DNA of 64,000 nt from Siphonodentalium dalli (lineage: Eukaryota > Mollusca > Scaphopoda > Gadilida > Siphonodentaliidae), in contig CP136061.1 of NCBI GenBank assembly GCA_032622095.1, forward strand, positions 4,520,505 through 4,584,504. Direction: 5' to 3'. The position numbers were made by a program, and so were the translations under genes. Under the pieces are notes generated by a model. That model saw only the letters and a program-made list of their open reading frames with translations, did not search any database and was not told where the DNA came from. Shown here in pieces: positions 1 to 64,000 of the stretch. How positions within the stretch are numbered: position 1 is the stretch's first letter; every line of letters starts with the position of its first letter.

Positions 1-3000
1 AAAGGTCTCTAATAACAGCATGATGGCACACTGAATCAAATGACCTACTACTAATCACATCATCAGAAGTGAACATTAAGGCCTATATAAAGGTCTCTAA
101 TAACAGTATACCGACATACTGAATAAGATGACCTACGACTAACCACATAATCAGAAGTGAAAATTGAGGCTTATATAAAGGTATATAATAACAGCATGCT
201 GACGTACTCAATCAGATGACCAACGACCAAACACATAATCTGAAGTTAACGTTGAGGCTTATATAAAGGTCTCTAATAACAGCATGCTGGCACACTGAAT
301 CAAATGACCTACTACTAAACACATAATCAGAAGTGAACATTGAGGCATATATAATGGTCTCTAATAACGGCATGCTGGCGTACTGAATCAGATGACCTAC
401 GACTAAACACATAATCAAAAGTGAACACTGAGGCTTATATAACGGTCTCTAATAACAGCATGCTGGCATACTGAATCAGACGATCAACGACTAAACACGT
501 ATTCTGAAGTGAACATTGAGGCTTATACAAAGGTCTCTAATAAATGTATGCTGGTATACTGAATCAGATGACCTACGACTAAACACATATTCAGAAGTGA
601 ACATTGAGGCTTATATAAATGTCTCTAATAACAGCATGCTGGCGTACTGAATCAGATGACCTACGACTAAACACATATTCAGAAGTGAACATTGAGGCTT
701 ATATAAAGGTCTCTAATAACAGCATGCTGGCGTACTGAATCAGATGACCTACGACTAAACAGATATTCAGAAGTGAACATTGCGACTTATATAAAGGTAT
801 CTAATAACAGCATGCTGGCATACTGAATCAGATGACATACGACTGAACATATAATCAAAAGTGAACATTGAGGCTTATAAAAAGGTCTCTAATAACAACA
901 TGCTGGCATACTGAATCAGATTACGACTAAACGCATAATCAGAAGTGAACACTGAGACTTATATACAGGTCTCTAATAACAGCATGCTGGCATACTGAAT
1001 CAGATGACCTACGACTAAACACATAATCAGTAGTGAACATTGAGGCTTATATAAAGGTATCTAATAACAGCATGCTGTCATACTGAATCAGATGACCTAC
1101 GACTAAACAGATAATCAGAAACGAACATTGAGGCTTATATAAAGGTCTCTATTAACAGCATGCTGGCATACTGCATCAGATTACCTACGACTAACACATA
1201 ATAAGAAGTGAACATTGAGGATATATTAAGGTCTCTAATAACAATATGCTGGCATACTGAATCAGATGAACTACGACTAAACTCATATCCAGAAGTGAAC
1301 ATTGAGGCTTATATAAAGTCTCTAATAACAGTATGCTGGCATACTGAATCAGATGACCTACGACTAAACACATAATCAGAAGTGAACATTTAGGCTTATA
1401 TAAAGGCCTCTAATAACAGCATGCGGGCATACTGAATCAGAAAACCGGCGACTAAACACATAATCAGAAGTGAACATTGAGGCGTATACATGTATAAAGG
1501 TATCTAATAACAGCATGCTGGCATACTGAATCAGATGACCTACGACTAAACACATAATCAGTAGTGAACATTGAGACTTATATGAAGGTCTCTAATAACA
1601 GCATGCTGGCATACTGAATCATATGACATACGACTAAACACATAATCAGAAGTGAACATTGAGGCTTATATAAAGGTATCTAATAACATCATGCTGGTAT
1701 ACTGAATCAGAGGACCTACGAATAACACATAATAAGAAGTGAACATTGAGGCTTATAGAAAGGTCTCTAATAACAGTATGCTGGCATACTGAATCAGATG
1801 AAATACGACTAAACACATAATCAGAAGTGAACACTGAGGCTTATATAAAGGTATCTAATAACAGTATGCTGGCATACTGAATCAGATGAACTACGACTAA
1901 ACACAAAATCAGAAGTGAACAGTGAGGCTTATATGAAGGTCCCTAATAACAGCATGCTAACACACTGAATCAGATGACCAAGGACTAAAGACATAATCAG
2001 AAGTGAACATTGAGGCTTATATAAAGGTCACTAATAACAGCATGCTGACATACTGAATGAGATGACCTACGACTAAACACATAGTCAGAAGTGAACATTG
2101 AGGCTTATATAAAGGTCTCTAATAACAACATGCTGGCATACTGAATCAGATGAACTACGACTAAACACAGAACCAGAAGTGAACATTGAGGCTCATATAA
2201 AGGTCTCTAATAACAGTATGCTGGCATACTGAATCAAATGACCAACGACTAAACACATAGTCATAAGTGAACATTGAGGCTTATATAAAGGTATCTAATA
2301 ACAACATGCTGGCATACTGAATCAGATTACTACTAGACACATAATCAGAAGTGAACACTGAGGCTTATATAAAGGTCTCTAATAACTGCATGCTGACATA
2401 CTGAATCTGATGACATACGACTAACACATAATCAGAAGTGAACATTGTGGCTTATATAAAGGTCTCTAATTACAGCAAGCTGGCATACTGAATCAGATGA
2501 CCTACGACTAAGCACATAATCAGAAGTGAACATTGAGGCTTATATAAAGGTCTCTAATAACAGAATGCTGGCATACTGAATCAGATGACCTGCGACTAAA
2601 CACATAATCAGAAGTAAACATTATGGCTTGTATAAATGTCTCTAATAACAGCATGCTGGCATACTGAATCAGATTATCTACGACTAAACACATAATGAGA
2701 AGTGAATAATGAGGCCTATACACGTTTAAATGTCTCTAATAACAGCATGCGGGCATACTGAATCAGAAAACCAGCGACTAAAAACATAATCAGAAGTGAA
2801 CATCGAGGCGTATACATGTATAAAGTTATCTAATAAAAGCATGCTGGCATACTGAATCAGATGACCAACGACTAAAAACATAATCAGAAGTGAACATTGA
2901 GGCGTATATAAAGGTCTCTAATAACAGCGTGCTGGCATACTGAACCAGATGACCTACGACTAAACACATAATCAGAAGTGAACAGTGAGGCTTATACATG

Positions 3001-3879
3001 TATAAATGTCTCCAATAACAGCATACTGGCATACTGAATCAGATGACCAACGACTAAACACATAATCAGAAGTGAACATTGAGCCTTATACATGTATAAA
3101 GGTATATAATAACAGCATGCTGGCATACTGAATCAGATGATCAACGACTAAACACATAATCAGAAGTGAACATTGAGGCTTATATAATGGTCTCTAATAA
3201 CAGCATGCTGGCATACTGAATCAGATGACCTACGACTAAACACATAATCAGAAGTGAACAATGATGCTTATATAAAGGTATATGATAACAGTATGCTGGC
3301 ACACTGAATCAGATGACCTACGACTAAACACATAGTCAGAAGTGAACATTGGGACTTATATGAAGGTATCTAATAACAGAATGCTGGCATACTGAACCAG
3401 ATGACCTACGACTAAACACACAATCAGAAGTGAACATTGGGACTTATATAAAAGGTATCTAATAACAGCATGCTGGCACACTGAATCAGATGACCTACGA
3501 CTAAGCACATAATCAGAAGTGAACATTGAGGCTTATATAAAGGTCTCTAAAAACAGCATGCTGGCATACTGAATCAGATGACCTACGACTAACACATAAT
3601 AAGAAGTGAACATTGAGGCTTATATAAAGGTCTCTAATAACAGCATGCTGGCATACTGAATCAGATGACATACGACTAAACACATAATCAGAAGTGAACA
3701 TTGAGACTTATATAAAGGTCTCTAATAACAGTATGCTGGCATACTGAATCAGATGAACTACGATTAAACACATAATCAGAAGTGAACGTTGAGGCTTATA
3801 AAAAGGTCTCTAATAACAGCATGCTGACACACTGAATCAGATGACCTACGACTAATAAGAAGTGAACATTGAGTCTTAT
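1..3879 (+). repeat. 88-bp satellite array, block 1 (about 44 monomers)
   Basis: A tandem array with an 88-bp period, readable from the recurring words aaaggtctctaataacagca, tactgaatcagatgacctac and cataatcagaagtgaacatt. Monomers differ by scattered substitutions and small indels. Some carry a 6-bp ACATGT insertion at the TTAT/ATAA hinge (for example near 1487, 2815 and 2995). The array runs off the left edge of the window and ends at 3879 after a variant gagtcttat. The many 60-70-residue open frames on the minus strand are translations of the repeat and have no independent support. The same family recurs at 41664, 42435 and 52328, always in this orientation. The family is not one I can name. 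Confidence 0.95.
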
Positions 3880-4261
3880 CTAAAATATGGATTGTAAATA
3901 CCATCCGAAAAAAGCTATGCCGAAACGGATTAAGGAAGACTACTAAAAGTGATCCATGGTATGCGGCTGTGACATAATTATGGAGATGACATTTCGGTGA
4001 TAATTGCATTAAAACGGGTCAAGTCACATCAATGTAAAATATGTACACGTATGCCCGCATCACATTCGACAAAGTCGCTGTGTGTTTCTATATACACAAG
4101 CTGGGCAACCCGTTGTTGCTCGGGTAAATATGTGTAACATACTAGGGCCCAACAAGTCATTTAAACTAATTATTAGTCACCGGAGGTAAACATCACCTAT
4201 TGCATGACATGTTTCGGATAAATTAATCTCAATAACATTACCTCTATCGCTTTAGTGGATA
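3880..4261. other. Unique sequence between satellite and foldback element
   Basis: About 380 bp of non-repetitive sequence. I see no gene, no splice-bounded exon and no recognisable element in it. Confidence 0.5.
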
Positions 4262-5605
4262 TAGTCCAGGATATATTGGTCGACCTCTGCACCCCCCCAG
4301 GACTTAACTTCACCCAACTAATTTTCTTCCTTAAGGTCTCCTCTAATTTTTTTCACTTGTTAACATTTTTTTTAAATGCACCAGGTCTCTTTGATCGCCG
4401 TTATAGTAAAGATGATGTCACATGCCGTCTTGTTTTCCGCTCGATTCGTTATGCTAATATACAACCCTTACAAATTAGCCAAAAATCGGACACCATAATC
4501 CAATATGGCGGCCAAGATGGCCGCCGAAATGTGAAAATATGCTATTTTTCTGACATGTTACCACCTTTCGACTGTCTCTGTTGGAAAATGTTAGAATGTT
4601 TGCGTCATGTTATACATTTATCATATAGAGGCGTCATTGGCGAACACATGGGGACCATAATATGCATTCACTGCTGGATATTTTTGTCCGATATCACGTT
4701 TTCCCAAATGCCGGTATCATAGGTCAAAGCCGAATCTCCGTTAATAACGCGATGTTATGTTTCGAATCAATGAATGTCATTGCTATTATAACAACACCCA
4801 TGCATATATATGTGCAGGAGATACTCAAGCTAGGATCCTCTTATACCTAAGTTGAGGAATATTTACCCAAATCCAAGATGACGGCCAAAATGGCCACCAT
4901 AAATAAAAAATCGCCGAAAATCGCCGATTTTAACATCAGTGAACATTTATTGTCATGAAAACTCCACACCTGCTTACTATTGTGAGTTGGGAACACTTAG
5001 GCGAAGAACTTTGCTTGTACCATATCCAAATAAAAGTCCCCCAAATCCAAAATGGCGCCCACAATGGCGGACATATTTTGAAAAATCACCGAAATTCCCT
5101 CATATTCACATCATTGGGCATTATTGTCGAGACAACTCCACCCATGCTTACAATTGAGTTGGAAATACTGAGGTGAGGTAATTACATCACATTTCATGCA
5201 AGAAATTGTTTTCCAAATCGAAGATGGCGGCCAAAATGGCGACCGAAATTTGAAAACAAGTCTACATTCCTTTACTTTCTTACGATGGGCGTTATTGTTT
5301 CGCGATTTCTATCCACCATTACATGTTGATATGGAATAGTAACATGAAGTATTCATTCATTCGGGTTTGGCAATTGATACTCACAGCCAAGATCGCTGCT
5401 AAATTGGCGTCTAGAAATTGAAAAGAAATCGATAATTTCACATATTAATTTCAACTTTTTGTCATAATATCGGTATGTATCCTCGTATCCTTCTGGAAAG
5501 ATGAAAAAACACCATTAATATCGCGATGTGGCATTTCGAAATCCAGTCTCCACTTAGCGCCGATAATGGCCGTAAGCGTAGGTGCGCCGAATAGTTATAT
5601 CAGAA
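4262..5605 (+). repeat. Left inverted-repeat arm with ATGGCGGCC sub-repeats
   Basis: The arm contains roughly 170-bp spaced copies of a motif of the type caaaatggcggccaa...atggccgcc (near 4503, 4875, 5050, 5222 and 5390), each followed by a short A-rich stretch. The longest open frame (4255-4722, 155 codons) lacks family features, and its reverse-complement partner in the other arm is broken up, so I do not call it a gene. The right arm contains an extra ~60-bp segment around 9030-9090 that is missing here. Confidence 0.7.
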
Positions 5606-7764
5606 CAATTACCTGATAACAGATTCTGATTTGCCACGTCACGTCCATAATTATCTGGACCAGCTTCCATTTCTTTGTCTGATAAATCTAGGTCGCTCAC
5701 ACCGACAAAGTATTCACCACTTCCTGGGAGTAGGGTCCCTCTAATCATAACGTTTCAAACAATTCATTTTCCGGTGTCTAGCTTACGATTTTAAATATTT
5801 GCTAAATATTATATTTGTCCGTCATCTTGAACTAGGAAGGCATATGGCCGATGAGTACAAGCTTACATAAGGTCATATCTATGTATGTGTCTCATACCCC
5901 ATGGGATAACGACATGTACACCTGGCGAACCAGTTAGCTAGTCACTTCTCAATAGATGGTTCGTCAACACACACTCAGCGAACGCATTGGCATATGTGGA
6001 CAACATCGACAGTGTTTCGAAGGTTGCTAGCTGTCTCATTCCATTGGACAGATGTCTATTGGCTAAAGAGAAGACCATAGTGTACAGACTACCCACACTT
6101 CTTTACCATTACCATTATCCGAAGCAAACTGTGTGACGCCCCGCAGTTGTCTCGTCGAATATCTCCCAGCAGACAAGAACAATGCTCGCGGTGCTAGTTT
6201 GTGGACATGCGCCATGATAGTGGGAATAAAATGGGCCACTGTATACACCACACCTACACCTGGTGTATGTTTAATATATCGAATGTCATGCGTGTCGGTT
6301 TTATTTGGTGTGGTAAGATTGTATTTCCACATCCGTTTCGAAGCCTTTCTGATTCAACTACGTACACTTTTGTCTGGATAATACTATGCTAGCCTCCCTC
6401 AAAACATGTCTTTATAGCATGAATATATGCGTGTTTTGTTATCCTCTCTCGCGGTTAGTGTCAGTATGTGGGCGGTATTATTCAAGAAAATGTCAGGAAC
6501 TGTTGTGCATTTATTTCACTATGTATTTAAAGAACAATTTACAGTCTCGATGGCAATGGCTGTGGACGTTGGGGAACGCGACCTTTATGATCATATAGCT
6601 TTATATATATAACTTTAGAATATAGTAGTTAATGTCTCGTGCAGGAAATGGTCGCAATGGTGATGTTACCAAGAAATCACTTGGTGTACCAACGTTTGTT
6701 GAACTGAATGCAAGAGCTCATCAACGTAACATTCCTCTGGATGTACTTCCCGTTGAACATTTCACCCTTTTGTTGATGGCATTTGTACTTTCTTGAACCA
6801 TACCACCCAGCGTGAGTATGACATACAAATGTATCAACCAACTGTCAAAGGTATCGCCTTTAAGACTACACCCAGTCTTGGTGGGGCTTATACAACAGTA
6901 GCCAATGGCATACTCCTGGTCCAGTTGTTTAAGAACGGCTTCCGAACGGATGGGAACATACAATCTTAGCATACAAGTAAAGCAAAGCCACACATGAGAT
7001 CCTGTCTGAATCTAAAACATGACAAAATAAGGGGCGGTGTAGTCATGGTCCAATTTCATTTCAACTATCATGACACATACCCAAAAACTAGCACCGTGTG
7101 TATTGTTATCATCTGCTTGGATCTGTTCGGTGAGACGATTGCTGGACGTCAACAAGCTTGTTCTTATGATCATGTTCAAGGAGTTTGGGTATGTTATGCA
7201 TTATGGTCTTCTACGCCTTAGCAGAAATGCATCCGTCAACTGTCGGGCTTTCAACATTCGAAGCCATGTACAGAAGTTGTCCGGGTACGTCAGTGCATTA
7301 GATGAGTATGTGAATTGATGAACCATATATTGAGAAGTGGCTGTTTGGGAAGATCACCAGGTGTGCACGTTGTTATCCCCATTAGGCCACCAAAGCTGAC
7401 AATACGCAGATAGATAGGTCCTTCTGAAAGCTAGTATACGCATCGACCGAATACCTTTATAGTGTATCGCACAAGATGACGCATATACCCCATATATAGC
7501 ATCTGAATTATACCATGAGCTATACCACGAATGCAGCTCGCTAAGAATTCCAAGCTTTCGAAACAAACACGTGAGCTGAACACCGGCATATGTATTGTTT
7601 GAAACATTCCGATTAGTGACACCCTTCTACAAAGAAGAGTAATGAACTGTTGTTGTGAGTGAGATAGATTAATCTGACGAAGAGACGGAAACGAGTCTAG
7701 ATAATGTTGAATGTGGCAATTCAGAATAAGCTCAGGTACTATTGTTTTGATTCTTGGAAGTCAT
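5606..7764. other. Interior of the foldback element
   Basis: About 2.2 kb. The outer parts are diverged inverted copies of each other, and the centre (about 6390-6880) is unpaired. Short open frames on both strands show resemblance between 6063-6240 (minus) and 7070-7220 (plus), including a shared KLAP motif and a following hydrophobic stretch. This resemblance is explained by the inverted duplication. No complete coding region or known domain is visible. Confidence 0.45.
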
Positions 7765-9189
7765 AATATGACTATTCGGCGCACCTATATACGGTTACGG
7801 CCAGTATGAGCCCTTAGTGGAGAATGGATTTTGAAATACCACATCGCGATTGTGAGTTTTCATCCTTCCAAAAGGCTACGATTTACATTGGAACTAATAG
7901 ATGGCTTATATTATGTACCGTTTCGTTTATAAAAATCAATATTATGACATAAAGTTGAAATTAATATGTGATAATATCGGCTTCTTTTCAATTTCTGCCC
8001 GCCAGTTTGGCCGCCATATTGACTGTGAGTATCACTTACCAAACCCTAATGAATACTTCATACATATCAACATGTAATGGTGGATAGAAATCGCGAAACA
8101 ATAAGGCCCACCCTAAGAAAGTAAAGGAATGTATGCGTATTTTCAAATTTCGGTCACCATTTTGGCCGCCATCTTCGATTTGGAAAACCACTTCTTGCAT
8201 GAGATGAAAGGTAATTACTTCACCTCAGTATTTCCAACTCAACTGTACGCATGGATGGAGTTGTCTCGACAATAATGCCCAATGATGTGAATATGAGGGA
8301 ATTTCGGTGATTTTTCAAAATCTGTCCGCCACTGTGGGCGCCATTTTGGATTTGGGGGACTTTTATTTGGATATGGTACAAGCAAAGTTCTTCGCCTAAG
8401 TGTTCCCAACTTACAATAGTAAGCAGGTGTGGAGTTGTCATGACAATAATGCTCACTGTTGTTAAAATCAGCGATTTTCGGCGATTTTTTATTTCTGGTG
8501 GCCATTTTGGCCGCCATCTTGGATTTGGGTAAATATTCCTCAACTCAGGTATAAGAGGAATCCTAGCTCGAGTATCTCCTGCAAATATATGTGCATGGGT
8601 GTTGTTATAATAGCAATGACATTCATTGATTCGAAACATAACATCGCGTTATTAACGGAGATTCGGCTTTGACCTATGATACCGGCATTTGGGAAAACGT
8701 GATATCGGACAAAAATATCCCGCAATGAATGCATATTATGGTCCCCATGTGTTCGCCAATGACTCCTCTATATGATAAATATATAACATGACGCAAACAT
8801 TCTAACATTTTCCAACAGAGACAAACGAAAGGTGGTAACATGTCAGAAAAATAGCATATTTTCACATTTCGGCGGCCATCTTGGCCGCCATATTGGATAC
8901 TGGTGTCGGATTTTTGGCTAATTTGTAAGGGTTGTATATTAGCATAACGAATCGAGCGGAAAACAAGACGGCATGTAACATCATCTTTACTATAACGGCG
9001 ATCAAAGAGACCTGGTGCATTTAAAAAAAATGGCCGCCATGATGGACGCCATCTTGTCTGGAGTCTCTGCGGCCACTTTTTTTTCTTGTTAACAAGTGAA
9101 AAAAATTAGAGGAGACCTTAAGGAAGAAAATTAGTGGGGTGAAGTTAAGTCCTGGGGGGTGCAGAGGTCGACCAATATCTCCTGGACTA
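7765..9189 (-). repeat. Right inverted-repeat arm
   Basis: Reverse complement of 4262-5605 with scattered substitutions and one ~60-bp extra segment near 9030-9090 that contains another ggccgccat...gccatctt motif. Minus-strand frames at 8220-8865 mirror the plus-strand frames of the left arm. Confidence 0.7.
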
Positions 9190-9449
9190 ATAACAAACAC
9201 TTTTTATTGCTAATTATTAGAGGGTTATTAAATAATCGTATGTGAACGTCAAATGACCACAATGTGCCACATTGCCCACATATCTTCTGAGCTGATAATA
9301 AACGCTCTCCATTGAACATCTTTGTTTATAACATTTGTTTGTCGCCGTTAAAGTCATCTGAGATCAAAGGCGCCTATCCCGTAATATCTCCCTGGTCACG
9401 TGAGTCATGTGTACCAATGTTCATAATATCGTCTAAGATGATAATATAA

Positions 9450-9587
9450 ATTACACGGCTTGTTGATGGGGGATACGGTGTGGTATGCCCCGGTAGATGA
9501 TAGTATCCCCCGAGGCGATAGCCGAGGGGGATACGAGAGTCGACCGGGGCATAACACACCGTATCCCCCATCAACAAGCCGTGTAAT
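9450..9587. repeat. 138-bp near-perfect hairpin element
   Basis: The outer arms are attacacggcttgttgatgg and its reverse complement, ending gccgtgtaat. Inside are the paired stretches ggatacggtgtg, gccccggt and tatcccccgaggc, with a tiny central loop. A diverged piece of the same sequence (gggatacggcgtggtatggc) appears at about 20930, so this is a dispersed family. It resembles a foldback MITE. Confidence 0.7.
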
Positions 9588-10282
9588 GTATTTATCCCCG
9601 GTCAAAATTAACAAGATATTCCCACAGACATAAAGCGCGGAAACGAGCCACGAACAGTAACTCTATTTGATTAGACTGCTCATACGATGAATATATTTAT
9701 ATAGCTGTTTCCACAAGTTGTCTATAAATACTTGCTGGCCTCGCTTACTTTTGGAATCTATATGTTAGACGATATAAAAGAGAGCAATACACTTCAAAAA
9801 TAGTAATGGTAAATGAGTCAGACAACCTAAATAAATGAAGCAAGAGTAGCAAGATAACATCACACCAGGAATCAACGTGGCTTTGAAAGATGTACAATAG
9901 ACCCCCTCTACTCACATAATGTGGGTCACACAAAGCAAGAAATTCAATTAATTGAGGAAAAACACACTGTCCTGAGTGGTATTGATAAGCTATTGGGAGG
10001 GGGGTGTCTACCACTTCGCATGCAAAATAACACGAATGACACCAACAGCTTGGATGTGAGAATAATCCACCATATATGGTAGATTTTCAACCAGACTGTG
10101 CTTAAGTTTCTCAATTGGTGACTGATGTACATATACAGTACACACAAATAGTAATAACAATAAACGTTGTGATTTTGAAATTAACCATGCTAGAATATTG
10201 ACGGTAAGGTGGTATTAACTACTACGAGCATAATAATAGTACTATTCTTTTATACTATATGTGGGCATGCTGTATGGAAATA
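9588..10282. other. Unique non-coding stretch
   Basis: AT-rich sequence with only short open frames that lack any family signature. Nothing recognisable. Confidence 0.4.
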
Positions 10283-10741
10283 TTAAAGGTACTCAATCCG
10301 ATAAAACTCATCTCAATTACTATTTCAATGGCTTCGGGGGTCAAAAATATTTGATTCGAGTCGAGGAAGTCACCCATCAAAGCTCAGATTTGTTAGATAT
10401 CGATTTTAGAAATCTATTATTTTTCATTATCGGGAATTCTTTCTGGCCCAGAAGACATTCAAAATTGCGTACCCTGATTATAGAGTTATCCATCCTTGTC
10501 TGTTTGAATAGAGTTTTGGCGTAAAATCTCGAGCAGGTTACCAAATTAGTACTCATCTCGAGCAATTAACAAATTTCAAAAATCAATATCTAATAACTCT
10601 TGTTTGATGGTTTCCTCGACTCGAATCAAATATTTTTTACCCCCAAAGCCAAAAAAATAGTAATATAGGACCCTCTGATCGGATTGTTGTTGTTGGAATC
10701 TGTTGAGATGGGGACCCTCTTTTCGGATTGAGTACCTTTAA
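10283..10741. mobile_element. TTAA-flanked MITE, 451 bp
   Basis: The element spans 10287-10737 and is flanked on both sides by TTAA (10283-10286 and 10738-10741). Its ends are aggtactcaatccg and the reverse complement. The inverted arms extend about 130-165 bp inward (through gattcgagtcgaggaa and its complement). TTAA duplication is typical of piggyBac-type transposition, so this is probably a non-autonomous piggyBac-like MITE. The small open frame inside it (10261-10524) is not a gene. Confidence 0.7.
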
Positions 10742-10799
10742 AGGACAAACCAATAGTTACAATACAATTATAACTGTTTTTTTTTAATTAAGAGCAAGA

Positions 10800-11240
10800 A
10801 GAGCTAATTGTGCTTAAGCACAATAAGGGATATTCCTTATTGCGCTTATAAGCTCAATAAGGGAATCTCTATTGTGCTTAAGCGCAATAAGGGAATATTT
10901 AATTGCGCTTAAGCGCAATGAAGAATATTCAAATTTCGCTGATAAAGCCTAATAATGAATCTCTTATTAAAGAATAATATATTATATATAGTACATAAAC
11001 TCCTTATAATACAGATGGTGTAGTCCATCTCCATTCTCCATGGCACAATGGGTGGAACAAATATAGGATTATTCTACTATTTGCAGAAGGGTGATCTAAT
11101 GAGAGATATATTAATTGTGTTTAAGTGGAATGGGAAGTAATTGCGGTTAAGCATAATAAGGAATGTCTTATTGCATTCTCATTGGGCTTAAGCGCAATTA
11201 GAGATTCCTTAAGTTATTGCGGTTAATCGAAATTGTCTAT
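10800..11240. repeat. GCTTAAGC palindrome cluster
   Basis: Repeated palindromic words of the form attgcgcttaagcgcaat occur at about 10808, 10866, 10900 and 11190, with decayed versions between them separated by aataagggaat. This is a degenerate short-palindrome cluster with no coding potential. Confidence 0.6.
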
Positions 11241-11605
11241 TAAATGTCAATTTTGATTCCCATAGAGATCATCAATGATGTCTATGCGCAAGGGCGACGT
11301 GCCAATCTTCTCTATTGGGATTCCAATTGTTGGCTCATTAAATATGCACATATGCTTAAGATACAGTCGCGCATGAAGCGCGCTCCCGTAAGTCGGGTTT
11401 TGGATCCCAGTTAATGAAAATATTATTGAAATAATCGGTTTTCCCCAATAAACAACCATATATTCAATATACATGTTTTGGAGCAGAATTAGGCAGTCCA
11501 TATTGGACGCCATCATGGAATTTATTTTTTTTGGTTTAATTTTCACACATATTTATTAGTTATGTTGATGGAGTTCTCATTAAACCTCACATCCTTATAT
11601 TGGTT

Positions 11606-11737
11606 ACAGTAATGCCCAAAGTAATTGACCACTTAACCACATCAGAATTATTGGTAATTTTTCAGGATTTAAAATCCTGAAAAATTACCAATAATTATGC
11701 TGTGGTTAAGTGGTCAATTACTTTGTACATTACTGTA
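11606..11737. repeat. Palindromic element copy 1
   Basis: A nearly perfect 132-bp palindrome. acagtaatgcccaaagtaat at the left pairs with attactttgtacattactgt at the right. The centre is tcaggatttaaaatcctga, so there is almost no loop. Confidence 0.8.
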
Positions 11738-11780
11738 TGAGGATTGAGTTATCATTACACCTCAAATCCTTATATTGGTT

Positions 11781-11910
11781 ACATTAATGCCCAAAGTAAT
11801 TGACCACTTAACCACAGCAGAATCATGGGTATTTTTTCAGCATTTAAAATCCTGACAAATTACCAATAATTATGCTGTGGTTAAGTGGTCAATTACTTTG
11901 GACATTACTG
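11781..11910. repeat. Palindromic element copy 2
   Basis: Second copy of the same ~130-bp palindrome, a direct repeat of copy 1 about 174 bp further on. It shares the 5' flank ccttatattggttac and has a few mismatches in its left arm, which weaken the hairpin. Confidence 0.75.
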
Positions 11911-12462
11911 TATGAGAATGGAGTTAAACCTCACATGAGTGTGTTGGGGATTTGGACCTTGACTTGGGACCTTTTGTTTTTAACGCGACAAATGCGCATA
12001 CACCTTATACACAAATTTCTTATGTAACCAGAGTTTTTCTTGGATAAGATGAGTTTGAAGCCTGCTTACATTTCAAAATGTCGTCAGTTTTATATTGTCT
12101 GCAGCGGAACTCAACGCGTTGAAGCAAAAGTTACAAAAGATAAAATGTGTATGTAACGAGACTATAATACAACTGAAAAAATAAATTGAGGGAGGGGTGG
12201 GCGATACAGGGAACTAAGGGTTGAACCGATATATATTTGTAGAGCAATAACGACCAATGTTGACACATTATGCATCTGAACTCAGAGATCAACTCTACTG
12301 TTGCAACAAGGCTTTAAAATAGGGGGGTGTCAGAATCTTAGTCATCTCTATATAGTGCCAGAATAGTCATTTATGGACTTCTATAAGATGTTGGTTTGGT
12401 TATATGGACTCGGAGAAAAAGTGGTTTGTACCGCGATGAACTGACATAAATTAGTGGAGCGA
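11911..12462. repeat. Degenerate edge of the macrosatellite
   Basis: Diverged versions of macrosatellite words appear here, for example gaccaatgttgacac near 12251 and atctctatatagtgccagaa near 12345. This suggests a decayed, partial unit preceding the well-conserved ones. No gene is visible. Confidence 0.5.
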
Positions 12463-14974
12463 TGTTGCATCGCGACTGTACTAAAGCAGCAATGATATCA
12501 AATTGGGGGGGGGGGTCTGAAATTATCTATCTCTATAGATGGCACCAGGATTATATAGAAAGGAATAGCAATTGATATACGTATACGGTATACTATAGTA
12601 ATACCATAGACATATAAGTGCAAGTATCACATGATAAAATATTACGTAACGTGACTATACCGATGAAAGAAAGAAATAAATTGGACTGGGATTAGAGGTT
12701 GGGTTGGTTATATGTTGATAATTGGATATGGAATTCATACCGATGAAACGATACAAATTAGTGGAGCGATAAAGACCAATGTTGACATTTATTTAGGCAA
12801 CGCGGGAGAAAATAGGGGTTTATACGATAGACCGAAATTAATTTGTCGGGTGATAATGACCAATGTTGACCTATAAAGTAACGCGACTGTACTGTCGGAT
12901 AATTATCAGGTGTAACCGGTCAAATATGGACTCTAGTGACCAATATAGAACAGCTCAGAAAACATTCGCAGGGCCCTAAAATTTATTTAACACTGCATTT
13001 GCCATTACAATCGATTTATGTCAATAAAACTGTCATTTTTCAAAATTTTAAGCTGAGACTTGGAGTGTGTGGGTGGGATACCTACATATTCCTAAAATGA
13101 CAGAGTACAGCACGTAATTATGTTTTAGATGGAAGAAATGAATTTTTTTCAATGATAAAATTTAACATGGAATTTACCATTAAAATCGATTTATGTCGAT
13201 AAAACTGTCTTTTTTTCAAACTTTTAGGCTGAGACTTGGTGCATGTGCGTGGGATACATATATGTTCCTAAAATGACAGAGTCCAGCGCGTAATTATGTT
13301 TTAGATGGAAGATATTGAATTTTGTTCGATGATAAATTTTAACATGGAATTGTCCCATTCAAATCTATTTATGTCGATAAAACTGTTATTTTTCCAAAAT
13401 TTAAGCTGAGACTCGGTGTTTCTGCGTGGAATACCTATATATTCCGAATACGGCAGGGTTAAGCACGTAATTATCTTTTAGATGGAAGAAATTGATTTGT
13501 TTCGATGATAAAAATCCAGCGTAAAATAATCGCCAATGGAGGCTTCTTGCATCGCGACTGTACTAAAGCAGCAATGATATCAAATTGGGGGGGGGAGGGT
13601 CTGAAATTATCTATCTCTATAGATGGCACCAGGATTATATAGAAAGGAATAGCAATTGATATACGTATACGGTATACTATAGTAATACCATAGACAAATA
13701 AGTACAAGTATCACATGATAAACTATTACGTAACGTGACTATACCGATGAAAGAAATAAATAAATTGGACCGGGATTAGAGGTTGGGTTGGTTATATGTT
13801 GATAATTGGATATGGAATTCATACCGATGAAACGATACAAATTAGTGGAGCGATAAAGACCAATGTTGACATTTAGTCAGGCTACGCGGGAGAAAATAGG
13901 GGTTGATACGATAGACCGAAATAAATTTGTCGGGTGATAATGACCAATGTTGACCTATAAAGTAACGCGACTGTACTGTCAGATAATTATCAGGTGTAAC
14001 CGGTCAAATATGGACTCTAGTGACCAATATAGAACAGCTCAGAAAACATTCGCAGGGCCCTAAAATTTATTTAACACCGCATTTGCCATTAAAATCGATT
14101 TATATCGATAAAACTGTCATTTTTCAAAATTTTAAGCTGAGACTTGGAGTGTGTGGGTGGGATACCTACATATTCCTAAAATGACAGAGTACAGCACGTA
14201 ATTATGTTTTAGATGGAAGAAATGAATTTTTTTCAATGATAAAATTTAACATGGAATTTACCATTAAAATCGATTTATGTCGATAAAACTGTCTTTTTTC
14301 CAAACTTTTAGGCTGAGACTTGGTGCATGTGCGTGGGATACATATATGTTCCTAAAATGACAGAGTCCAGCGCGTAATTATGTTTTAGATGGAAGAAATT
14401 GAATTTTTTTCGATGACAAATTTTAACATGGAATTGTCCCATTCAAATCTATTTATGTCGATAAAACTGTTATTTTTCCAAAATTTAAGCTGAGACTCGG
14501 TGTTTCTGCGTGGAATACCTATATATTCCGAAAACGGCAGGGTTAAGCACGTAATTATCTTTTAGATGGAAGAAATTGATTTGTTTCGATGATAAAAATC
14601 CAGCGTAAAATAATCGCCAATGGAGGCTTCGCTTCGCATGGTTGGCAATTATCACGATACACAGGGAACACTTTGACGTTCGTACTCATATTTCACCAAT
14701 TTTTGTACCTGGCTTTCCAATCCTAAGTTTCAAGGGGAAATGTCTAATTTTACTCTATTTGTCGTTATATACATATTATACATATTTATCACACCATTTA
14801 TTATTCATTTTCATAAAAATAAAAAATAAGAAGCCGAAGATGACATGTTTAAACGTGTGCTTTGATAATGGTTATAATTTTATTTTGCGATCAAACGTCA
14901 GTGCAGCCCAGCAGAAACGCATAGGCACTAGTTCGCGCTTCGCGCGTTGGTCAGTGGGTGAAAAATTATACTAG

Positions 14975-15262
14975 GGGCATACGAGATTGTTATGACCTTG
15001 TAAAATCTCTCTTCTCTATATGGCGACGACAATTTTTGCGGGGTAATATCACTTTTACACGGGGCATACGAGTAAAATCTGTCTTCTCTATATAGCGACG
15101 ACAATTTTTGCGGGGAAATATCAGTTTTACACGGGGCATACGAGATTGTTATGACCTTGTCAAATCTGTCTTCTCTATATAGCGACACGACAATTTTTGC
15201 GGGGTAATATCAATTTTACACGGGGCATACGAGATTGTTATGACCCGTGTAAAATCTGTCTT
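14975..15262 (+). repeat. 87-bp minisatellite, short array 1
   Basis: About three units of an ~87-bp repeat containing gcgacgacaatttttgcggg and acacggggcatacgagattg, embedded in the second macrosatellite unit. One unit is shortened. Confidence 0.85.
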
Positions 15263-17148
15263 CTCTAAAATGACAGAGTACAGCACGTAATTATGTTTTA
15301 GATGGAAGAAATGAATTTTATTCAGTGATAAAATTTAACATGGAATTTACCATTAAAATCGATTTATGTCGATAAAACTGTCTTTTTTTCAAACTTTTAG
15401 GCTGAGACTTGGTGCATGTGCGTGGGATACATATATGTTCCTAAAATGACAGAGTCCAGCGCGTAATTATGTTTTAGATGGAAGATATTGAATTTTGTTC
15501 GATGATAAATTTTAACATGGAATTGTCCCATTCAAATCTATTTATGTCGATAAAACTGTTATTTTTCCAAAATTTAAGCTGAGACTCGGTGTTTCTGCGT
15601 GGAATACCTATATATTCCGAATACGGCAGGGTTAAGCACGTAATTATCTTTTAGATGGAAGAAATTGATTTGTTTCGATGATAAAAATCCAGCGTAAAAT
15701 AATCGCCAATGGAGGCTTCTTGCATCGCGACTGTACTAAAGCAGCAATGATATCAAATTGGGGGGGGGGGGGGTCTGAAATTATCTATCTCTATAGATGG
15801 CACCAGGATTATATAGAAAGGAATAGCAATTGATATACGTATACGGTATACTATAGTAATACCATAGACAAATAAGTACAAGTATCACATGATAAACAAT
15901 TACGTAACGTGACTATACCGATGAAAGAAATAAATAAATTGGACCGGGATTAGAGGTTGGGTTGGTTATATGTTGATAATTGGATATGGAATTCATACCG
16001 ATGAAACGATACAAATTAGTGGAGCGATAAAGACCAATGTTGACATTTAGTCAGGCTACGCGGGAGAAAATAGGGGTTGATACGATAGACCGAAATAAAT
16101 TTGTCGGGTGATAATGACCAATGTTGACCTATAAAGTAACGCGACTGTACTGTCAGATAATTATCAGGTGTAACCGGTCAAATATGGACTCTAGTGACCA
16201 ATATAGAACAGCTCAGAAAACATTCGCAGGGCCCTAAAATTTATTTAACACCGCATTTGCCATTAAAATCGATTTATATCGATAAAACTGTCATTTTTCA
16301 AAATTTTAAGCTGAGACTTGGAGTGTGTGGGTGGGATACCTACATATTCCTAAAATGACAGAGTACAGCACGTAATTATGTTTTAGATGGAAGAAATGAA
16401 TTTTTTTCAATGATAAAATTTAACATGGAATTTACCATTAAAATCGATTTATGTCGATAAAACTGTCTTTTTTCCAAACTTTTAGGCTGAGACTTGGTGC
16501 ATGTGCGTGGGATACATATATGTTCCTAAAATGACAGAGTCCAGCGCGTAATTATGTTTTAGATGGAAGAAATTGAATTTTTTTCGATGACAAATTTTAA
16601 CATGGAATTGTCCCATTCAAATCTATTTATGTCGATAAAACTGTTATTTTTCCAAAATTTAAGCTGAGACTCGGTGTTTCTGCGTGGAATACCTATATAT
16701 TCCGAAAACGGCAGGGTTAAGCACGTAATTATCTTTTAGATGGAAGAAATTGATTTGTTTCGATGATAAAAATCCAGCGTAAAATAATCGCCAATGGAGG
16801 CTTCGCTTCGCATGGTTGGCAATTATCACGATACACAGGGAACACTTTGACGTTCGTACTCATATTTCACCAATTTTTGTACCTGGCTTTCCAATCCTAA
16901 GTTTCAAGGGGAAATGTCTAATTTTACTCTATTTGTCGTTATATACATATTATACATATTTATCACACCATTTATTATTCATTTTCATAAAAATAAAAAA
17001 TAAGAAGCCGAAGATGACATGTTTAAACGTGTGCTTTGATAATGGTTATAATTTTATTTTGCGATCAAACGTCAGTGCAGCCCAGCAGAAACTCATAGGC
17101 ACTAGTTCGCGCTTCGCGCGTTGGTCAGTGGGTGAAAAATTATACTAG

Positions 17149-17458
17149 GGGCATACGAGATTGTTATGACCTTGTAAAATCTCTCTTCTCTATATGGCGA
17201 CGACAATTTTTGCGGGGTAATATCACTTTTACACGGGGCATACGAGATTGTTATGACCCGTGTAAAATCTGTCTTCTCTATATAGCGACGACAATTTTTG
17301 CGGGGAAATATCAGTTTTTACACGGGGCATACGAGATTGTTATGACCTTGTCAAATCTGTCTTCTCTATATAGCGACACGACAATTTTTGCGGGGTAATA
17401 TCAATTTTACACGGGGCATACGAGATTGTTATGACCCGTGTAAAATCTGTCTTCTCTA
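17149..17458 (+). repeat. 87-bp minisatellite, short array 2
   Basis: Equivalent array in the third macrosatellite unit, with a full-length middle monomer where array 1 is shortened. The 267-base open frame here is the repeat read in phase (87 = 3 x 29). Confidence 0.85.
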
Positions 17459-19040
17459 AAATGACAGAGTACAGCACGTAATTATGTTTTAGATGGAAGA
17501 AATGAATTTTATTCAGTGATAAAATTTAACATGGAATTTACCATTAAAATCGATTTATGTCGATAAAACTGTCTTTTTTTCAAACTTTTAGGCTGAGACT
17601 TGGTGCATGTGCGTGGGATACATATATGTTCCTAAAATGACAGAGTCCAGCGCGTAATTATGTTTTAGATGGAAGAAATTGAATTTTGTTCGATGATAAA
17701 TTTTAACATGGAATTGTCCCATTCAAATCTATTTATGTCGATAAAACTGTTATTTTTCCAAAATTTAAGCTGAGACTCGGTGTTTCTGCGTGGAATACCT
17801 ATATATTCCGAAAACGGCAGGGTTAAGCACGTAATTATCTTTTAGATGGAAGAAATTGATTTGTTTCGATGATAAAAATCCAGCGTAAAATAATCGACAA
17901 TGGAGGCTTCTTGCATCGCGACTGTACTAAAGCAGCAATGATATCAAATTGGGGGGGGGGGGGTCTGAAATTATCTATCTCTATAGATGGCACCAGGATT
18001 ATATAGAAAGGAATAGCAATTGATATACGTATAAGGTATACTATAGTAATACCATAGACAAATAAGTACAAGTATCACATGATAAAATATTACGTAACGT
18101 GACTATACCGATGAAAGAAATAAATAAATTGGACCGGGATTAGAGGTTGGGTTGGTTATATGTTGATAATTGGATATGGAATTCATACCGATGAAACGAT
18201 ACAAATTAGTGGAGCGATAAAGACCAATGTTGACATTTAGTCAGGCTACGCGGGAGAAAATAGGGGTTGATACGATAGACCGAAATAAATTTGTCGGGTG
18301 ATAATGACCAATGTTGACCTATAAAGTAACGCGACTGTACTGTCGGATAATTGTCAGATGTAACCGGTCAAATATGGACTCTAGTGACCAATATAGAACA
18401 GCTCAGAAAACATTCGCAGGGCCCTAAAATTTATTTAACACCGCATTTGCCATTAAAATCGATTTATATCGATAAAACTGTCATTTTTCAAAATTTTAAG
18501 CTGAGACTTGGAGTGTGTGGGTGGGATACCGACATATTCCTAAACTGACAGAGTCCATCGCGTAATTATGTTTTAGATGGAAGAAATTGAATTTTTTTCG
18601 ATGATAAATTTTAACATGGAATTGTCCCATTCAAATCTATTTATGTCGATAAAACTGTTATTTTTCCAAAATTTAAGCTGAGACTCGGTGTTTCTGCGTG
18701 GAATACCTATATATTCCGAAAACGGCAGGGTTAAGCACGTAATTATCTTTTAGATGGAAGAAATTGATTTGTTTCGATGATAAAAATCCAGCGTAAAATA
18801 ATCGCCAATGGAGGCTTCGCTTCGCATGGTTGGCAATTATCACGATACACAGGGAACACTTTGACGTTCGTACTCATATTTCACCAATTTTTGTACCTGG
18901 CTTTCCAATCCTAAGTTTCAAGGGGAAATGTATAATTTTACTCTATTTGTCGTTATATACATATTATACATATTTATCACACCATTTATTATTCATTTTC
19001 ATAAAAAAAAAAAAAAAAAAGCCGAAGATGACATGTTTAA

Positions 19041-19328
19041 ACTGTTTGAAGCACGAATTTGGCGATAACTTATCAGAGTACGTTATACTTGTGATAGTTA
19101 CGTTACGCACACGTGTTCCAATATCCTATTGCGATAATCGCTTAACCCTTCAGTTTTCAACGGCATTTCAATTGGTTGAAATTAAAATTTCCAGCTCAAC
19201 ACGAATCTAGTGACCTAATTGGTAGAAATACTTTAGCAGTAATTCTTAGTTTTATAAGTCATAACTCTAATTTTATTGACGATACGAGCTCAACATCATA
19301 ATATGTCACTGTTTATGGCGGTGTTATC
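19041..19328. repeat. ~288-bp segment present only in the last macrosatellite unit
   Basis: In units 2 and 3, gacatgtttaaac is followed directly by gtgtgctttg. In the last unit the two halves are separated by about 288 bp and AAAC is present on both sides. Either a short element inserted with a 4-bp duplication, or the other units lost the segment. No inverted termini are visible. Confidence 0.5.
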
Positions 19329-19496
19329 CAAACGTGTGCTTTGGTAATGGTTATAATTTTATTTTGCGATCAAACGTCAGTGCAGCCCAGCAGAAACGCA
19401 TAGGCACTAGTTCAATTCAGCAGAAACGCATAAGTCCTACGATTATAGTACACCCACTGAACGCGCTTCGCGCGTTGGTCAGTGGGTGAAAAATTA

Positions 19497-19865
19497 TACT
19501 AGGGGCATACGAGATTGTTATGACCTTGTAAAATCTCTCTTCTCTATATGGCGACGACAATTTTTTGCGGGGTAATATCACTTTTACACGGGGCATACGA
19601 GATTGTTATGACCCGTGTAAAATCTGTCTTCTCTATATAGCGACGACAATTTTTGCGGGGAAATATCAGTTTTACACGGGGCATACGAGATTGTTATGAC
19701 CTTGTCAAATCTGTCTTCTCTATATAGCGACACGACAATTTTTGCGGGGTAATATCAATTTTACACGGGGCATACGAGATTGTTATGACCCGTGTAAAAT
19801 CTGTCTTCTCTATATAGCGACGACAATTTTTGCGGGGTAATATAAGTTTTACACGGGGCATACAA
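19497..19865 (+). repeat. 87-bp minisatellite, array 3
   Basis: Just over four units of the ~87-bp repeat. Followed by a ~275-bp unique interruption (19866-20139) before the array resumes. Confidence 0.85.
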
Positions 19866-20139
19866 GATGTGAAAAACATAACCATTTGCGGAAGAGATTT
19901 TTCACTGAAATAGGAGTTCACCAACCAATTTTCGTAAACTTTGAAGAAATAGAAAAGTTCATATTCCTCATGAAGGCTGAACACCCGAGCATATGCAATG
20001 ATCTGTAACATGGTTCGGCAGTTTTCCGCAAATAATTGAGAATATAGTGTTGAGTTACAAATACATGTTATATATATTTATATGAAATTGTCTTGACTTG
20101 TGTTTAAACTATCTGTATTATGACAATTGCCCCGCGTGG

Positions 20140-20880
20140 GTGTCTTCTCTATATAGCGACGACAATTTTTGCGGGGTAATATCAGTTTTACACGGGGCAT
20201 ACGAGATTGTTATGACCTTGTAAAATCTGTCTTCTCTATATAGCGACGACAATTTTTGCGGGGTAATATAAGTTTTACACGGGGCATACGAGATTGTTAT
20301 GACCTTGTAAAATCTGTCTTCTCTATATAGCGACGACAATTTTTGCGGGGTAATATCACTTTTACACGGGGCATACGAGATTGTTATGACCCGTGTAAAA
20401 TCTCTCTTCTCTATATAGCGACGACAATTTTTGCGGGGTAATATCAGTTTTACACGGGGCATACGAGATTGTAATGACCTTGTCAAATCTGTCTTCTCTA
20501 TATAGCGACGACAATTTTTGCGGGGTAATATCAGTTTTACACGGGGCATACGAGATTGTTATGACCCGTGTAAAATCTCTCTTCTCTATATAGCGACGAC
20601 AATTTTTGCGGGGTAATATCAGTTTTACACGGGGCATACGAGATTGTAATGACCTTGTCAAATCTGTCTTCTCTATATAGCGACGACAATTTTTGCGGGG
20701 TAATATCAGTTTTACACGGGGCATACGAGATTGTTATGACCTTGTCAAATCTGTCTTCTCTATATAGCGACGACAATTTTTGCGGGGTAATATCACTTTT
20801 ACACGGGGCATACGAGATTGTTATGACCCGTGTAAAATCTGTCTTCTCTATATAGCGACGACAATTTTTGCGGGGTAATA
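20140..20880 (+). repeat. 87-bp minisatellite, array 4 (about 8.5 units)
   Basis: The longest run of this repeat, with units starting at cttctctatatagcgacg about every 87 bp (20144, 20231, 20318 and so on). Because the period is a multiple of three, long open frames persist on both strands; they carry only the repeated 29-residue motif. Confidence 0.9.
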
Positions 20881-21852
20881 CGAAATAAGTGTTTCCTGTT
20901 TAGTTAACATATATCGAACAAGAACACCGGGATACGGCGTGGTATGGCCCTAGAAGACCAATGGTGCCTAAGAAGGCTTACAATTCTACAGAGGGGATAA
21001 GAACATTTCTGTATTGCTCACATATGATAATATAAGTTTTAAGTTGACCCCCAGCTGTCCCATGACACTCATCGGGTCAATTTGAATCAATGTGAATCAA
21101 TGTTGCGGATGGCACATAGTAACATTTGTAAATAAATAGATCATTGCGCCATCCGCATCTAATTCAATAATGTATTATCGAGTAAGATGCGTGTTGTGTT
21201 CTATTTATGTTGTATTTGTTTTAAGGTCACTCTCACAGGTCAAAGACATGAGATGAAATGCTCTTCACTTTATTGCTATACATGTACGATGTGTTCCATC
21301 GTTTTAATTATATTCAACGTGGGGGAATAACTTCCGGTATAGACGTAAACAATCGATGCACATCGCTCTCCGAAATTTTCGAAAATAGTGTCTGTTCCCG
21401 GGTGTCTACCAGCCTGAATTGTCCAGGACCATCAATTTACTTATTCTAGCATGGATTGGGAATATTGTTTATCAGTTTTCGTGTGTGGTTTTTCGAGATC
21501 GGTATGTGACTTTTGAAATTTAATACTCTACCATGTCAACCTCGAACCCTCTAAGTGCACAATTCAGCCCAAAAACAGTGATTTTGAACACAAGTCCTCG
21601 AAGTCGAAAATGAAGTCCAGCGCCCAATTTAGGATGAATCGGATCCAATAATTCCTGTGTTTCTATTCAACTAATTAATTACAGTGTCATAAAGCGTATT
21701 CACTCATTATGTCGTGCAGCACAACTCACCACAACGGTACTCGTGACGTAGTGACGACTTACTATGCTTCGCCGTGAGAAAAAGTATATTGTCCAGTGAC
21801 AACATAATACATTATGCTCAGTATATCACAACAACAACTTTAATTAATCGAT
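20881..21852. other. Unique sequence and probable 5' region of the retrotransposon
   Basis: Contains a diverged piece of the 9450 hairpin family near 20930. The last few hundred bases probably form the 5' untranslated region of the non-LTR element that starts coding at 21853; its exact 5' end cannot be seen. No gene is recognised. Confidence 0.4.
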
Positions 21853-23474
21853 ATGGCGACAAGCAATACTTCGACTGATACCGACAAACGGAGCCTACAC
21901 GATTGTCTGTCAGATTGGTATGACAGTGTTGAGTCATTCCAGTACACTCGGCAACAGGATGACAGCCTCAAAATATATGACAATCTCAAACCAGTTCTCG
22001 CATTCATAAGCTCAACTACGTACGATATATTCACGGCAACAATAATTGAATTCGTCGGAAATCAGGACAAATTATTAGAAACACTAAGGGAGAATATATT
22101 CACTCACGCCAAGTCAAAGCAATATTTCCCATATGAGCAATCGTCTTCGATGAAACAACGAGTTGTCCGAAATCAATCTGGAAACCATGTGATTGATCGA
22201 AATAACAGAAACAAGCGAATGTCTAATGACATTTATAATATAATGAAGTTCATGGTAGATGAAGACAGTGACTCCATAATCGATGTTATTAGCAAAGGTA
22301 GCCGAAGCAAAGTGTTGGTCGACAGTCAATAGCCGGAAATGTAACCATTCTAGATGAAGATGACACCTGTACATCCAGTATCCACAATTCATTAGTGAAA
22401 ATTCAACGCGACATTTCATGCATGAAAACAGAAAACGAAATTTTCCACAAAGACATCAATCAACGAGTTCCCAAATTAGATTCATCAATTGCTAGCCTGG
22501 AGTCGCGATTCAGTAAAATCGAGGAGAAATTACAAATAGTAAACGACGTCGAGAAGGCTAAAACAGACATAACGACGATAAACAAAAAAATAAAAGAACT
22601 GGACGAACAAATTGAATCAGATACACTGACCATCGAGCGAATACAAGATGACAAATATACGGGTGTAAATAAACTAAAGGGTGACATAATCCAAATAAAG
22701 TCTGATATTGGCGAAATAGTAAGCGGTCTTGGTGAGTTCCATAAAAAACAGAAAAGTCTGGAAGGTCAAGTTGCTACACTGAAAGATTTAGTGAATAAGA
22801 AAAACATTCAACCGACTCATGCATGCGACAACATGGTTAATGAAACAATTAAACAAAACGTTACTATAATGAAAGATGAATTCAGAAGCTTCACTGCAGC
22901 GACAACCAACAGTTTGCAACAGTTTGTTGAAGTGGTCGACAGATCAATGGGTGAGATGGTAAAAACACAACGTGACATGGCTAAATTAATGGAGATGGCA
23001 ATGAACTACAGTTGCGACGATAATGTTTCACACTCAGCACACAGTGAACGAGAAGACATAAACAGTGAACGTGAAGACATAAACAGTGAACGAGGAGACA
23101 TAAACAATATATCTGTTGAATCAGAAGTTGCACCCGAATACCCGAATCACAGTTATAAACAGGCACCACCTAAACAGGAAGTTCACAGAAACTATGACCG
23201 TCAGTCCCAAAGTGATTCCTATTTTAACAGAATGGATGGACCAGTCAAAACATCACAAGTATATCTCGCCGGTTTTGACGATTCCGTAACAGTGTTCGAT
23301 ATCAAGTCACACCTTCTCCATTACAAAATTCGGTTCACAGTCATCAGAATGTTAAGAGGTAACGCAGCTCGAATCAACATTTGTGACAATGATATCGACA
23401 TAGTCCTCGGTCCGAAATTCTGGCCAGTTGGTGCAACTTGTAGGATGTGGGTCCGCAAAGAACCAGAATTCTGA
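21853..23474 (+). pseudogene. LINE ORF1, coiled-coil RNA-binding protein, frameshifted
   Basis: ORF1 proteins bind the element's RNA as a ribonucleoprotein. The frame starts at ATG 21853 and is open to 22332. A second frame, open from 22302, continues to 23474, so there is one frameshift inside 22302-22332. The product would be about 540 residues. After the break there is a long heptad-rich region (about 22395-22800) consistent with a coiled coil. This is followed by three 7-residue SEREDIN-type repeats (23042-23108) and a C-terminal ~70-residue RRM-like domain (about 23260-23474; YLAGFDDSVTVFDIKSHLL region, with a WP near the end). That C-terminal domain type is common in animal LINE ORF1 proteins. 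ORF2 follows 80 bp downstream. Confidence 0.75.
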
Positions 23475-23553
23475 AATAATTATGTTCGAATATCGACTAT
23501 CATATACCATTCTTTAATGTAATGATTCCTGATTCTTTTCTTCTTTTCTAGCG

Positions 23554-24927
23554 ATGTCTAATGTGCGCCATCTATGTATATCATTATTGTTTGTATTCAT
23601 ATTCGATTACCGTACACGAAATCAATACCATACCAGCTTATCGTATCCCACCAAGCTTAAATATATGGAGAACATGACATTAAATTTCCATACCTGGAAT
23701 TGTACGGGAATTATGTCATCAGGTGCATATATCACAGAACTAATGAGAAATGGTCATTATGACATTATGGGTCTAAGTGAGCATTGGTTATACCAAACCA
23801 ATGTATATTTTCTCGGAATGCTGGGGTCCAATAATGAATATCATGCTGTCTGCGATTATAGCCAACAAGTTCCCATCCATACCATAAAGCCAGGTAGACC
23901 CAAGGGCGGTGTGGCACTAATGTGGAACAACAGGCTGTCACACTGTATATGTCCGCTTGACATAGCAGATGATCGCATCATCGGGATTCAATTAAAGCTG
24001 CCAGGTGGGAGCTATTTGTATATCTTCCAAGTTTACTTACCATCCACGAATTATCCCGCTGAAGAATATATAGCATATATAAATACGCTTAGAGATATAT
24101 GCGATATATATAAAATACACGGTAACCTCATCATAATGGGCGATCTAAATGGTAATTTCGATAAATCAGATAAGCGAAACTCAGCATTCATTAAATTTGT
24201 TAAAGCCCTTGAATTGAAATCAGCCAATTATGAGATATCGCCTCGAGCTACTTGTTTACCATTTGGCCAGAGAGGCAAAAATAACGGCACAATAAACGAC
24301 CATATATTGATACCTGATATATTCATACATTTTGTACGCAGTATTGATGTAATGGACGATAACACTATAGATGTGTCAAATCATCGTCCAATATCCGCAA
24401 ATATTTCTTTGCCCGTAGATGATCGCACCATCGGAGGGCTAGATGCTAATGCTGATGGTGGGATCGACTGGAAGCGAGTGAGATCTCACCCAGAAATAAT
24501 CGAAGAGTATCAGAGATATCTTGATACTGAAATTATCAAAGTAAAAAACCGAGACCCCAATTTGTATCGAATTGACGCAGTATGTAGATATGCAGAAATC
24601 GTACAAGCAATTGCAAACGCATCGGTTGCGTGTTTTCCTCGTAAACGTTTCAAACGAAATCTTAAAACCTTCTGGAATGATGAGTTAAAAGCGTTACACG
24701 AAAAAATGCGTGCACATCGGAGAAAATGGATAGAGTCAGGAAGACCCAGAGAACAAAACGAACTCGATTTCGGAACTTATGTTGAGTATAAAGATGCCAA
24801 ATGCAACTTTCGTAGACTCTATAGGAGAGCATCTCATAAACACATGACAGAAGTGGTAAACGAAATAGATGAACGCGCTGAGGTCGACCAAGATTACCTT
24901 TTCCGCATGTTAAACGCGAAAAAAAAA
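23554..24927 (+). pseudogene. LINE ORF2, endonuclease part
   Basis: Exonuclease-endonuclease-phosphatase (EEP) fold that nicks target DNA for target-primed reverse transcription. The start could be ATG 23554 or the ATG at 23665, which directly precedes the conserved LNFHTWNCTG strand. Visible motifs in order are WNC (Asn), LSEHW (catalytic Glu), GGVALMWNN, GDLNGNF (Asp/Asn pair), INDHILIPD and SNHRPISAN. The last is normally SDH, so the Asp is Asn here. The frame leaves register at an A10 run (24919-24928). The shift there has the phase of one missing A, and the next frame continues smoothly into the RT part. The fragment read to its stop ends at 24996. Confidence 0.85.
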
Positions 24928-26017
24928 ACTTACACGCTAACAAAAATCCATTGTTCGTACACAATGGAACTGTTCTTCGTGAGGAATCTGAAATAACTGA
25001 AGGTTGGGCGACATACTTCGAAAATCTCTACTCGCCGTTATATCAACCGAGCTTTGACTCAGTACAATTTAATCGTGTTAATTCTTTTGTTGACCGAGAA
25101 GTGACCAATACAAGTGCAAGTAAAATTGACAAGAATATCATATTCCCGGTAACAGCCAGCGAACTGGCTGATATTTGTCGAAATCTTAATCGCGGTAAAG
25201 CAGCAGGGTGGGATCTCATCGCAAACGAACATATTATATATGGTGGTCCTGTGTTAATCCAGGCGGTGTCAGACCTACTTACTGATATTATTACAGAACA
25301 GACAGTCCCTGAACATATGAAGCGCGGCGTTATTATTACTTTATATAAAGGAGGGTCCAAACCAAAAACAGATTATGATAGTTATAGAGCAATCACATTG
25401 ATGCCTGTACTTTACAAAATACTTGAAAAAATAATCCAGACTCAATTAGAGCGATATACACCATACTTACTCGAAGTTAACCCATTGCAGCACGGATTCC
25501 AAAAAGGAATAAGTGCAAACATGACCTCCTACTTGATGAGAGAATGCATTTCATACGTATCCGAAAGCAAACAAAATTTTTATTCGTGTTTCCTCGATGT
25601 GTGGAAGGCCTTTGACACCGTCTGGGTAAATGGTCTATTGTACAAACTTTACGAACGCGGGGTACAGGGACATTTGTTCACATTATTATACAACCTTTTG
25701 ACAAATGTATCATGTTCAGTTCGATACCAACATACTTCATCTCAGTGGTTTAAAGTATTACAGGGAGCTAGACAAGGAAGTATATTATCGCCATTTTACT
25801 ATATGATTTACGTAGACGAATTGATCAATCAATTAGCCAGCTCAGGATATGGACTACAAATGTTGTGCATAAATTGCACCAGCCCTACACACGCGGACGA
25901 TATGGTGTTATTGTCCCTCAGTAAAAAGGGATTACAAAAACTTTGTGAAATATGCGTTTCTTACAGTAACACATGGAGGTACAGATATAACCCCAATAAA
26001 TGTTGTATAATTGTTTT
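24927..26017 (+). pseudogene. LINE ORF2, reverse transcriptase part
   Basis: Reverse transcriptase of the non-LTR type. Motifs in order: LNRGKAAGWD (motif 1 region), GVIITLYKGGSK (motif 2 region), DSYRAITLMPVLYKILEKII, FLDVWKAFDTVW (catalytic Asp), QGARQGSILSPF, and HADDMVLLS (the catalytic Asp-Asp pair with His replacing the usual Tyr/Phe). All three catalytic aspartates are present. The open frame is 24951-26066. The true continuation switches register at a TTTT run (26014-26017), again with the phase of one missing base. Confidence 0.88.
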
Positions 26018-27181
26018 AATGAGACAAAAGCGAATTATACTCGTCAAAATCGCACATGGAATCTAGGGGAATCGCAGATCAGGGAGGATACGCGAACAAC
26101 TCATCTGGGGATACCACTCGATAAATACGATTTCAACGGTGCCTTTGTTGAAAATATTTGCGAAAAAACTAGAAGTACATTTATGATGCTCACAAATGCT
26201 GGTATTCATCCGGGTGCTATAACTCCAAAGAGTTGTTCGATTATCTACTCGTCTGTGGTACTTCCGAGGGGATTGTACGGTTCTGAATTACTTTGGAATT
26301 TGTGCCAGAATAACCGTGATCGTCTAGAAAGAACACACCGATTTTGCGTTAAATTTTTCCAGGGTCTACATACACGCACAAAGACAGAAATAGCCCTTGG
26401 GTTAGTCGGTCTGCCTCCACTCATGTCTTTAATCGATAAACTCAAACTATCATTCTTTGGCTCGCTGTGTAATCTGTCGCAAAACAAAACTGTTAAATCT
26501 ATTTTCTTAACCCATTTGTATCAATATGTCGTGGGGTGCTCAGAGATAAGTGATAAAAATTTCATAGCTGACATGATTACAACACTCCAGAAATATAACA
26601 TGGTCGACTACCTGATAACTTTTATTGATTTACACAAATTCCCGAATAAACTAACATGGAAAAATATATTGAGAGACAAATGGAAAATCGGGTGTTCTGA
26701 AGAGTGGACAGCAATTATAAATGGCGACAATAGACTTGCTCGTTTCGCTGCCATACAACAAGAATTAACCATGTCTCATCTTTGGGGAAAATGTCGATGC
26801 TTCCCAAAATATAAATCATCGTACACGCTTGTTGCTCGCCTTATGGCTATGTTACCTGGTTAGAAACAGGTATGTCCTCTCTGCAGTCGCGAACACAGCG
26901 ACGTTGTTAAACATACCATATGTGAATGCACGTCAATAACATCGGAGAGGAACCTTGTGGAATTCGACATTTTGAACAACTTTGATATCGAATTATACCT
27001 AAAATTCGATAAACTGAGTCCAGAATCTAAAACTCGACTTTTTCTTTCTGGATTATCAGATTTTATGACGATTCCACTGGAATATACGGAAGACCCAATT
27101 AATTTTTTTGTTAAAAAGTCCGCTGATCTATGGAAACGCTATGTTGACTTAATAATATTATCTGAGAATGCAACGAATTAA
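26017..27181 (+). pseudogene. LINE ORF2, C-terminal region with Cys/His motif
   Basis: Continues the RT thumb and connection region (THLGIPLD, then LYGSELLWNLCQ and IALGLVGLPPL segments, a pattern typical of LINE ORF2 C-termini). The frame 26000-26863 ends at a TAG (26861-26863), but the same frame stays open beyond it to 27181. Immediately after the stop it encodes a CPLC...H...H..C.C zinc-knuckle-like motif (about 26874-26930), which ORF2 proteins normally carry. The TAG is therefore a nonsense mutation and not the natural end. No RNase H motifs are visible. Confidence 0.75.
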
Positions 27182-27690
27182 GCGACATTATCAGCTCCAG
27201 CACGTCAGTGAAGGTTGACATATTCAATATACAACTAAAGGAAATATACATGCATACATGTATTATAACAGCTATGTTCGGTGGGCGTTATTCGCAAATA
27301 CCACACACTTATGGCACCAAATGGTCGCAAAACATTGAGGTTGTTTTCGGCGATACGTTTACCCGATAATGCTTGGATTACATTTACATCGACAATCATT
27401 TTATGTATATGTGCATGTAGATCATGCATTATAGATTCGTGTAAGCTCACATGGTGCATACAATGTGTATGTAATCGATCATGACCGCGCCAATGTTCTA
27501 CTTGCATTGTATCCCTAACATACTTGTGTAAATTTCCGAATCTGATTATGTATGTCTTACATTTTGCTGCACTCCGATTGGAGATGTCATGAACTTATAT
27601 TGACATCTTGGCCTAATCTGTGCTAGACCGGAGTAGCATCCATGCATGGTGTGTAGTAATACTCGATAGTTGTGTGAGTGTATGTGGGCT
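27182..27690. other. Probable 3' region of the LINE
   Basis: No gene is seen. It lies between the ORF2 stop and a microsatellite. It may be the 3' untranslated region of the element, but no poly(A) or simple tail marks its end. Confidence 0.4.
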
Positions 27691-27696
27691 AAGGTG

Positions 27697-27786
27697 TGTG
27701 TGCGATATATATATATGTATATGTGTGTATATGTGTATGTATATGTATGCATGTATGTGTGTATATATATATGTATATGTATGTAC

Positions 27787-27841
<55 letters not shown>

Positions 27842-27870
27842 GGTATATGTATATGTATGTGGGGATATAT
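27697..27870. repeat. TATA/TATG microsatellite
   Basis: Alternating tatatgtatatgtgtat and a pure (TA)n core around 27796-27836. Open frames here are Tyr/Ile or Thr/His runs from the repeat. It is followed at 27886-27935 by agcgcctta...aaagcgctc, a word that recurs in dispersed repeats of many invertebrates (recalled and not proven here). Confidence 0.9.
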
Positions 27871-28169
27871 ATATAATAATAATGTATAGCATTTTTAAAG
27901 CGCCTTATCCCATGAGGCCCAAAGCGCTCAATGATACAACAAATGACCGAGCTCCAGCACATTTAAACACATATACGCATGTACACACAAACAATAACTA
28001 CAATGAAATAAATCAAACAATTCATATACAAATCAGGATGAAGGCTGTGAGTATTGTATAAAACAATGCAGGAAATGTGTGCTCAGCTTTGGTCGTCGTC
28101 GTTGCCATAGTGAAGTTTAAACAGATACGTTTTGAGTTCTGTTTTGAAAGATTCCAAAGTAGCAAAATT

Positions 28170-28311
28170 CCTATATGTGTGTATATATGTGTGTTTGTAT
28201 ATGTATGAGTGTGTATGTATGTATGTATATATATATATATATAATATATGTATATATGTATATGTATATATACATATATATAGAGGGAGGGAGAGAGAGA
28301 GAGAGAGAGAT
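28170..28311. repeat. TATG/TA microsatellite and (GA)n tract
   Basis: tatgtgtg/tatg repeats, then (TA)n, then a short GA tract (gggagagagagagagagaga region, about 28284-28309). Low complexity only. Confidence 0.9.
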
Positions 28312-28778
28312 GTCAGGCACGCTTTGAAATAAGAATTGTTCGATTTACAATATTGCTATATTTTTATCATTTCATTGTGAATAAATAATATATGGCGCTA
28401 TGTCCTATGTGCTTATATTGCCATTTTTGTGTTGATATATTTGTTTTTGTGTGAATTAATTGTATATGTATCAATGATCTCCCATGAGGAGGAAATAAAG
28501 ATATATATATATATATATTATTAATTTAATGGAAGTTGATGTGGTATAACTGTACCACGTGTACCGTATTATTAACTTAGTATGAGTCCTGGGATATTTC
28601 AGAACTTAGAAATATGATTTTACTACTGGTACTTAGAGTAATTAAGTGCATTTAGGGATAGCCTATGATACGATTGGTAAGATTAGTTTATAGAATTGAT
28701 GTAAATCCATACGTCGGCGCCTGATAACTTATTCATAGCCTCTCGTTGCAAATAGAGATATAGTGGTGTTCTGGATAC
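28312..28778. other. Unique sequence left of the Bcl-2 element
   Basis: AT-rich, with one more short (TA)n near 28500. No gene is recognised. Confidence 0.4.
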
Positions 28779-28784
28779 GCAAGG

Positions 28785-29252
28785 TGATGATGATAAGGCC
28801 CCCAGTTGGTGGTATTTCAGGAACGATAACTCTATCCGAAGTACACGACCTATATTCTCAGCAGTACTCCTGTTGGTGTTAGTCTAGACAGTTTGACCTA
28901 TATTCTCCGCCCACGCATTGCATCATGGTGTATGTGTATACCGGTTGGGCATGTCCAAAAAAATTCAAAAACTTCAAAAATTTCAAAAATTTCACAAATT
29001 TCAAAAAAATTCAAAAATTAAACAAAATTCAGGATTTAGTCATAAATGTGACCCGCCATATCAAATCCAGTCGGAAGTCGGGATTTTTTTATCCTGTGCC
29101 AATGCATTCTCTTATATATGCGAGTCGACAAGCCGCCGGCGGCGGCGGCGGCCGTAATGCGCATGTCAACGCCGCTGCAACCGGCGGCGGCGGCGGCAGC
29201 AACTAAATAATCCTATGGCATGCAAAGAAATTGGCGGCGGCGGCGGTGTTTG

Positions 29253-29304
<52 letters not shown>

Positions 29305-29387
29305 ATTGATATTAATATGTTTGCCAATAATTTACACATCCATGAACCTATCTGAAAACATTATGGTTCATTGTCAACATTTTTGAC
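28785..29387 (+). repeat. Left terminal inverted repeat
   Basis: About 600 bp. In order it holds a terminal ~180-bp conserved block, the ttcaaaaattt minisatellite (28955-29030), a block with gtgacccgccatatcaaatc, GGC triplet runs (29138-29248), a (TA)n tract, and a final block ending ttgtcaacatttttgac. Each is mirrored on the right. Short A-rich or GC-triplet open frames here are not genes. Confidence 0.85.
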
Positions 29388-29538
29388 GAGTAATGGTCAA
29401 TATTTAGACATGCGTATGCCGCTCTCACCCCCCTCCCCTCCGCGCGCGCGCCAATTTCACCAAAGATCAATGTCGGCACATTTAACATCTAAAATTAGAA
29501 ATGAAACGTGTCGGAACACGTTAATATCATGCATTTTG

Positions 29539-29566
29539 ATTGGTTAGCTGGCTCAACATAATAAAG
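29539..29566 (+). promoter_or_regulatory. Possible promoter elements upstream of the Bcl-2-like gene
   Basis: An inverted CCAAT box (ATTGG, 29539-29543) and an A/T-rich ATAATAAAG (29558-29566) lie 15-45 bp before the ATG, in the part of the loop that is not inverted repeat. The A/T-rich box is too close to the ATG for a normal TATA box unless the leader is almost absent. Suggestive only. Confidence 0.3.
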
Positions 29567-29582
29567 GGACTGCTGATATTTT

Positions 29583-30116
29583 ATGTCTGACGTAGAAGGG
29601 AACAAAAATAATAATCGATACACAGCTCAAGAAATTGAACAGTATGGAAGTTGGCACAGTTACGAAATATTTGATGAAAGTTATGTCAGACATATCATTC
29701 TGAGAAACGGCTTTCATTACCCAGACACTAATAACTTTTATTTAGAGTTAGATGAAATACGTGACTGTACCAGAAGAATACTTCAAAAGCTGGAAAATTA
29801 TAACATGTGGCTGTTAAATGAGCTGACAGGGAAATTGGACAGTTACGATAGGGATCATTTTCCCTATATATTTAGTGACTTGTTGGACAATATATTTCGG
29901 GAAGATGGCCCCTACACATGGGAGAGATTAATGGCTGCATTCCTGTTCACAGGAACAATGTGTTTAAAAGCATACAAAGACAACGACTTCTCATTGGTCA
30001 GCGAAATTATGCAATGGGCACACACTATCGTGACATTATACACTGACCAATGGGTCGAACGGGAAGGCAGTTGGGATAATTTCTTCCAGGAATGTCTAAA
30101 TATTGACAATTACTAG
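29583..30116 (+). CDS. Bcl-2 family-like protein, intronless, 177 aa
   Basis: Probably an apoptosis regulator with the Bcl-2 helical-bundle fold. BH1-like residues 105-127 include FREDGPYTWERLMAAFLF followed by TGTMC. BH2-like residues 157-170 are QWVEREGSWDNFFQ, with the Trp and Gly-x-Trp-Asp pattern of the family. Spacing between the two fits the family. A BH4-like amphipathic segment (about 31-46) and a weaker BH3-like helix (about 58-75) are inferred from position. The canonical NWGR of BH1 reads TWER, so the usual Gly is lost. There is no C-terminal membrane anchor, and the protein is shorter than most cellular members. Animal Bcl-2 genes usually have an intron in BH2; none is present here. 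This suggests a retrocopy or virus-derived gene. Whether it promotes or blocks death cannot be read from the sequence. Confidence 0.75.
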   Translation: MSDVEGNKNNNRYTAQEIEQYGSWHSYEIFDESYVRHIILRNGFHYPDTNNFYLELDEIRDCTRRILQKLENYNMWLLNELTGKLDSYDRDHFPYIFSDLLDNIFREDGPYTWERLMAAFLFTGTMCLKAYKDNDFSLVSEIMQWAHTIVTLYTDQWVEREGSWDNFFQECLNIDNY

Positions 30117-31140
30117 TCAAAAATGTTGACAATGAACCATAATGTTTTCAGATCGGTTCATGGATGTGTAAATTATTGGCAAACATATTAATATCAATTG
30201 TGTATATATATATATATATCCGCAAACGCCGCCGCCGCCGCCGCCGCCAATTTCTTTGCATGCCATAGGATTATGTAGTTGCCGCCGCCGCCGCCGCCGG
30301 CGGCCGCGGCGTTGACATGCGCATTACGGCCGCCGCCGCCGCCGGCGGCTGGTCAACTCGCATATATAAGAGAATGCACTGGCACAGAATAAAAAAATCC
30401 CGACTTCCAACTGGATTTGATATGGCGGGTCACATTTATGACTAAATCCTAAATTTTGTTTAAGTTTTTTGAAATTTGTGAAATTTGTGAAGTTTTTGAA
30501 GTTTTTGAAATTTTTGAAGTTTTTGAAATTTTTGAATGTTTTTTGAAGTTTTTGAAATACTTGAACTTTTTGAACTTTTTGAACTTTTTGAACTTTTTGA
30601 ACTTTTTGAACTTTTTGAACTTTTTGAACTTTTTGAAATTTTTTGGACATGCCCAACCGGTATACACATAGACCATGCTGCAATGCGTGGGCGGAGAATA
30701 TAGGTCAAACTGTCAAACCGACTAACACTATGTCGACTCGAAAAAATATAAGAGAATGCACTGGCACAGGATAAAAAAATCCCGACTTCCGACTGGATTT
30801 GATATGGCGGGTCACATTTATGACTAAATCCTGAATTTTGTTTAAGTTTTTTGAAATTTGTGAAATTTGTGAAATTTTTGAAGTTTTTGAAATTTTTGAA
30901 GTTTTTGAAATTTTTGAAATTTTTTGAAATTTTTGAAATTTTTGAAATTTTTGAACTTTTTGAATTTTTTTGGACATGCCCAACCGGTATACACATATAC
31001 CATGATGCAATGCGTGGGCGGAGAATACAGGTCAAACTGTCTAGACTAACACCAACAGGAGTACTGCTGAGAATATAGGTCGTGTACTTCGGATAGAGTT
31101 ATCGTTCCTGAAATACCACCAACTGGGGGCCTTATCATCA
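30117..31140 (-). repeat. Right inverted-repeat arm with internal duplication
   Basis: It starts one base after the stop codon of the Bcl-2-like gene with tcaaaaatgttgacaatg, the mirror of the left arm's inner end. The segment from the conserved agagaatgcactggcacag word to the ggtcaaactgtc word occurs twice in tandem (about 30370-30713 and 30750-31035), making this arm ~420 bp longer than the left one. It includes CCG runs (30224-30352) and ttttgaa minisatellites (30461-30640 and 30845-30968). The Lys/Phe-rich and Ser/Lys-rich open frames are repeat translations. Confidence 0.85.
30388..30393 (+). terminator. Candidate poly(A) signal for the Bcl-2-like gene
   Basis: AATAAA about 270 bp after the stop codon. 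The duplicated copy of this segment reads GATAAA at the same place (about 30768), so the consensus hexamer exists only in the copy nearest the gene. Confidence 0.4.
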
Positions 31141-31146
31141 GCAAGG

Positions 31147-33047
31147 AGTGTAAACTAGAAAGTAATATGTTAATACAATAGGACAAGTTACTGACTTATG
31201 CAGAAATATATTGGATCAATTCCTCTGGTAGCAGAACAATTACCGGAGCGTTTGACCGACGGCTTGATATTCCGAAGGTCCGTTAGTCGGAAGGTTCAAT
31301 TGTTGGGTTGAAAATATACACTGCGAATACAGTCAAAATGATTCCATAGTCCGATATTCTGAGAGTGATTTGAATGAAGTGAAATAAATCAATGAAATAA
31401 CTAGAAATAACGAGACAAAGGGTCACATGCAAATGTGAACACTACCATGGCAACGTATATAAATGTGAATACTACCATGTCGACGCATATAAATGTGAAC
31501 ACTACCACGTCGACGCATATAAACATTTATCACATAAGTAGCCCCTACATCCGGCCTAATATTATTTAGTAAGATACACGGGTATTATCGGCACACACAT
31601 TGATATAAGAGCTTAGCGCAATGATAACGATGTCAATGCCGGAAGTTTAGTATTATGTTAATTAGAATATAATTATGATATTCAATTCGTGTTGGGCTAT
31701 TTGGTGTTGGCTGTGAGATAAGCAAGGTAAAACACTTTTGTTAGCACGAAAAGACACATTTATAATGCAACTATATTATGTCTTGAAGGTGTATTTACTT
31801 CCTCTTTGGTTGTGATAAGGGTATCCAACCGTTTCAAGATCGTTTTCCTCCCTTGGTAAAATGTGATTATGTGGTAACGTGGATCTCAAATGCACTCAGT
31901 TCATAAATTGTGTATATAATTGCGACTAATCAGACATCCTGTATATATCACATACATGTAGCTAAGTCGAATGGCACACATATTTCTGTCAGTTTTATTT
32001 TTGACAATGTTCGATGAAGACATATGTTAACAACCTGGACTATTTATTTGTAATTGGAGTGGTTGCCTTGATATTTTGGTTTTATGGTGGCGGAATTAAT
32101 GAATTTGTTTAATTGTTATCACCTGAATAGCACTGTTAGTATATATTGTTGTCTGGTCAATTGCTATCAAAAGGTAACTTGTCTGACATACGATATATGA
32201 AGAGGGAATTTGCTATATCATGCGAGGTAGCTATGTCTCATATTAATCTTTCAAACTGAGTTCTCCCTTTTGAATGACATAAACTAATGTATGTATGCGC
32301 ACGAGCTCTGATGCGTATTATATATACACACTAACATGTGTATACGCTGCCTGGGTTCAGAAAGATTTATATATTAAGTCAGGCGGCATTTAAAATTATG
32401 TGAATCAGCGAACAGATGACATGACCTGCTGCCAAGTTACATGTATCAAAGTATATCGGTACATAACATAGGCACTAACTATATATAAACATACATGTAT
32501 AGTATAAAACAACACATTTTTGAATCGAAATTCTTACCCACCTCTTGCCTATGTTTTAAAACATGTAGCACGCGTAGATGGATTACACACCAGGGAGTAT
32601 TTGCGTTCGATATGGCGAAACTCTCTCAGAAAGTATAAAATGGAACAAAATACTCCTTACTGGAAATATTAATTGTTTTTGAATCATCATTTAAACACAT
32701 AATCTTGACTAAGTTGTGTGGGTATAAATTTGAATTAAATATATGGTATTTTCTAAGGTGTTACTAGTTAAATGTCTTTGTGTTTTGTCCCTAAATAGTT
32801 GCACTCAACTTGTGTTACATGATGCGTATCTATATTCTTCATAATCACATACCTACCACAATGTTACTAATTTGACCAATCTTATATATGAAACTGGGAG
32901 AGCCCCGAGTTCTGCACGGCGTATCCATTGAATAGCATCCATACTCATGGACATCTTCTGTAAGAGCCCAAAATCTAACAAAATTACTGTATTGTCTGTG
33001 TTGATATCAATTCAGTTAAATGTATTTGTCACATACTTATGGTTAAG
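31147..33047. other. Unique non-coding region with a three-copy 30-bp repeat
   Basis: About 1.9 kb without a recognisable gene. A small tandem repeat aaatgtgaacactaccatgt (30-bp period, three copies) occupies 31430-31525. The rest is AT-rich unique sequence. Confidence 0.5.
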
Positions 33048-33360
33048 GGATCGCGGTGTGGCTCGGTCGGTAAGGGGTACATATCCAAAGCTATTCGCCC
33101 TTCAGTGATGGCGATACGGGTTCAAATCCACATGTTTTCATATTGGACTTTGTAACTCGAAATCGTTATATGGTAGAGTTGCCATTTACTCGCCGATTGC
33201 CGGTGGTTTGCCGCCCATGGTCGAATAGTTAATGAGCTATTGAAATCACTCTTATATTAGCCGTAAGTGTGTGGATATCCTCCACGACTAAAACTGGCAA
33301 TGTCGTGATATGGCCTTAGTTGATGAAAGCGACATTAAACCTCAATCAATCAATCGATCA
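33048..33360 (+). mobile_element. tRNA-derived SINE
   Basis: A tRNA-like head has an A box (tggctcggtcggtaagg, about 33060-33076) and a B box (ggttcaaatcc, about 33119-33129) at normal spacing. A body with gccggtggtttgccgcccat follows, and the 3' end is gcgacattaaacctcaatcaatcaatc, a simple ATCA tail. The head does not fold into a clean tRNA, so this is not a tRNA gene. The body and tail resemble the widespread mollusc SINEs; the exact family name is an inference. Confidence 0.75.
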
Positions 33361-33984
33361 ACTGAGGCTTAATTGTACAAATACCGGTATTGTGAGAAAA
33401 ATTTATTTAGTTATTTTTATTATTGGCTTTTTGAGAAATTGTCGTAATAAGGTATCGGTATTTGATGTGATAGCACATATACTTTAATTCGTCAACAACA
33501 TTTAGTTAGATATTCAAATTCGAAAAATGGGCATAGCTCCATCATAAAAGGTCGGACTGAACCAAAATTCGAATTTGACCTGTATTTTCATGTTATTAAT
33601 CCACATAATCATTTTAATTTGATAGGTATCCATGTAATCATAACATATATTATCATCCGGATAAAAAGTTGATAAGAAACTCTGCCAGAAATGGTCGGAT
33701 CGAATCAAAATTCAATGGTCGGATCGAATCCAAATTCAAACTTGGTCGGAACTTTCTCATATGAAGGCCAAATACCATGCTTCATCAAATTCTGTCAAAT
33801 ACTATAATTCATATTGACATCCGGACAACAATCTAATCGGCAAATTATAAGCCAAACAAGAGACATAACTCCGTCAGTACTGGTCAGAGCGCACCTTAAT
33901 TAAGACGGACGGATACCGTTCAATTCTATAGTCTCCCGAATTTATTTTTCTGTCAACAATTTTAACAATCAGCATCAGATCCAT
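33361..33984. other. Unique sequence with a short degenerate repeat
   Basis: Contains degenerate copies of ggtcggatcgaatcaaaatt around 33540-33750. No gene is visible. Confidence 0.4.
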
Positions 33985-34770
33985 TCAACACAGCCACTGC
34001 CACCATATTACATTTATTACATTCGTGTTTCACTCGTATCAACACAGCCACTGACACCATATTACATTTATTACACTCGTGTTTCACTCGTATCAACACG
34101 GGCCACTGACACCATATTACATTTATTACACTCGTGTTTCACTCGTATCAACACAGCCACTGACACCATATTACATTTATCACATTCGTGTTTTCACTCG
34201 TATCAACACAGCCACTGACACCATATTACATTTATTACATTCGTGTTTCAACGTATCAACACAGCCACTGACACCATATTACATTTATTACATTCGTGTT
34301 TCACTCGTATCAACCCAGCCACTGACACCATATTACATTTATTATATTCGTGTTTCACTCGTATCAACACAGCCACTGACACCATATTACATTTATTACA
34401 TTCGTGTGTCACTCGTATCAACACAGCCACTGACACCATATTACATTTATTACATTCGTGTTTCACTCGTATCAACACAGCCACTGACACCATATTACAT
34501 TTATTACACTCGTGTTTCACTCGTATCAACACAGCCACTGACACCATATTACATTTATTACATTCGTGTGTCACTCGTATCAACACAGCCACTGACACCA
34601 TATTACATTTATTACATTCGTGTTTCACTCGTATCAACACAGCCACTGACACCATATTACATTTATTACATTCGTGTTTCACTCGTATCAACACAGCCAC
34701 TGACACCATATTACATTTATTACACTCTTGTTTCACTCGTATCAACACCGGCCACGGGGCTCTTCAACAC
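33985..34770 (+). repeat. 54-bp minisatellite (about 14 copies)
   Basis: The unit is marked by cagccactgacaccatatta and cattcgtgtttcactcgtat, with a period of 54 bp (18 codons), so several frames stay open for 160-230 codons on both strands. The units are highly similar. The array lies within about 50 bp of the SRCR exon at 34822, in the intron downstream of it. I treat the open frames as repeat artefacts. Confidence 0.92.
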
Positions 34771-34821
34771 GATCCAATAACACATACAAGCTTCTATCCA
34801 ACTGTTACATATTGTACTCAC

Positions 34822-35121
34822 CCTGGCAGTCAACTCCAGCGTCGTGCGAGTGGTAACAGATGAATGTCCGCGAATGGGAGCAATCCCATATTGCAGCCTC
34901 CTCCCCGGTACACGCGACGTCTCTCATCCAGATAGGTCCCGTACCTTGTCCGTAGGTTACTCGCCCTCTGGCGATGCCTCCTCGAAATCCCAGCATCTTG
35001 CACACGACAGATGCATCAGAGTCATCCCATCCCACGTCGCACACTGTTCCCCATTGGCCGTTCATATAGACCTCAACTCGACCAGATGTTATTATTGATC
35101 CACTAACTATGCGAATGTTTT
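34822..35121 (-). CDS. SRCR-domain exon (downstream of the two)
   Basis: A single exon of 300 bp encodes one complete scavenger receptor cysteine-rich domain, an extracellular ligand-binding module. An acceptor (ttgcag) precedes 35121 and a donor (G|GTGAGT) follows 34822 on the minus strand. Both borders are phase 1, so the exon can be duplicated or skipped without changing frame. Motifs: SGRVEVY, GQWGTVCD, VGWDDSDASVVCKMLGF, GPIWMRDVACTG and DAGVDC. It has six cysteines in total. Expected to be part of a secreted or membrane multi-SRCR protein together with the exon at 38416-38712. The remaining exons lie outside the window or are not recognisable. Confidence 0.9.
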
Positions 35122-35199
35122 CTGCAACTGATAAAACACATCAATTGGTCGATTTCACTCGATGTGTCGCAGTTACGACCTCATGTGAACCGATGTGCA

Positions 35200-35515
35200 C
35201 CATTACTGTCTGCTTAATATGTTAAATTCAATGTTGATGCCCGGTGTATATCGATGTATATAGTTACTGTCTGCATAATATATTAAATTCAATGTTGATA
35301 CCCGGTGTATATAGAAGTACATTCTTGCAGTACTGTCTGCATAATATAATAAATGCAACGTTGATGCCCGGCGTATATCGATGTACATCCTTGCAGTACT
35401 GTATGCATAATATATTAAATTCAATGATGGTGCCCGGTGTATACCGTTGTGCAGGCTTACTGTCTGCATAATACAATAAATTCAATGTTATGTTTGTGCC
35501 CGGTGAATATCGTTG
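35200..35515. repeat. ~60-65-bp minisatellite in the SRCR intron
   Basis: Five copies of a unit containing tactgtctgcataatatatt and gatgcccggtgtatatcgat. Open frames on both strands come from the repeat. Confidence 0.85.
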
Positions 35516-38030
35516 ATGTACATCAACCCATTGAAATGGACTATTGATGAGTTATATTGGAACCATTCATTGGCCAAACGACTGATTCCGTAATGATGGA
35601 GTTTTCGTAATATAACTCCATGAGTAATCATATACAATTATCTGGAAAAGTCATTGAATGTTAACAACATGGCAATTCCTTGATTCTTTAGTGTTTTATG
35701 TAGCTATGTTATACAGTATTGTATGACAGATGTGCACTGTTGAGCTGTCAGCTCTAAAGCCATATTCGTGTTTGTGACGGACATTATATAGTCTGCTTAA
35801 CGTACCGTCGCATCAAAACTAAACTGCTTTATCTACATTTTGGCGGGAAAATCAAATATTGGTATATTTCGTTTCGGTGAGGGATTTCCTGTCCGAAAAT
35901 CACCAGATATCGGTCTACCAAATTTGAAAGCAGAGCTTGTGTAAATCTGTTCATCTCAAAATCTCACTTTTTTGACAGCGCTATATTGTTCTATCTCCAC
36001 TGTGAACCAATTAATCTATTTATTTTGTACCACGTGATTATATAAATGTCAGTGCTAAAATGTATCTCTGACCATCAATGAACAAAATAGAACCAAAACT
36101 TGACAGAATGCCAGCGAAGTGACTAGTTTGAAATACTGCTTTTTCGCTCCTTGGTGTGAACATCTTATTTCTAGGATAATAACTTGATTAAAATAACACA
36201 GAAATGGCGTGATTTGGGATTTTTGCAGGTTTATATGATTGAAGAACACAAACAACACTTAAGAACGAAAACAAAAACAGAACAGTAATGTTTACACAAA
36301 TTGTTCTATCTCCAGTTCGTGATTGCACACAAGATATCACATGTTTTGTTTCGAGACTCGTCATATAATAGTATTTTACACCAGCCATCATACCCGCTGT
36401 GTAACATCTTCCAAAACAGAATGAGAAGATGTGAACCGGGGGGACCAAACTTTAAACTCGATTTCCCACAAAAATGAAAATATGGAGAGAACACATTAGT
36501 TCTGACGCGACGATAGCTTTCTATAATATTGCATGGAAATGTTGGCAATATTTCTATCGGTCGATAGTTATCGAAGTTGTGTTTGTCCACTGATTTATAC
36601 CCTGGAATGGCGCTGGCTATAGTATGTTCGCCCTAATTATGTGGTGCTATTCCAGGTGCGAACGATCTGTTGATTATATGAGATTATGGAGTGGAAATAT
36701 AGTGGATCATCTCTGTAACAAGGATAACTGAAACTGTATTTTGTATTCCATCGTGTTACAAGGGAAATTATTTCTCCCCGTGTGGTTGCTGTGATGAGTA
36801 TACTATTTCCTTCATGTGAAAATATTAAGTTAAAGGGGTAATGGCTGTCGTAAAATTTGAGAATGAATTCATTCCGGAGAAATCGCTGATAACGTGATAT
36901 GATGAGCTTATTTATTTGAGGGATTTGGCGGCTAAAACTTCATAAGTAAACTCTAGAGAGTTTGAACCGGGAACATTGAACTTGTCAAGCATTCACATAT
37001 GAGAAAACATACACTGGAAGTGAGCATGTAATTTGCAACACTGAAAAGAAAACATCCAGTAATGTGGCACAATGAATTAGAGCGTCAAACTTATCCTAGT
37101 CATAACTCAGTAGTTTCACGATCCGGTGGTCCAAAGGGTCGATAATGAACTAAACATAACGAAATACTCATGTGCTTTGTAACGATCTAGAGAAGTGATA
37201 GGGAGTGATATTAACTTTTATTGTGTTTTTCACGAAAACGCTCTTTACTGTTTACCACATCAAAACATCCAGAAACGCTCTGTATTGTCCGGTAAAATTG
37301 GAAGCTCCTCGAACAACAAGTAAAATGACTACCGCCCAATAGCCAACGAAACGGGGCAATTCTAGGTAACAACACTTGTGCCCAAACTCATTTGTAAATT
37401 TTGCAAACCCATTTTGCAATGAAGTTAAAAAAAATATGACAATATGATAGACCGAACCAAGACAGATATTAATAAACAAGTGAATATCAGGAACATGTTC
37501 AACAAATAATTACCTTCACAATTAACAATGGCATTATGTATGTCGTATATGTATGGATATATCCATTTAGTATATTAGATCAGATAATACAGCATACATA
37601 GATTGGAGACATGCACCGAAGAAACTCTCTATCTCATTGTCCGGGGAGTGTTAATTAGGCATCATGCATACATGTGTATATGGCTACTGTTTGCCAGTTA
37701 ATCAAGACGACATTGGCAGTTAGTTATCCCGAAAATTGTCGTTGTCCTAGTGAGTCTTATAAGTATGTTATAACATGGTGATAATCGTTTTCTTGAAATC
37801 GCCTCTTGTCAAGGAATCGTGAATATTTTTCGTATACGATTCTCTATGATGTAATGTACACATCAGTGTATTCCGAATATCATTTATATTAATAAATGTA
37901 AGTTTGGTAGAAAACTTTTATTAACAGTTTAATTTGCATGTTGTTGCTCTTCTTCGCTATGCTATGCTTTAATTGTCAAAGCTGCAGATTAATGCAGAAC
38001 ATGGATATATACATATATACAATGGGGTCA
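35516..38030 (-). other. Intron sequence of the SRCR gene, no features seen
   Basis: About 2.5 kb of unique AT-rich sequence between the two SRCR exons. No further SRCR motif (GTVC, DAGVEC) and no repeat family is visible. Short open frames here lack support. Confidence 0.5.
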
Positions 38031-38033
38031 CTT

Positions 38034-38275
38034 ACATTATCATCATCATCATCATCATCATCGAAGTCCCCATCGTCATCATCGTCCTCGACATTGTCTC
38101 ATCATCAGTTTCATCATCATCATCATCATCACCATCCTCATCATCCTCATCATCATAATCATCATCATTGTCCATCATCATCATCATCATCATCATTATC
38201 ATCATTATCGTCATCGCCGTCGTCATCATCATCGTCATCATCATCATCGTCGTCGCTAATCATCTTCATCTTGGC
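38034..38275. repeat. TCA/TCG trinucleotide repeat
   Basis: A long, interrupted (TCA)n/(TCG)n tract inside the SRCR intron. Serine/histidine or aspartate/methionine open frames on the two strands are artefacts of it. Confidence 0.93.
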
Positions 38276-38415
38276 ATCTTAGTGATTGTCGTCCTGGCAA
38301 CGTTTATAACGTCATCATCAATATCGTCGTAATTTGTTTTCTCATTTTGTAGATTAGGTACACATGATGTGTGTTCCTTTATACATAAGTATGATGTATA
38401 CAATCATTAACTTAC

Positions 38416-38712
38416 CCGGACATTCCACCCCAGCATCCTGGGTGTGTTGACAGCTATTTGTTCCCCATCCGTTGTGATTGCAATCCCACACTGAAGTCTC
38501 ATTTCCAGCGCATGTGACTTCGTCCAGCCAGATTGGTCCCGTCCCTTGTCCATAGCTTCTGGCAATACCGCCTTGGAAACCAAGAGTCCTGCACACGATA
38601 GCTGCATCAGTATTATCCCATCCGTTGTTGCACACCGTTCCCCATTGGTCGTCCCTATACACTTCAACTCGACCAGATGCTGTACTATTTCCACCAACTA
38701 ACCGAATATCGC
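38416..38712 (-). CDS. SRCR-domain exon (upstream of the two)
   Basis: A 297-bp exon encoding a full SRCR domain of about 99 residues. An acceptor (attttag) precedes 38712 and a donor (G|GTAAGT) follows 38416 on the minus strand. Both borders are phase 1, matching the exon at 34822. Motifs: DIRLVGGN, SGRVEVY, DQWGTVCNNGWD, AAIVCRTLGF, GPIWLDEVTCAGNE, VWDCNHNGWG and DAGVEC. It has six cysteines. It is closely similar to the other exon, so the pair looks like a domain duplication separated by a 3.3-kb intron. It is transcribed leftward, so this exon comes first. Confidence 0.92.
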
Positions 38713-38901
38713 CTAAAATGGAACACACATGAAGTCGTTTAGTATCAAGCAAGTATGTGTATGTATATTTATTTTGTTGCTATTATTTTTGTAATGTGTT
38801 GGCCGTGCGCTCTCATGTGTACACATATGTTGTAGATATTGCTAGACATCTACTTCTATTTATAACACGCCAATCAGCCCTCGGCCAATTGAAGAAATCT
38901 A

Positions 38902-39318
38902 ATGAGGTTCGGTGACCGACCTTTATTTACTGTAAAATCTTTTAGTCGTCGCCTGTTCTATCAAACGGTCTGTCGTGATCATAATACAATTCTGTATTAT
39001 ATTCGCGGCGCAGAGCTTGATGACCAATTATATGCATTCCCGATCATTCAAACAAATAATTGGTTCAGCGAGGTGAGCATTACTAACATGGGCTGTGATA
39101 CCATGTTTTTCACAACAAGCAAATGGAGGGACCAAGCGACATGGAAAACAGGAACGAAACATCATGCCAAAGAAGATATAAACGTTAATAAAATGAAATC
39201 AGAACAGTTTGTAATAGCAAATATACTATACAAAATCTTCAGATCGATGGGGTGGTATATTCGGACGGATTGCATGGGCATTTGCTTTGTCGGGGAAATC
39301 TTGAAATTACTATCCTGA
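38902..39318 (+). CDS. Hypothetical single-exon protein, 138 aa
   Basis: The frame runs from ATG 38902 to TGA 39318. I do not recognise the product. It is of mixed composition, slightly basic and without an obvious signal peptide. The C-terminal third looks helical (region KMKSEQFVIANILYKIF, then a Cys/Gly-containing hydrophobic stretch). Two CCAAT words (about 38870 and 38885) precede it, and AATAAA (39353-39358) follows the stop by 35 bp, which is mild support for a real intronless gene. It lies upstream of the SRCR exon on the opposite strand. It could equally be a chance open frame. Confidence 0.3.
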   Translation: MRFGDRPLFTVKSFSRRLFYQTVCRDHNTILYYIRGAELDDQLYAFPIIQTNNWFSEVSITNMGCDTMFFTTSKWRDQATWKTGTKHHAKEDINVNKMKSEQFVIANILYKIFRSMGWYIRTDCMGICFVGEILKLLS

Positions 39319-39358
39319 ACAGTGGCAAATTTAGACCCCCACTCACCAACACAATAAA

Positions 39359-40100
39359 AAATGCAACCAACGACAGCCCGTTGTACAGCACAGGCAACAA
39401 CTAACAGACATTCAGAATAAAAAGGTCGATAACCGGATCCCATTGGATAACTTGCGTCGGTCGAAAGTGCTGCTTGTGATATTATAAATCCGGCTTCGGA
39501 TGTATATGTAATACATACATCCGATACGTAGAAATAATCACAATAGAAGAGAAGAGTAGTGGGATACTCTTTAATTAATCCACGATCAACACACAAATAG
39601 ATATAAATATAGTTCACTGAAATACTGAAGATGGAGCGCAAGGCGTTTTCCCGTGTGGATGTACACCAATGTATTGGTCGAGGGCGGTAGAATAACTGTA
39701 AACACATACTCCATTATAAGATATGTGACAATGCGTTGAAATGTACGACCCTGTACGACCCTGAATTCTCGTGATATATTATGGCAATACAGGTATAAAT
39801 TCCAGGTCATATGTGGTGGAAATTCAGTTCGTTGTTATCACGGATGACCTGATATACATTAGGCTGATCGGGGAAGAGGGGTTCCTAAATTTGGACCTCA
39901 CATCAACCACGGCGCCACGACCACTTCAAGACCCTTCCAGTCCGCAATTTCATTTCAATGCGATTTCGGCAGGAAGACAGTCTTGCCAGATTATGCCACC
40001 CCCCACATTATACGACAGAATTATCCATAATTGTCATCATTATTATGTAATATGTATGTGCAGGGACGTGGCTAGAGGGTCTCCGTTGGGGGTGTCCACC
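39359..40100. other. Unique sequence
   Basis: Contains a short palindrome cggatgtatatgtaatacat...atccg (about 39498-39523). The 181-codon minus-strand frame 39162-39707 begins at a non-ATG codon and overlaps the plus-strand frame; I do not call it. Confidence 0.4.
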
Positions 40101-40104
40101 TTGA

Positions 40105-40960
40105 TAATTCCAACTGCACCCCCCTTGAATCAAATCAAACCAGAGCCAAGGTTGTGAATAATTCCATTTTCACCCCACCTCCTTGAATCAAACAAGGTTG
40201 TGCATAATTCAATTTGCACGCCCCCCTTGAATCAAACCAAAACACCCTTTGAATCAAACCAAAGGTGTTTGCATAATTTCATTCCCCCATTGCACCTAAC
40301 TGTTCACAGGCCTAATAGCCTATTTATAAACCATGGTTCTATCTACCCGGTAAGATAATATTCATATATTTTGAACCTGAAAATTGCACAAATCCTAACA
40401 TCTACTGGTATAACTCCAGACAAATGCACACGACTACGGGCAATAGAACAGGACACACCGGGCCGACCATAGTTGTTCGGCCCGGTGTGAGAAAATTTTG
40501 AAAACTAAACAAGAAAACCGCAAAATCCTAGCGTGTAGACTGACCTCAAGCTTTCCTAGTGTTGGAAATTTCAAACCTCATACTCTCCCTTAGTTGTTTT
40601 TTATTGGCCACGGGGAGGGACCAGGACACACCGGGCGGACCATGGTTCGTCGGGTGTGCGAAAATCGCAAAATCCTGGCATCTAGACTAGCCTCAAGCAT
40701 TCATAGAGTTCGAAATTTCCAACTGATGACAAATCCAGTGACAATTGTGACCAAATGTAGGACAATATTATTTTCTTAAATTAACTATAAGTTTTTGACT
40801 GGCCACGGGGAGGGACCAGGACACAAGCGTTCCAAGTGTTGGAAATTTCCAACCTGACACCCCTAAGGTTGGAAAATTTCTAACTGATGCCCATTTCAGT
40901 CCAAAAGTTTTATCAAAAGAAGGAAAATATGCAAATATTGGTCCAAATAAATTGTTTGAA
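40105..40960. repeat. Degenerate tandem repeats with a 13-bp hairpin
   Basis: 40105-40300 repeats cccccttgaatcaaaccaaa and ggttgtgcataattcaattt. 40437-40900 holds about three ~180-bp repeats marked by ggccacggggagggaccagg and gttggaaatttccaac. A perfect stem CACACCGGGCCGA/TCGGCCCGGTGTG lies at 40454-40489. Confidence 0.65.
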
Positions 40961-41663
40961 AATCAAACTACAAGAACATTTTCAACCTATTGTTGGTGTG
41001 AAATTTGCAACTAATGTTGTGTCAGGTATGAAATTTCCAACTGTTGAAAATTTTGACCAAAGTTGGGGGGTGAGACACGTCTCTGTGTATGTGTATTGGA
41101 AATAATATATCCTATCCTATCCTATCCAGGCCTATCACCTCTTTGGGTTTAGGAAATCCGACATAAGGTTGGTGTGCTCGCTCAAATCGAAACAAAGTCG
41201 ACACGGTGATGTCGGTGGGTGTGCCAAATATTCTTTTAGTACCACCAAATCCATGTCAGTCGTGTATTTTTGGCGAGTGGTTTCATAGTGCACTTCTTTA
41301 TATTACTGCAAGGTCTTGTGTCGCAGCCAGCTATGACAATATATCCGTTGTGAATAGCGATCTTATTTCGCGGGAAGCTCGAGATTCACGACGACGAGTA
41401 GAGTGATTGCCAATCTAAACTGCACACAGAGGTCGTAGCTCAATATATAACTGGATGGTTTGCATGATATACATATACAGTCTCGAACGGAGTAAAGTGA
41501 TATATTGCAGAAAATAAATTTCAGGTGTTATTTGAGCTTATTAGAAACCATGAAATCGTAACCGTTATTGCGGATAGTAAAATACGACAACGATTAGAAA
41601 GTACACAACTGTTGGTGACGTAGTACCCTATCCGTATCCGTAATCGCAAACGTGAGTTTTGCG
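40961..41663. other. Unique sequence before satellite block 2
   Basis: Contains a short (tatcc)n tract near 41110. No gene is recognised. Confidence 0.4.
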
Positions 41664-41977
41664 AAAGGTCTCTAATAACAGCATACTGGCATACTGAATC
41701 AGATGACCTACGACTAAACACACAATCAGACGTGAACATCGAGGCTTATATAAAGGTATCTAATAACAGGATACTGACATACTGAATCAGATAACCTACG
41801 ACTAAAAACTGGCATACTGTGTTCACTGGCATACTGAATCAGATGACCTACGACTAAACACATAATTAGAAGTGAACAATGAAGCTTATATAAAGGTATC
41901 TAATAACAGCATACTGTCATACTGAAGAGATGACCTACGACTAAACACATAATAATCAGAAGTGAACAGTGAGGCTT
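41664..41977 (+). repeat. 88-bp satellite, block 2 (about 3.5 monomers)
   Basis: Same satellite as block 1 and in the same orientation. It begins exactly at aaaggtctct, with one truncated monomer, and stops after gaggctt. Confidence 0.9.
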
Positions 41978-42107
41978 CGAGAAGATACTGTCTAAAACAT
42001 TTCACGGCACCGGTTGTCACCCTCTTGGTATTTGTGGCATCCTTTGTGTCCAACAACCCTTTTATATATTCCTCGGAAGGTTTCGTGAATCGAGCCATGG
42101 TGAACAC
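41978..42107 (-). pseudogene. Crypton/DUF3504-like N-terminal coding fragment
   Basis: Read leftward from ATG 42107, this encodes about 43 residues with MARFTKPSEEYIKGLL, then KDATNTKRVT and VKCFRQYL. The pattern (acidic helix, NTKR, then CFRxYL) is what I know from the start of the tyrosine-recombinase-like domain in Crypton transposons and their domesticated relatives (KCTD/ZMYM/QRICH1-type, DUF3504). It is cut off precisely where satellite block 2 begins, without a splice donor. It is probably a fragment of a Crypton-like element or gene trapped inside the satellite. The family assignment rests on motif memory only. Confidence 0.45.
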
Positions 42108-42434
42108 TCATCTGCGCTGAACAGACCGCGGGAAAAATGTTGCGAAAGTATTTACTATGGGAGGTAATTCTATTAATAGTTCTAACAGAAGGAATTTCCG
42201 ATATTTTAATTAATAGTAAACGGACACCGCGGGATGGGTTTTTCTGAAAGCGTTTGGTGTTTAGTGAGAACTCGGCAACGATGGGTGATGGGACCCACCT
42301 CGATAGAAGTATTGCTACCTAAAACACACCGGGCGACAGTGTACTTGTCGCCCGGTCACCCGCGACAGCGTGATTTGTCGCCCGCCATGTGATGCGGTTC
42401 CAGCCAATAGAAAGTGGAGGTTGTGGGTAGCAGG
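42108..42434. other. Rest of the insertion between satellite blocks 2 and 3
   Basis: Unique sequence that includes a hairpin ACCGGGCGACA/TGTCGCCCGGT (42328-42356). With the preceding fragment it forms a ~457-bp insertion. The satellite words before it (gtgaacagtgaggctt) and after it (gtgacaatgaggctt) are nearly the same. Confidence 0.5.
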
Positions 42435-44145
42435 GTGACAATGAGGCTTATATAAAGGTATCTAATAACAGCATACTGAATCAGATGCCCACTGAATCAG
42501 ATGACCTATGACTAAACACATAATCAGAAGTGAACATTGAGGCTTAATAGTCTCTAATAACAGTATGCTGGAATACTGAATCAGATGACCTACGACTAAA
42601 CACATAATTAGAAGTGAACACTGAGGCCTATATAAAGGTATCTAATAACAGCATGCTGGTATACTGAATCAGATCACCTACGACTAAACACAAAATCAGA
42701 AGTGAACATTGAGGCTTATGTAAAGGTCTCTAAAAACAGCATACTGGCATAATGAATCAGATGACCTACGACTAAATACATAAACAGAAGTGAACATTGA
42801 GGCTTATATAGAGGTCTCTAATAACAGCATGCTGGCATACTGAATCAGATCACCTACGACTAAACACAAAATCAGAAGTGAACATTTAGGCTTATATAAA
42901 GGTCTCTAATAACAGCATGCTGGCATACTGAATCAGATGACATACGACAAAACACATAATCAGAAGTGAACATTGAGGCTCATATAAAGGTATCTAATAA
43001 CAGCATTCTGACATACTGAATCAGATGACCTACGACTAAGCACATAATAATCAGAAGTGAACAGTGAGGCTTATATAAAGGTATCTAATAACAGCATGCT
43101 GGCATACTGAATCAGATGACCTACAACTAAACACATAATCAGAAGTGAACATTGAGGCTTATACAAAGGTCTCTAATAAAACCATGCTGGTATACTGAAT
43201 CAGATCACATACGACTAAACACATAATCAAAAGTGAGCATTGAGGCTTATATAAAGGTATCTAATAACAGCATTCTGACATACTGAATCAGATGACCTAC
43301 GACTAAGCACATAATAATCAGAAGTGAACAGTGAGGCTTATATAAAGGTATCTAATAACAGCATGCTGGCATACTGAATCAGATGACCTACGACTAAACA
43401 CATAATCAGAAGTGAACATTGAGGCTTATATAAAGGTCTCTAATAAAACCATGCTGGTATACTGAATCAGATCACATACGACTAAACTCATAATCAAAAG
43501 TGAGCATTGAGGCTTATATACAGGTATCTAATAACAGCATGCTGGCAGACTGAATCAGATGACGTACGACTAAACACATAATCACAAGCGAACATTGAGT
43601 CTTATACATGTATAACGGTCTCTAACAACAGCATGCTGGCATACTGAATCAGATGACCTACGACTAAACACATAATCAGACGTGAACATTGAGGCTTATA
43701 TAAAGGTCTCTAATAACAGCATGCTGGCATACTGAATCAGATGACCTACGACTAAACACATAATCAGAAGTGAACATTGAGGCTTATATAAAGGTCTCTA
43801 ATAACAGCATGCTGGCATACTGAATCAGATGACGTACGACTAAACACATAATCACAAGCGAACATTGAGTCTTATACATGTATAACGGTCTCTAACAACA
43901 GCATGCTGGCATACTGAATCAGATAACCTACGACTAAACACATAATCAGAAGTGAACATTGAGGCTTATATAAAGGTCTCTAATAACAGCATGCTGGCAT
44001 ACTGAATCAGATGACCTACGACTAAACACATAATCAGAAGTGAACATTGAGGCTTATATAAAGGTCTCTAATAACAGTATGCTGACAGACTGAATCAGAT
44101 GACCTACGACTAAACACATAATTAGAAGTGAACATTGAGTCTTAT
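42435..44145 (+). repeat. 88-bp satellite, block 3 (about 19 monomers)
   Basis: Same family and orientation. Some variants recur every three monomers (about 264-270 bp): gcattctgacatactg at about 43002 and 43270, and gacgtacgac at 43561 and 43831. The block ends with the variant gagtcttat, as block 1 does. Confidence 0.93.
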
Positions 44146-45189
44146 AGTAACCACCCCAGTGGGTGTTTATACCTAAATGCATGTGTATTATGACGTCATA
44201 TAATTTTTATATATTTCTATATACCATGAGAGAAATTACCGTGTACGTTTATTTGTGAATTTAACACGTGACTTCCGGGTGGTGACTGCGCAGAATCCAG
44301 CAGAAACTACAGGGTGCTCCGATATAACGGACGAATATGCAGACAACAACAACAACTGATCAAATTCATTCCCAGATTCTAGAATGTACCCGACTTTCAA
44401 GTTTAGCCTATTCAGTTCTTTCTGAGGATTAATTACAGCCTTTTCATCTGATAAAAAACATTGGTATATCACCTGGCATAATAATTAATTACCCCCCGTC
44501 AAGCGACCGTCCTGTCAGTGTCATCCGGCTTACGGCAGTTACTTGATCGGAAATTACTTCCGTATATCCCATAGACCGATAAGGCCTTCACCTTCGCTTC
44601 ATGGCAAACAATTTTCACAAATGTACGAGTGTACGTAGATTAATTAATCGCTTGATTTCGTGACAATCGACAGTTACTGCGTTAGGCTTCACTGTAAACT
44701 GTTACAGACAACAATGATCAAGATTCCAGAATCATTCAATCAACCAAAAAGTTCGAAGTTCAAAGAAAGATAAAAAAAATGAAAGAACGAATTCTGTGTT
44801 ACGTGTAAATTGTGATACTAAAATTGTAGTATGTTTCCTAGTTACCATCTTCAACTTCAACTTAAGTTCAAGGAATTGATATCTGATGAGGATTCTTGTG
44901 GAGTTGTGAACACAACAACACAATGCGTGCTCCTGGAGGCATTTTTCTCCAAATCCCAGATTTTTTTAAAGGTAGGTCTGTTTGCTTTAAATTAAAAATT
45001 AAATTTTTATTATTATTTCATTTAATCATTTTTGATCATTTGACAATTTGTCGTGGTCATTCGTTGGTCATCAGTGTCACAGTCAGTGTGTTTGTCGTCA
45101 TTCGTGTTTGGTTGTCGTCTGTCGTTTTTCGTCCTTGGTAGTTTGTCGTCGTGTTTATTGTTGGTCGTTTGTTTTCATCCTTTGTTCAT
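44146..45189. other. Unique sequence
   Basis: No gene is recognised. The 78-codon minus-strand frame at 44236-44472 lacks a family signature. Confidence 0.4.
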
Positions 45190-45345
45190 TTGTGATCAGT
45201 CGTGGTTTTTGTGGCAAGTACACCGCAGCCCAAATGTAGTTAGCCAGTGGAGCCGCGGTGTACAATGTAGTGCATTTCGGCCGCAGTGGCAATGCTAACT
45301 GCACCGTGGTCAACTGGAAACTTGTTTTGTCCAGCAGGGTACATT
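45190..45345 (-). repeat. Fragment of the GACAAAACAAG-TIR MITE family
   Basis: gcaagtacaccgcagccc ... ggaaacttgttttgtccagcagggtaca is the inverted counterpart of the left end of the element at 47112. It is truncated on its left side. Confidence 0.6.
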
Positions 45346-45454
45346 ATATCCCGTAGATTTGGACTAGGATTACCTAAGCACAAACCAGGCGAAAAAAAAA
45401 TACATGTACTGTACATAGGTTACACATAATTTTGAAACCTGCAGGCCTGGGTCG

Positions 45455-45775
45455 ATGTGTTTGTCATCAAGACATTTTTCGTCATCGATCATTCGACATC
45501 GTGTTCATCTTTGGCTGTTTGTTTTTCGTCATCAGTAATTTTTCGTCATCGATTGTTCGACATCGTGCTAGTCGTTGGCCATTTGTTTTTCGTCATCAGT
45601 CATTTTTTGTCATCAGTCGGTATTTTTCTTCGTTGTTGTTTGTTGCCATTTGCCATCGTCATCCTCGCCATTTATCTGTCATTTGCCACCATTCGTCAGC
45701 CGGTGTGTTTTTTCGTCAGTTGTTTTTCATCATCGGTCATTTGTTCATCGGTTGTTTTTCGGAAATTATGTCTGT
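45455..45775 (+). repeat. Degenerate TTTTTCGTCATCGNTCATTCG repeat
   Basis: Irregular repeats of tttttcgtcatcg and catttgttttcgtcatc, echoed at 45045-45200. This explains the Val/Phe/Ser-rich open frames in three registers. No gene. Confidence 0.7.
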
Positions 45776-45789
45776 GTGTGGGACCACTT

Positions 45790-46132
45790 AACTGCGGTGC
45801 GGTTTATAGCATTGCCACCGCAGCTGAAATGCAACTACACCGCGGCGCCACCGGCTAACAGTTGGGTCGTGATTTAATTGCCATTCGGCATGGTGTATTT
45901 GCCACGGTGTACTTTCATCAAACTGAAAAAAGACAATACAAACCAGAAATCTAACCACGGTGTACATGCCATTCGACCGTGAGGGAAGTTGCCTTTCGGC
46001 CGCAGTGAACTTGCCGTTTGGCCGCAATGTACTTGCCGTTCGGCTGCGGTGCTCAACTGCAGTTACAAACTCACCGCAGCCGAACAGCAAATACACTGCG
46101 GTGCCAATGGATACTTGTTTTGTCCAGCGGGG
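45790..46132 (+). repeat. MITE copy, left end missing
   Basis: Direct copy of the interior and right end of the element at 47112-47486 (aaactgaaaaaagacaatac, aatctaaccacggtgtacat and others), ending cttgttttgtccagcggg then TA (46133-46134). Its left terminal repeat is absent. Confidence 0.65.
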
Positions 46133-46474
46133 TACATGTATTGTATGTCTACTTAGATCCCGGAAATGGGCGGGTCCAATTTCATGAGTGACCATGTCCT
46201 TGACCATGACCTCGCTCATATACATGTAGGTACATAGAACTTCTGTCTCTGTGTGTTATAGACTTGAAAACTGCACGACTGATCGGACTAACATTTGGTA
46301 TTAATGTACCAAAGGCCTACTTTGATCCCGGGAACTATATGGGTGGGTCCAATTTCATATGCGACTGTGTCCTTGACTGCGACCTCGATATATACTCATA
46401 CATTGTACATGTATACCGGTTGGCAACGTTGTTCCCTAAAGAGCCCGGATGAAGTCAGGCACATCAGCTAAGTG

Positions 46475-47105
46475 TACCGGTACAGACTTTCATTTTTGAG
46501 GCGCGCGATCGCTCTTGCGCACCATCGCACGGCTAAAACTGAAAACCAGCGAGCGATCGATTGCGCATCTAGGCCAAATACAGAGAGCGAACCTGATAAC
46601 GCTATTATCAGTGTCTACCCAGACGAGGTCACACGGTGTGACTGTGACGTGTCAAATGCACTATCTGTCTGAGACTGAATGATTCGAAGCTAAAAATACA
46701 TTTCTATGTACCGGTATGGCTTATGACGTCACATAAATTCCTCGAAAATCAAATCGAGACCACGTGGCCGGGAGATGTTGATATTTATTCTGTCTGCTTG
46801 GAATCTGAGTATTAAATTGATTCCTTATTAATTATTATGAATTACATTTAATATAGGAGCATGTAGAATATAAAACATAGTGTGTAACATTCACTTGTGC
46901 TTATGGATAGCGGATTAAGCAGTGTTAAACCATCAAAGAGATTCACTGGACATCGATCGTGAGTTAACAAATTCAATTTACGCGGCATTTATGAATGTAT
47001 TTCCGCTGTTTATTTTATCTTGATAGAAACCGCGCGCCTGGCCAAAACCCAGCGAGCGGGACTCTGCGCGCCTACATTTTCTAAAAATGAAAGTCTGCCG
47101 GTATA
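46475..47105. mobile_element. MITE-like element with CAGACTTTCATTTTT termini
   Basis: The left end taccggtacagactttcatt is the inverse of the right end (aatgaaagtctgccggta). Next to each end are GC-rich cgcgcg blocks and shared gcgagcg words. About 630 bp, no coding sequence. It abuts the next MITE by a few bases. Confidence 0.6.
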
Positions 47106-47111
47106 CATGTA

Positions 47112-47486
47112 CCCTGCTTGACAAAACAAGTGTCCACCTAACCGCGGTGCAGTTAGCGTTGCCACCGCGACTGAAATGCAACTACACCGCGGCTCCACCG
47201 ACTAACTACAATTGGGTCGCGGTGTACTTGCCGTTCAGCCATGGTGTAGTTGCCACGGTGTACGTTCATTAAACTGAAAAAAGACGATACAAACCAGAAA
47301 TCTAACCACGGTGTACATGCCGTTCGGCTGCAGTGTAGTTGCCTTTCGGCCGCAGTGTAGTTGCTGTTGGGCCACGGTGTACTTGCCGTTCGGCCGCGTT
47401 GCTCAATTGCAGTTACAAACTCTGACACCGCGACCGAACGGCAAATACACCGCGATGCCAATGGACACTTGTTTTGTCCAGCGGGG
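47112..47486. mobile_element. TA-flanked MITE, 375 bp
   Basis: Termini are ccctgcttgacaaaacaagt and the inverse (acttgttttgtccagcgggg). TA flanks both ends (47110-47111 and 47487-47488), as in Tc1/mariner-type insertion. The interior is made of ccgcggtgtacttgccgttc-type short repeats. Related partial copies are at 45190 and 45790. Confidence 0.65.
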
Positions 47487-47488
47487 TA

Positions 47489-49330
47489 TGTGTACATGTA
47501 CATATGTACATGTAATAAGTAATAATTTAGAAATAACAGTTACCAAATTATGAAAGTTTCCTCAATAATATCCTAATAGTATACATGTAGAATAATGATC
47601 ATATTAAGAATGCGTTATTTTCCGCAAAACACTTTGTGTGAGCGGAGCGTTTGTATATATACAGCATGTAAATAGTGAGCGATAAGCAAAACACTGTGGT
47701 GATTGATTAGGTTGAGAGTGATTCATGGTGACCCATTCAACACCAAAATCGGAGATTTAGCTTATTAAATGGCTATACCGGTAATGCGGTATGTTGTAAA
47801 TAAGTTCATGATTCCACTGGATTGTAGGGGCTATGAATCATTGCTGCCGTATCGTAGCGAACATTTGATATAACCCTTTCTTTACTAAATGGATTCTCCC
47901 ACCAAGTAAAACAGAATTTATTTGAATGATCTATTATTCATTCAGAGGGGTGTTCAGGAAATGCAAGCAGATGACAACAGACTAACAGATAATACATACA
48001 TGTACATGTGTAGAAGGATATCTATTAATTGGTTGGAAATGTTCAGAAAAGTTCAACAAACGATTTTATCTGAACACTTCCCACAACATCTACTTGTCAA
48101 TAAGCATTTAGTAAATGAAGGGTTAATATATGATTCTCAATAGAACTAGAGGTGGGCGGTCCCCAAGTCTGAATTTAGTGTGGCTGACATTTGCGGAATG
48201 AGGTCCCCAGAGGGCTAGCATCACCAAATTCACCCTCTGGGAACCTCATTCAGCTTAGGCCTCTCTGTATGGGAGGCATTGGGTCAGATTCCACAGTTGA
48301 AGTTGGTGATGTTCAGCCATTAATTACTTTGATTATGCGATTTAACTTGGATGAAATTAAATTTTAATTGGAAATACCCATGATCAATGTGTTGGTGAAC
48401 TGCTTGGTGAACTTCCAAGCACCGTACATCTATAAAATGGCTTTGTTGATGTCAAATGATCCAATATTCCCAAAACTCAATAAATTGTGACCTACAAAAC
48501 TTGAAAATATAAGGGTACATGTAACATAACTTGCTGAATGCTGATATAAGCCCAAGTTGCCAGGAAATGATATGGGGGCCATTGGTTCATTTCTTTCACC
48601 TTTCATATGCTTCAGAACAACCAGACAGCCCCCATTTTAGGTTTACTTTAAAAAGTACCCCCAATAGTCACAAGGGGGTACCCCCCCCCTCGCTCAAACC
48701 TATCACCTCTGTCCCCCAAAATGTCCCCAAATTAGCCTAATCTAAAGGCGTGAAATAACGGTGGTATTTCTAAAAAAAATTCATATACATGTATATGCAG
48801 TGGGGGTCTACTCGGTGTTGAGTGTTTTGTTTATCGCATACTCTTTACATACATGTAGATGTACTGTTTGCTTACATACAATGTAACACAAAGTACTAAC
48901 ATAACAACATGCTGAAATTAATGTGATACATGTATTTATGATTGGTATAAGAACAAGGTTTGTTTATAATATTAATTATGTTTATGGCGGTTTTAACGGA
49001 TGTGACTGTTTTAACAGCTATACCCAGCGCCAACACTTACCCAATCTTTAAAAAGATCCTCATGGACATATATCATAATTTTCTTCAACGTCTGGTGTGA
49101 CAACCCGCTAATACCTGTAGGGCTGTAGACCGTGTATCATAACCTAACGGCATGTATCGTAACTCCACCGCAGTGACCCTTTCCATACTGCTTTCATTGC
49201 CAATTCATTTGATTAAAAGCGACACATCACATATTCATTATTAGCTCAACGACGTCCATGTGTGCGTGTGTGTGTCCGTCAACAATGTCCTTTGGCGCGG
49301 GCTACAGGTCGTACCTTTGGTCTGATCTTT
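47489..49330. other. Unique region with one hairpin
   Basis: 48197-48250 is an imperfect hairpin (aatgaggtccccagaggg against its complement). The 69- and 73-codon frames at 47922 and 48531 have no family signature. No gene is called. Confidence 0.45.
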
Positions 49331-51030
49331 ATCAAATTTGTCATGAATGTTCACATTGACATGTAGATGGGAACATGTCATTTTGGGTCATTGGCCAAAA
49401 AACATGGCGGCTGACAGCCATCTTGGATTTCAAAATTAAATCGATTGGCGCGGTCTACATGTCTTACTGTTTGTCTGATCATCATGAAATTTATCATGGA
49501 TGTTAACGAGTCATTTTGTGGTTGTTCGACCAAAAAACATGGCTGCCAGCAGCCATCTTTGATTTTACTCTTTGCATGACTAAATCCTTTGGCGCGGGTT
49601 ACAGGTCGTAGCTTTGGTAGGATCTTCATGAAATTTGTCATGGATGTTAACAATGACATGTAGATTGGAAAGAATCCTTTTGGGGTCATTCAGCCAAAAA
49701 TCATGGCCGCCAGCAGCCATCTTGGATTTCACTCTTTGCATGACTAAATCCTTTGGCACAGGCTACAGGTCGTACCTTTGGTCAGATCATTATGAAATTT
49801 GTCATGAATGTTGACATTGACATGTAGATGGGAACGAGTCATTTTGGGGTCATTCGGCCAACAAACATGGCCGCTGGCAGCCATCTTGGATTTCAAAATT
49901 AAATCGATTCGCGTGGTCTACAGGTCATACTGTTCGTCTGATTATCATGAAATTTGTCATGGATGTTAATAATGACAGGCAGATGGGAAAGAGCCATTTT
50001 GGGGTCGTTCGGCCAAAAAACATGGCCGCCAGCAGCCATCTTGGATTTTACTGTTTGCATGACTAAATCCTCTGGCGCGGGCTACAGGTCGTAGCTTTGG
50101 TCGGATATTCATGAAATTTGTCATTGGTGTTAACAATGGCATGTAGATTGGAACGAGCTGTTTTGTGGTCATTCGGCCAAAATACATCTTGGATTTTACT
50201 CTTTGCTTGACTAAATCCTTCAGCACAGGCTCTAGGTTGTACATTTGGTCATATCACATTATGATATTTGTCATCGCTATTGACATGTAGATGACATTGA
50301 CATGTAGATGTGAACGAGTCATTTTGGGGTAGTTTGACCAAAAAACATGGCCACCAGCAGCCATCTTGGATTTTACTCTTTGCATGACCAAATCCTTTGG
50401 CACAGGCTACAGGTCCTTACTTTGGATCATTATGAAATTTGTCATGAATGTTGATGTTGACATGTGGATGGGAGTGAGTCGTTTTGGGGTCATTTGGCCA
50501 GAAAACATGGCCGGCAGCGGTCATCTTGGATTTCAAAATTCAATCCATTAGCACGGGCCACAGGTCGTATCTTTTGTCGGATCATTATTAAATTATCATG
50601 GACGTTAAAATGGACATGTAGATGGGAAATGAGTAATTTTGGGGTTGTTCGGCCAAAAACATGGCCGCCAGCAGCCATCTTGGATTATACTCTTTGCATG
50701 ACTAAATTCTTTGTCAAGGGCTACAAGTCGAATCTTTGGTCCAATCATCATGAGATTTGTAATGGATGTTAACAATTACATGTAGATGGGAAAAGGTTCA
50801 TTTTGAATTCAACCAAGAAACCTGGTCGCCAGCAGCCATCTTGTATTTTACTCTTTACACGACTAAATCCTTTGACACGGGCTACAGGTCGTATCTTTTG
50901 TCCGATCATCATGAAATTTGTGAAGGATATTAACAATGACATGTAAATAGGAAGGAGTCTTTTTTGTGTCATTTGGCAAAAAAACGATGGCTGTCGCGGC
51001 CATCTTGGATTTTAATCTTTGCTTAACTAG
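49330..51030 (+). repeat. ~160-bp minisatellite with GCCATCTTGGAT motif (11 units)
   Basis: The word agcagccatcttggatttta and relatives occur at about 49417, 49552, 49715, 49880, 50035, 50187, 50360, 50518, 50674, 50835 and 51000. Each is followed by tttgcatgactaaatccttt and ggctacaggtcgtacctttg. Monomers are diverged, so the array is old. Open frames on both strands follow the repeat. Confidence 0.9.
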
Positions 51031-51720
51031 GCCTTTCAACTTTCCACATTCCTAATCGCTCCATTAACTGTAACACATGAAATTATTCCCTTTCCTCATT
51101 GAGCTACAGTGTCATTGACACTTTCATAATTACATTTCAGTCAATTCACATTTTCAGCTGCATATACATGTATACCGGTATGTGAACCAATTTCATCATT
51201 ACAGAAATTGCAAATTCATCGTTGATTCCATCATCTCAACATTTCATTAAAGTGAGACTTTATGTTCACACATCGATTCATTCAGGCAACATTTTTTTTC
51301 CATTTCTACACTGGTCATTGCATTGATCGTCTTAAATGGGGATAATCTATAATTATATATGTATATCATTTTTAACTATTAAAGTAACATTTCTCTTCCT
51401 CCCAATCGATATTGCATTAAAATGACGCTTCATATTCATTACACTTCATTCAATAATTTCTGTTTCTACATCACTTATTGCATTGATTGCCTTCAGGTAA
51501 GGTAAGCTATGTCCGACTCAAATATTAAAGTGACGCATCATATTCACTACACTTTATTCAATAATTTCTTTTTCTACATAGTTTACACGTATTGCATTGA
51601 TTGCCTGCAGCTAAGGTAATCTATGTCCGACTCAAATAATACAAATATTAGAGGCATTCCATTTCCATCTATTAATTCTAAGGAAACTTCTGCTGTGATA
51701 AATATATATGTATATATACA
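51031..51720. other. Unique sequence with a short duplicated segment
   Basis: A segment of about 105 bp (cttcattcaataatttctgt and tattgcattgattgcct) occurs twice, near 51440 and 51550. No gene. Confidence 0.4.
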
Positions 51721-51722
51721 TA

Positions 51723-52243
51723 CAGGGTACTACATTTGCTACACCACTCGAAGAAATGTCTGTGTCATCACACTAAAATACCATGTTAGAACTTGAATTG
51801 ATATATTCGTAATCGTATATAGTCACCAATAGCCGGGTTACTACCGTAGTACCTGACAATGCCTATCTAGTGAACCATTCAAACCCAACAGGCCTGGTTG
51901 ATTTCACTGTGGGATGATGGTTCACTTCCATCCTCAGGCTACTTTTCTTTTCTGACGTGCAGGGGTAGACATGCTTGAGGCCCCACCACAGTTAAATTCG
52001 CACCAGGTTCTCAGCTATTATTATCTTATGTTCGAACTTTACTCATACGTTTGGACTGATCATAACCATGATTTCAATGCTGGGTTTGAATAGTTCACTA
52101 GATGGGCAATGTCCGTTACTACGGTAGTAACCCGGCTATTGGTGACTATATACGATTACGAATATATTAATCCAAGTTCTAGCATGGTATTTGTGTGACG
52201 ACACAGACATTTCTCCGAGTGGTGTAGCACATGCAGTACCCTG
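51723..52243. mobile_element. TA-flanked MITE, 521 bp, with ~170-bp inverted arms
   Basis: Starts cagggtactacatttgctac and ends with the near reverse complement (gtagcacatgcagtaccctg). TA is on both sides (51721-51722 and 52244-52245). Arms pair over about 170 bp, including agccgggttactaccgtagt. The unpaired centre is about 180 bp and has no gene. Probably Tc1/mariner-type and non-autonomous. Confidence 0.75.
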
Positions 52244-52327
52244 TATGGTACATCATATAATTATTGTAACGTTGAACTTAATGATCAACTTGGTGGTTGC
52301 TCCATTACGTGTCACGTACGATCATAT

Positions 52328-54594
52328 TATAAAGGTCTCTACTAACAGCATGCTGGCATACTGAATCAGATGACCTAGGACTAAACACATAATCAGAAGT
52401 GAACATTGAGGCTTATATAAAGGTCTCTAATAACAGCATGCTGACAGACTGAATCAGATGACCTAGAACTAAACATATAATCAGAAATGAACAGTGAGGC
52501 TCAAATAAAGGTCTCTAATAACAGCATGCTGGCATACTGAATCAGATGACCTACGACTAAACACATAATCAGAAGTGAACATTGAGGCTTACCCAAAGGT
52601 CTCTAATAACAGTATGCTGGCATACTGAGTCAGATGACCTACGACTAAACACATAATTAGAAGTGAACACTGAGGCTTATGTAAAGGTCTCTAAGAACAG
52701 CATACTGGCATACTGAATCAGATGACCTACGACTAAACACAAAATCAGAAGTGGACATTGAGGCTTATATAAAGGTCTCTGATAACAGTATGCTGGCATA
52801 CTGAATCAGATGACATACGACAAAACACATAATCAGAAGTGAACATTGAGGCTTATATAAAGGTCTCTAATAACAGCATTCTCGCATACTGAATCAGATG
52901 ACCTACGATTAAACATATAATAATCAGAAGTGAACAGCGAGGCTTATATAAAGGTCTCTAATAACAGCATGCTAGCATACTGAATCAGATGACCTACGAC
53001 TAAACACATAATCAGAAGTGAACATTGAGGCTTATATAAAGGTCTCTAATAACAGTAGGCTGGCATACTGAATCAGATGACCTACGACTAAACACATAAA
53101 CAGAAGTGAACACTGGGGCTTATATAAAGGTCTCTAATAACAGCATGCTGGCATACTGAATCAGATGACCTACGACTAAAACACATAATCAGACGTGAAC
53201 ATTGAGGCTTATATAAAGGTATCTAATAACAGCATGCTGGCATACTGAATCAGATGACCTCCGACTAAACACATAATCAGACGTGAACATTGAGGCTTAT
53301 ATAAAGGTATCTAATAACAGCATGCTGGCATACTGAATCAGATGACCTACGACTAAACACATACTCAGAAGTGAACAATGAGGCTTATATAAAGGTCTCT
53401 AATAAAAGCATGCTGGTATACTGAATCAGATGACATACGACTAAACACATAATCAAAAGTGAGTATTGAGGCTTATATAAAGGTCTCTAATAACAGTAGG
53501 CTGGCATACTGAATCAGATGACCAACGACTAAAACACATAATCAGAAGTGAACATTGAGGCTTATATAAAGGTATCTAATAACAGCATGCTGGCATATTG
53601 AATCAGTTGACCTACGACTAAACACATAATCAGAAGTGAACATTAAGGATTATACATGTATAACGGTCTCTAATAACAGCATACTGACATACTGAATCAG
53701 TTGACCTTTGACTAAAATACATAATCAGAAGTGAACATTGAGGCTTATATAACGGTATCTAATAACAGTATGCGGACATACTGAATCAGATGACCTACGA
53801 CTAAACACATAATCAGACGTGAACATTGAGGCTTATATAAAGGTCTCTAATAACAGCATGCTGTCAGACTGAATCAGATGACCTACGACTAAATACATGA
53901 TCACAAGTGAACATTGAGGCTTATACATGTATTACGGTCTATAACAACCGCATGCTGGAATACTGAATCAGATGACCTACGACTAAACACATAATCAGAA
54001 ATGAACAGTGAGGCTCAAATAAAGGTCTCTAATAACAGCATGCTGACATACTGAATCAGATGACTTACGACTTAACACATAATGTGAAGTGAACATTGAG
54101 GCTTATACATGTATAACGGTCTCTAACATCAGCATCTTGGCATACTGGATCAGATGACCTACGACTAAACACATAATCAGAAGTGAACATTGAGGCTTAT
54201 ATAAAGGTATATAATAACAGCACGCGGGCATACTGAATCAGATGACCTACGACTAAACACATAATTAGAAGTGAACATTGAGGCTTATATAAAGGTCTCT
54301 AATAACAGTATGCTGGCATACTGAATCAGATGACCTACGACTAAACACATAATCAGAAGTGAACATTGAGGCTTATATAAAGGTCTCTAATAACAGCATG
54401 CTGACAGACTGAATCAGATGACATACGACTAAAAACATAATCACAAGTGAACATTGAGGCTTATACATGTATAACGGTCTCTAACAACAGCATGCTGGCA
54501 TACTGTATCAGATGATCTACGACTAAACACATAATCAGAAGTGAACATTGAGGCCTGTATAAAGGTATCTAATAACAGCACGCTGGCATACTGA
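52328..54594 (+). repeat. 88-bp satellite, block 4 (about 26 monomers)
   Basis: Same family and orientation. Several monomers carry the ACATGT hinge insertion (about 53652, 53932, 54111 and 54469). The last monomer is cut after catactgaatc, at the junction with the retroelement. Confidence 0.93.
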
Positions 54595-55001
54595 ATCCGG
54601 TCCGAATCGACATCTCACGACATACCATCCGGTTACAACTACAGTGTACTGTGCAAAATAAATATTCGGGTCAATCTCTAGATACATGGTCATATTGGCA
54701 TAGCTTCCCGGCTTATTTTAGTGATTTCCCAAAACTCATAATAAATTCTGTTGTTGCTGCAATTCCGCTTAAATTTCCTCGCAAATCGCCAGAATCGTGC
54801 CGATCAGCACTTATAAAGTTAGTAGCCCGACACGGCGTTTACAAAACTCCGCGTGAGCTTGGACATCCATATCAAAGGAAATCATCCCACACGAAACCAA
54901 CAACAAGTGACTAAGCAAATTAATTAAACTTCATGGAATCACCGCCACCCGAATAAGTGGAATATTCAAACCAAGATAGTTTATTTAGTCGCAGTTTTAC
55001 C
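54595..55001 (+). other. Leader / possible partial LTR of the Gypsy element
   Basis: About 400 bp between the satellite and gag. It contains AATAAA at about 54657, which could be an LTR polyadenylation signal. An 87-codon frame (54651-54914) starts with GTG and has no recognisable domain; I leave it uncalled. Confidence 0.4.
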
Positions 55002-56138
55002 ATGGAACGAGAACGACACCTCCACGCGGCCAGTAATGCAAACATGCACGACATTAATATACCAAATCCCTCCTTTCAAATGCCGAGCGCACAAGACACA
55101 CAGAATACCCTCATATCTCAATTAACGCGAGAAATAGGTCAATTTAACGTGACAATGCGTGAGACTTCTGCCGCCACACATTCACAGGCCACAGTATCTG
55201 CCATTATAGGTATGAACGCAATGGTTACATCATTTGATGGCAAACCATCAGAATTTTTAAATTGGATGCACGAAATTGAAAAATATTCTTCGACACTTGG
55301 GGCAGAGGATGAAACAATAATTAAAATAGCCGCCCAGACAAGTCGTTCATCTGTTTCCGAATTCGTGCAACGATACATCAATGACAATACGGTTAACGGC
55401 ACACTAACGGTCACATGGCCTGATTTGAAAGCGCAGTTGCGATCCCGTTTCAGCGCGATAAGTGACGCACCACAGGCTCTGGCCATGTTGCGATCATTAA
55501 AACAAACACACCAGGAAACACTACCTATGTTTGCAATGAGAATTAGATCACTCGCAAACACTGCTTTTATTGATGAAATAAATACACAGGCGGTACAAAC
55601 ACAATTGGTAACATTTTTTGCGGATGGCATACGCGATGACCATATCAAATACACTTTAATTAAAGATGACCCAACGTCGCTCGACCGTGCCAACGAGATA
55701 GCAATGAAACAAATGAACATTAAACAGAGGTTCAAACTTCGCTATGGTGATAGAACATCGAGATCAAATGAACAACACCAAATACACGACTCCTTCCCAC
55801 AACCCATGGAGGTTGACCATTTTAGGCGACGTCCCATACTATGGAAACCGCGCAATAATATATCCGATAGCTCTGCAACTAACAAACCAGTGCACCGTGC
55901 AAATCATCTCTCAAACCCACCATTCCGAATGCCACCAAGATTTCAAAACACTAACTTTAATAGACAAAACAATGACATCCGCCAGGATCGGATAAACAAT
56001 ATAGACTACAACTCAAACCGGCCAAACTTCCCAAATCAAAGGAAACGCCAGTTCTGCACACTATGTAAGATGAACAACCACGATATACAAAATTGCCGAA
56101 GACGGATCGCCAATAACAAACAATATTTAAACAGGTAA
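55002..56138 (+). CDS. gag: Gag polyprotein (378 aa)
   Basis: Structural protein that assembles the particle and packages the RNA. I chose ATG 55002 (accATGgaa, good context); the same frame is open upstream to 54957 but without another ATG. The N-terminal 70 residues are polar. The middle is a Ty3-type capsid region: the FDGKPSEFLNWMHEIEKY block begins about residue 77, followed by WPDLKAQLRSRF and FADGIRDDHIKYTL. The C-terminus is basic and Asn/Arg-rich and ends with one CCHC zinc knuckle (C-x2-C-x4-H-x4-C, residues 352-365, CTLCKMNNHDIQNC) for RNA binding. The stop lies within a -1 frameshift signal, so part of the product should continue into Pol. Confidence 0.9.
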   Translation: MERERHLHAASNANMHDINIPNPSFQMPSAQDTQNTLISQLTREIGQFNVTMRETSAATHSQATVSAIIGMNAMVTSFDGKPSEFLNWMHEIEKYSSTLGAEDETIIKIAAQTSRSSVSEFVQRYINDNTVNGTLTVTWPDLKAQLRSRFSAISDAPQALAMLRSLKQTHQETLPMFAMRIRSLANTAFIDEINTQAVQTQLVTFFADGIRDDHIKYTLIKDDPTSLDRANEIAMKQMNIKQRFKLRYGDRTSRSNEQHQIHDSFPQPMEVDHFRRRPILWKPRNNISDSSATNKPVHRANHLSNPPFRMPPRFQNTNFNRQNNDIRQDRINNIDYNSNRPNFPNQRKRQFCTLCKMNNHDIQNCRRRIANNKQYLNR

Positions 56139-56170
56139 GAATGTCTTTGAAGAAGCCGCAAGGACATTCT
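56126..56170 (+). promoter_or_regulatory. Programmed -1 ribosomal frameshift signal, gag to pol
   Basis: TTTAAAC at 56126-56132 is a canonical slippery heptamer and sits in the right register (T TTA AAC in the gag frame), two codons before the gag stop. After a 5-nt spacer a 12-bp stem follows, 56138-56149 with 56159-56170 (one G-U pair), with a 9-nt loop. Shifting back by one base leads directly into the pol frame, which is open across this point. All three standard parts are present at standard spacing. Confidence 0.85.
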
Positions 56171-59100
56171 ATAAATCATAATCGTCATCATCATAATACA
56201 TCACATCAGAGCGCGATATATCAAACCAAAACCGTCTTCAAGACACCCTCAAAATTTACGACCATAAATAGATTTGCACCTAATTACCCAAAGCAAAATA
56301 GTTACGCAACTAAGCCAGCGACTGGTACCCTAGACACCAGAGCAGCACGTGTTACTATAAAAGAACAGAGACATCGTTCAGACCAGGCCAATAAATTGAA
56401 ACCTAATACATCTTATCATGCTGATACGAACACGAACAAACACGTGCATTCTCCAATTATAAATATAAATTCCGCTGGTCACGTTAGAACAGATATGAAT
56501 AAACGATTACATAAGATCGTTCCCAAACAAAAGGACATTCATAGTGAAGTAAACACTAAAACTCGAAACCAACGACAAGCTAATCGAATTGCAACGGTTT
56601 ACCAAAATAATAATAATAATGAGCCGAGTAAAAACTGTCAAAGTATAAATAACCAGTCTGAACAGATGCAATTGCATACATTACCTAAACTCAAATACCA
56701 TGCAGAGATTGCACAAGGACTGCAACAGCAAACGCCTTGTTCAACAATTATTAAAATTGGTAACCAACGCATTAGGGCATTACTTGACTCTGGTGCAAGT
56801 ACAAGTTGCTTAAAATATGACGTATATCGATCCCTTCCAAATAAGCCCCCGTTAATAAAAGAAAAAATAATTCTGACCTCAGCAACAGGCCAAAATATGC
56901 AAGTAAACGGCAGTATACATTTGCCCTTCAAAATTGGATCAATGTCATTAGTACATAAATTCTTTATATTACCCAACCTAGCAAGATCAGCGATATTTGG
57001 TCGCAATTTTTTAACAGACAAACATGTAAGACTCTATTTCGATTTGAATGCATTTAGAGTAGGCAACAAAACATTTCCCATGTTACAGGATTTACATATA
57101 GCATCATTGCTACGTTCGCGGCAAGATATCAAATTACCACCCCATTCATGTGCATTGGTGAACACAAAAATAATTGGTACACCAGACATGTATGAGACAC
57201 CATATCTTGGAGTAAGTCACGCCGATATCGGCATATTTAAGGATGAACCTAATGTGTCCATTATGGACGGGATAGTGTCTGCATCAAAACGAGATATACC
57301 GGTCATGATCATGAATAATTCAGACTCGTATATGTCTATATTTAAAGGTAATATAGTTGCGAAAACACATGGCCTAAGTTCAGACCAGATCTGTCAAACA
57401 AAGGCTAAGGTACCCACCACAAATAAAATGAATGATTCTCAAGAAGTATTTAGTATAGAAAATCAAACAAAAATATCTAAGGCTGGCCAGAAACCTTTCA
57501 AATGGGACGATATATGTGCCCCCGACTACCACAAAATTGAACTACTTGAACTGATCTCCCAATATCAAGATGTGTTTACAAACGATCCAAATAAGGTAGG
57601 ATTTTGCGATAAAATAGTCATGCGTGTTGATACCAAACCAGATGCAGAACCTATCTTTTGTCGTGCTTATCCTACTCCATTACATAGACGCGAACACATG
57701 GAAAAAGCACTTCAAAAATTATTAGACGCTGGTATTATAAAGAAAACTACAAACGCGAGTTGGTCATTTCCTGCCTTATTGATCCGTAAGGGAATCGTAG
57801 ATCCTAATGGAAATCAAAATTATAGACTATGTATAGACCTGAGAAAGCTAAATAAAATCACCGTCCCATTACGATGGTACCTCCCCTCTTTTACCGAAGT
57901 TTCCAGCCGCCTCCAAAAATCCAAAGTTTTTTCCACAATCGACATTAGCCAAGCTTATCATGTTATCGGTGTTCTCAAAGAACATCAAGAAAAGTTAACT
58001 ATGAACACAGATTTTGGATTGTTTTCTTTCACAAGGGCCCCATTTGGCTATTGCAACTCGAGCGTGACGTTTTTGACATTAATCCATAAAGCATTGGAAG
58101 GGTTAAGTTTTGTTGACAGCTTCGTCGACGATTTAATTTGTCACAGCGAAACGGAGGCCCTCCATAAACAGCACCTCAAAATAGTATTTGAACGACTCAG
58201 AGAGTATGGATTAGTAGCACGATTAACAAAGTCCCAATTTTATATGAAAGAAGTAAAATTTTTAGGGCATATCGTATCACAAAATGGAACCCGCCCAGAT
58301 CCCGCCAAAGTTAAAGCCATACAAGATGTGCCAGCCCCAACATCAGTGAAAGAAGTCCGTAGAGTATTAGGGATTTTTAATTTTTATCGGAACTATTGTA
58401 AAGATTTCTCCGACACTGCTGCATCATTAATTAAATTAACTGCTCGTTACGCAAAATTTGCATGGTCCGAAGAATGTCAAAATGCTTTTGATACACTAAA
58501 ACAAAATTTGCTTAAAGTACCTACTCTGGCCTACCCTGATAGGAACAGGAAAATGATCTTATATTGCGATGCATCAATGCATTCAGTGGGGGGATCATTA
58601 GTCCAGCCATACCCAGAAAACAAATTAGAAACTGATATCAAAACCCCGGAATTTCCAATTTGCTTTGTTAGCAAAAAGTTGAATCACTCTCAACGAAATT
58701 ACAGTACTACAGAGCGCGAAGCACTCGCCATATATGTATGTCTAAAGAAACTCAATTTCTATCTAGAAGGATCGGACGTAGAATTACGAACAGATCATTT
58801 ACCCCTAGTTTCTATGTTTCAAAATACTCAGATGGATAATAAACGTATTCAAAAATGGTTTATTGAAATTTCCGCATACAATCCAAAACTTACTTATATA
58901 CAAGGGTTTGAAAATATCGCCGCTGACTTTTGTTCCCGGGTGGACCCGACAAACCAACAGAGTATGTCAGAGTGTTCAATGGAGAGCGAAGAGAAAACGC
59001 CATATGACATAGCGATCAATGACGGATCACTAAACATATTAGATTCACAGAAAATAAAAAATTACGTCAAGACAATAGGTAAACAAAAAGTGCATACGTT

Positions 59101-60874
59101 GCCCGATACTATATTAATTTCCGAAAATGAACAACTAAATGTACCTACCAATATCGAAGAAATGCAAAAAGACGACCATATTATATCAGACATAATTCGA
59201 AAATTAAAATCCGATAAACCACCCGAAAAGATAACAAAGCAATATATATTGAAAGACGGAATTCTATACTATATGTCTGTATTTAATGAGCAAGCATCAG
59301 AACGCATTTATGTCCCGGAAAAGCTGACTAAGCAGATAATTTCTGAATATCATATTGTCGGTCATTATGGATCCCAACGAATGTACCATACCATACGTTT
59401 GCGATATTATTGGCCACGAATGTTCCCAATGATAGTCAGTTTCGCCAACAATTGCCACATTTGTAAACAAAGAAATCAAAATACTGCCCGTATTCCAAAT
59501 CAAATGACGGATATACCGAGCCGACCAGGGGAAATGATCGCGATAGATTTAATGGGAAAATTTAACCCACCCACAGCCAGCGGCAATTCCTACATTCTAA
59601 CGGTCATAGATTTATTCAGTTTACACAAAATGGCATATGCGCTTCCCACAAAACATGCCGAAGTGGTCGCTGAAAGACTTATGACTCAGTATTTCACCAT
59701 ATTTGGTTATCCAGCCTGTCTGGTCTCAGATAATGGCAGTGACGTATGCAGTGAGGTATTCAAAATAATATCTAACTACTATGTTATTCAGCATCGCAAG
59801 ACCTCGTTCTATGCGCCTTTCAGCAACGGATCAAGTGAACGATCTCATCGCGACTACAATGGAATATTAGCCAAATTAACTGAAGGAAATCCAACATCAT
59901 GGGACCTATTTCTCAATTTCGCATCAGAAGCCATGAATTTTCATGTCTCAGCAACAACTCAATTTTCTCCATATTTTTTAACTTTCTGCAGACACCCCCA
60001 AATAAATATTGACAAGATACTGACACCGCGACAGAAATACACGGGTGAATGCCTCATCCAACAGTTACTAGAGAAGCAGCACTTCGCATTTCAATTAGTT
60101 AAACAAAATATGAAACAAGTCAAGACGAAACGAAACGAAAACAGTAAAGGTAAAATACCGGAATTTCCCATAGGTTCCCAGGTCTATGTTAAGAATCACA
60201 GACAAACCCATAAACTAGGTATGAAATATGATCCATTTTGGGTGATAATTAAACAAACAGGACCAGTTTCATATGTGATTCGTAATCAAATCACAGGCAG
60301 TTTATCTAAAAGTCATGCCAAACATTTAAAATTAGCGACGACTAAATGGCATACACCACAATTACAAGAGAACCAGAAAGTTCGGAAAAGCAGATTTGTA
60401 TTCCCACATAATTCATCAACACAAAGCTCAGATGCTGACATATCGAGTAATAGTAACAATTCGGACACCGAAAATGAGAACCACGATACAGCCCCCTTAA
60501 CACAGTTAATACGACAAAACCGCGTCATCCAGGACGGATCGGATTCAAATGAACCAGTGCCCCTACCAGAGATGGCACATAAGTTAATAGCATCAAAACG
60601 CGAACATGAAAAACAATCATTTTCATCAACCGAACCATATAACCCTTATGAAATGCTAACTCAAAACGATGAAGCAAGAATGTACAATGCTAGTTCATCA
60701 ACCGAGCCATACAATCCGTATGACATGTCAACCCAACAATTAGTACAACAAAACAAGCGTAAAAGCAAGTCCAGTTGCGATACATATAACATGTCAACCG
60801 AAAATTATGATCCTTTCGATATAACCACTCAAACCGACAAAAATAGCACAGACGAACAGATCATGTCGATATAG
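56141..60874 (+). CDS. pol: Pol polyprotein: protease, RT, RNase H, integrase
   Basis: 1577 codons from the first ATG. That ATG lies inside the frameshift stem, so the natural product is probably a Gag-Pol fusion. Residues 1-190 are basic and Asn/His/Gln-rich. The protease has LLDSGAS (Asp216). The RT has FSTIDISQAYH (Asp601) and FVDD (661-664). The RNase H has YCDAS (Asp810), TEREALA, RTDHLPL and AADFCSR. The integrase zinc finger is His1071, His1075, Cys1105, Cys1108, and the catalytic triad is Asp1136, Asp1197, Glu1233 (DD35E). A GPY/F-type module follows at about 1374. The last ~85 residues contain three copies of a STEPYNPYxM-TQ motif. RT motif APFGYCNSSVTF differs from the usual NAPATF. 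No stop or frameshift interrupts it, so it may be active. Confidence 0.95.
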   Translation: MSLKKPQGHSINHNRHHHNTSHQSAIYQTKTVFKTPSKFTTINRFAPNYPKQNSYATKPATGTLDTRAARVTIKEQRHRSDQANKLKPNTSYHADTNTNKHVHSPIININSAGHVRTDMNKRLHKIVPKQKDIHSEVNTKTRNQRQANRIATVYQNNNNNEPSKNCQSINNQSEQMQLHTLPKLKYHAEIAQGLQQQTPCSTIIKIGNQRIRALLDSGASTSCLKYDVYRSLPNKPPLIKEKIILTSATGQNMQVNGSIHLPFKIGSMSLVHKFFILPNLARSAIFGRNFLTDKHVRLYFDLNAFRVGNKTFPMLQDLHIASLLRSRQDIKLPPHSCALVNTKIIGTPDMYETPYLGVSHADIGIFKDEPNVSIMDGIVSASKRDIPVMIMNNSDSYMSIFKGNIVAKTHGLSSDQICQTKAKVPTTNKMNDSQEVFSIENQTKISKAGQKPFKWDDICAPDYHKIELLELISQYQDVFTNDPNKVGFCDKIVMRVDTKPDAEPIFCRAYPTPLHRREHMEKALQKLLDAGIIKKTTNASWSFPALLIRKGIVDPNGNQNYRLCIDLRKLNKITVPLRWYLPSFTEVSSRLQKSKVFSTIDISQAYHVIGVLKEHQEKLTMNTDFGLFSFTRAPFGYCNSSVTFLTLIHKALEGLSFVDSFVDDLICHSETEALHKQHLKIVFERLREYGLVARLTKSQFYMKEVKFLGHIVSQNGTRPDPAKVKAIQDVPAPTSVKEVRRVLGIFNFYRNYCKDFSDTAASLIKLTARYAKFAWSEECQNAFDTLKQNLLKVPTLAYPDRNRKMILYCDASMHSVGGSLVQPYPENKLETDIKTPEFPICFVSKKLNHSQRNYSTTEREALAIYVCLKKLNFYLEGSDVELRTDHLPLVSMFQNTQMDNKRIQKWFIEISAYNPKLTYIQGFENIAADFCSRVDPTNQQSMSECSMESEEKTPYDIAINDGSLNILDSQKIKNYVKTIGKQKVHTLPDTILISENEQLNVPTNIEEMQKDDHIISDIIRKLKSDKPPEKITKQYILKDGILYYMSVFNEQASERIYVPEKLTKQIISEYHIVGHYGSQRMYHTIRLRYYWPRMFPMIVSFANNCHICKQRNQNTARIPNQMTDIPSRPGEMIAIDLMGKFNPPTASGNSYILTVIDLFSLHKMAYALPTKHAEVVAERLMTQYFTIFGYPACLVSDNGSDVCSEVFKIISNYYVIQHRKTSFYAPFSNGSSERSHRDYNGILAKLTEGNPTSWDLFLNFASEAMNFHVSATTQFSPYFLTFCRHPQINIDKILTPRQKYTGECLIQQLLEKQHFAFQLVKQNMKQVKTKRNENSKGKIPEFPIGSQVYVKNHRQTHKLGMKYDPFWVIIKQTGPVSYVIRNQITGSLSKSHAKHLKLATTKWHTPQLQENQKVRKSRFVFPHNSSTQSSDADISSNSNNSDTENENHDTAPLTQLIRQNRVIQDGSDSNEPVPLPEMAHKLIASKREHEKQSFSSTEPYNPYEMLTQNDEARMYNASSSTEPYNPYDMSTQQLVQQNKRKSKSSCDTYNMSTENYDPFDITTQTDKNSTDEQIMSI

Positions 60875-61413
60875 GAAAATAAAATATGTAAACAACTACC
60901 ATAATTAGATAACATACATAATCATAAAAGCAACTAACCTCATAAACTCAACTCTATATCCAAAAGCACGAAACGAAAACAGCTCACACATGTATTAACT
61001 TTAACTGAATAAAACTCAACAACTTAACTCCAGGAAACAAACTGACAAAGTAAAAAATTACCAATTTCTAACAAAGACGACCAGATCTATACCGCGCGAA
61101 ATGCAACGAATATTATTGGACAATCTCCACCTATCATAAATAAATAGCACCCTGTCGTAAAAAGACGCAATACAAAGCAACAATTGTCATCGCGCAAAAC
61201 CAGGTCTACCAGACCAGTGTATGTAACTCGATATGGCAATCACACATGTAGGTGACAAGTACAGACGCCTTTTCACTAACCCGCCCAGACGTACAAATCG
61301 ACGACTCAATATAATCAAACAGAGCCGCTCTGAAACGTACAACACAGGGGGGTCAATGATACAGAAAATAAATTCTGAACCACGACCCAGTCTATCTCAC
61401 GCAGATGGCCCTA

Positions 61414-61683
61414 TCAAAGCAATGCACTTTGCGATCTCCACGAAGACATTACCCTACGACGAACCCGTCGTACCTCTCGCCTGATTTCAACAATCTGGGA
61501 GACCCGAATAACCTCGGCCTCCACAAACTGCCGGCGAACTTGCTGACAATAGCAAAGGCCCGATTGTGCCTTCAACCAAGCCAACTCATTTAACAATGGG
61601 TCAACATAGCTTCGATCGACCCAAGCGCCAGTGTGCTCCAAATGGGCCAGAGCTCCGTTTAGATAGACTAAATAATCGCACAT
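61414..61683 (-). CDS. Antisense accessory protein A (89 aa), unknown function
   Basis: Reads opposite to gag-pol-env, in the gap between pol and env. ATG 61683 has A at -3, and a TATATAAG box lies 57-64 nt upstream. It matches no family I know. N-terminal half: DYLVYLNGALAHLE, then VDRSYVDPLLNELAWL. C-terminal half: a long basic amphipathic helix with VEIRREVRRVRRRVM. Both parts align with the second antisense gene at 62909-63220 (VD-x2-Y-x-D, and R-x6-V-x2-R...RR-x2-M), so the two are probably paralogues. It overlaps a short plus-strand frame (61233-61484) by 71 bp. A nuclear or nucleic-acid-binding role would suit the arginine-rich helix, but that is a guess. Confidence 0.5.
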   Translation of the reverse strand: MCDYLVYLNGALAHLEHTGAWVDRSYVDPLLNELAWLKAQSGLCYCQQVRRQFVEAEVIRVSQIVEIRREVRRVRRRVMSSWRSQSALL

Positions 61684-61739
61684 CTTAATTTAAATTCGAA
61701 ATGAAAATCAAGAAAATGAATCATTTTGATGCATCCAAG

Positions 61740-61747
61740 CTTATATA
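61740..61747 (-). promoter_or_regulatory. TATA box for antisense gene A
   Basis: TATATAAG on the minus strand. A start site ~25-30 bp downstream would give a leader of about 30 nt before ATG 61683. Confidence 0.45.
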
Positions 61748-62707
61748 CCAAATCCATAAATTGACAGACTCTCTCGCATCATTAGCACTCAGCAAGTAGC
61801 ACGTGTCACGACCGACACATATGCTAATTAAATTATTTACGCCTCATCTTCGGAATTACTACCACAGACATTAAATTGGCGATTACGTCACAATGAACCG
61901 TATTAATCATGCCAACGAAGAAACTCATAATTCTATATTATACACTTAAACCTGTGTAGCTACCTTCCCTCGTGTTCAAAAATGCGAAAGCGATGATTCA
62001 TGATCACAATTATCACTACATCCGGCCGGGTAAAATAGGATCCTTACAAGGGATCCTGTAAAAAGGGCAAATCAAGTCTGATCAACTGGATTTCACAAAG
62101 ATAGAATGAATCAATTAGGTATAGCGGCCGGAAAACGCATCCGAACATATCCGTGTAATTTTCTCACAGGCAGTAAATCATTATTCGTTACATCCCCCAA
62201 TATAAATTTACCGGTTCAAAGCAGTTAAATAACAACAATATATACCGCTTGTAAAATATCTTAATTCCCAGTGTCAAAATCACCCCCGCTACATCGACAA
62301 TAGCATTGTTACATGGCGGGGTCTGACCACAACATGGGCCGATATGATGGCTCACATTAAGAAACAGGCGCATATATCTTCAAGAAATAACCATAATTGC
62401 GATGTGGCAATATCAAAGCCCATATATATATAGCAAGTATAGATCTTGCTGATTCTTATGTGATACATCATAGATGTATTAACATGCGACAACTATAGTA
62501 CCATTTATGTGGAGACCAGCAGGACTTAATGGTCATCAATATAGGAACTGCATGGCGAGATCTACACTCAGTCAGGTGCGATACTCTAACCCCCGCCTCG
62601 TCCTATATGCACATACCGATATTAGTTCATGACTCACCAGGAGCCTTCCCTTTACCACAGGGACGCAACACCCTCTACTACCCATTGGGATAAAACATAC
62701 ACATGGC
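61748..62707. other. Intergenic zone of the Gypsy element
   Basis: Contains a short palindrome around GGATCCTTACAAGGGATCC (about 62038-62056). A third, 61-codon minus-strand frame (62188-62373) starts with ATG and has a TATATATATA tract ~50 nt upstream, but the sequence is Cys/hydrophobic and unlike the other two. I treat it as doubtful. The 88-codon minus-strand frame starting at 62838 has no support. Confidence 0.35.
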
Positions 62708-62713
62708 TTTATT
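62708..62713 (-). terminator. Candidate poly(A) signal for antisense gene B
   Basis: AATAAA on the minus strand about 195 nt after the stop codon of the 103-residue antisense frame. Confidence 0.4.
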
Positions 62714-62908
62714 AATGATAAATCACACAACAACAAAAACAATACACAAATACAGGTTGACATCGTGCTGTGTAGCCACGAAACCCCTCCAAGCAAAATC
62801 TCTGCCCTGGTTATTAGCAGCAGGACTTGGGATTTCACCCATAGGGGGTCCGCGCAATTCGCTTCCTTGAATTAAACATCAAGGGGACCCATCTTCATCG
62901 CCTGTCTG

Positions 62909-63220
62909 CTACCATGTGCCTTGTTCTACCTCCCAGATTTGCATAATTAAACGCCTCTGTTCCCGGATAAGTTTTCGAACCTTCACGACTTCCAAAATTC
63001 TCTCCGACTCCTCTATCCAGTAATCTTGCAGCAACTTATTATTGCTACTTGGATTCAGTGACCCAGCCGTCACGAGATCCTTCAAAATCGTATTCACAGC
63101 ATCTAAGTATGTATCGTCCACGGGGACGCCAGACCCGCTTTGACCGAGTTTCATCAAACTCGCCAATTTCCCTTCCAACAAGGACAAAGTCATAAACAAA
63201 CTTTTCTTATCTTGACTCAT
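62909..63220 (-). CDS. Antisense accessory protein B (103 aa), unknown function
   Basis: Reads opposite to env, ending about 2 kb downstream of pol and starting 245 bp before the env ATG. ATG 63220 has A at -3 and +4. A TATATAT box lies 45-51 nt upstream and AATAAA lies ~195 nt downstream of the stop, so it has the signals of a small independent gene. Predicted helices: SLFMTLSLLEGKLASLM, then VDDTYLDAVNTILKDLV, then a basic helix with VVKVRKLIREQRRLIM. It aligns with the antisense protein at 61414-61683 over most of its length and has an extra Ser/Asn-rich linker in the middle. No known domain is recognised. Confidence 0.55.
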   Translation of the reverse strand: MSQDKKSLFMTLSLLEGKLASLMKLGQSGSGVPVDDTYLDAVNTILKDLVTAGSLNPSSNNKLLQDYWIEESERILEVVKVRKLIREQRRLIMQIWEVEQGTW

Positions 63221-63264
63221 AATGATAATTAAGATAAATACTCCATATTCACCACGGACAGTGC

Positions 63265-63271
63265 ATATATA
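63265..63271 (-). promoter_or_regulatory. TATA box for antisense gene B
   Basis: TATATATGC on the minus strand at the normal distance for a ~20-nt leader before ATG 63220. It lies within the sequence just upstream of env on the other strand. Confidence 0.45.
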
Positions 63272-63447
63272 CCAGCGACTATTTAATTAAGTAATGCGAT
63301 ACTACATCATAGATTTCACACATCGTAACACTAATCAATGTACCACAGCGATAGTGGGGGGACCCCATTCAAATTCACAGGTATCGCAGCCAAGAGAATC
63401 GACAGATAAAAACAGACAAAATATTAACAATATTTATATCTCATTGT

Positions 63448-63449
63448 AG
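63448..63449 (+). promoter_or_regulatory. Possible splice acceptor for env mRNA
   Basis: tatatctcattgtag followed by G, 15 nt before the env ATG. Env of Gypsy-type elements is usually made from a spliced RNA. The pyrimidine tract is weak, so this is tentative. Confidence 0.35.
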
Positions 63450-63464
63450 GCCATATGCGCCAGA

Positions 63465-64000
63465 ATGAGGACTTCTTCAGTGATATTTCTTATTGCGATC
63501 ACAATATGGTGTGTACAAAGCATATTAACGAGACAGAATATATTTTTCAACCATCAAAACCAAATTGCCTTGTCTAGCGAAGACTGGAAATTGAGTTTCG
63601 TTACCGACTTGCAACCGTTCGAAACATTCCTAACCCAAACATCTCACCTTATTCATTCAGCAAAGAAAGACCTAGAAAATATTTGTTCAAAGGAACATTA
63701 TTCCACATATCATAACAATCTTTGGAATGCCCCAGCCGCGACTAATAAGGCTCATAAGTTTAACAAAAATTACATATTCACCTTGTCAGACATGATTACC
63801 GAAATCACAGCTATTCAATCCCAACTCCTAACAATCACATATAATTTCGCGTCATATCGAACTATCCACCGTGCAAATCGTGTTAAAAGATCACTCCTAC
63901 CTTTCGTGTCCACAATTCAAAAATGGCTATTCGGCGTTCCGTCAGAATCAGACCTTGAACTAGTTCAAACAAACATCCGAACATTATATCATAATCAAAA
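63465..64000 (+). CDS. env: Envelope-like glycoprotein, 5' part (178 codons in window)
   Basis: Open from ATG 63465 to the window edge; an in-frame TAG lies just upstream. Residues 1-19 form a signal peptide (basic start, then a hydrophobic core). An ectodomain segment with few cysteines follows. At 139-142 is a furin-type site, RVKR. It is followed immediately by a hydrophobic fusion-peptide-like stretch with KWLFG (about 143-157) and then a heptad-like helix. This order is that of the baculovirus F-like envelope proteins of errantiviruses and related invertebrate Gypsy elements: a class I fusion protein that would allow cell-to-cell spread. The transmembrane anchor must lie beyond the window. 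No break is seen in the visible part. Confidence 0.85.
   Translation, partial: MRTSSVIFLIAITIWCVQSILTRQNIFFNHQNQIALSSEDWKLSFVTDLQPFETFLTQTSHLIHSAKKDLENICSKEHYSTYHNNLWNAPAATNKAHKFNKNYIFTLSDMITEITAIQSQLLTITYNFASYRTIHRANRVKRSLLPFVSTIQKWLFGVPSESDLELVQTNIRTLYHNQ

Follow-up and report, generated by a model that had tools for sequence, protein, structure and literature searches.

A family of palindromic, foldback-type mobile elements carrying an intronless Bcl-2-like gene in the scaphopod Siphonodentalium dalli

The stretch of DNA analysed here (the window, 64,000 nucleotides of contig CP136061.1 of Siphonodentalium dalli) contains an element of 2,356 bp at positions 28785–31140. Its inverted arms (28785–29412 and 30091–31140) are identical at 555 of 572 ungapped aligned positions (97.0%). 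As stated in the preliminary description, the direct repeat GCAAGG lies flush with both ends (28779–28784 and 31141–31146); at random window positions, the chance of such a flush 6-bp match is 0.00054 when one register is allowed and 0.00198 when four are. The left tip displays one additional TGA (TGATGATGATAAGG versus TGATGATAAGG). The right arm is longer than the left one, mainly because of an internal tandem duplication of ~ 382 bp (30364–30745 and 30746 onward). The left arm harbors 9-bp AAAAATTTC-type repeats, GGC-rich blocks and an AT run. The features of the locus are the following:

28779–28784, no strand: left target-site duplication (GCAAGG), a flush 6-bp repeat of the same length as at 10 other independent insertions
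28785–29412, plus strand: left inverted arm with tip (TGA)3TAAGG, delimited by the arm alignment
29312–29411, minus strand: 3'-end remnant of a second, inverted Bcl-2 gene, placed by the arm alignment, the family frame and two-gene relatives
29412–29582, plus strand: 5' region of the Bcl-2 gene, common to family copies from ~ 29440
29583–30116, plus strand: intronless Bcl-2-like open reading frame (ORF) of 177 aa (family form 203 aa)
30091–31140, minus strand: right inverted arm with minus-strand tip (TGA)2TAAGG and the ~ 382-bp internal tandem duplication
30388–30393, plus strand: AATAAA, a putative poly-A signal, the sole one from the stop codon to 31200
31141–31146, no strand: right target-site duplication (GCAAGG), flush with the right end

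The reading frame was earlier said to fill the loop between the arms. The inverted arms are real, but the final 25 nt of the frame fall within the right arm, and their mirror image is retained in the left arm at 29387–29411, inside the remnant of the second gene. At the position where the right arm has TAG (30114–30116), both the family and the left arm of the window element have TCG, and the window protein is therefore 177 rather than 203 aa long. Counted on the 203-aa frame of the family, the remnant measures ~ 100 nt, its end positions being obtained by arithmetic. The region upstream of the intact frame (29412–29582) has a CpG observed/expected ratio of 1.31 and CCAAT/ATTGG motifs at 29451 and 29539, and might act as a putative promoter. 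There is no ORF above 191 aa in the window element. In a Pfam scan of 30 of the 123 window frames (at least 70 aa, complexity-filtered), one SRCR domain scored above the cut-off; weak sub-threshold matches were left unused, and Rfam, run alongside at gathering thresholds, gave no match.

The proposed Bcl-2 identity of the product is borne out by several comparisons. The 177-aa protein matches the Pfam Bcl-2 family (PF00452) with an E-value of 1.7e-13 (51.4 bits, cut-off 31.4) and the 203-aa family form with 3.4e-14 (53.6 bits), while BCL-XL chains match the 177-aa product at 1.4e-8, with both BH1 and BH2 within the alignment. The predicted product has the Bcl-2 fold in the single-sequence model that was used, a second, alignment-based model being worse. 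BH1 reads YTWERL where NWGRI is expected, with Arg retained and Asn and Gly lost (Gly to Glu). Bcl-2L4 of Trichoplax likewise lacks this Gly, and a functioning BH3 groove is doubted there, according to the available part of PMC8998228. A BH4-like stretch (SYVRHIILRNGFHYP) was spotted by eye only, and inspection by eye revealed no hydrophobic tail in the 203-aa form. Because of the Gly to Glu change in BH1 and the lack of an evident membrane anchor, anti-death action of the protein is uncertain. Among the copies, the N-terminal ~ 32 residues occur in two different reading frames.

BH2 reads WVEREGSW-DNFF, and the ORF runs without interruption through GSW-DNFF, in agreement with the earlier claim that a BH2 intron is missing. 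Mouse, sponge and placozoan Bcl-2 genes have an exon boundary at the BH2 tryptophan (GGW), as far as the available text of PMC8998228 goes. Here, the match to BCL-XL continues past the tryptophan, and the usual exon boundary is therefore absent. This suggests a gene of processed or viral type and does not amount to exclusion from the Bcl-2 family. In the IMG/VR collection, no stretch fits the patterns of the protein, and none fits the second arm pattern. One exact 18-mer match to a tip (L001) in this huge collection was judged to be due to chance, as it displays no further likeness to the arm.

A protein search of the host assembly (2.23 Gb, 9 contigs), in which 150 of the 307 first-look candidates were scored, yielded at least 153 matches to the Bcl-2 protein. 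The first 99 matches, each covering at least 146 of the 177 residues, represent 72 loci spread over all 9 contigs. The matched stretch is free of stops in 90 of these 99, and they form 24 head-to-head pairs, with a gap of 314–321 bp in 17 of the 24. Two matches are surrounded by open frames, 1,754 and 1,781 aa long, that are runs of N and not genes. We fetched 20 loci, hand-picked partly for showing pairs, and in 10 of the 20, two full-length matches form a simple pair, head to head. The fuller copies are palindromes of 5.2–6.7 kb in which two Bcl-2 genes stand head to head. Of 10 delimited elements, 7 have arms that are 96.6–99.6% alike, with an inverted similarity that reaches the centre or ends no more than 170 bp from it; in the other three (L012, L019 and L026), the inverted match stops short of the centre. 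The arms of L023 are 99.76% alike across 2,898 columns. At L011 and L021, half-elements of ~ 3 kb are repeated head-to-tail, each ending in the same tip.

Every arm of L018 and L023 carries one outward 203-aa Bcl-2 ORF and, in addition, an ORF of ~ 130 aa with a C2H2-like start (MKYQCEECLSVYAWQDSLKRHIKVKH) followed by poly-Q/H. As the Pfam score of this second ORF is below the cut-off (E 0.21), the term C2H2-like rests on the C-x2-C-x12-H-x4-H spacing. These two elements have no other ORF above 155 aa; their largest one is 203 aa, and none has the size expected of PolB, integrase or capsid. No transposase-sized uninterrupted ORF is present in the Bcl-2 element copies read, consistent with the cargo-only character assumed at first. 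The notion of Bcl-2 as the sole cargo holds for the shortened window copy, but not for the fuller copies, where a pair of Bcl-2 genes is accompanied by a C2H2-like/poly-Q ORF in each arm. The window copy lacks the C2H2-like ORFs and, going by its sequence, derives from a longer form by shortening, with a single gene that stops early; L012 (2,168 bp) is a comparable one-gene element. The window copy would have lost its left gene except for the 3' end as well as both C2H2-like ORFs, and gained the TAG that shortens its protein.

TGATGAT(A/G) tips in inverted position, 1.2–9 kb apart, were sought in the window region as well as at the 20 fetched loci. At least one inverted tip pair occurs in 14 of these 21 loci, giving 52 end pairs. 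A flush direct repeat is found at 12 of the 14 testable loci, and although lengths of 5–7 bp were looked for, it is always 6 bp long. One of these loci, L020, lies ~ 54 kb from the window element, has the same GCAAGG flanks and matches the window along the entire 9.9 kb fetched; it was rejected as a second insertion and represents a segmental duplicate of the same one. There are thus 11 independent insertions with 11 different 6-bp sequences (GCAAGG, AAGCAC, GATTAT, CTTGTC, ATTGAT, GACAAT, GCGATA, TCTAAA, CGAAGA, AACTAT and GCTGTT). L016 and L017 have both tips and no 5–7-bp repeat, and seven loci (L011, L013, L014, L021, L024, L027 and L028) have no testable tip pair. The joined flanks of L026 match window repeats at 5063–5315 and 8331–8114 with ~ 70% identity across the junction. 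By their sequence these matches are related empty sites, too diverged for the exact insertion base of L026 to be fixed. For the remaining ten insertions, the joined flanks had no junction-spanning match within the limited set of sequences examined.

The mobility put forward in the preliminary description came with a test set in advance, namely whether other copies share 6-bp duplications together with the gene, and they do so at the 12 loci above. An immobile structure, formed by inverted segmental duplication or by an assembly artefact, finds some support in the duplicate at L020. It is refuted by the 11 independent insertions, whose 6-bp duplications all differ, and the arms of the window element, moreover, differ from each other by substitutions, indels and one tandem duplication; we regard its probability as negligible. 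A mobile, palindromic family bearing the Bcl-2 gene is almost certainly what these loci represent.

Open reading frames at so many loci could be taken as a sign of selection on the protein. However, when 34 ORF copies were compared with L018 at the DNA level, 21 were at least 99.5% identical and the others 97.5–99.3%, so the open frames mainly reflect recent spread rather than selection. The sole deep comparison is offered by the broken relative L031, which is 48% identical at the amino-acid level and for which dN/dS is 0.25 over 144 codons (bootstrap 0.10–0.43, one pair). As the 1.5 kb read at L031 shows similarity in the ORF only and lacks element flanks, this indicates constraint somewhere on the path to L031, not necessarily within elements. 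For the window copy and L030, dN/dS relative to L018 is 0.33 on 10 differences and 1.2 on 22 differences, respectively. Overall, we lean toward selection acting on the protein within the lineage. The gene might instead be a neutral passenger, that is, a processed Bcl-2 gene captured once, open only because the burst is young and without a role in the spread. The near-identity of the 21 copies, the stop-truncated window copy and the existence of same-tip elements without Bcl-2 in the pieces read agree with such a passenger, while the dN/dS relative to L031 and the presence of the gene in both arms at 24 head-to-head pairs argue against it. We consider a passenger role quite conceivable, though somewhat short of an even chance.

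The same tips delimit other elements as well. The first 140 bases of the L019 element gave 1,074 first-look candidates, and all 40 that were scored match at 95–100%. Two same-tip inverted pairs lie 12.7 and 13.5 kb apart, with pieces that are 99% alike and contain no ORF above 110 aa where read. In the one of these two that lies on C9, each side is the mirror image of the other at 99.9% over 3,022 bp. A further element, on C1 and of an estimated 14.6 kb (its right tip is not listed), has the same interior as these two; a 233-aa ORF close to its end has no match in Pfam. This ORF has at least 150 matches (150 of 1,560 candidates scored), many of them as inverted pairs, and lies inside same-tip ends at all three comparable places (C1:106110703, C2:234246201-234268482 and C8:47117854-47124903). 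No Bcl-2 was seen in the pieces read of the other same-tip elements. The tips thus appear to mobilise several palindromic interiors, Bcl-2 being one of them.

The 6-bp duplications suggest an integrase-type enzyme. Since no transposase with TGATGAT(A/G) tips was found, mobilisation in trans is something we only infer; that an integrase-type enzyme moves the elements in this way is, in our view, a reasonable expectation. According to the available part of PMC10045372, Polinton, IS3EU and GingerRoot typically duplicate 6 bp, with IS3EU ending in TA..TA and GingerRoot mostly in TA..TA and occasionally in TG..CA. The Bcl-2 family combines TG..CA with 6 bp, which would fit a GingerRoot/IS3EU-like DDE transposon as the mover, yet the TA..TA ends of IS3EU and of most GingerRoot elements speak against it, and we rate this mover as possible but doubtful.

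Alternatively, the elements might be satellites or deletion derivatives of a Polinton/Maverick or adintovirus, with Bcl-2 as a viral accessory gene and a virus-like integrase as the mover. In vertebrates, intact Mavericks are flanked by 6-bp duplications and have inverted ends of 46–1,447 bp with short-tandem-repeat tips (PMC8097293, as far as available), and duplications, long inverted ends and tandem-repeat tips of this kind recur here. The host also has many PolB open frames, with at least 149 matches (69 of 1,596 candidates scored). BFVD matches include the Bcl2 entry of a Branchiostoma lancelet adintovirus (E 0.05); however, all viral Bcl-2 matches in BFVD have E-values above 0.03 and are not significant, and viral ancestry is therefore not claimed. 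Further points against such an origin are the Bcl-2 elements read, which have no PolB- or integrase-sized ORF, and tip motifs unlike those in the available text of PMC8097293. A 952-aa PolB family starts at its left boundary with AGAAGAATAG, not TGATGATA (two copies, left boundary only), and was rejected as a partner on this ground; the boundary of a 1,312-aa PolB family sits in local repeats. Taken together, we find a Polinton-type derivation unlikely. These alternatives treat the role of the gene and the mobiliser separately, and their probabilities overlap.

As the best explanation overall, we regard it as probable that a non-autonomous foldback family with a Bcl-2 subfamily is moved in trans and encodes a protein that might dampen cell death. 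The family is large, palindromic and apparently non-autonomous, with 5'-TGATGAT(A/G) tips and insertion accompanied by a 6-bp target duplication. One subfamily carries an intronless Bcl-2 gene per arm, placed head to head about a short centre, and a retroviral-integrase-type DDE enzyme would act in trans on the common tips. The likeness of the arms might be kept by gene conversion between them or by repeated inverted duplication (snap-back copying), and both genes would be transcribed away from the centre. The DNA breaks that mobile elements cause can kill the cells harbouring them. We hypothesize that the protein, with its Bcl-2 fold, altered NWGR and no evident anchor, could dampen death where the element is active, by which transmission would be favoured. 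Such an anti-death benefit to the element, taken by itself, is tentative and rather improbable. More speculative still is a broader picture in which palindromic elements with two outward Bcl-2 genes per copy keep transposition-damaged germ-line or stem cells from dying, thereby promoting their own transmission, and in which cargo, the 233-aa gene included, is swapped among elements that have nothing but the tips in common. An element with an open, often duplicated Bcl-2 gene at tens of loci lets manipulation of apoptosis by transposons, as by viruses, be tested, and the family is a natural system for asking how 5–7-kb palindromes persist and spread in a genome.

Among known systems, Foldback (FB)/Galileo-type elements have long inverted arms, internal short tandem repeats, little between the arms and mostly no transposase, with duplications of 9 bp for FB and 7 bp for Galileo. 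The Bcl-2 element resembles them in that long inverted arms form most of it. It differs in its duplication, which is 6 bp at 12 of 14 testable loci and 7 bp at none (the window flank letters also give 6), and in being palindromic as a whole, with one Bcl-2 gene per arm. Pack-MULE and Helitron elements carry host-like genes on non-autonomous ends. A host-like gene likewise lies between non-autonomous ends here; in contrast to the Pack type, the same gene is open at tens of loci and often doubled head to head.

The family resembles Polinton/Maverick elements and adintoviruses in three respects: it duplicates 6 bp of target, its ends are inverted over hundreds of bases, and its tips bear short tandem repeats. 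However, it forms 5–7-kb palindromes rather than elements of 12.7–24.6 kb, and the copies read contain no PolB-, integrase- or capsid-sized ORF. Its TGATGAT(A/G) tips are none of the Polinton/Maverick end motifs (AGT)2, (AG)3 or (AC)3A, and their trinucleotide tandem form resembles Maverick tips (AGTAGT/AGAGAG) in kind only. The Bcl-2 element does not belong to this group, although a member of the group could move it. GingerRoot is matched in the 6 bp and the TG..CA ends; the differences from GingerRoot and IS3EU are that no transposase is seen in the Bcl-2 copies and that IS3EU ends in TA..TA.

The element was at first proposed as a new type of cargo element. A limited literature search (foldback, DNA-transposon, adintovirus and Polinton topics) brought up no recognised report of a Bcl-2 gene carried by a foldback DNA element. 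On the other hand, the Burro giant Gypsy LTR elements of planarians carry a BCL2-like motif, according to the available portion of PMC6431247, and are thus likewise mobile elements with such a motif. In Burro, an LTR retrotransposon, the motif forms part of a large polyprotein, whereas here a stand-alone gene is carried by a DNA element. Mobile elements with a Bcl-2 domain are therefore not wholly new; as cargo of foldback DNA, such a gene is unusual.

Half-elements of about 3 kb form the repeating unit of tandem arrays at two further host loci carrying the Bcl-2 element family, L011 (1380-9071) and L021, and every unit in these arrays terminates in the tip of the Bcl-2 element. The insertion in the window also has a segmental duplicate, L020, which sits ~54 kb upstream of its counterpart and matches window 24763-35315 over the entire 9.9 kb fetched, taking in LINE sequence, the Bcl-2 element and a 54-bp minisatellite. 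Other features of the window are as follows.

21844-26860: non-LTR retrotransposon that has both an endonuclease domain and a reverse transcriptase domain
33985-34748: 54-bp minisatellite, 14 copies at 96%
38357-38779, minus strand: SRCR-domain exon (E 1.1e-30)
54957-60874 and 63465-63998: Ty3/Gypsy element whose gag and pol frames precede an ORF

Among the window frames scanned, the SRCR exon is the sole host-type gene piece; several reading frames are open in the minisatellite. The ORF following the gag and pol frames has no Pfam match and bears, by eye, a furin-like RVKR site, and may be envelope-like.

The tips of the Bcl-2 family also bound two longer intervals (12.7-13.5 kb), read in pieces as L033, L034 and L036.

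C9:179682895-179695613 of the host assembly: same-tip interval
C4:18950697-18964216: same-tip interval

Within the pieces read, neither contains an ORF longer than 110 aa. One side of the C9 interval mirrors the other at 99.9% across 3,022 bp.

A second repeated ORF encodes 233 aa.

L035:694-1392 (C2:234250193-234250891): 233-aa ORF

It has at least 150 matches in the host genome, and a Pfam search returned nothing above cut-off. By eye, among the matches listed, it frequently occurs as inverted pairs with a spacing of about 9-15 kb, 1.6-3 kb or 515 bp. In all three places compared, it is enclosed by ends tipped with TGATGATA.

PolB matches are numerous across the whole host genome, L037 and L038 among the loci, in open frames of ~952 or 1,312 aa. 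They are nearly equal in score, with identity measured for one upstream stretch, which is 96.9% alike over 3.9 kb between two copies. One PolB family begins with AGAAGAATAG. Because a 93-bp piece resembling the subterminal module of the Bcl-2 element (L037:435-526) directly adjoins the start of the PolB-bearing element, insertion of the latter into a related repeat seems the likely reading. The numerous PolB open frames point to Polinton-like elements in this host.
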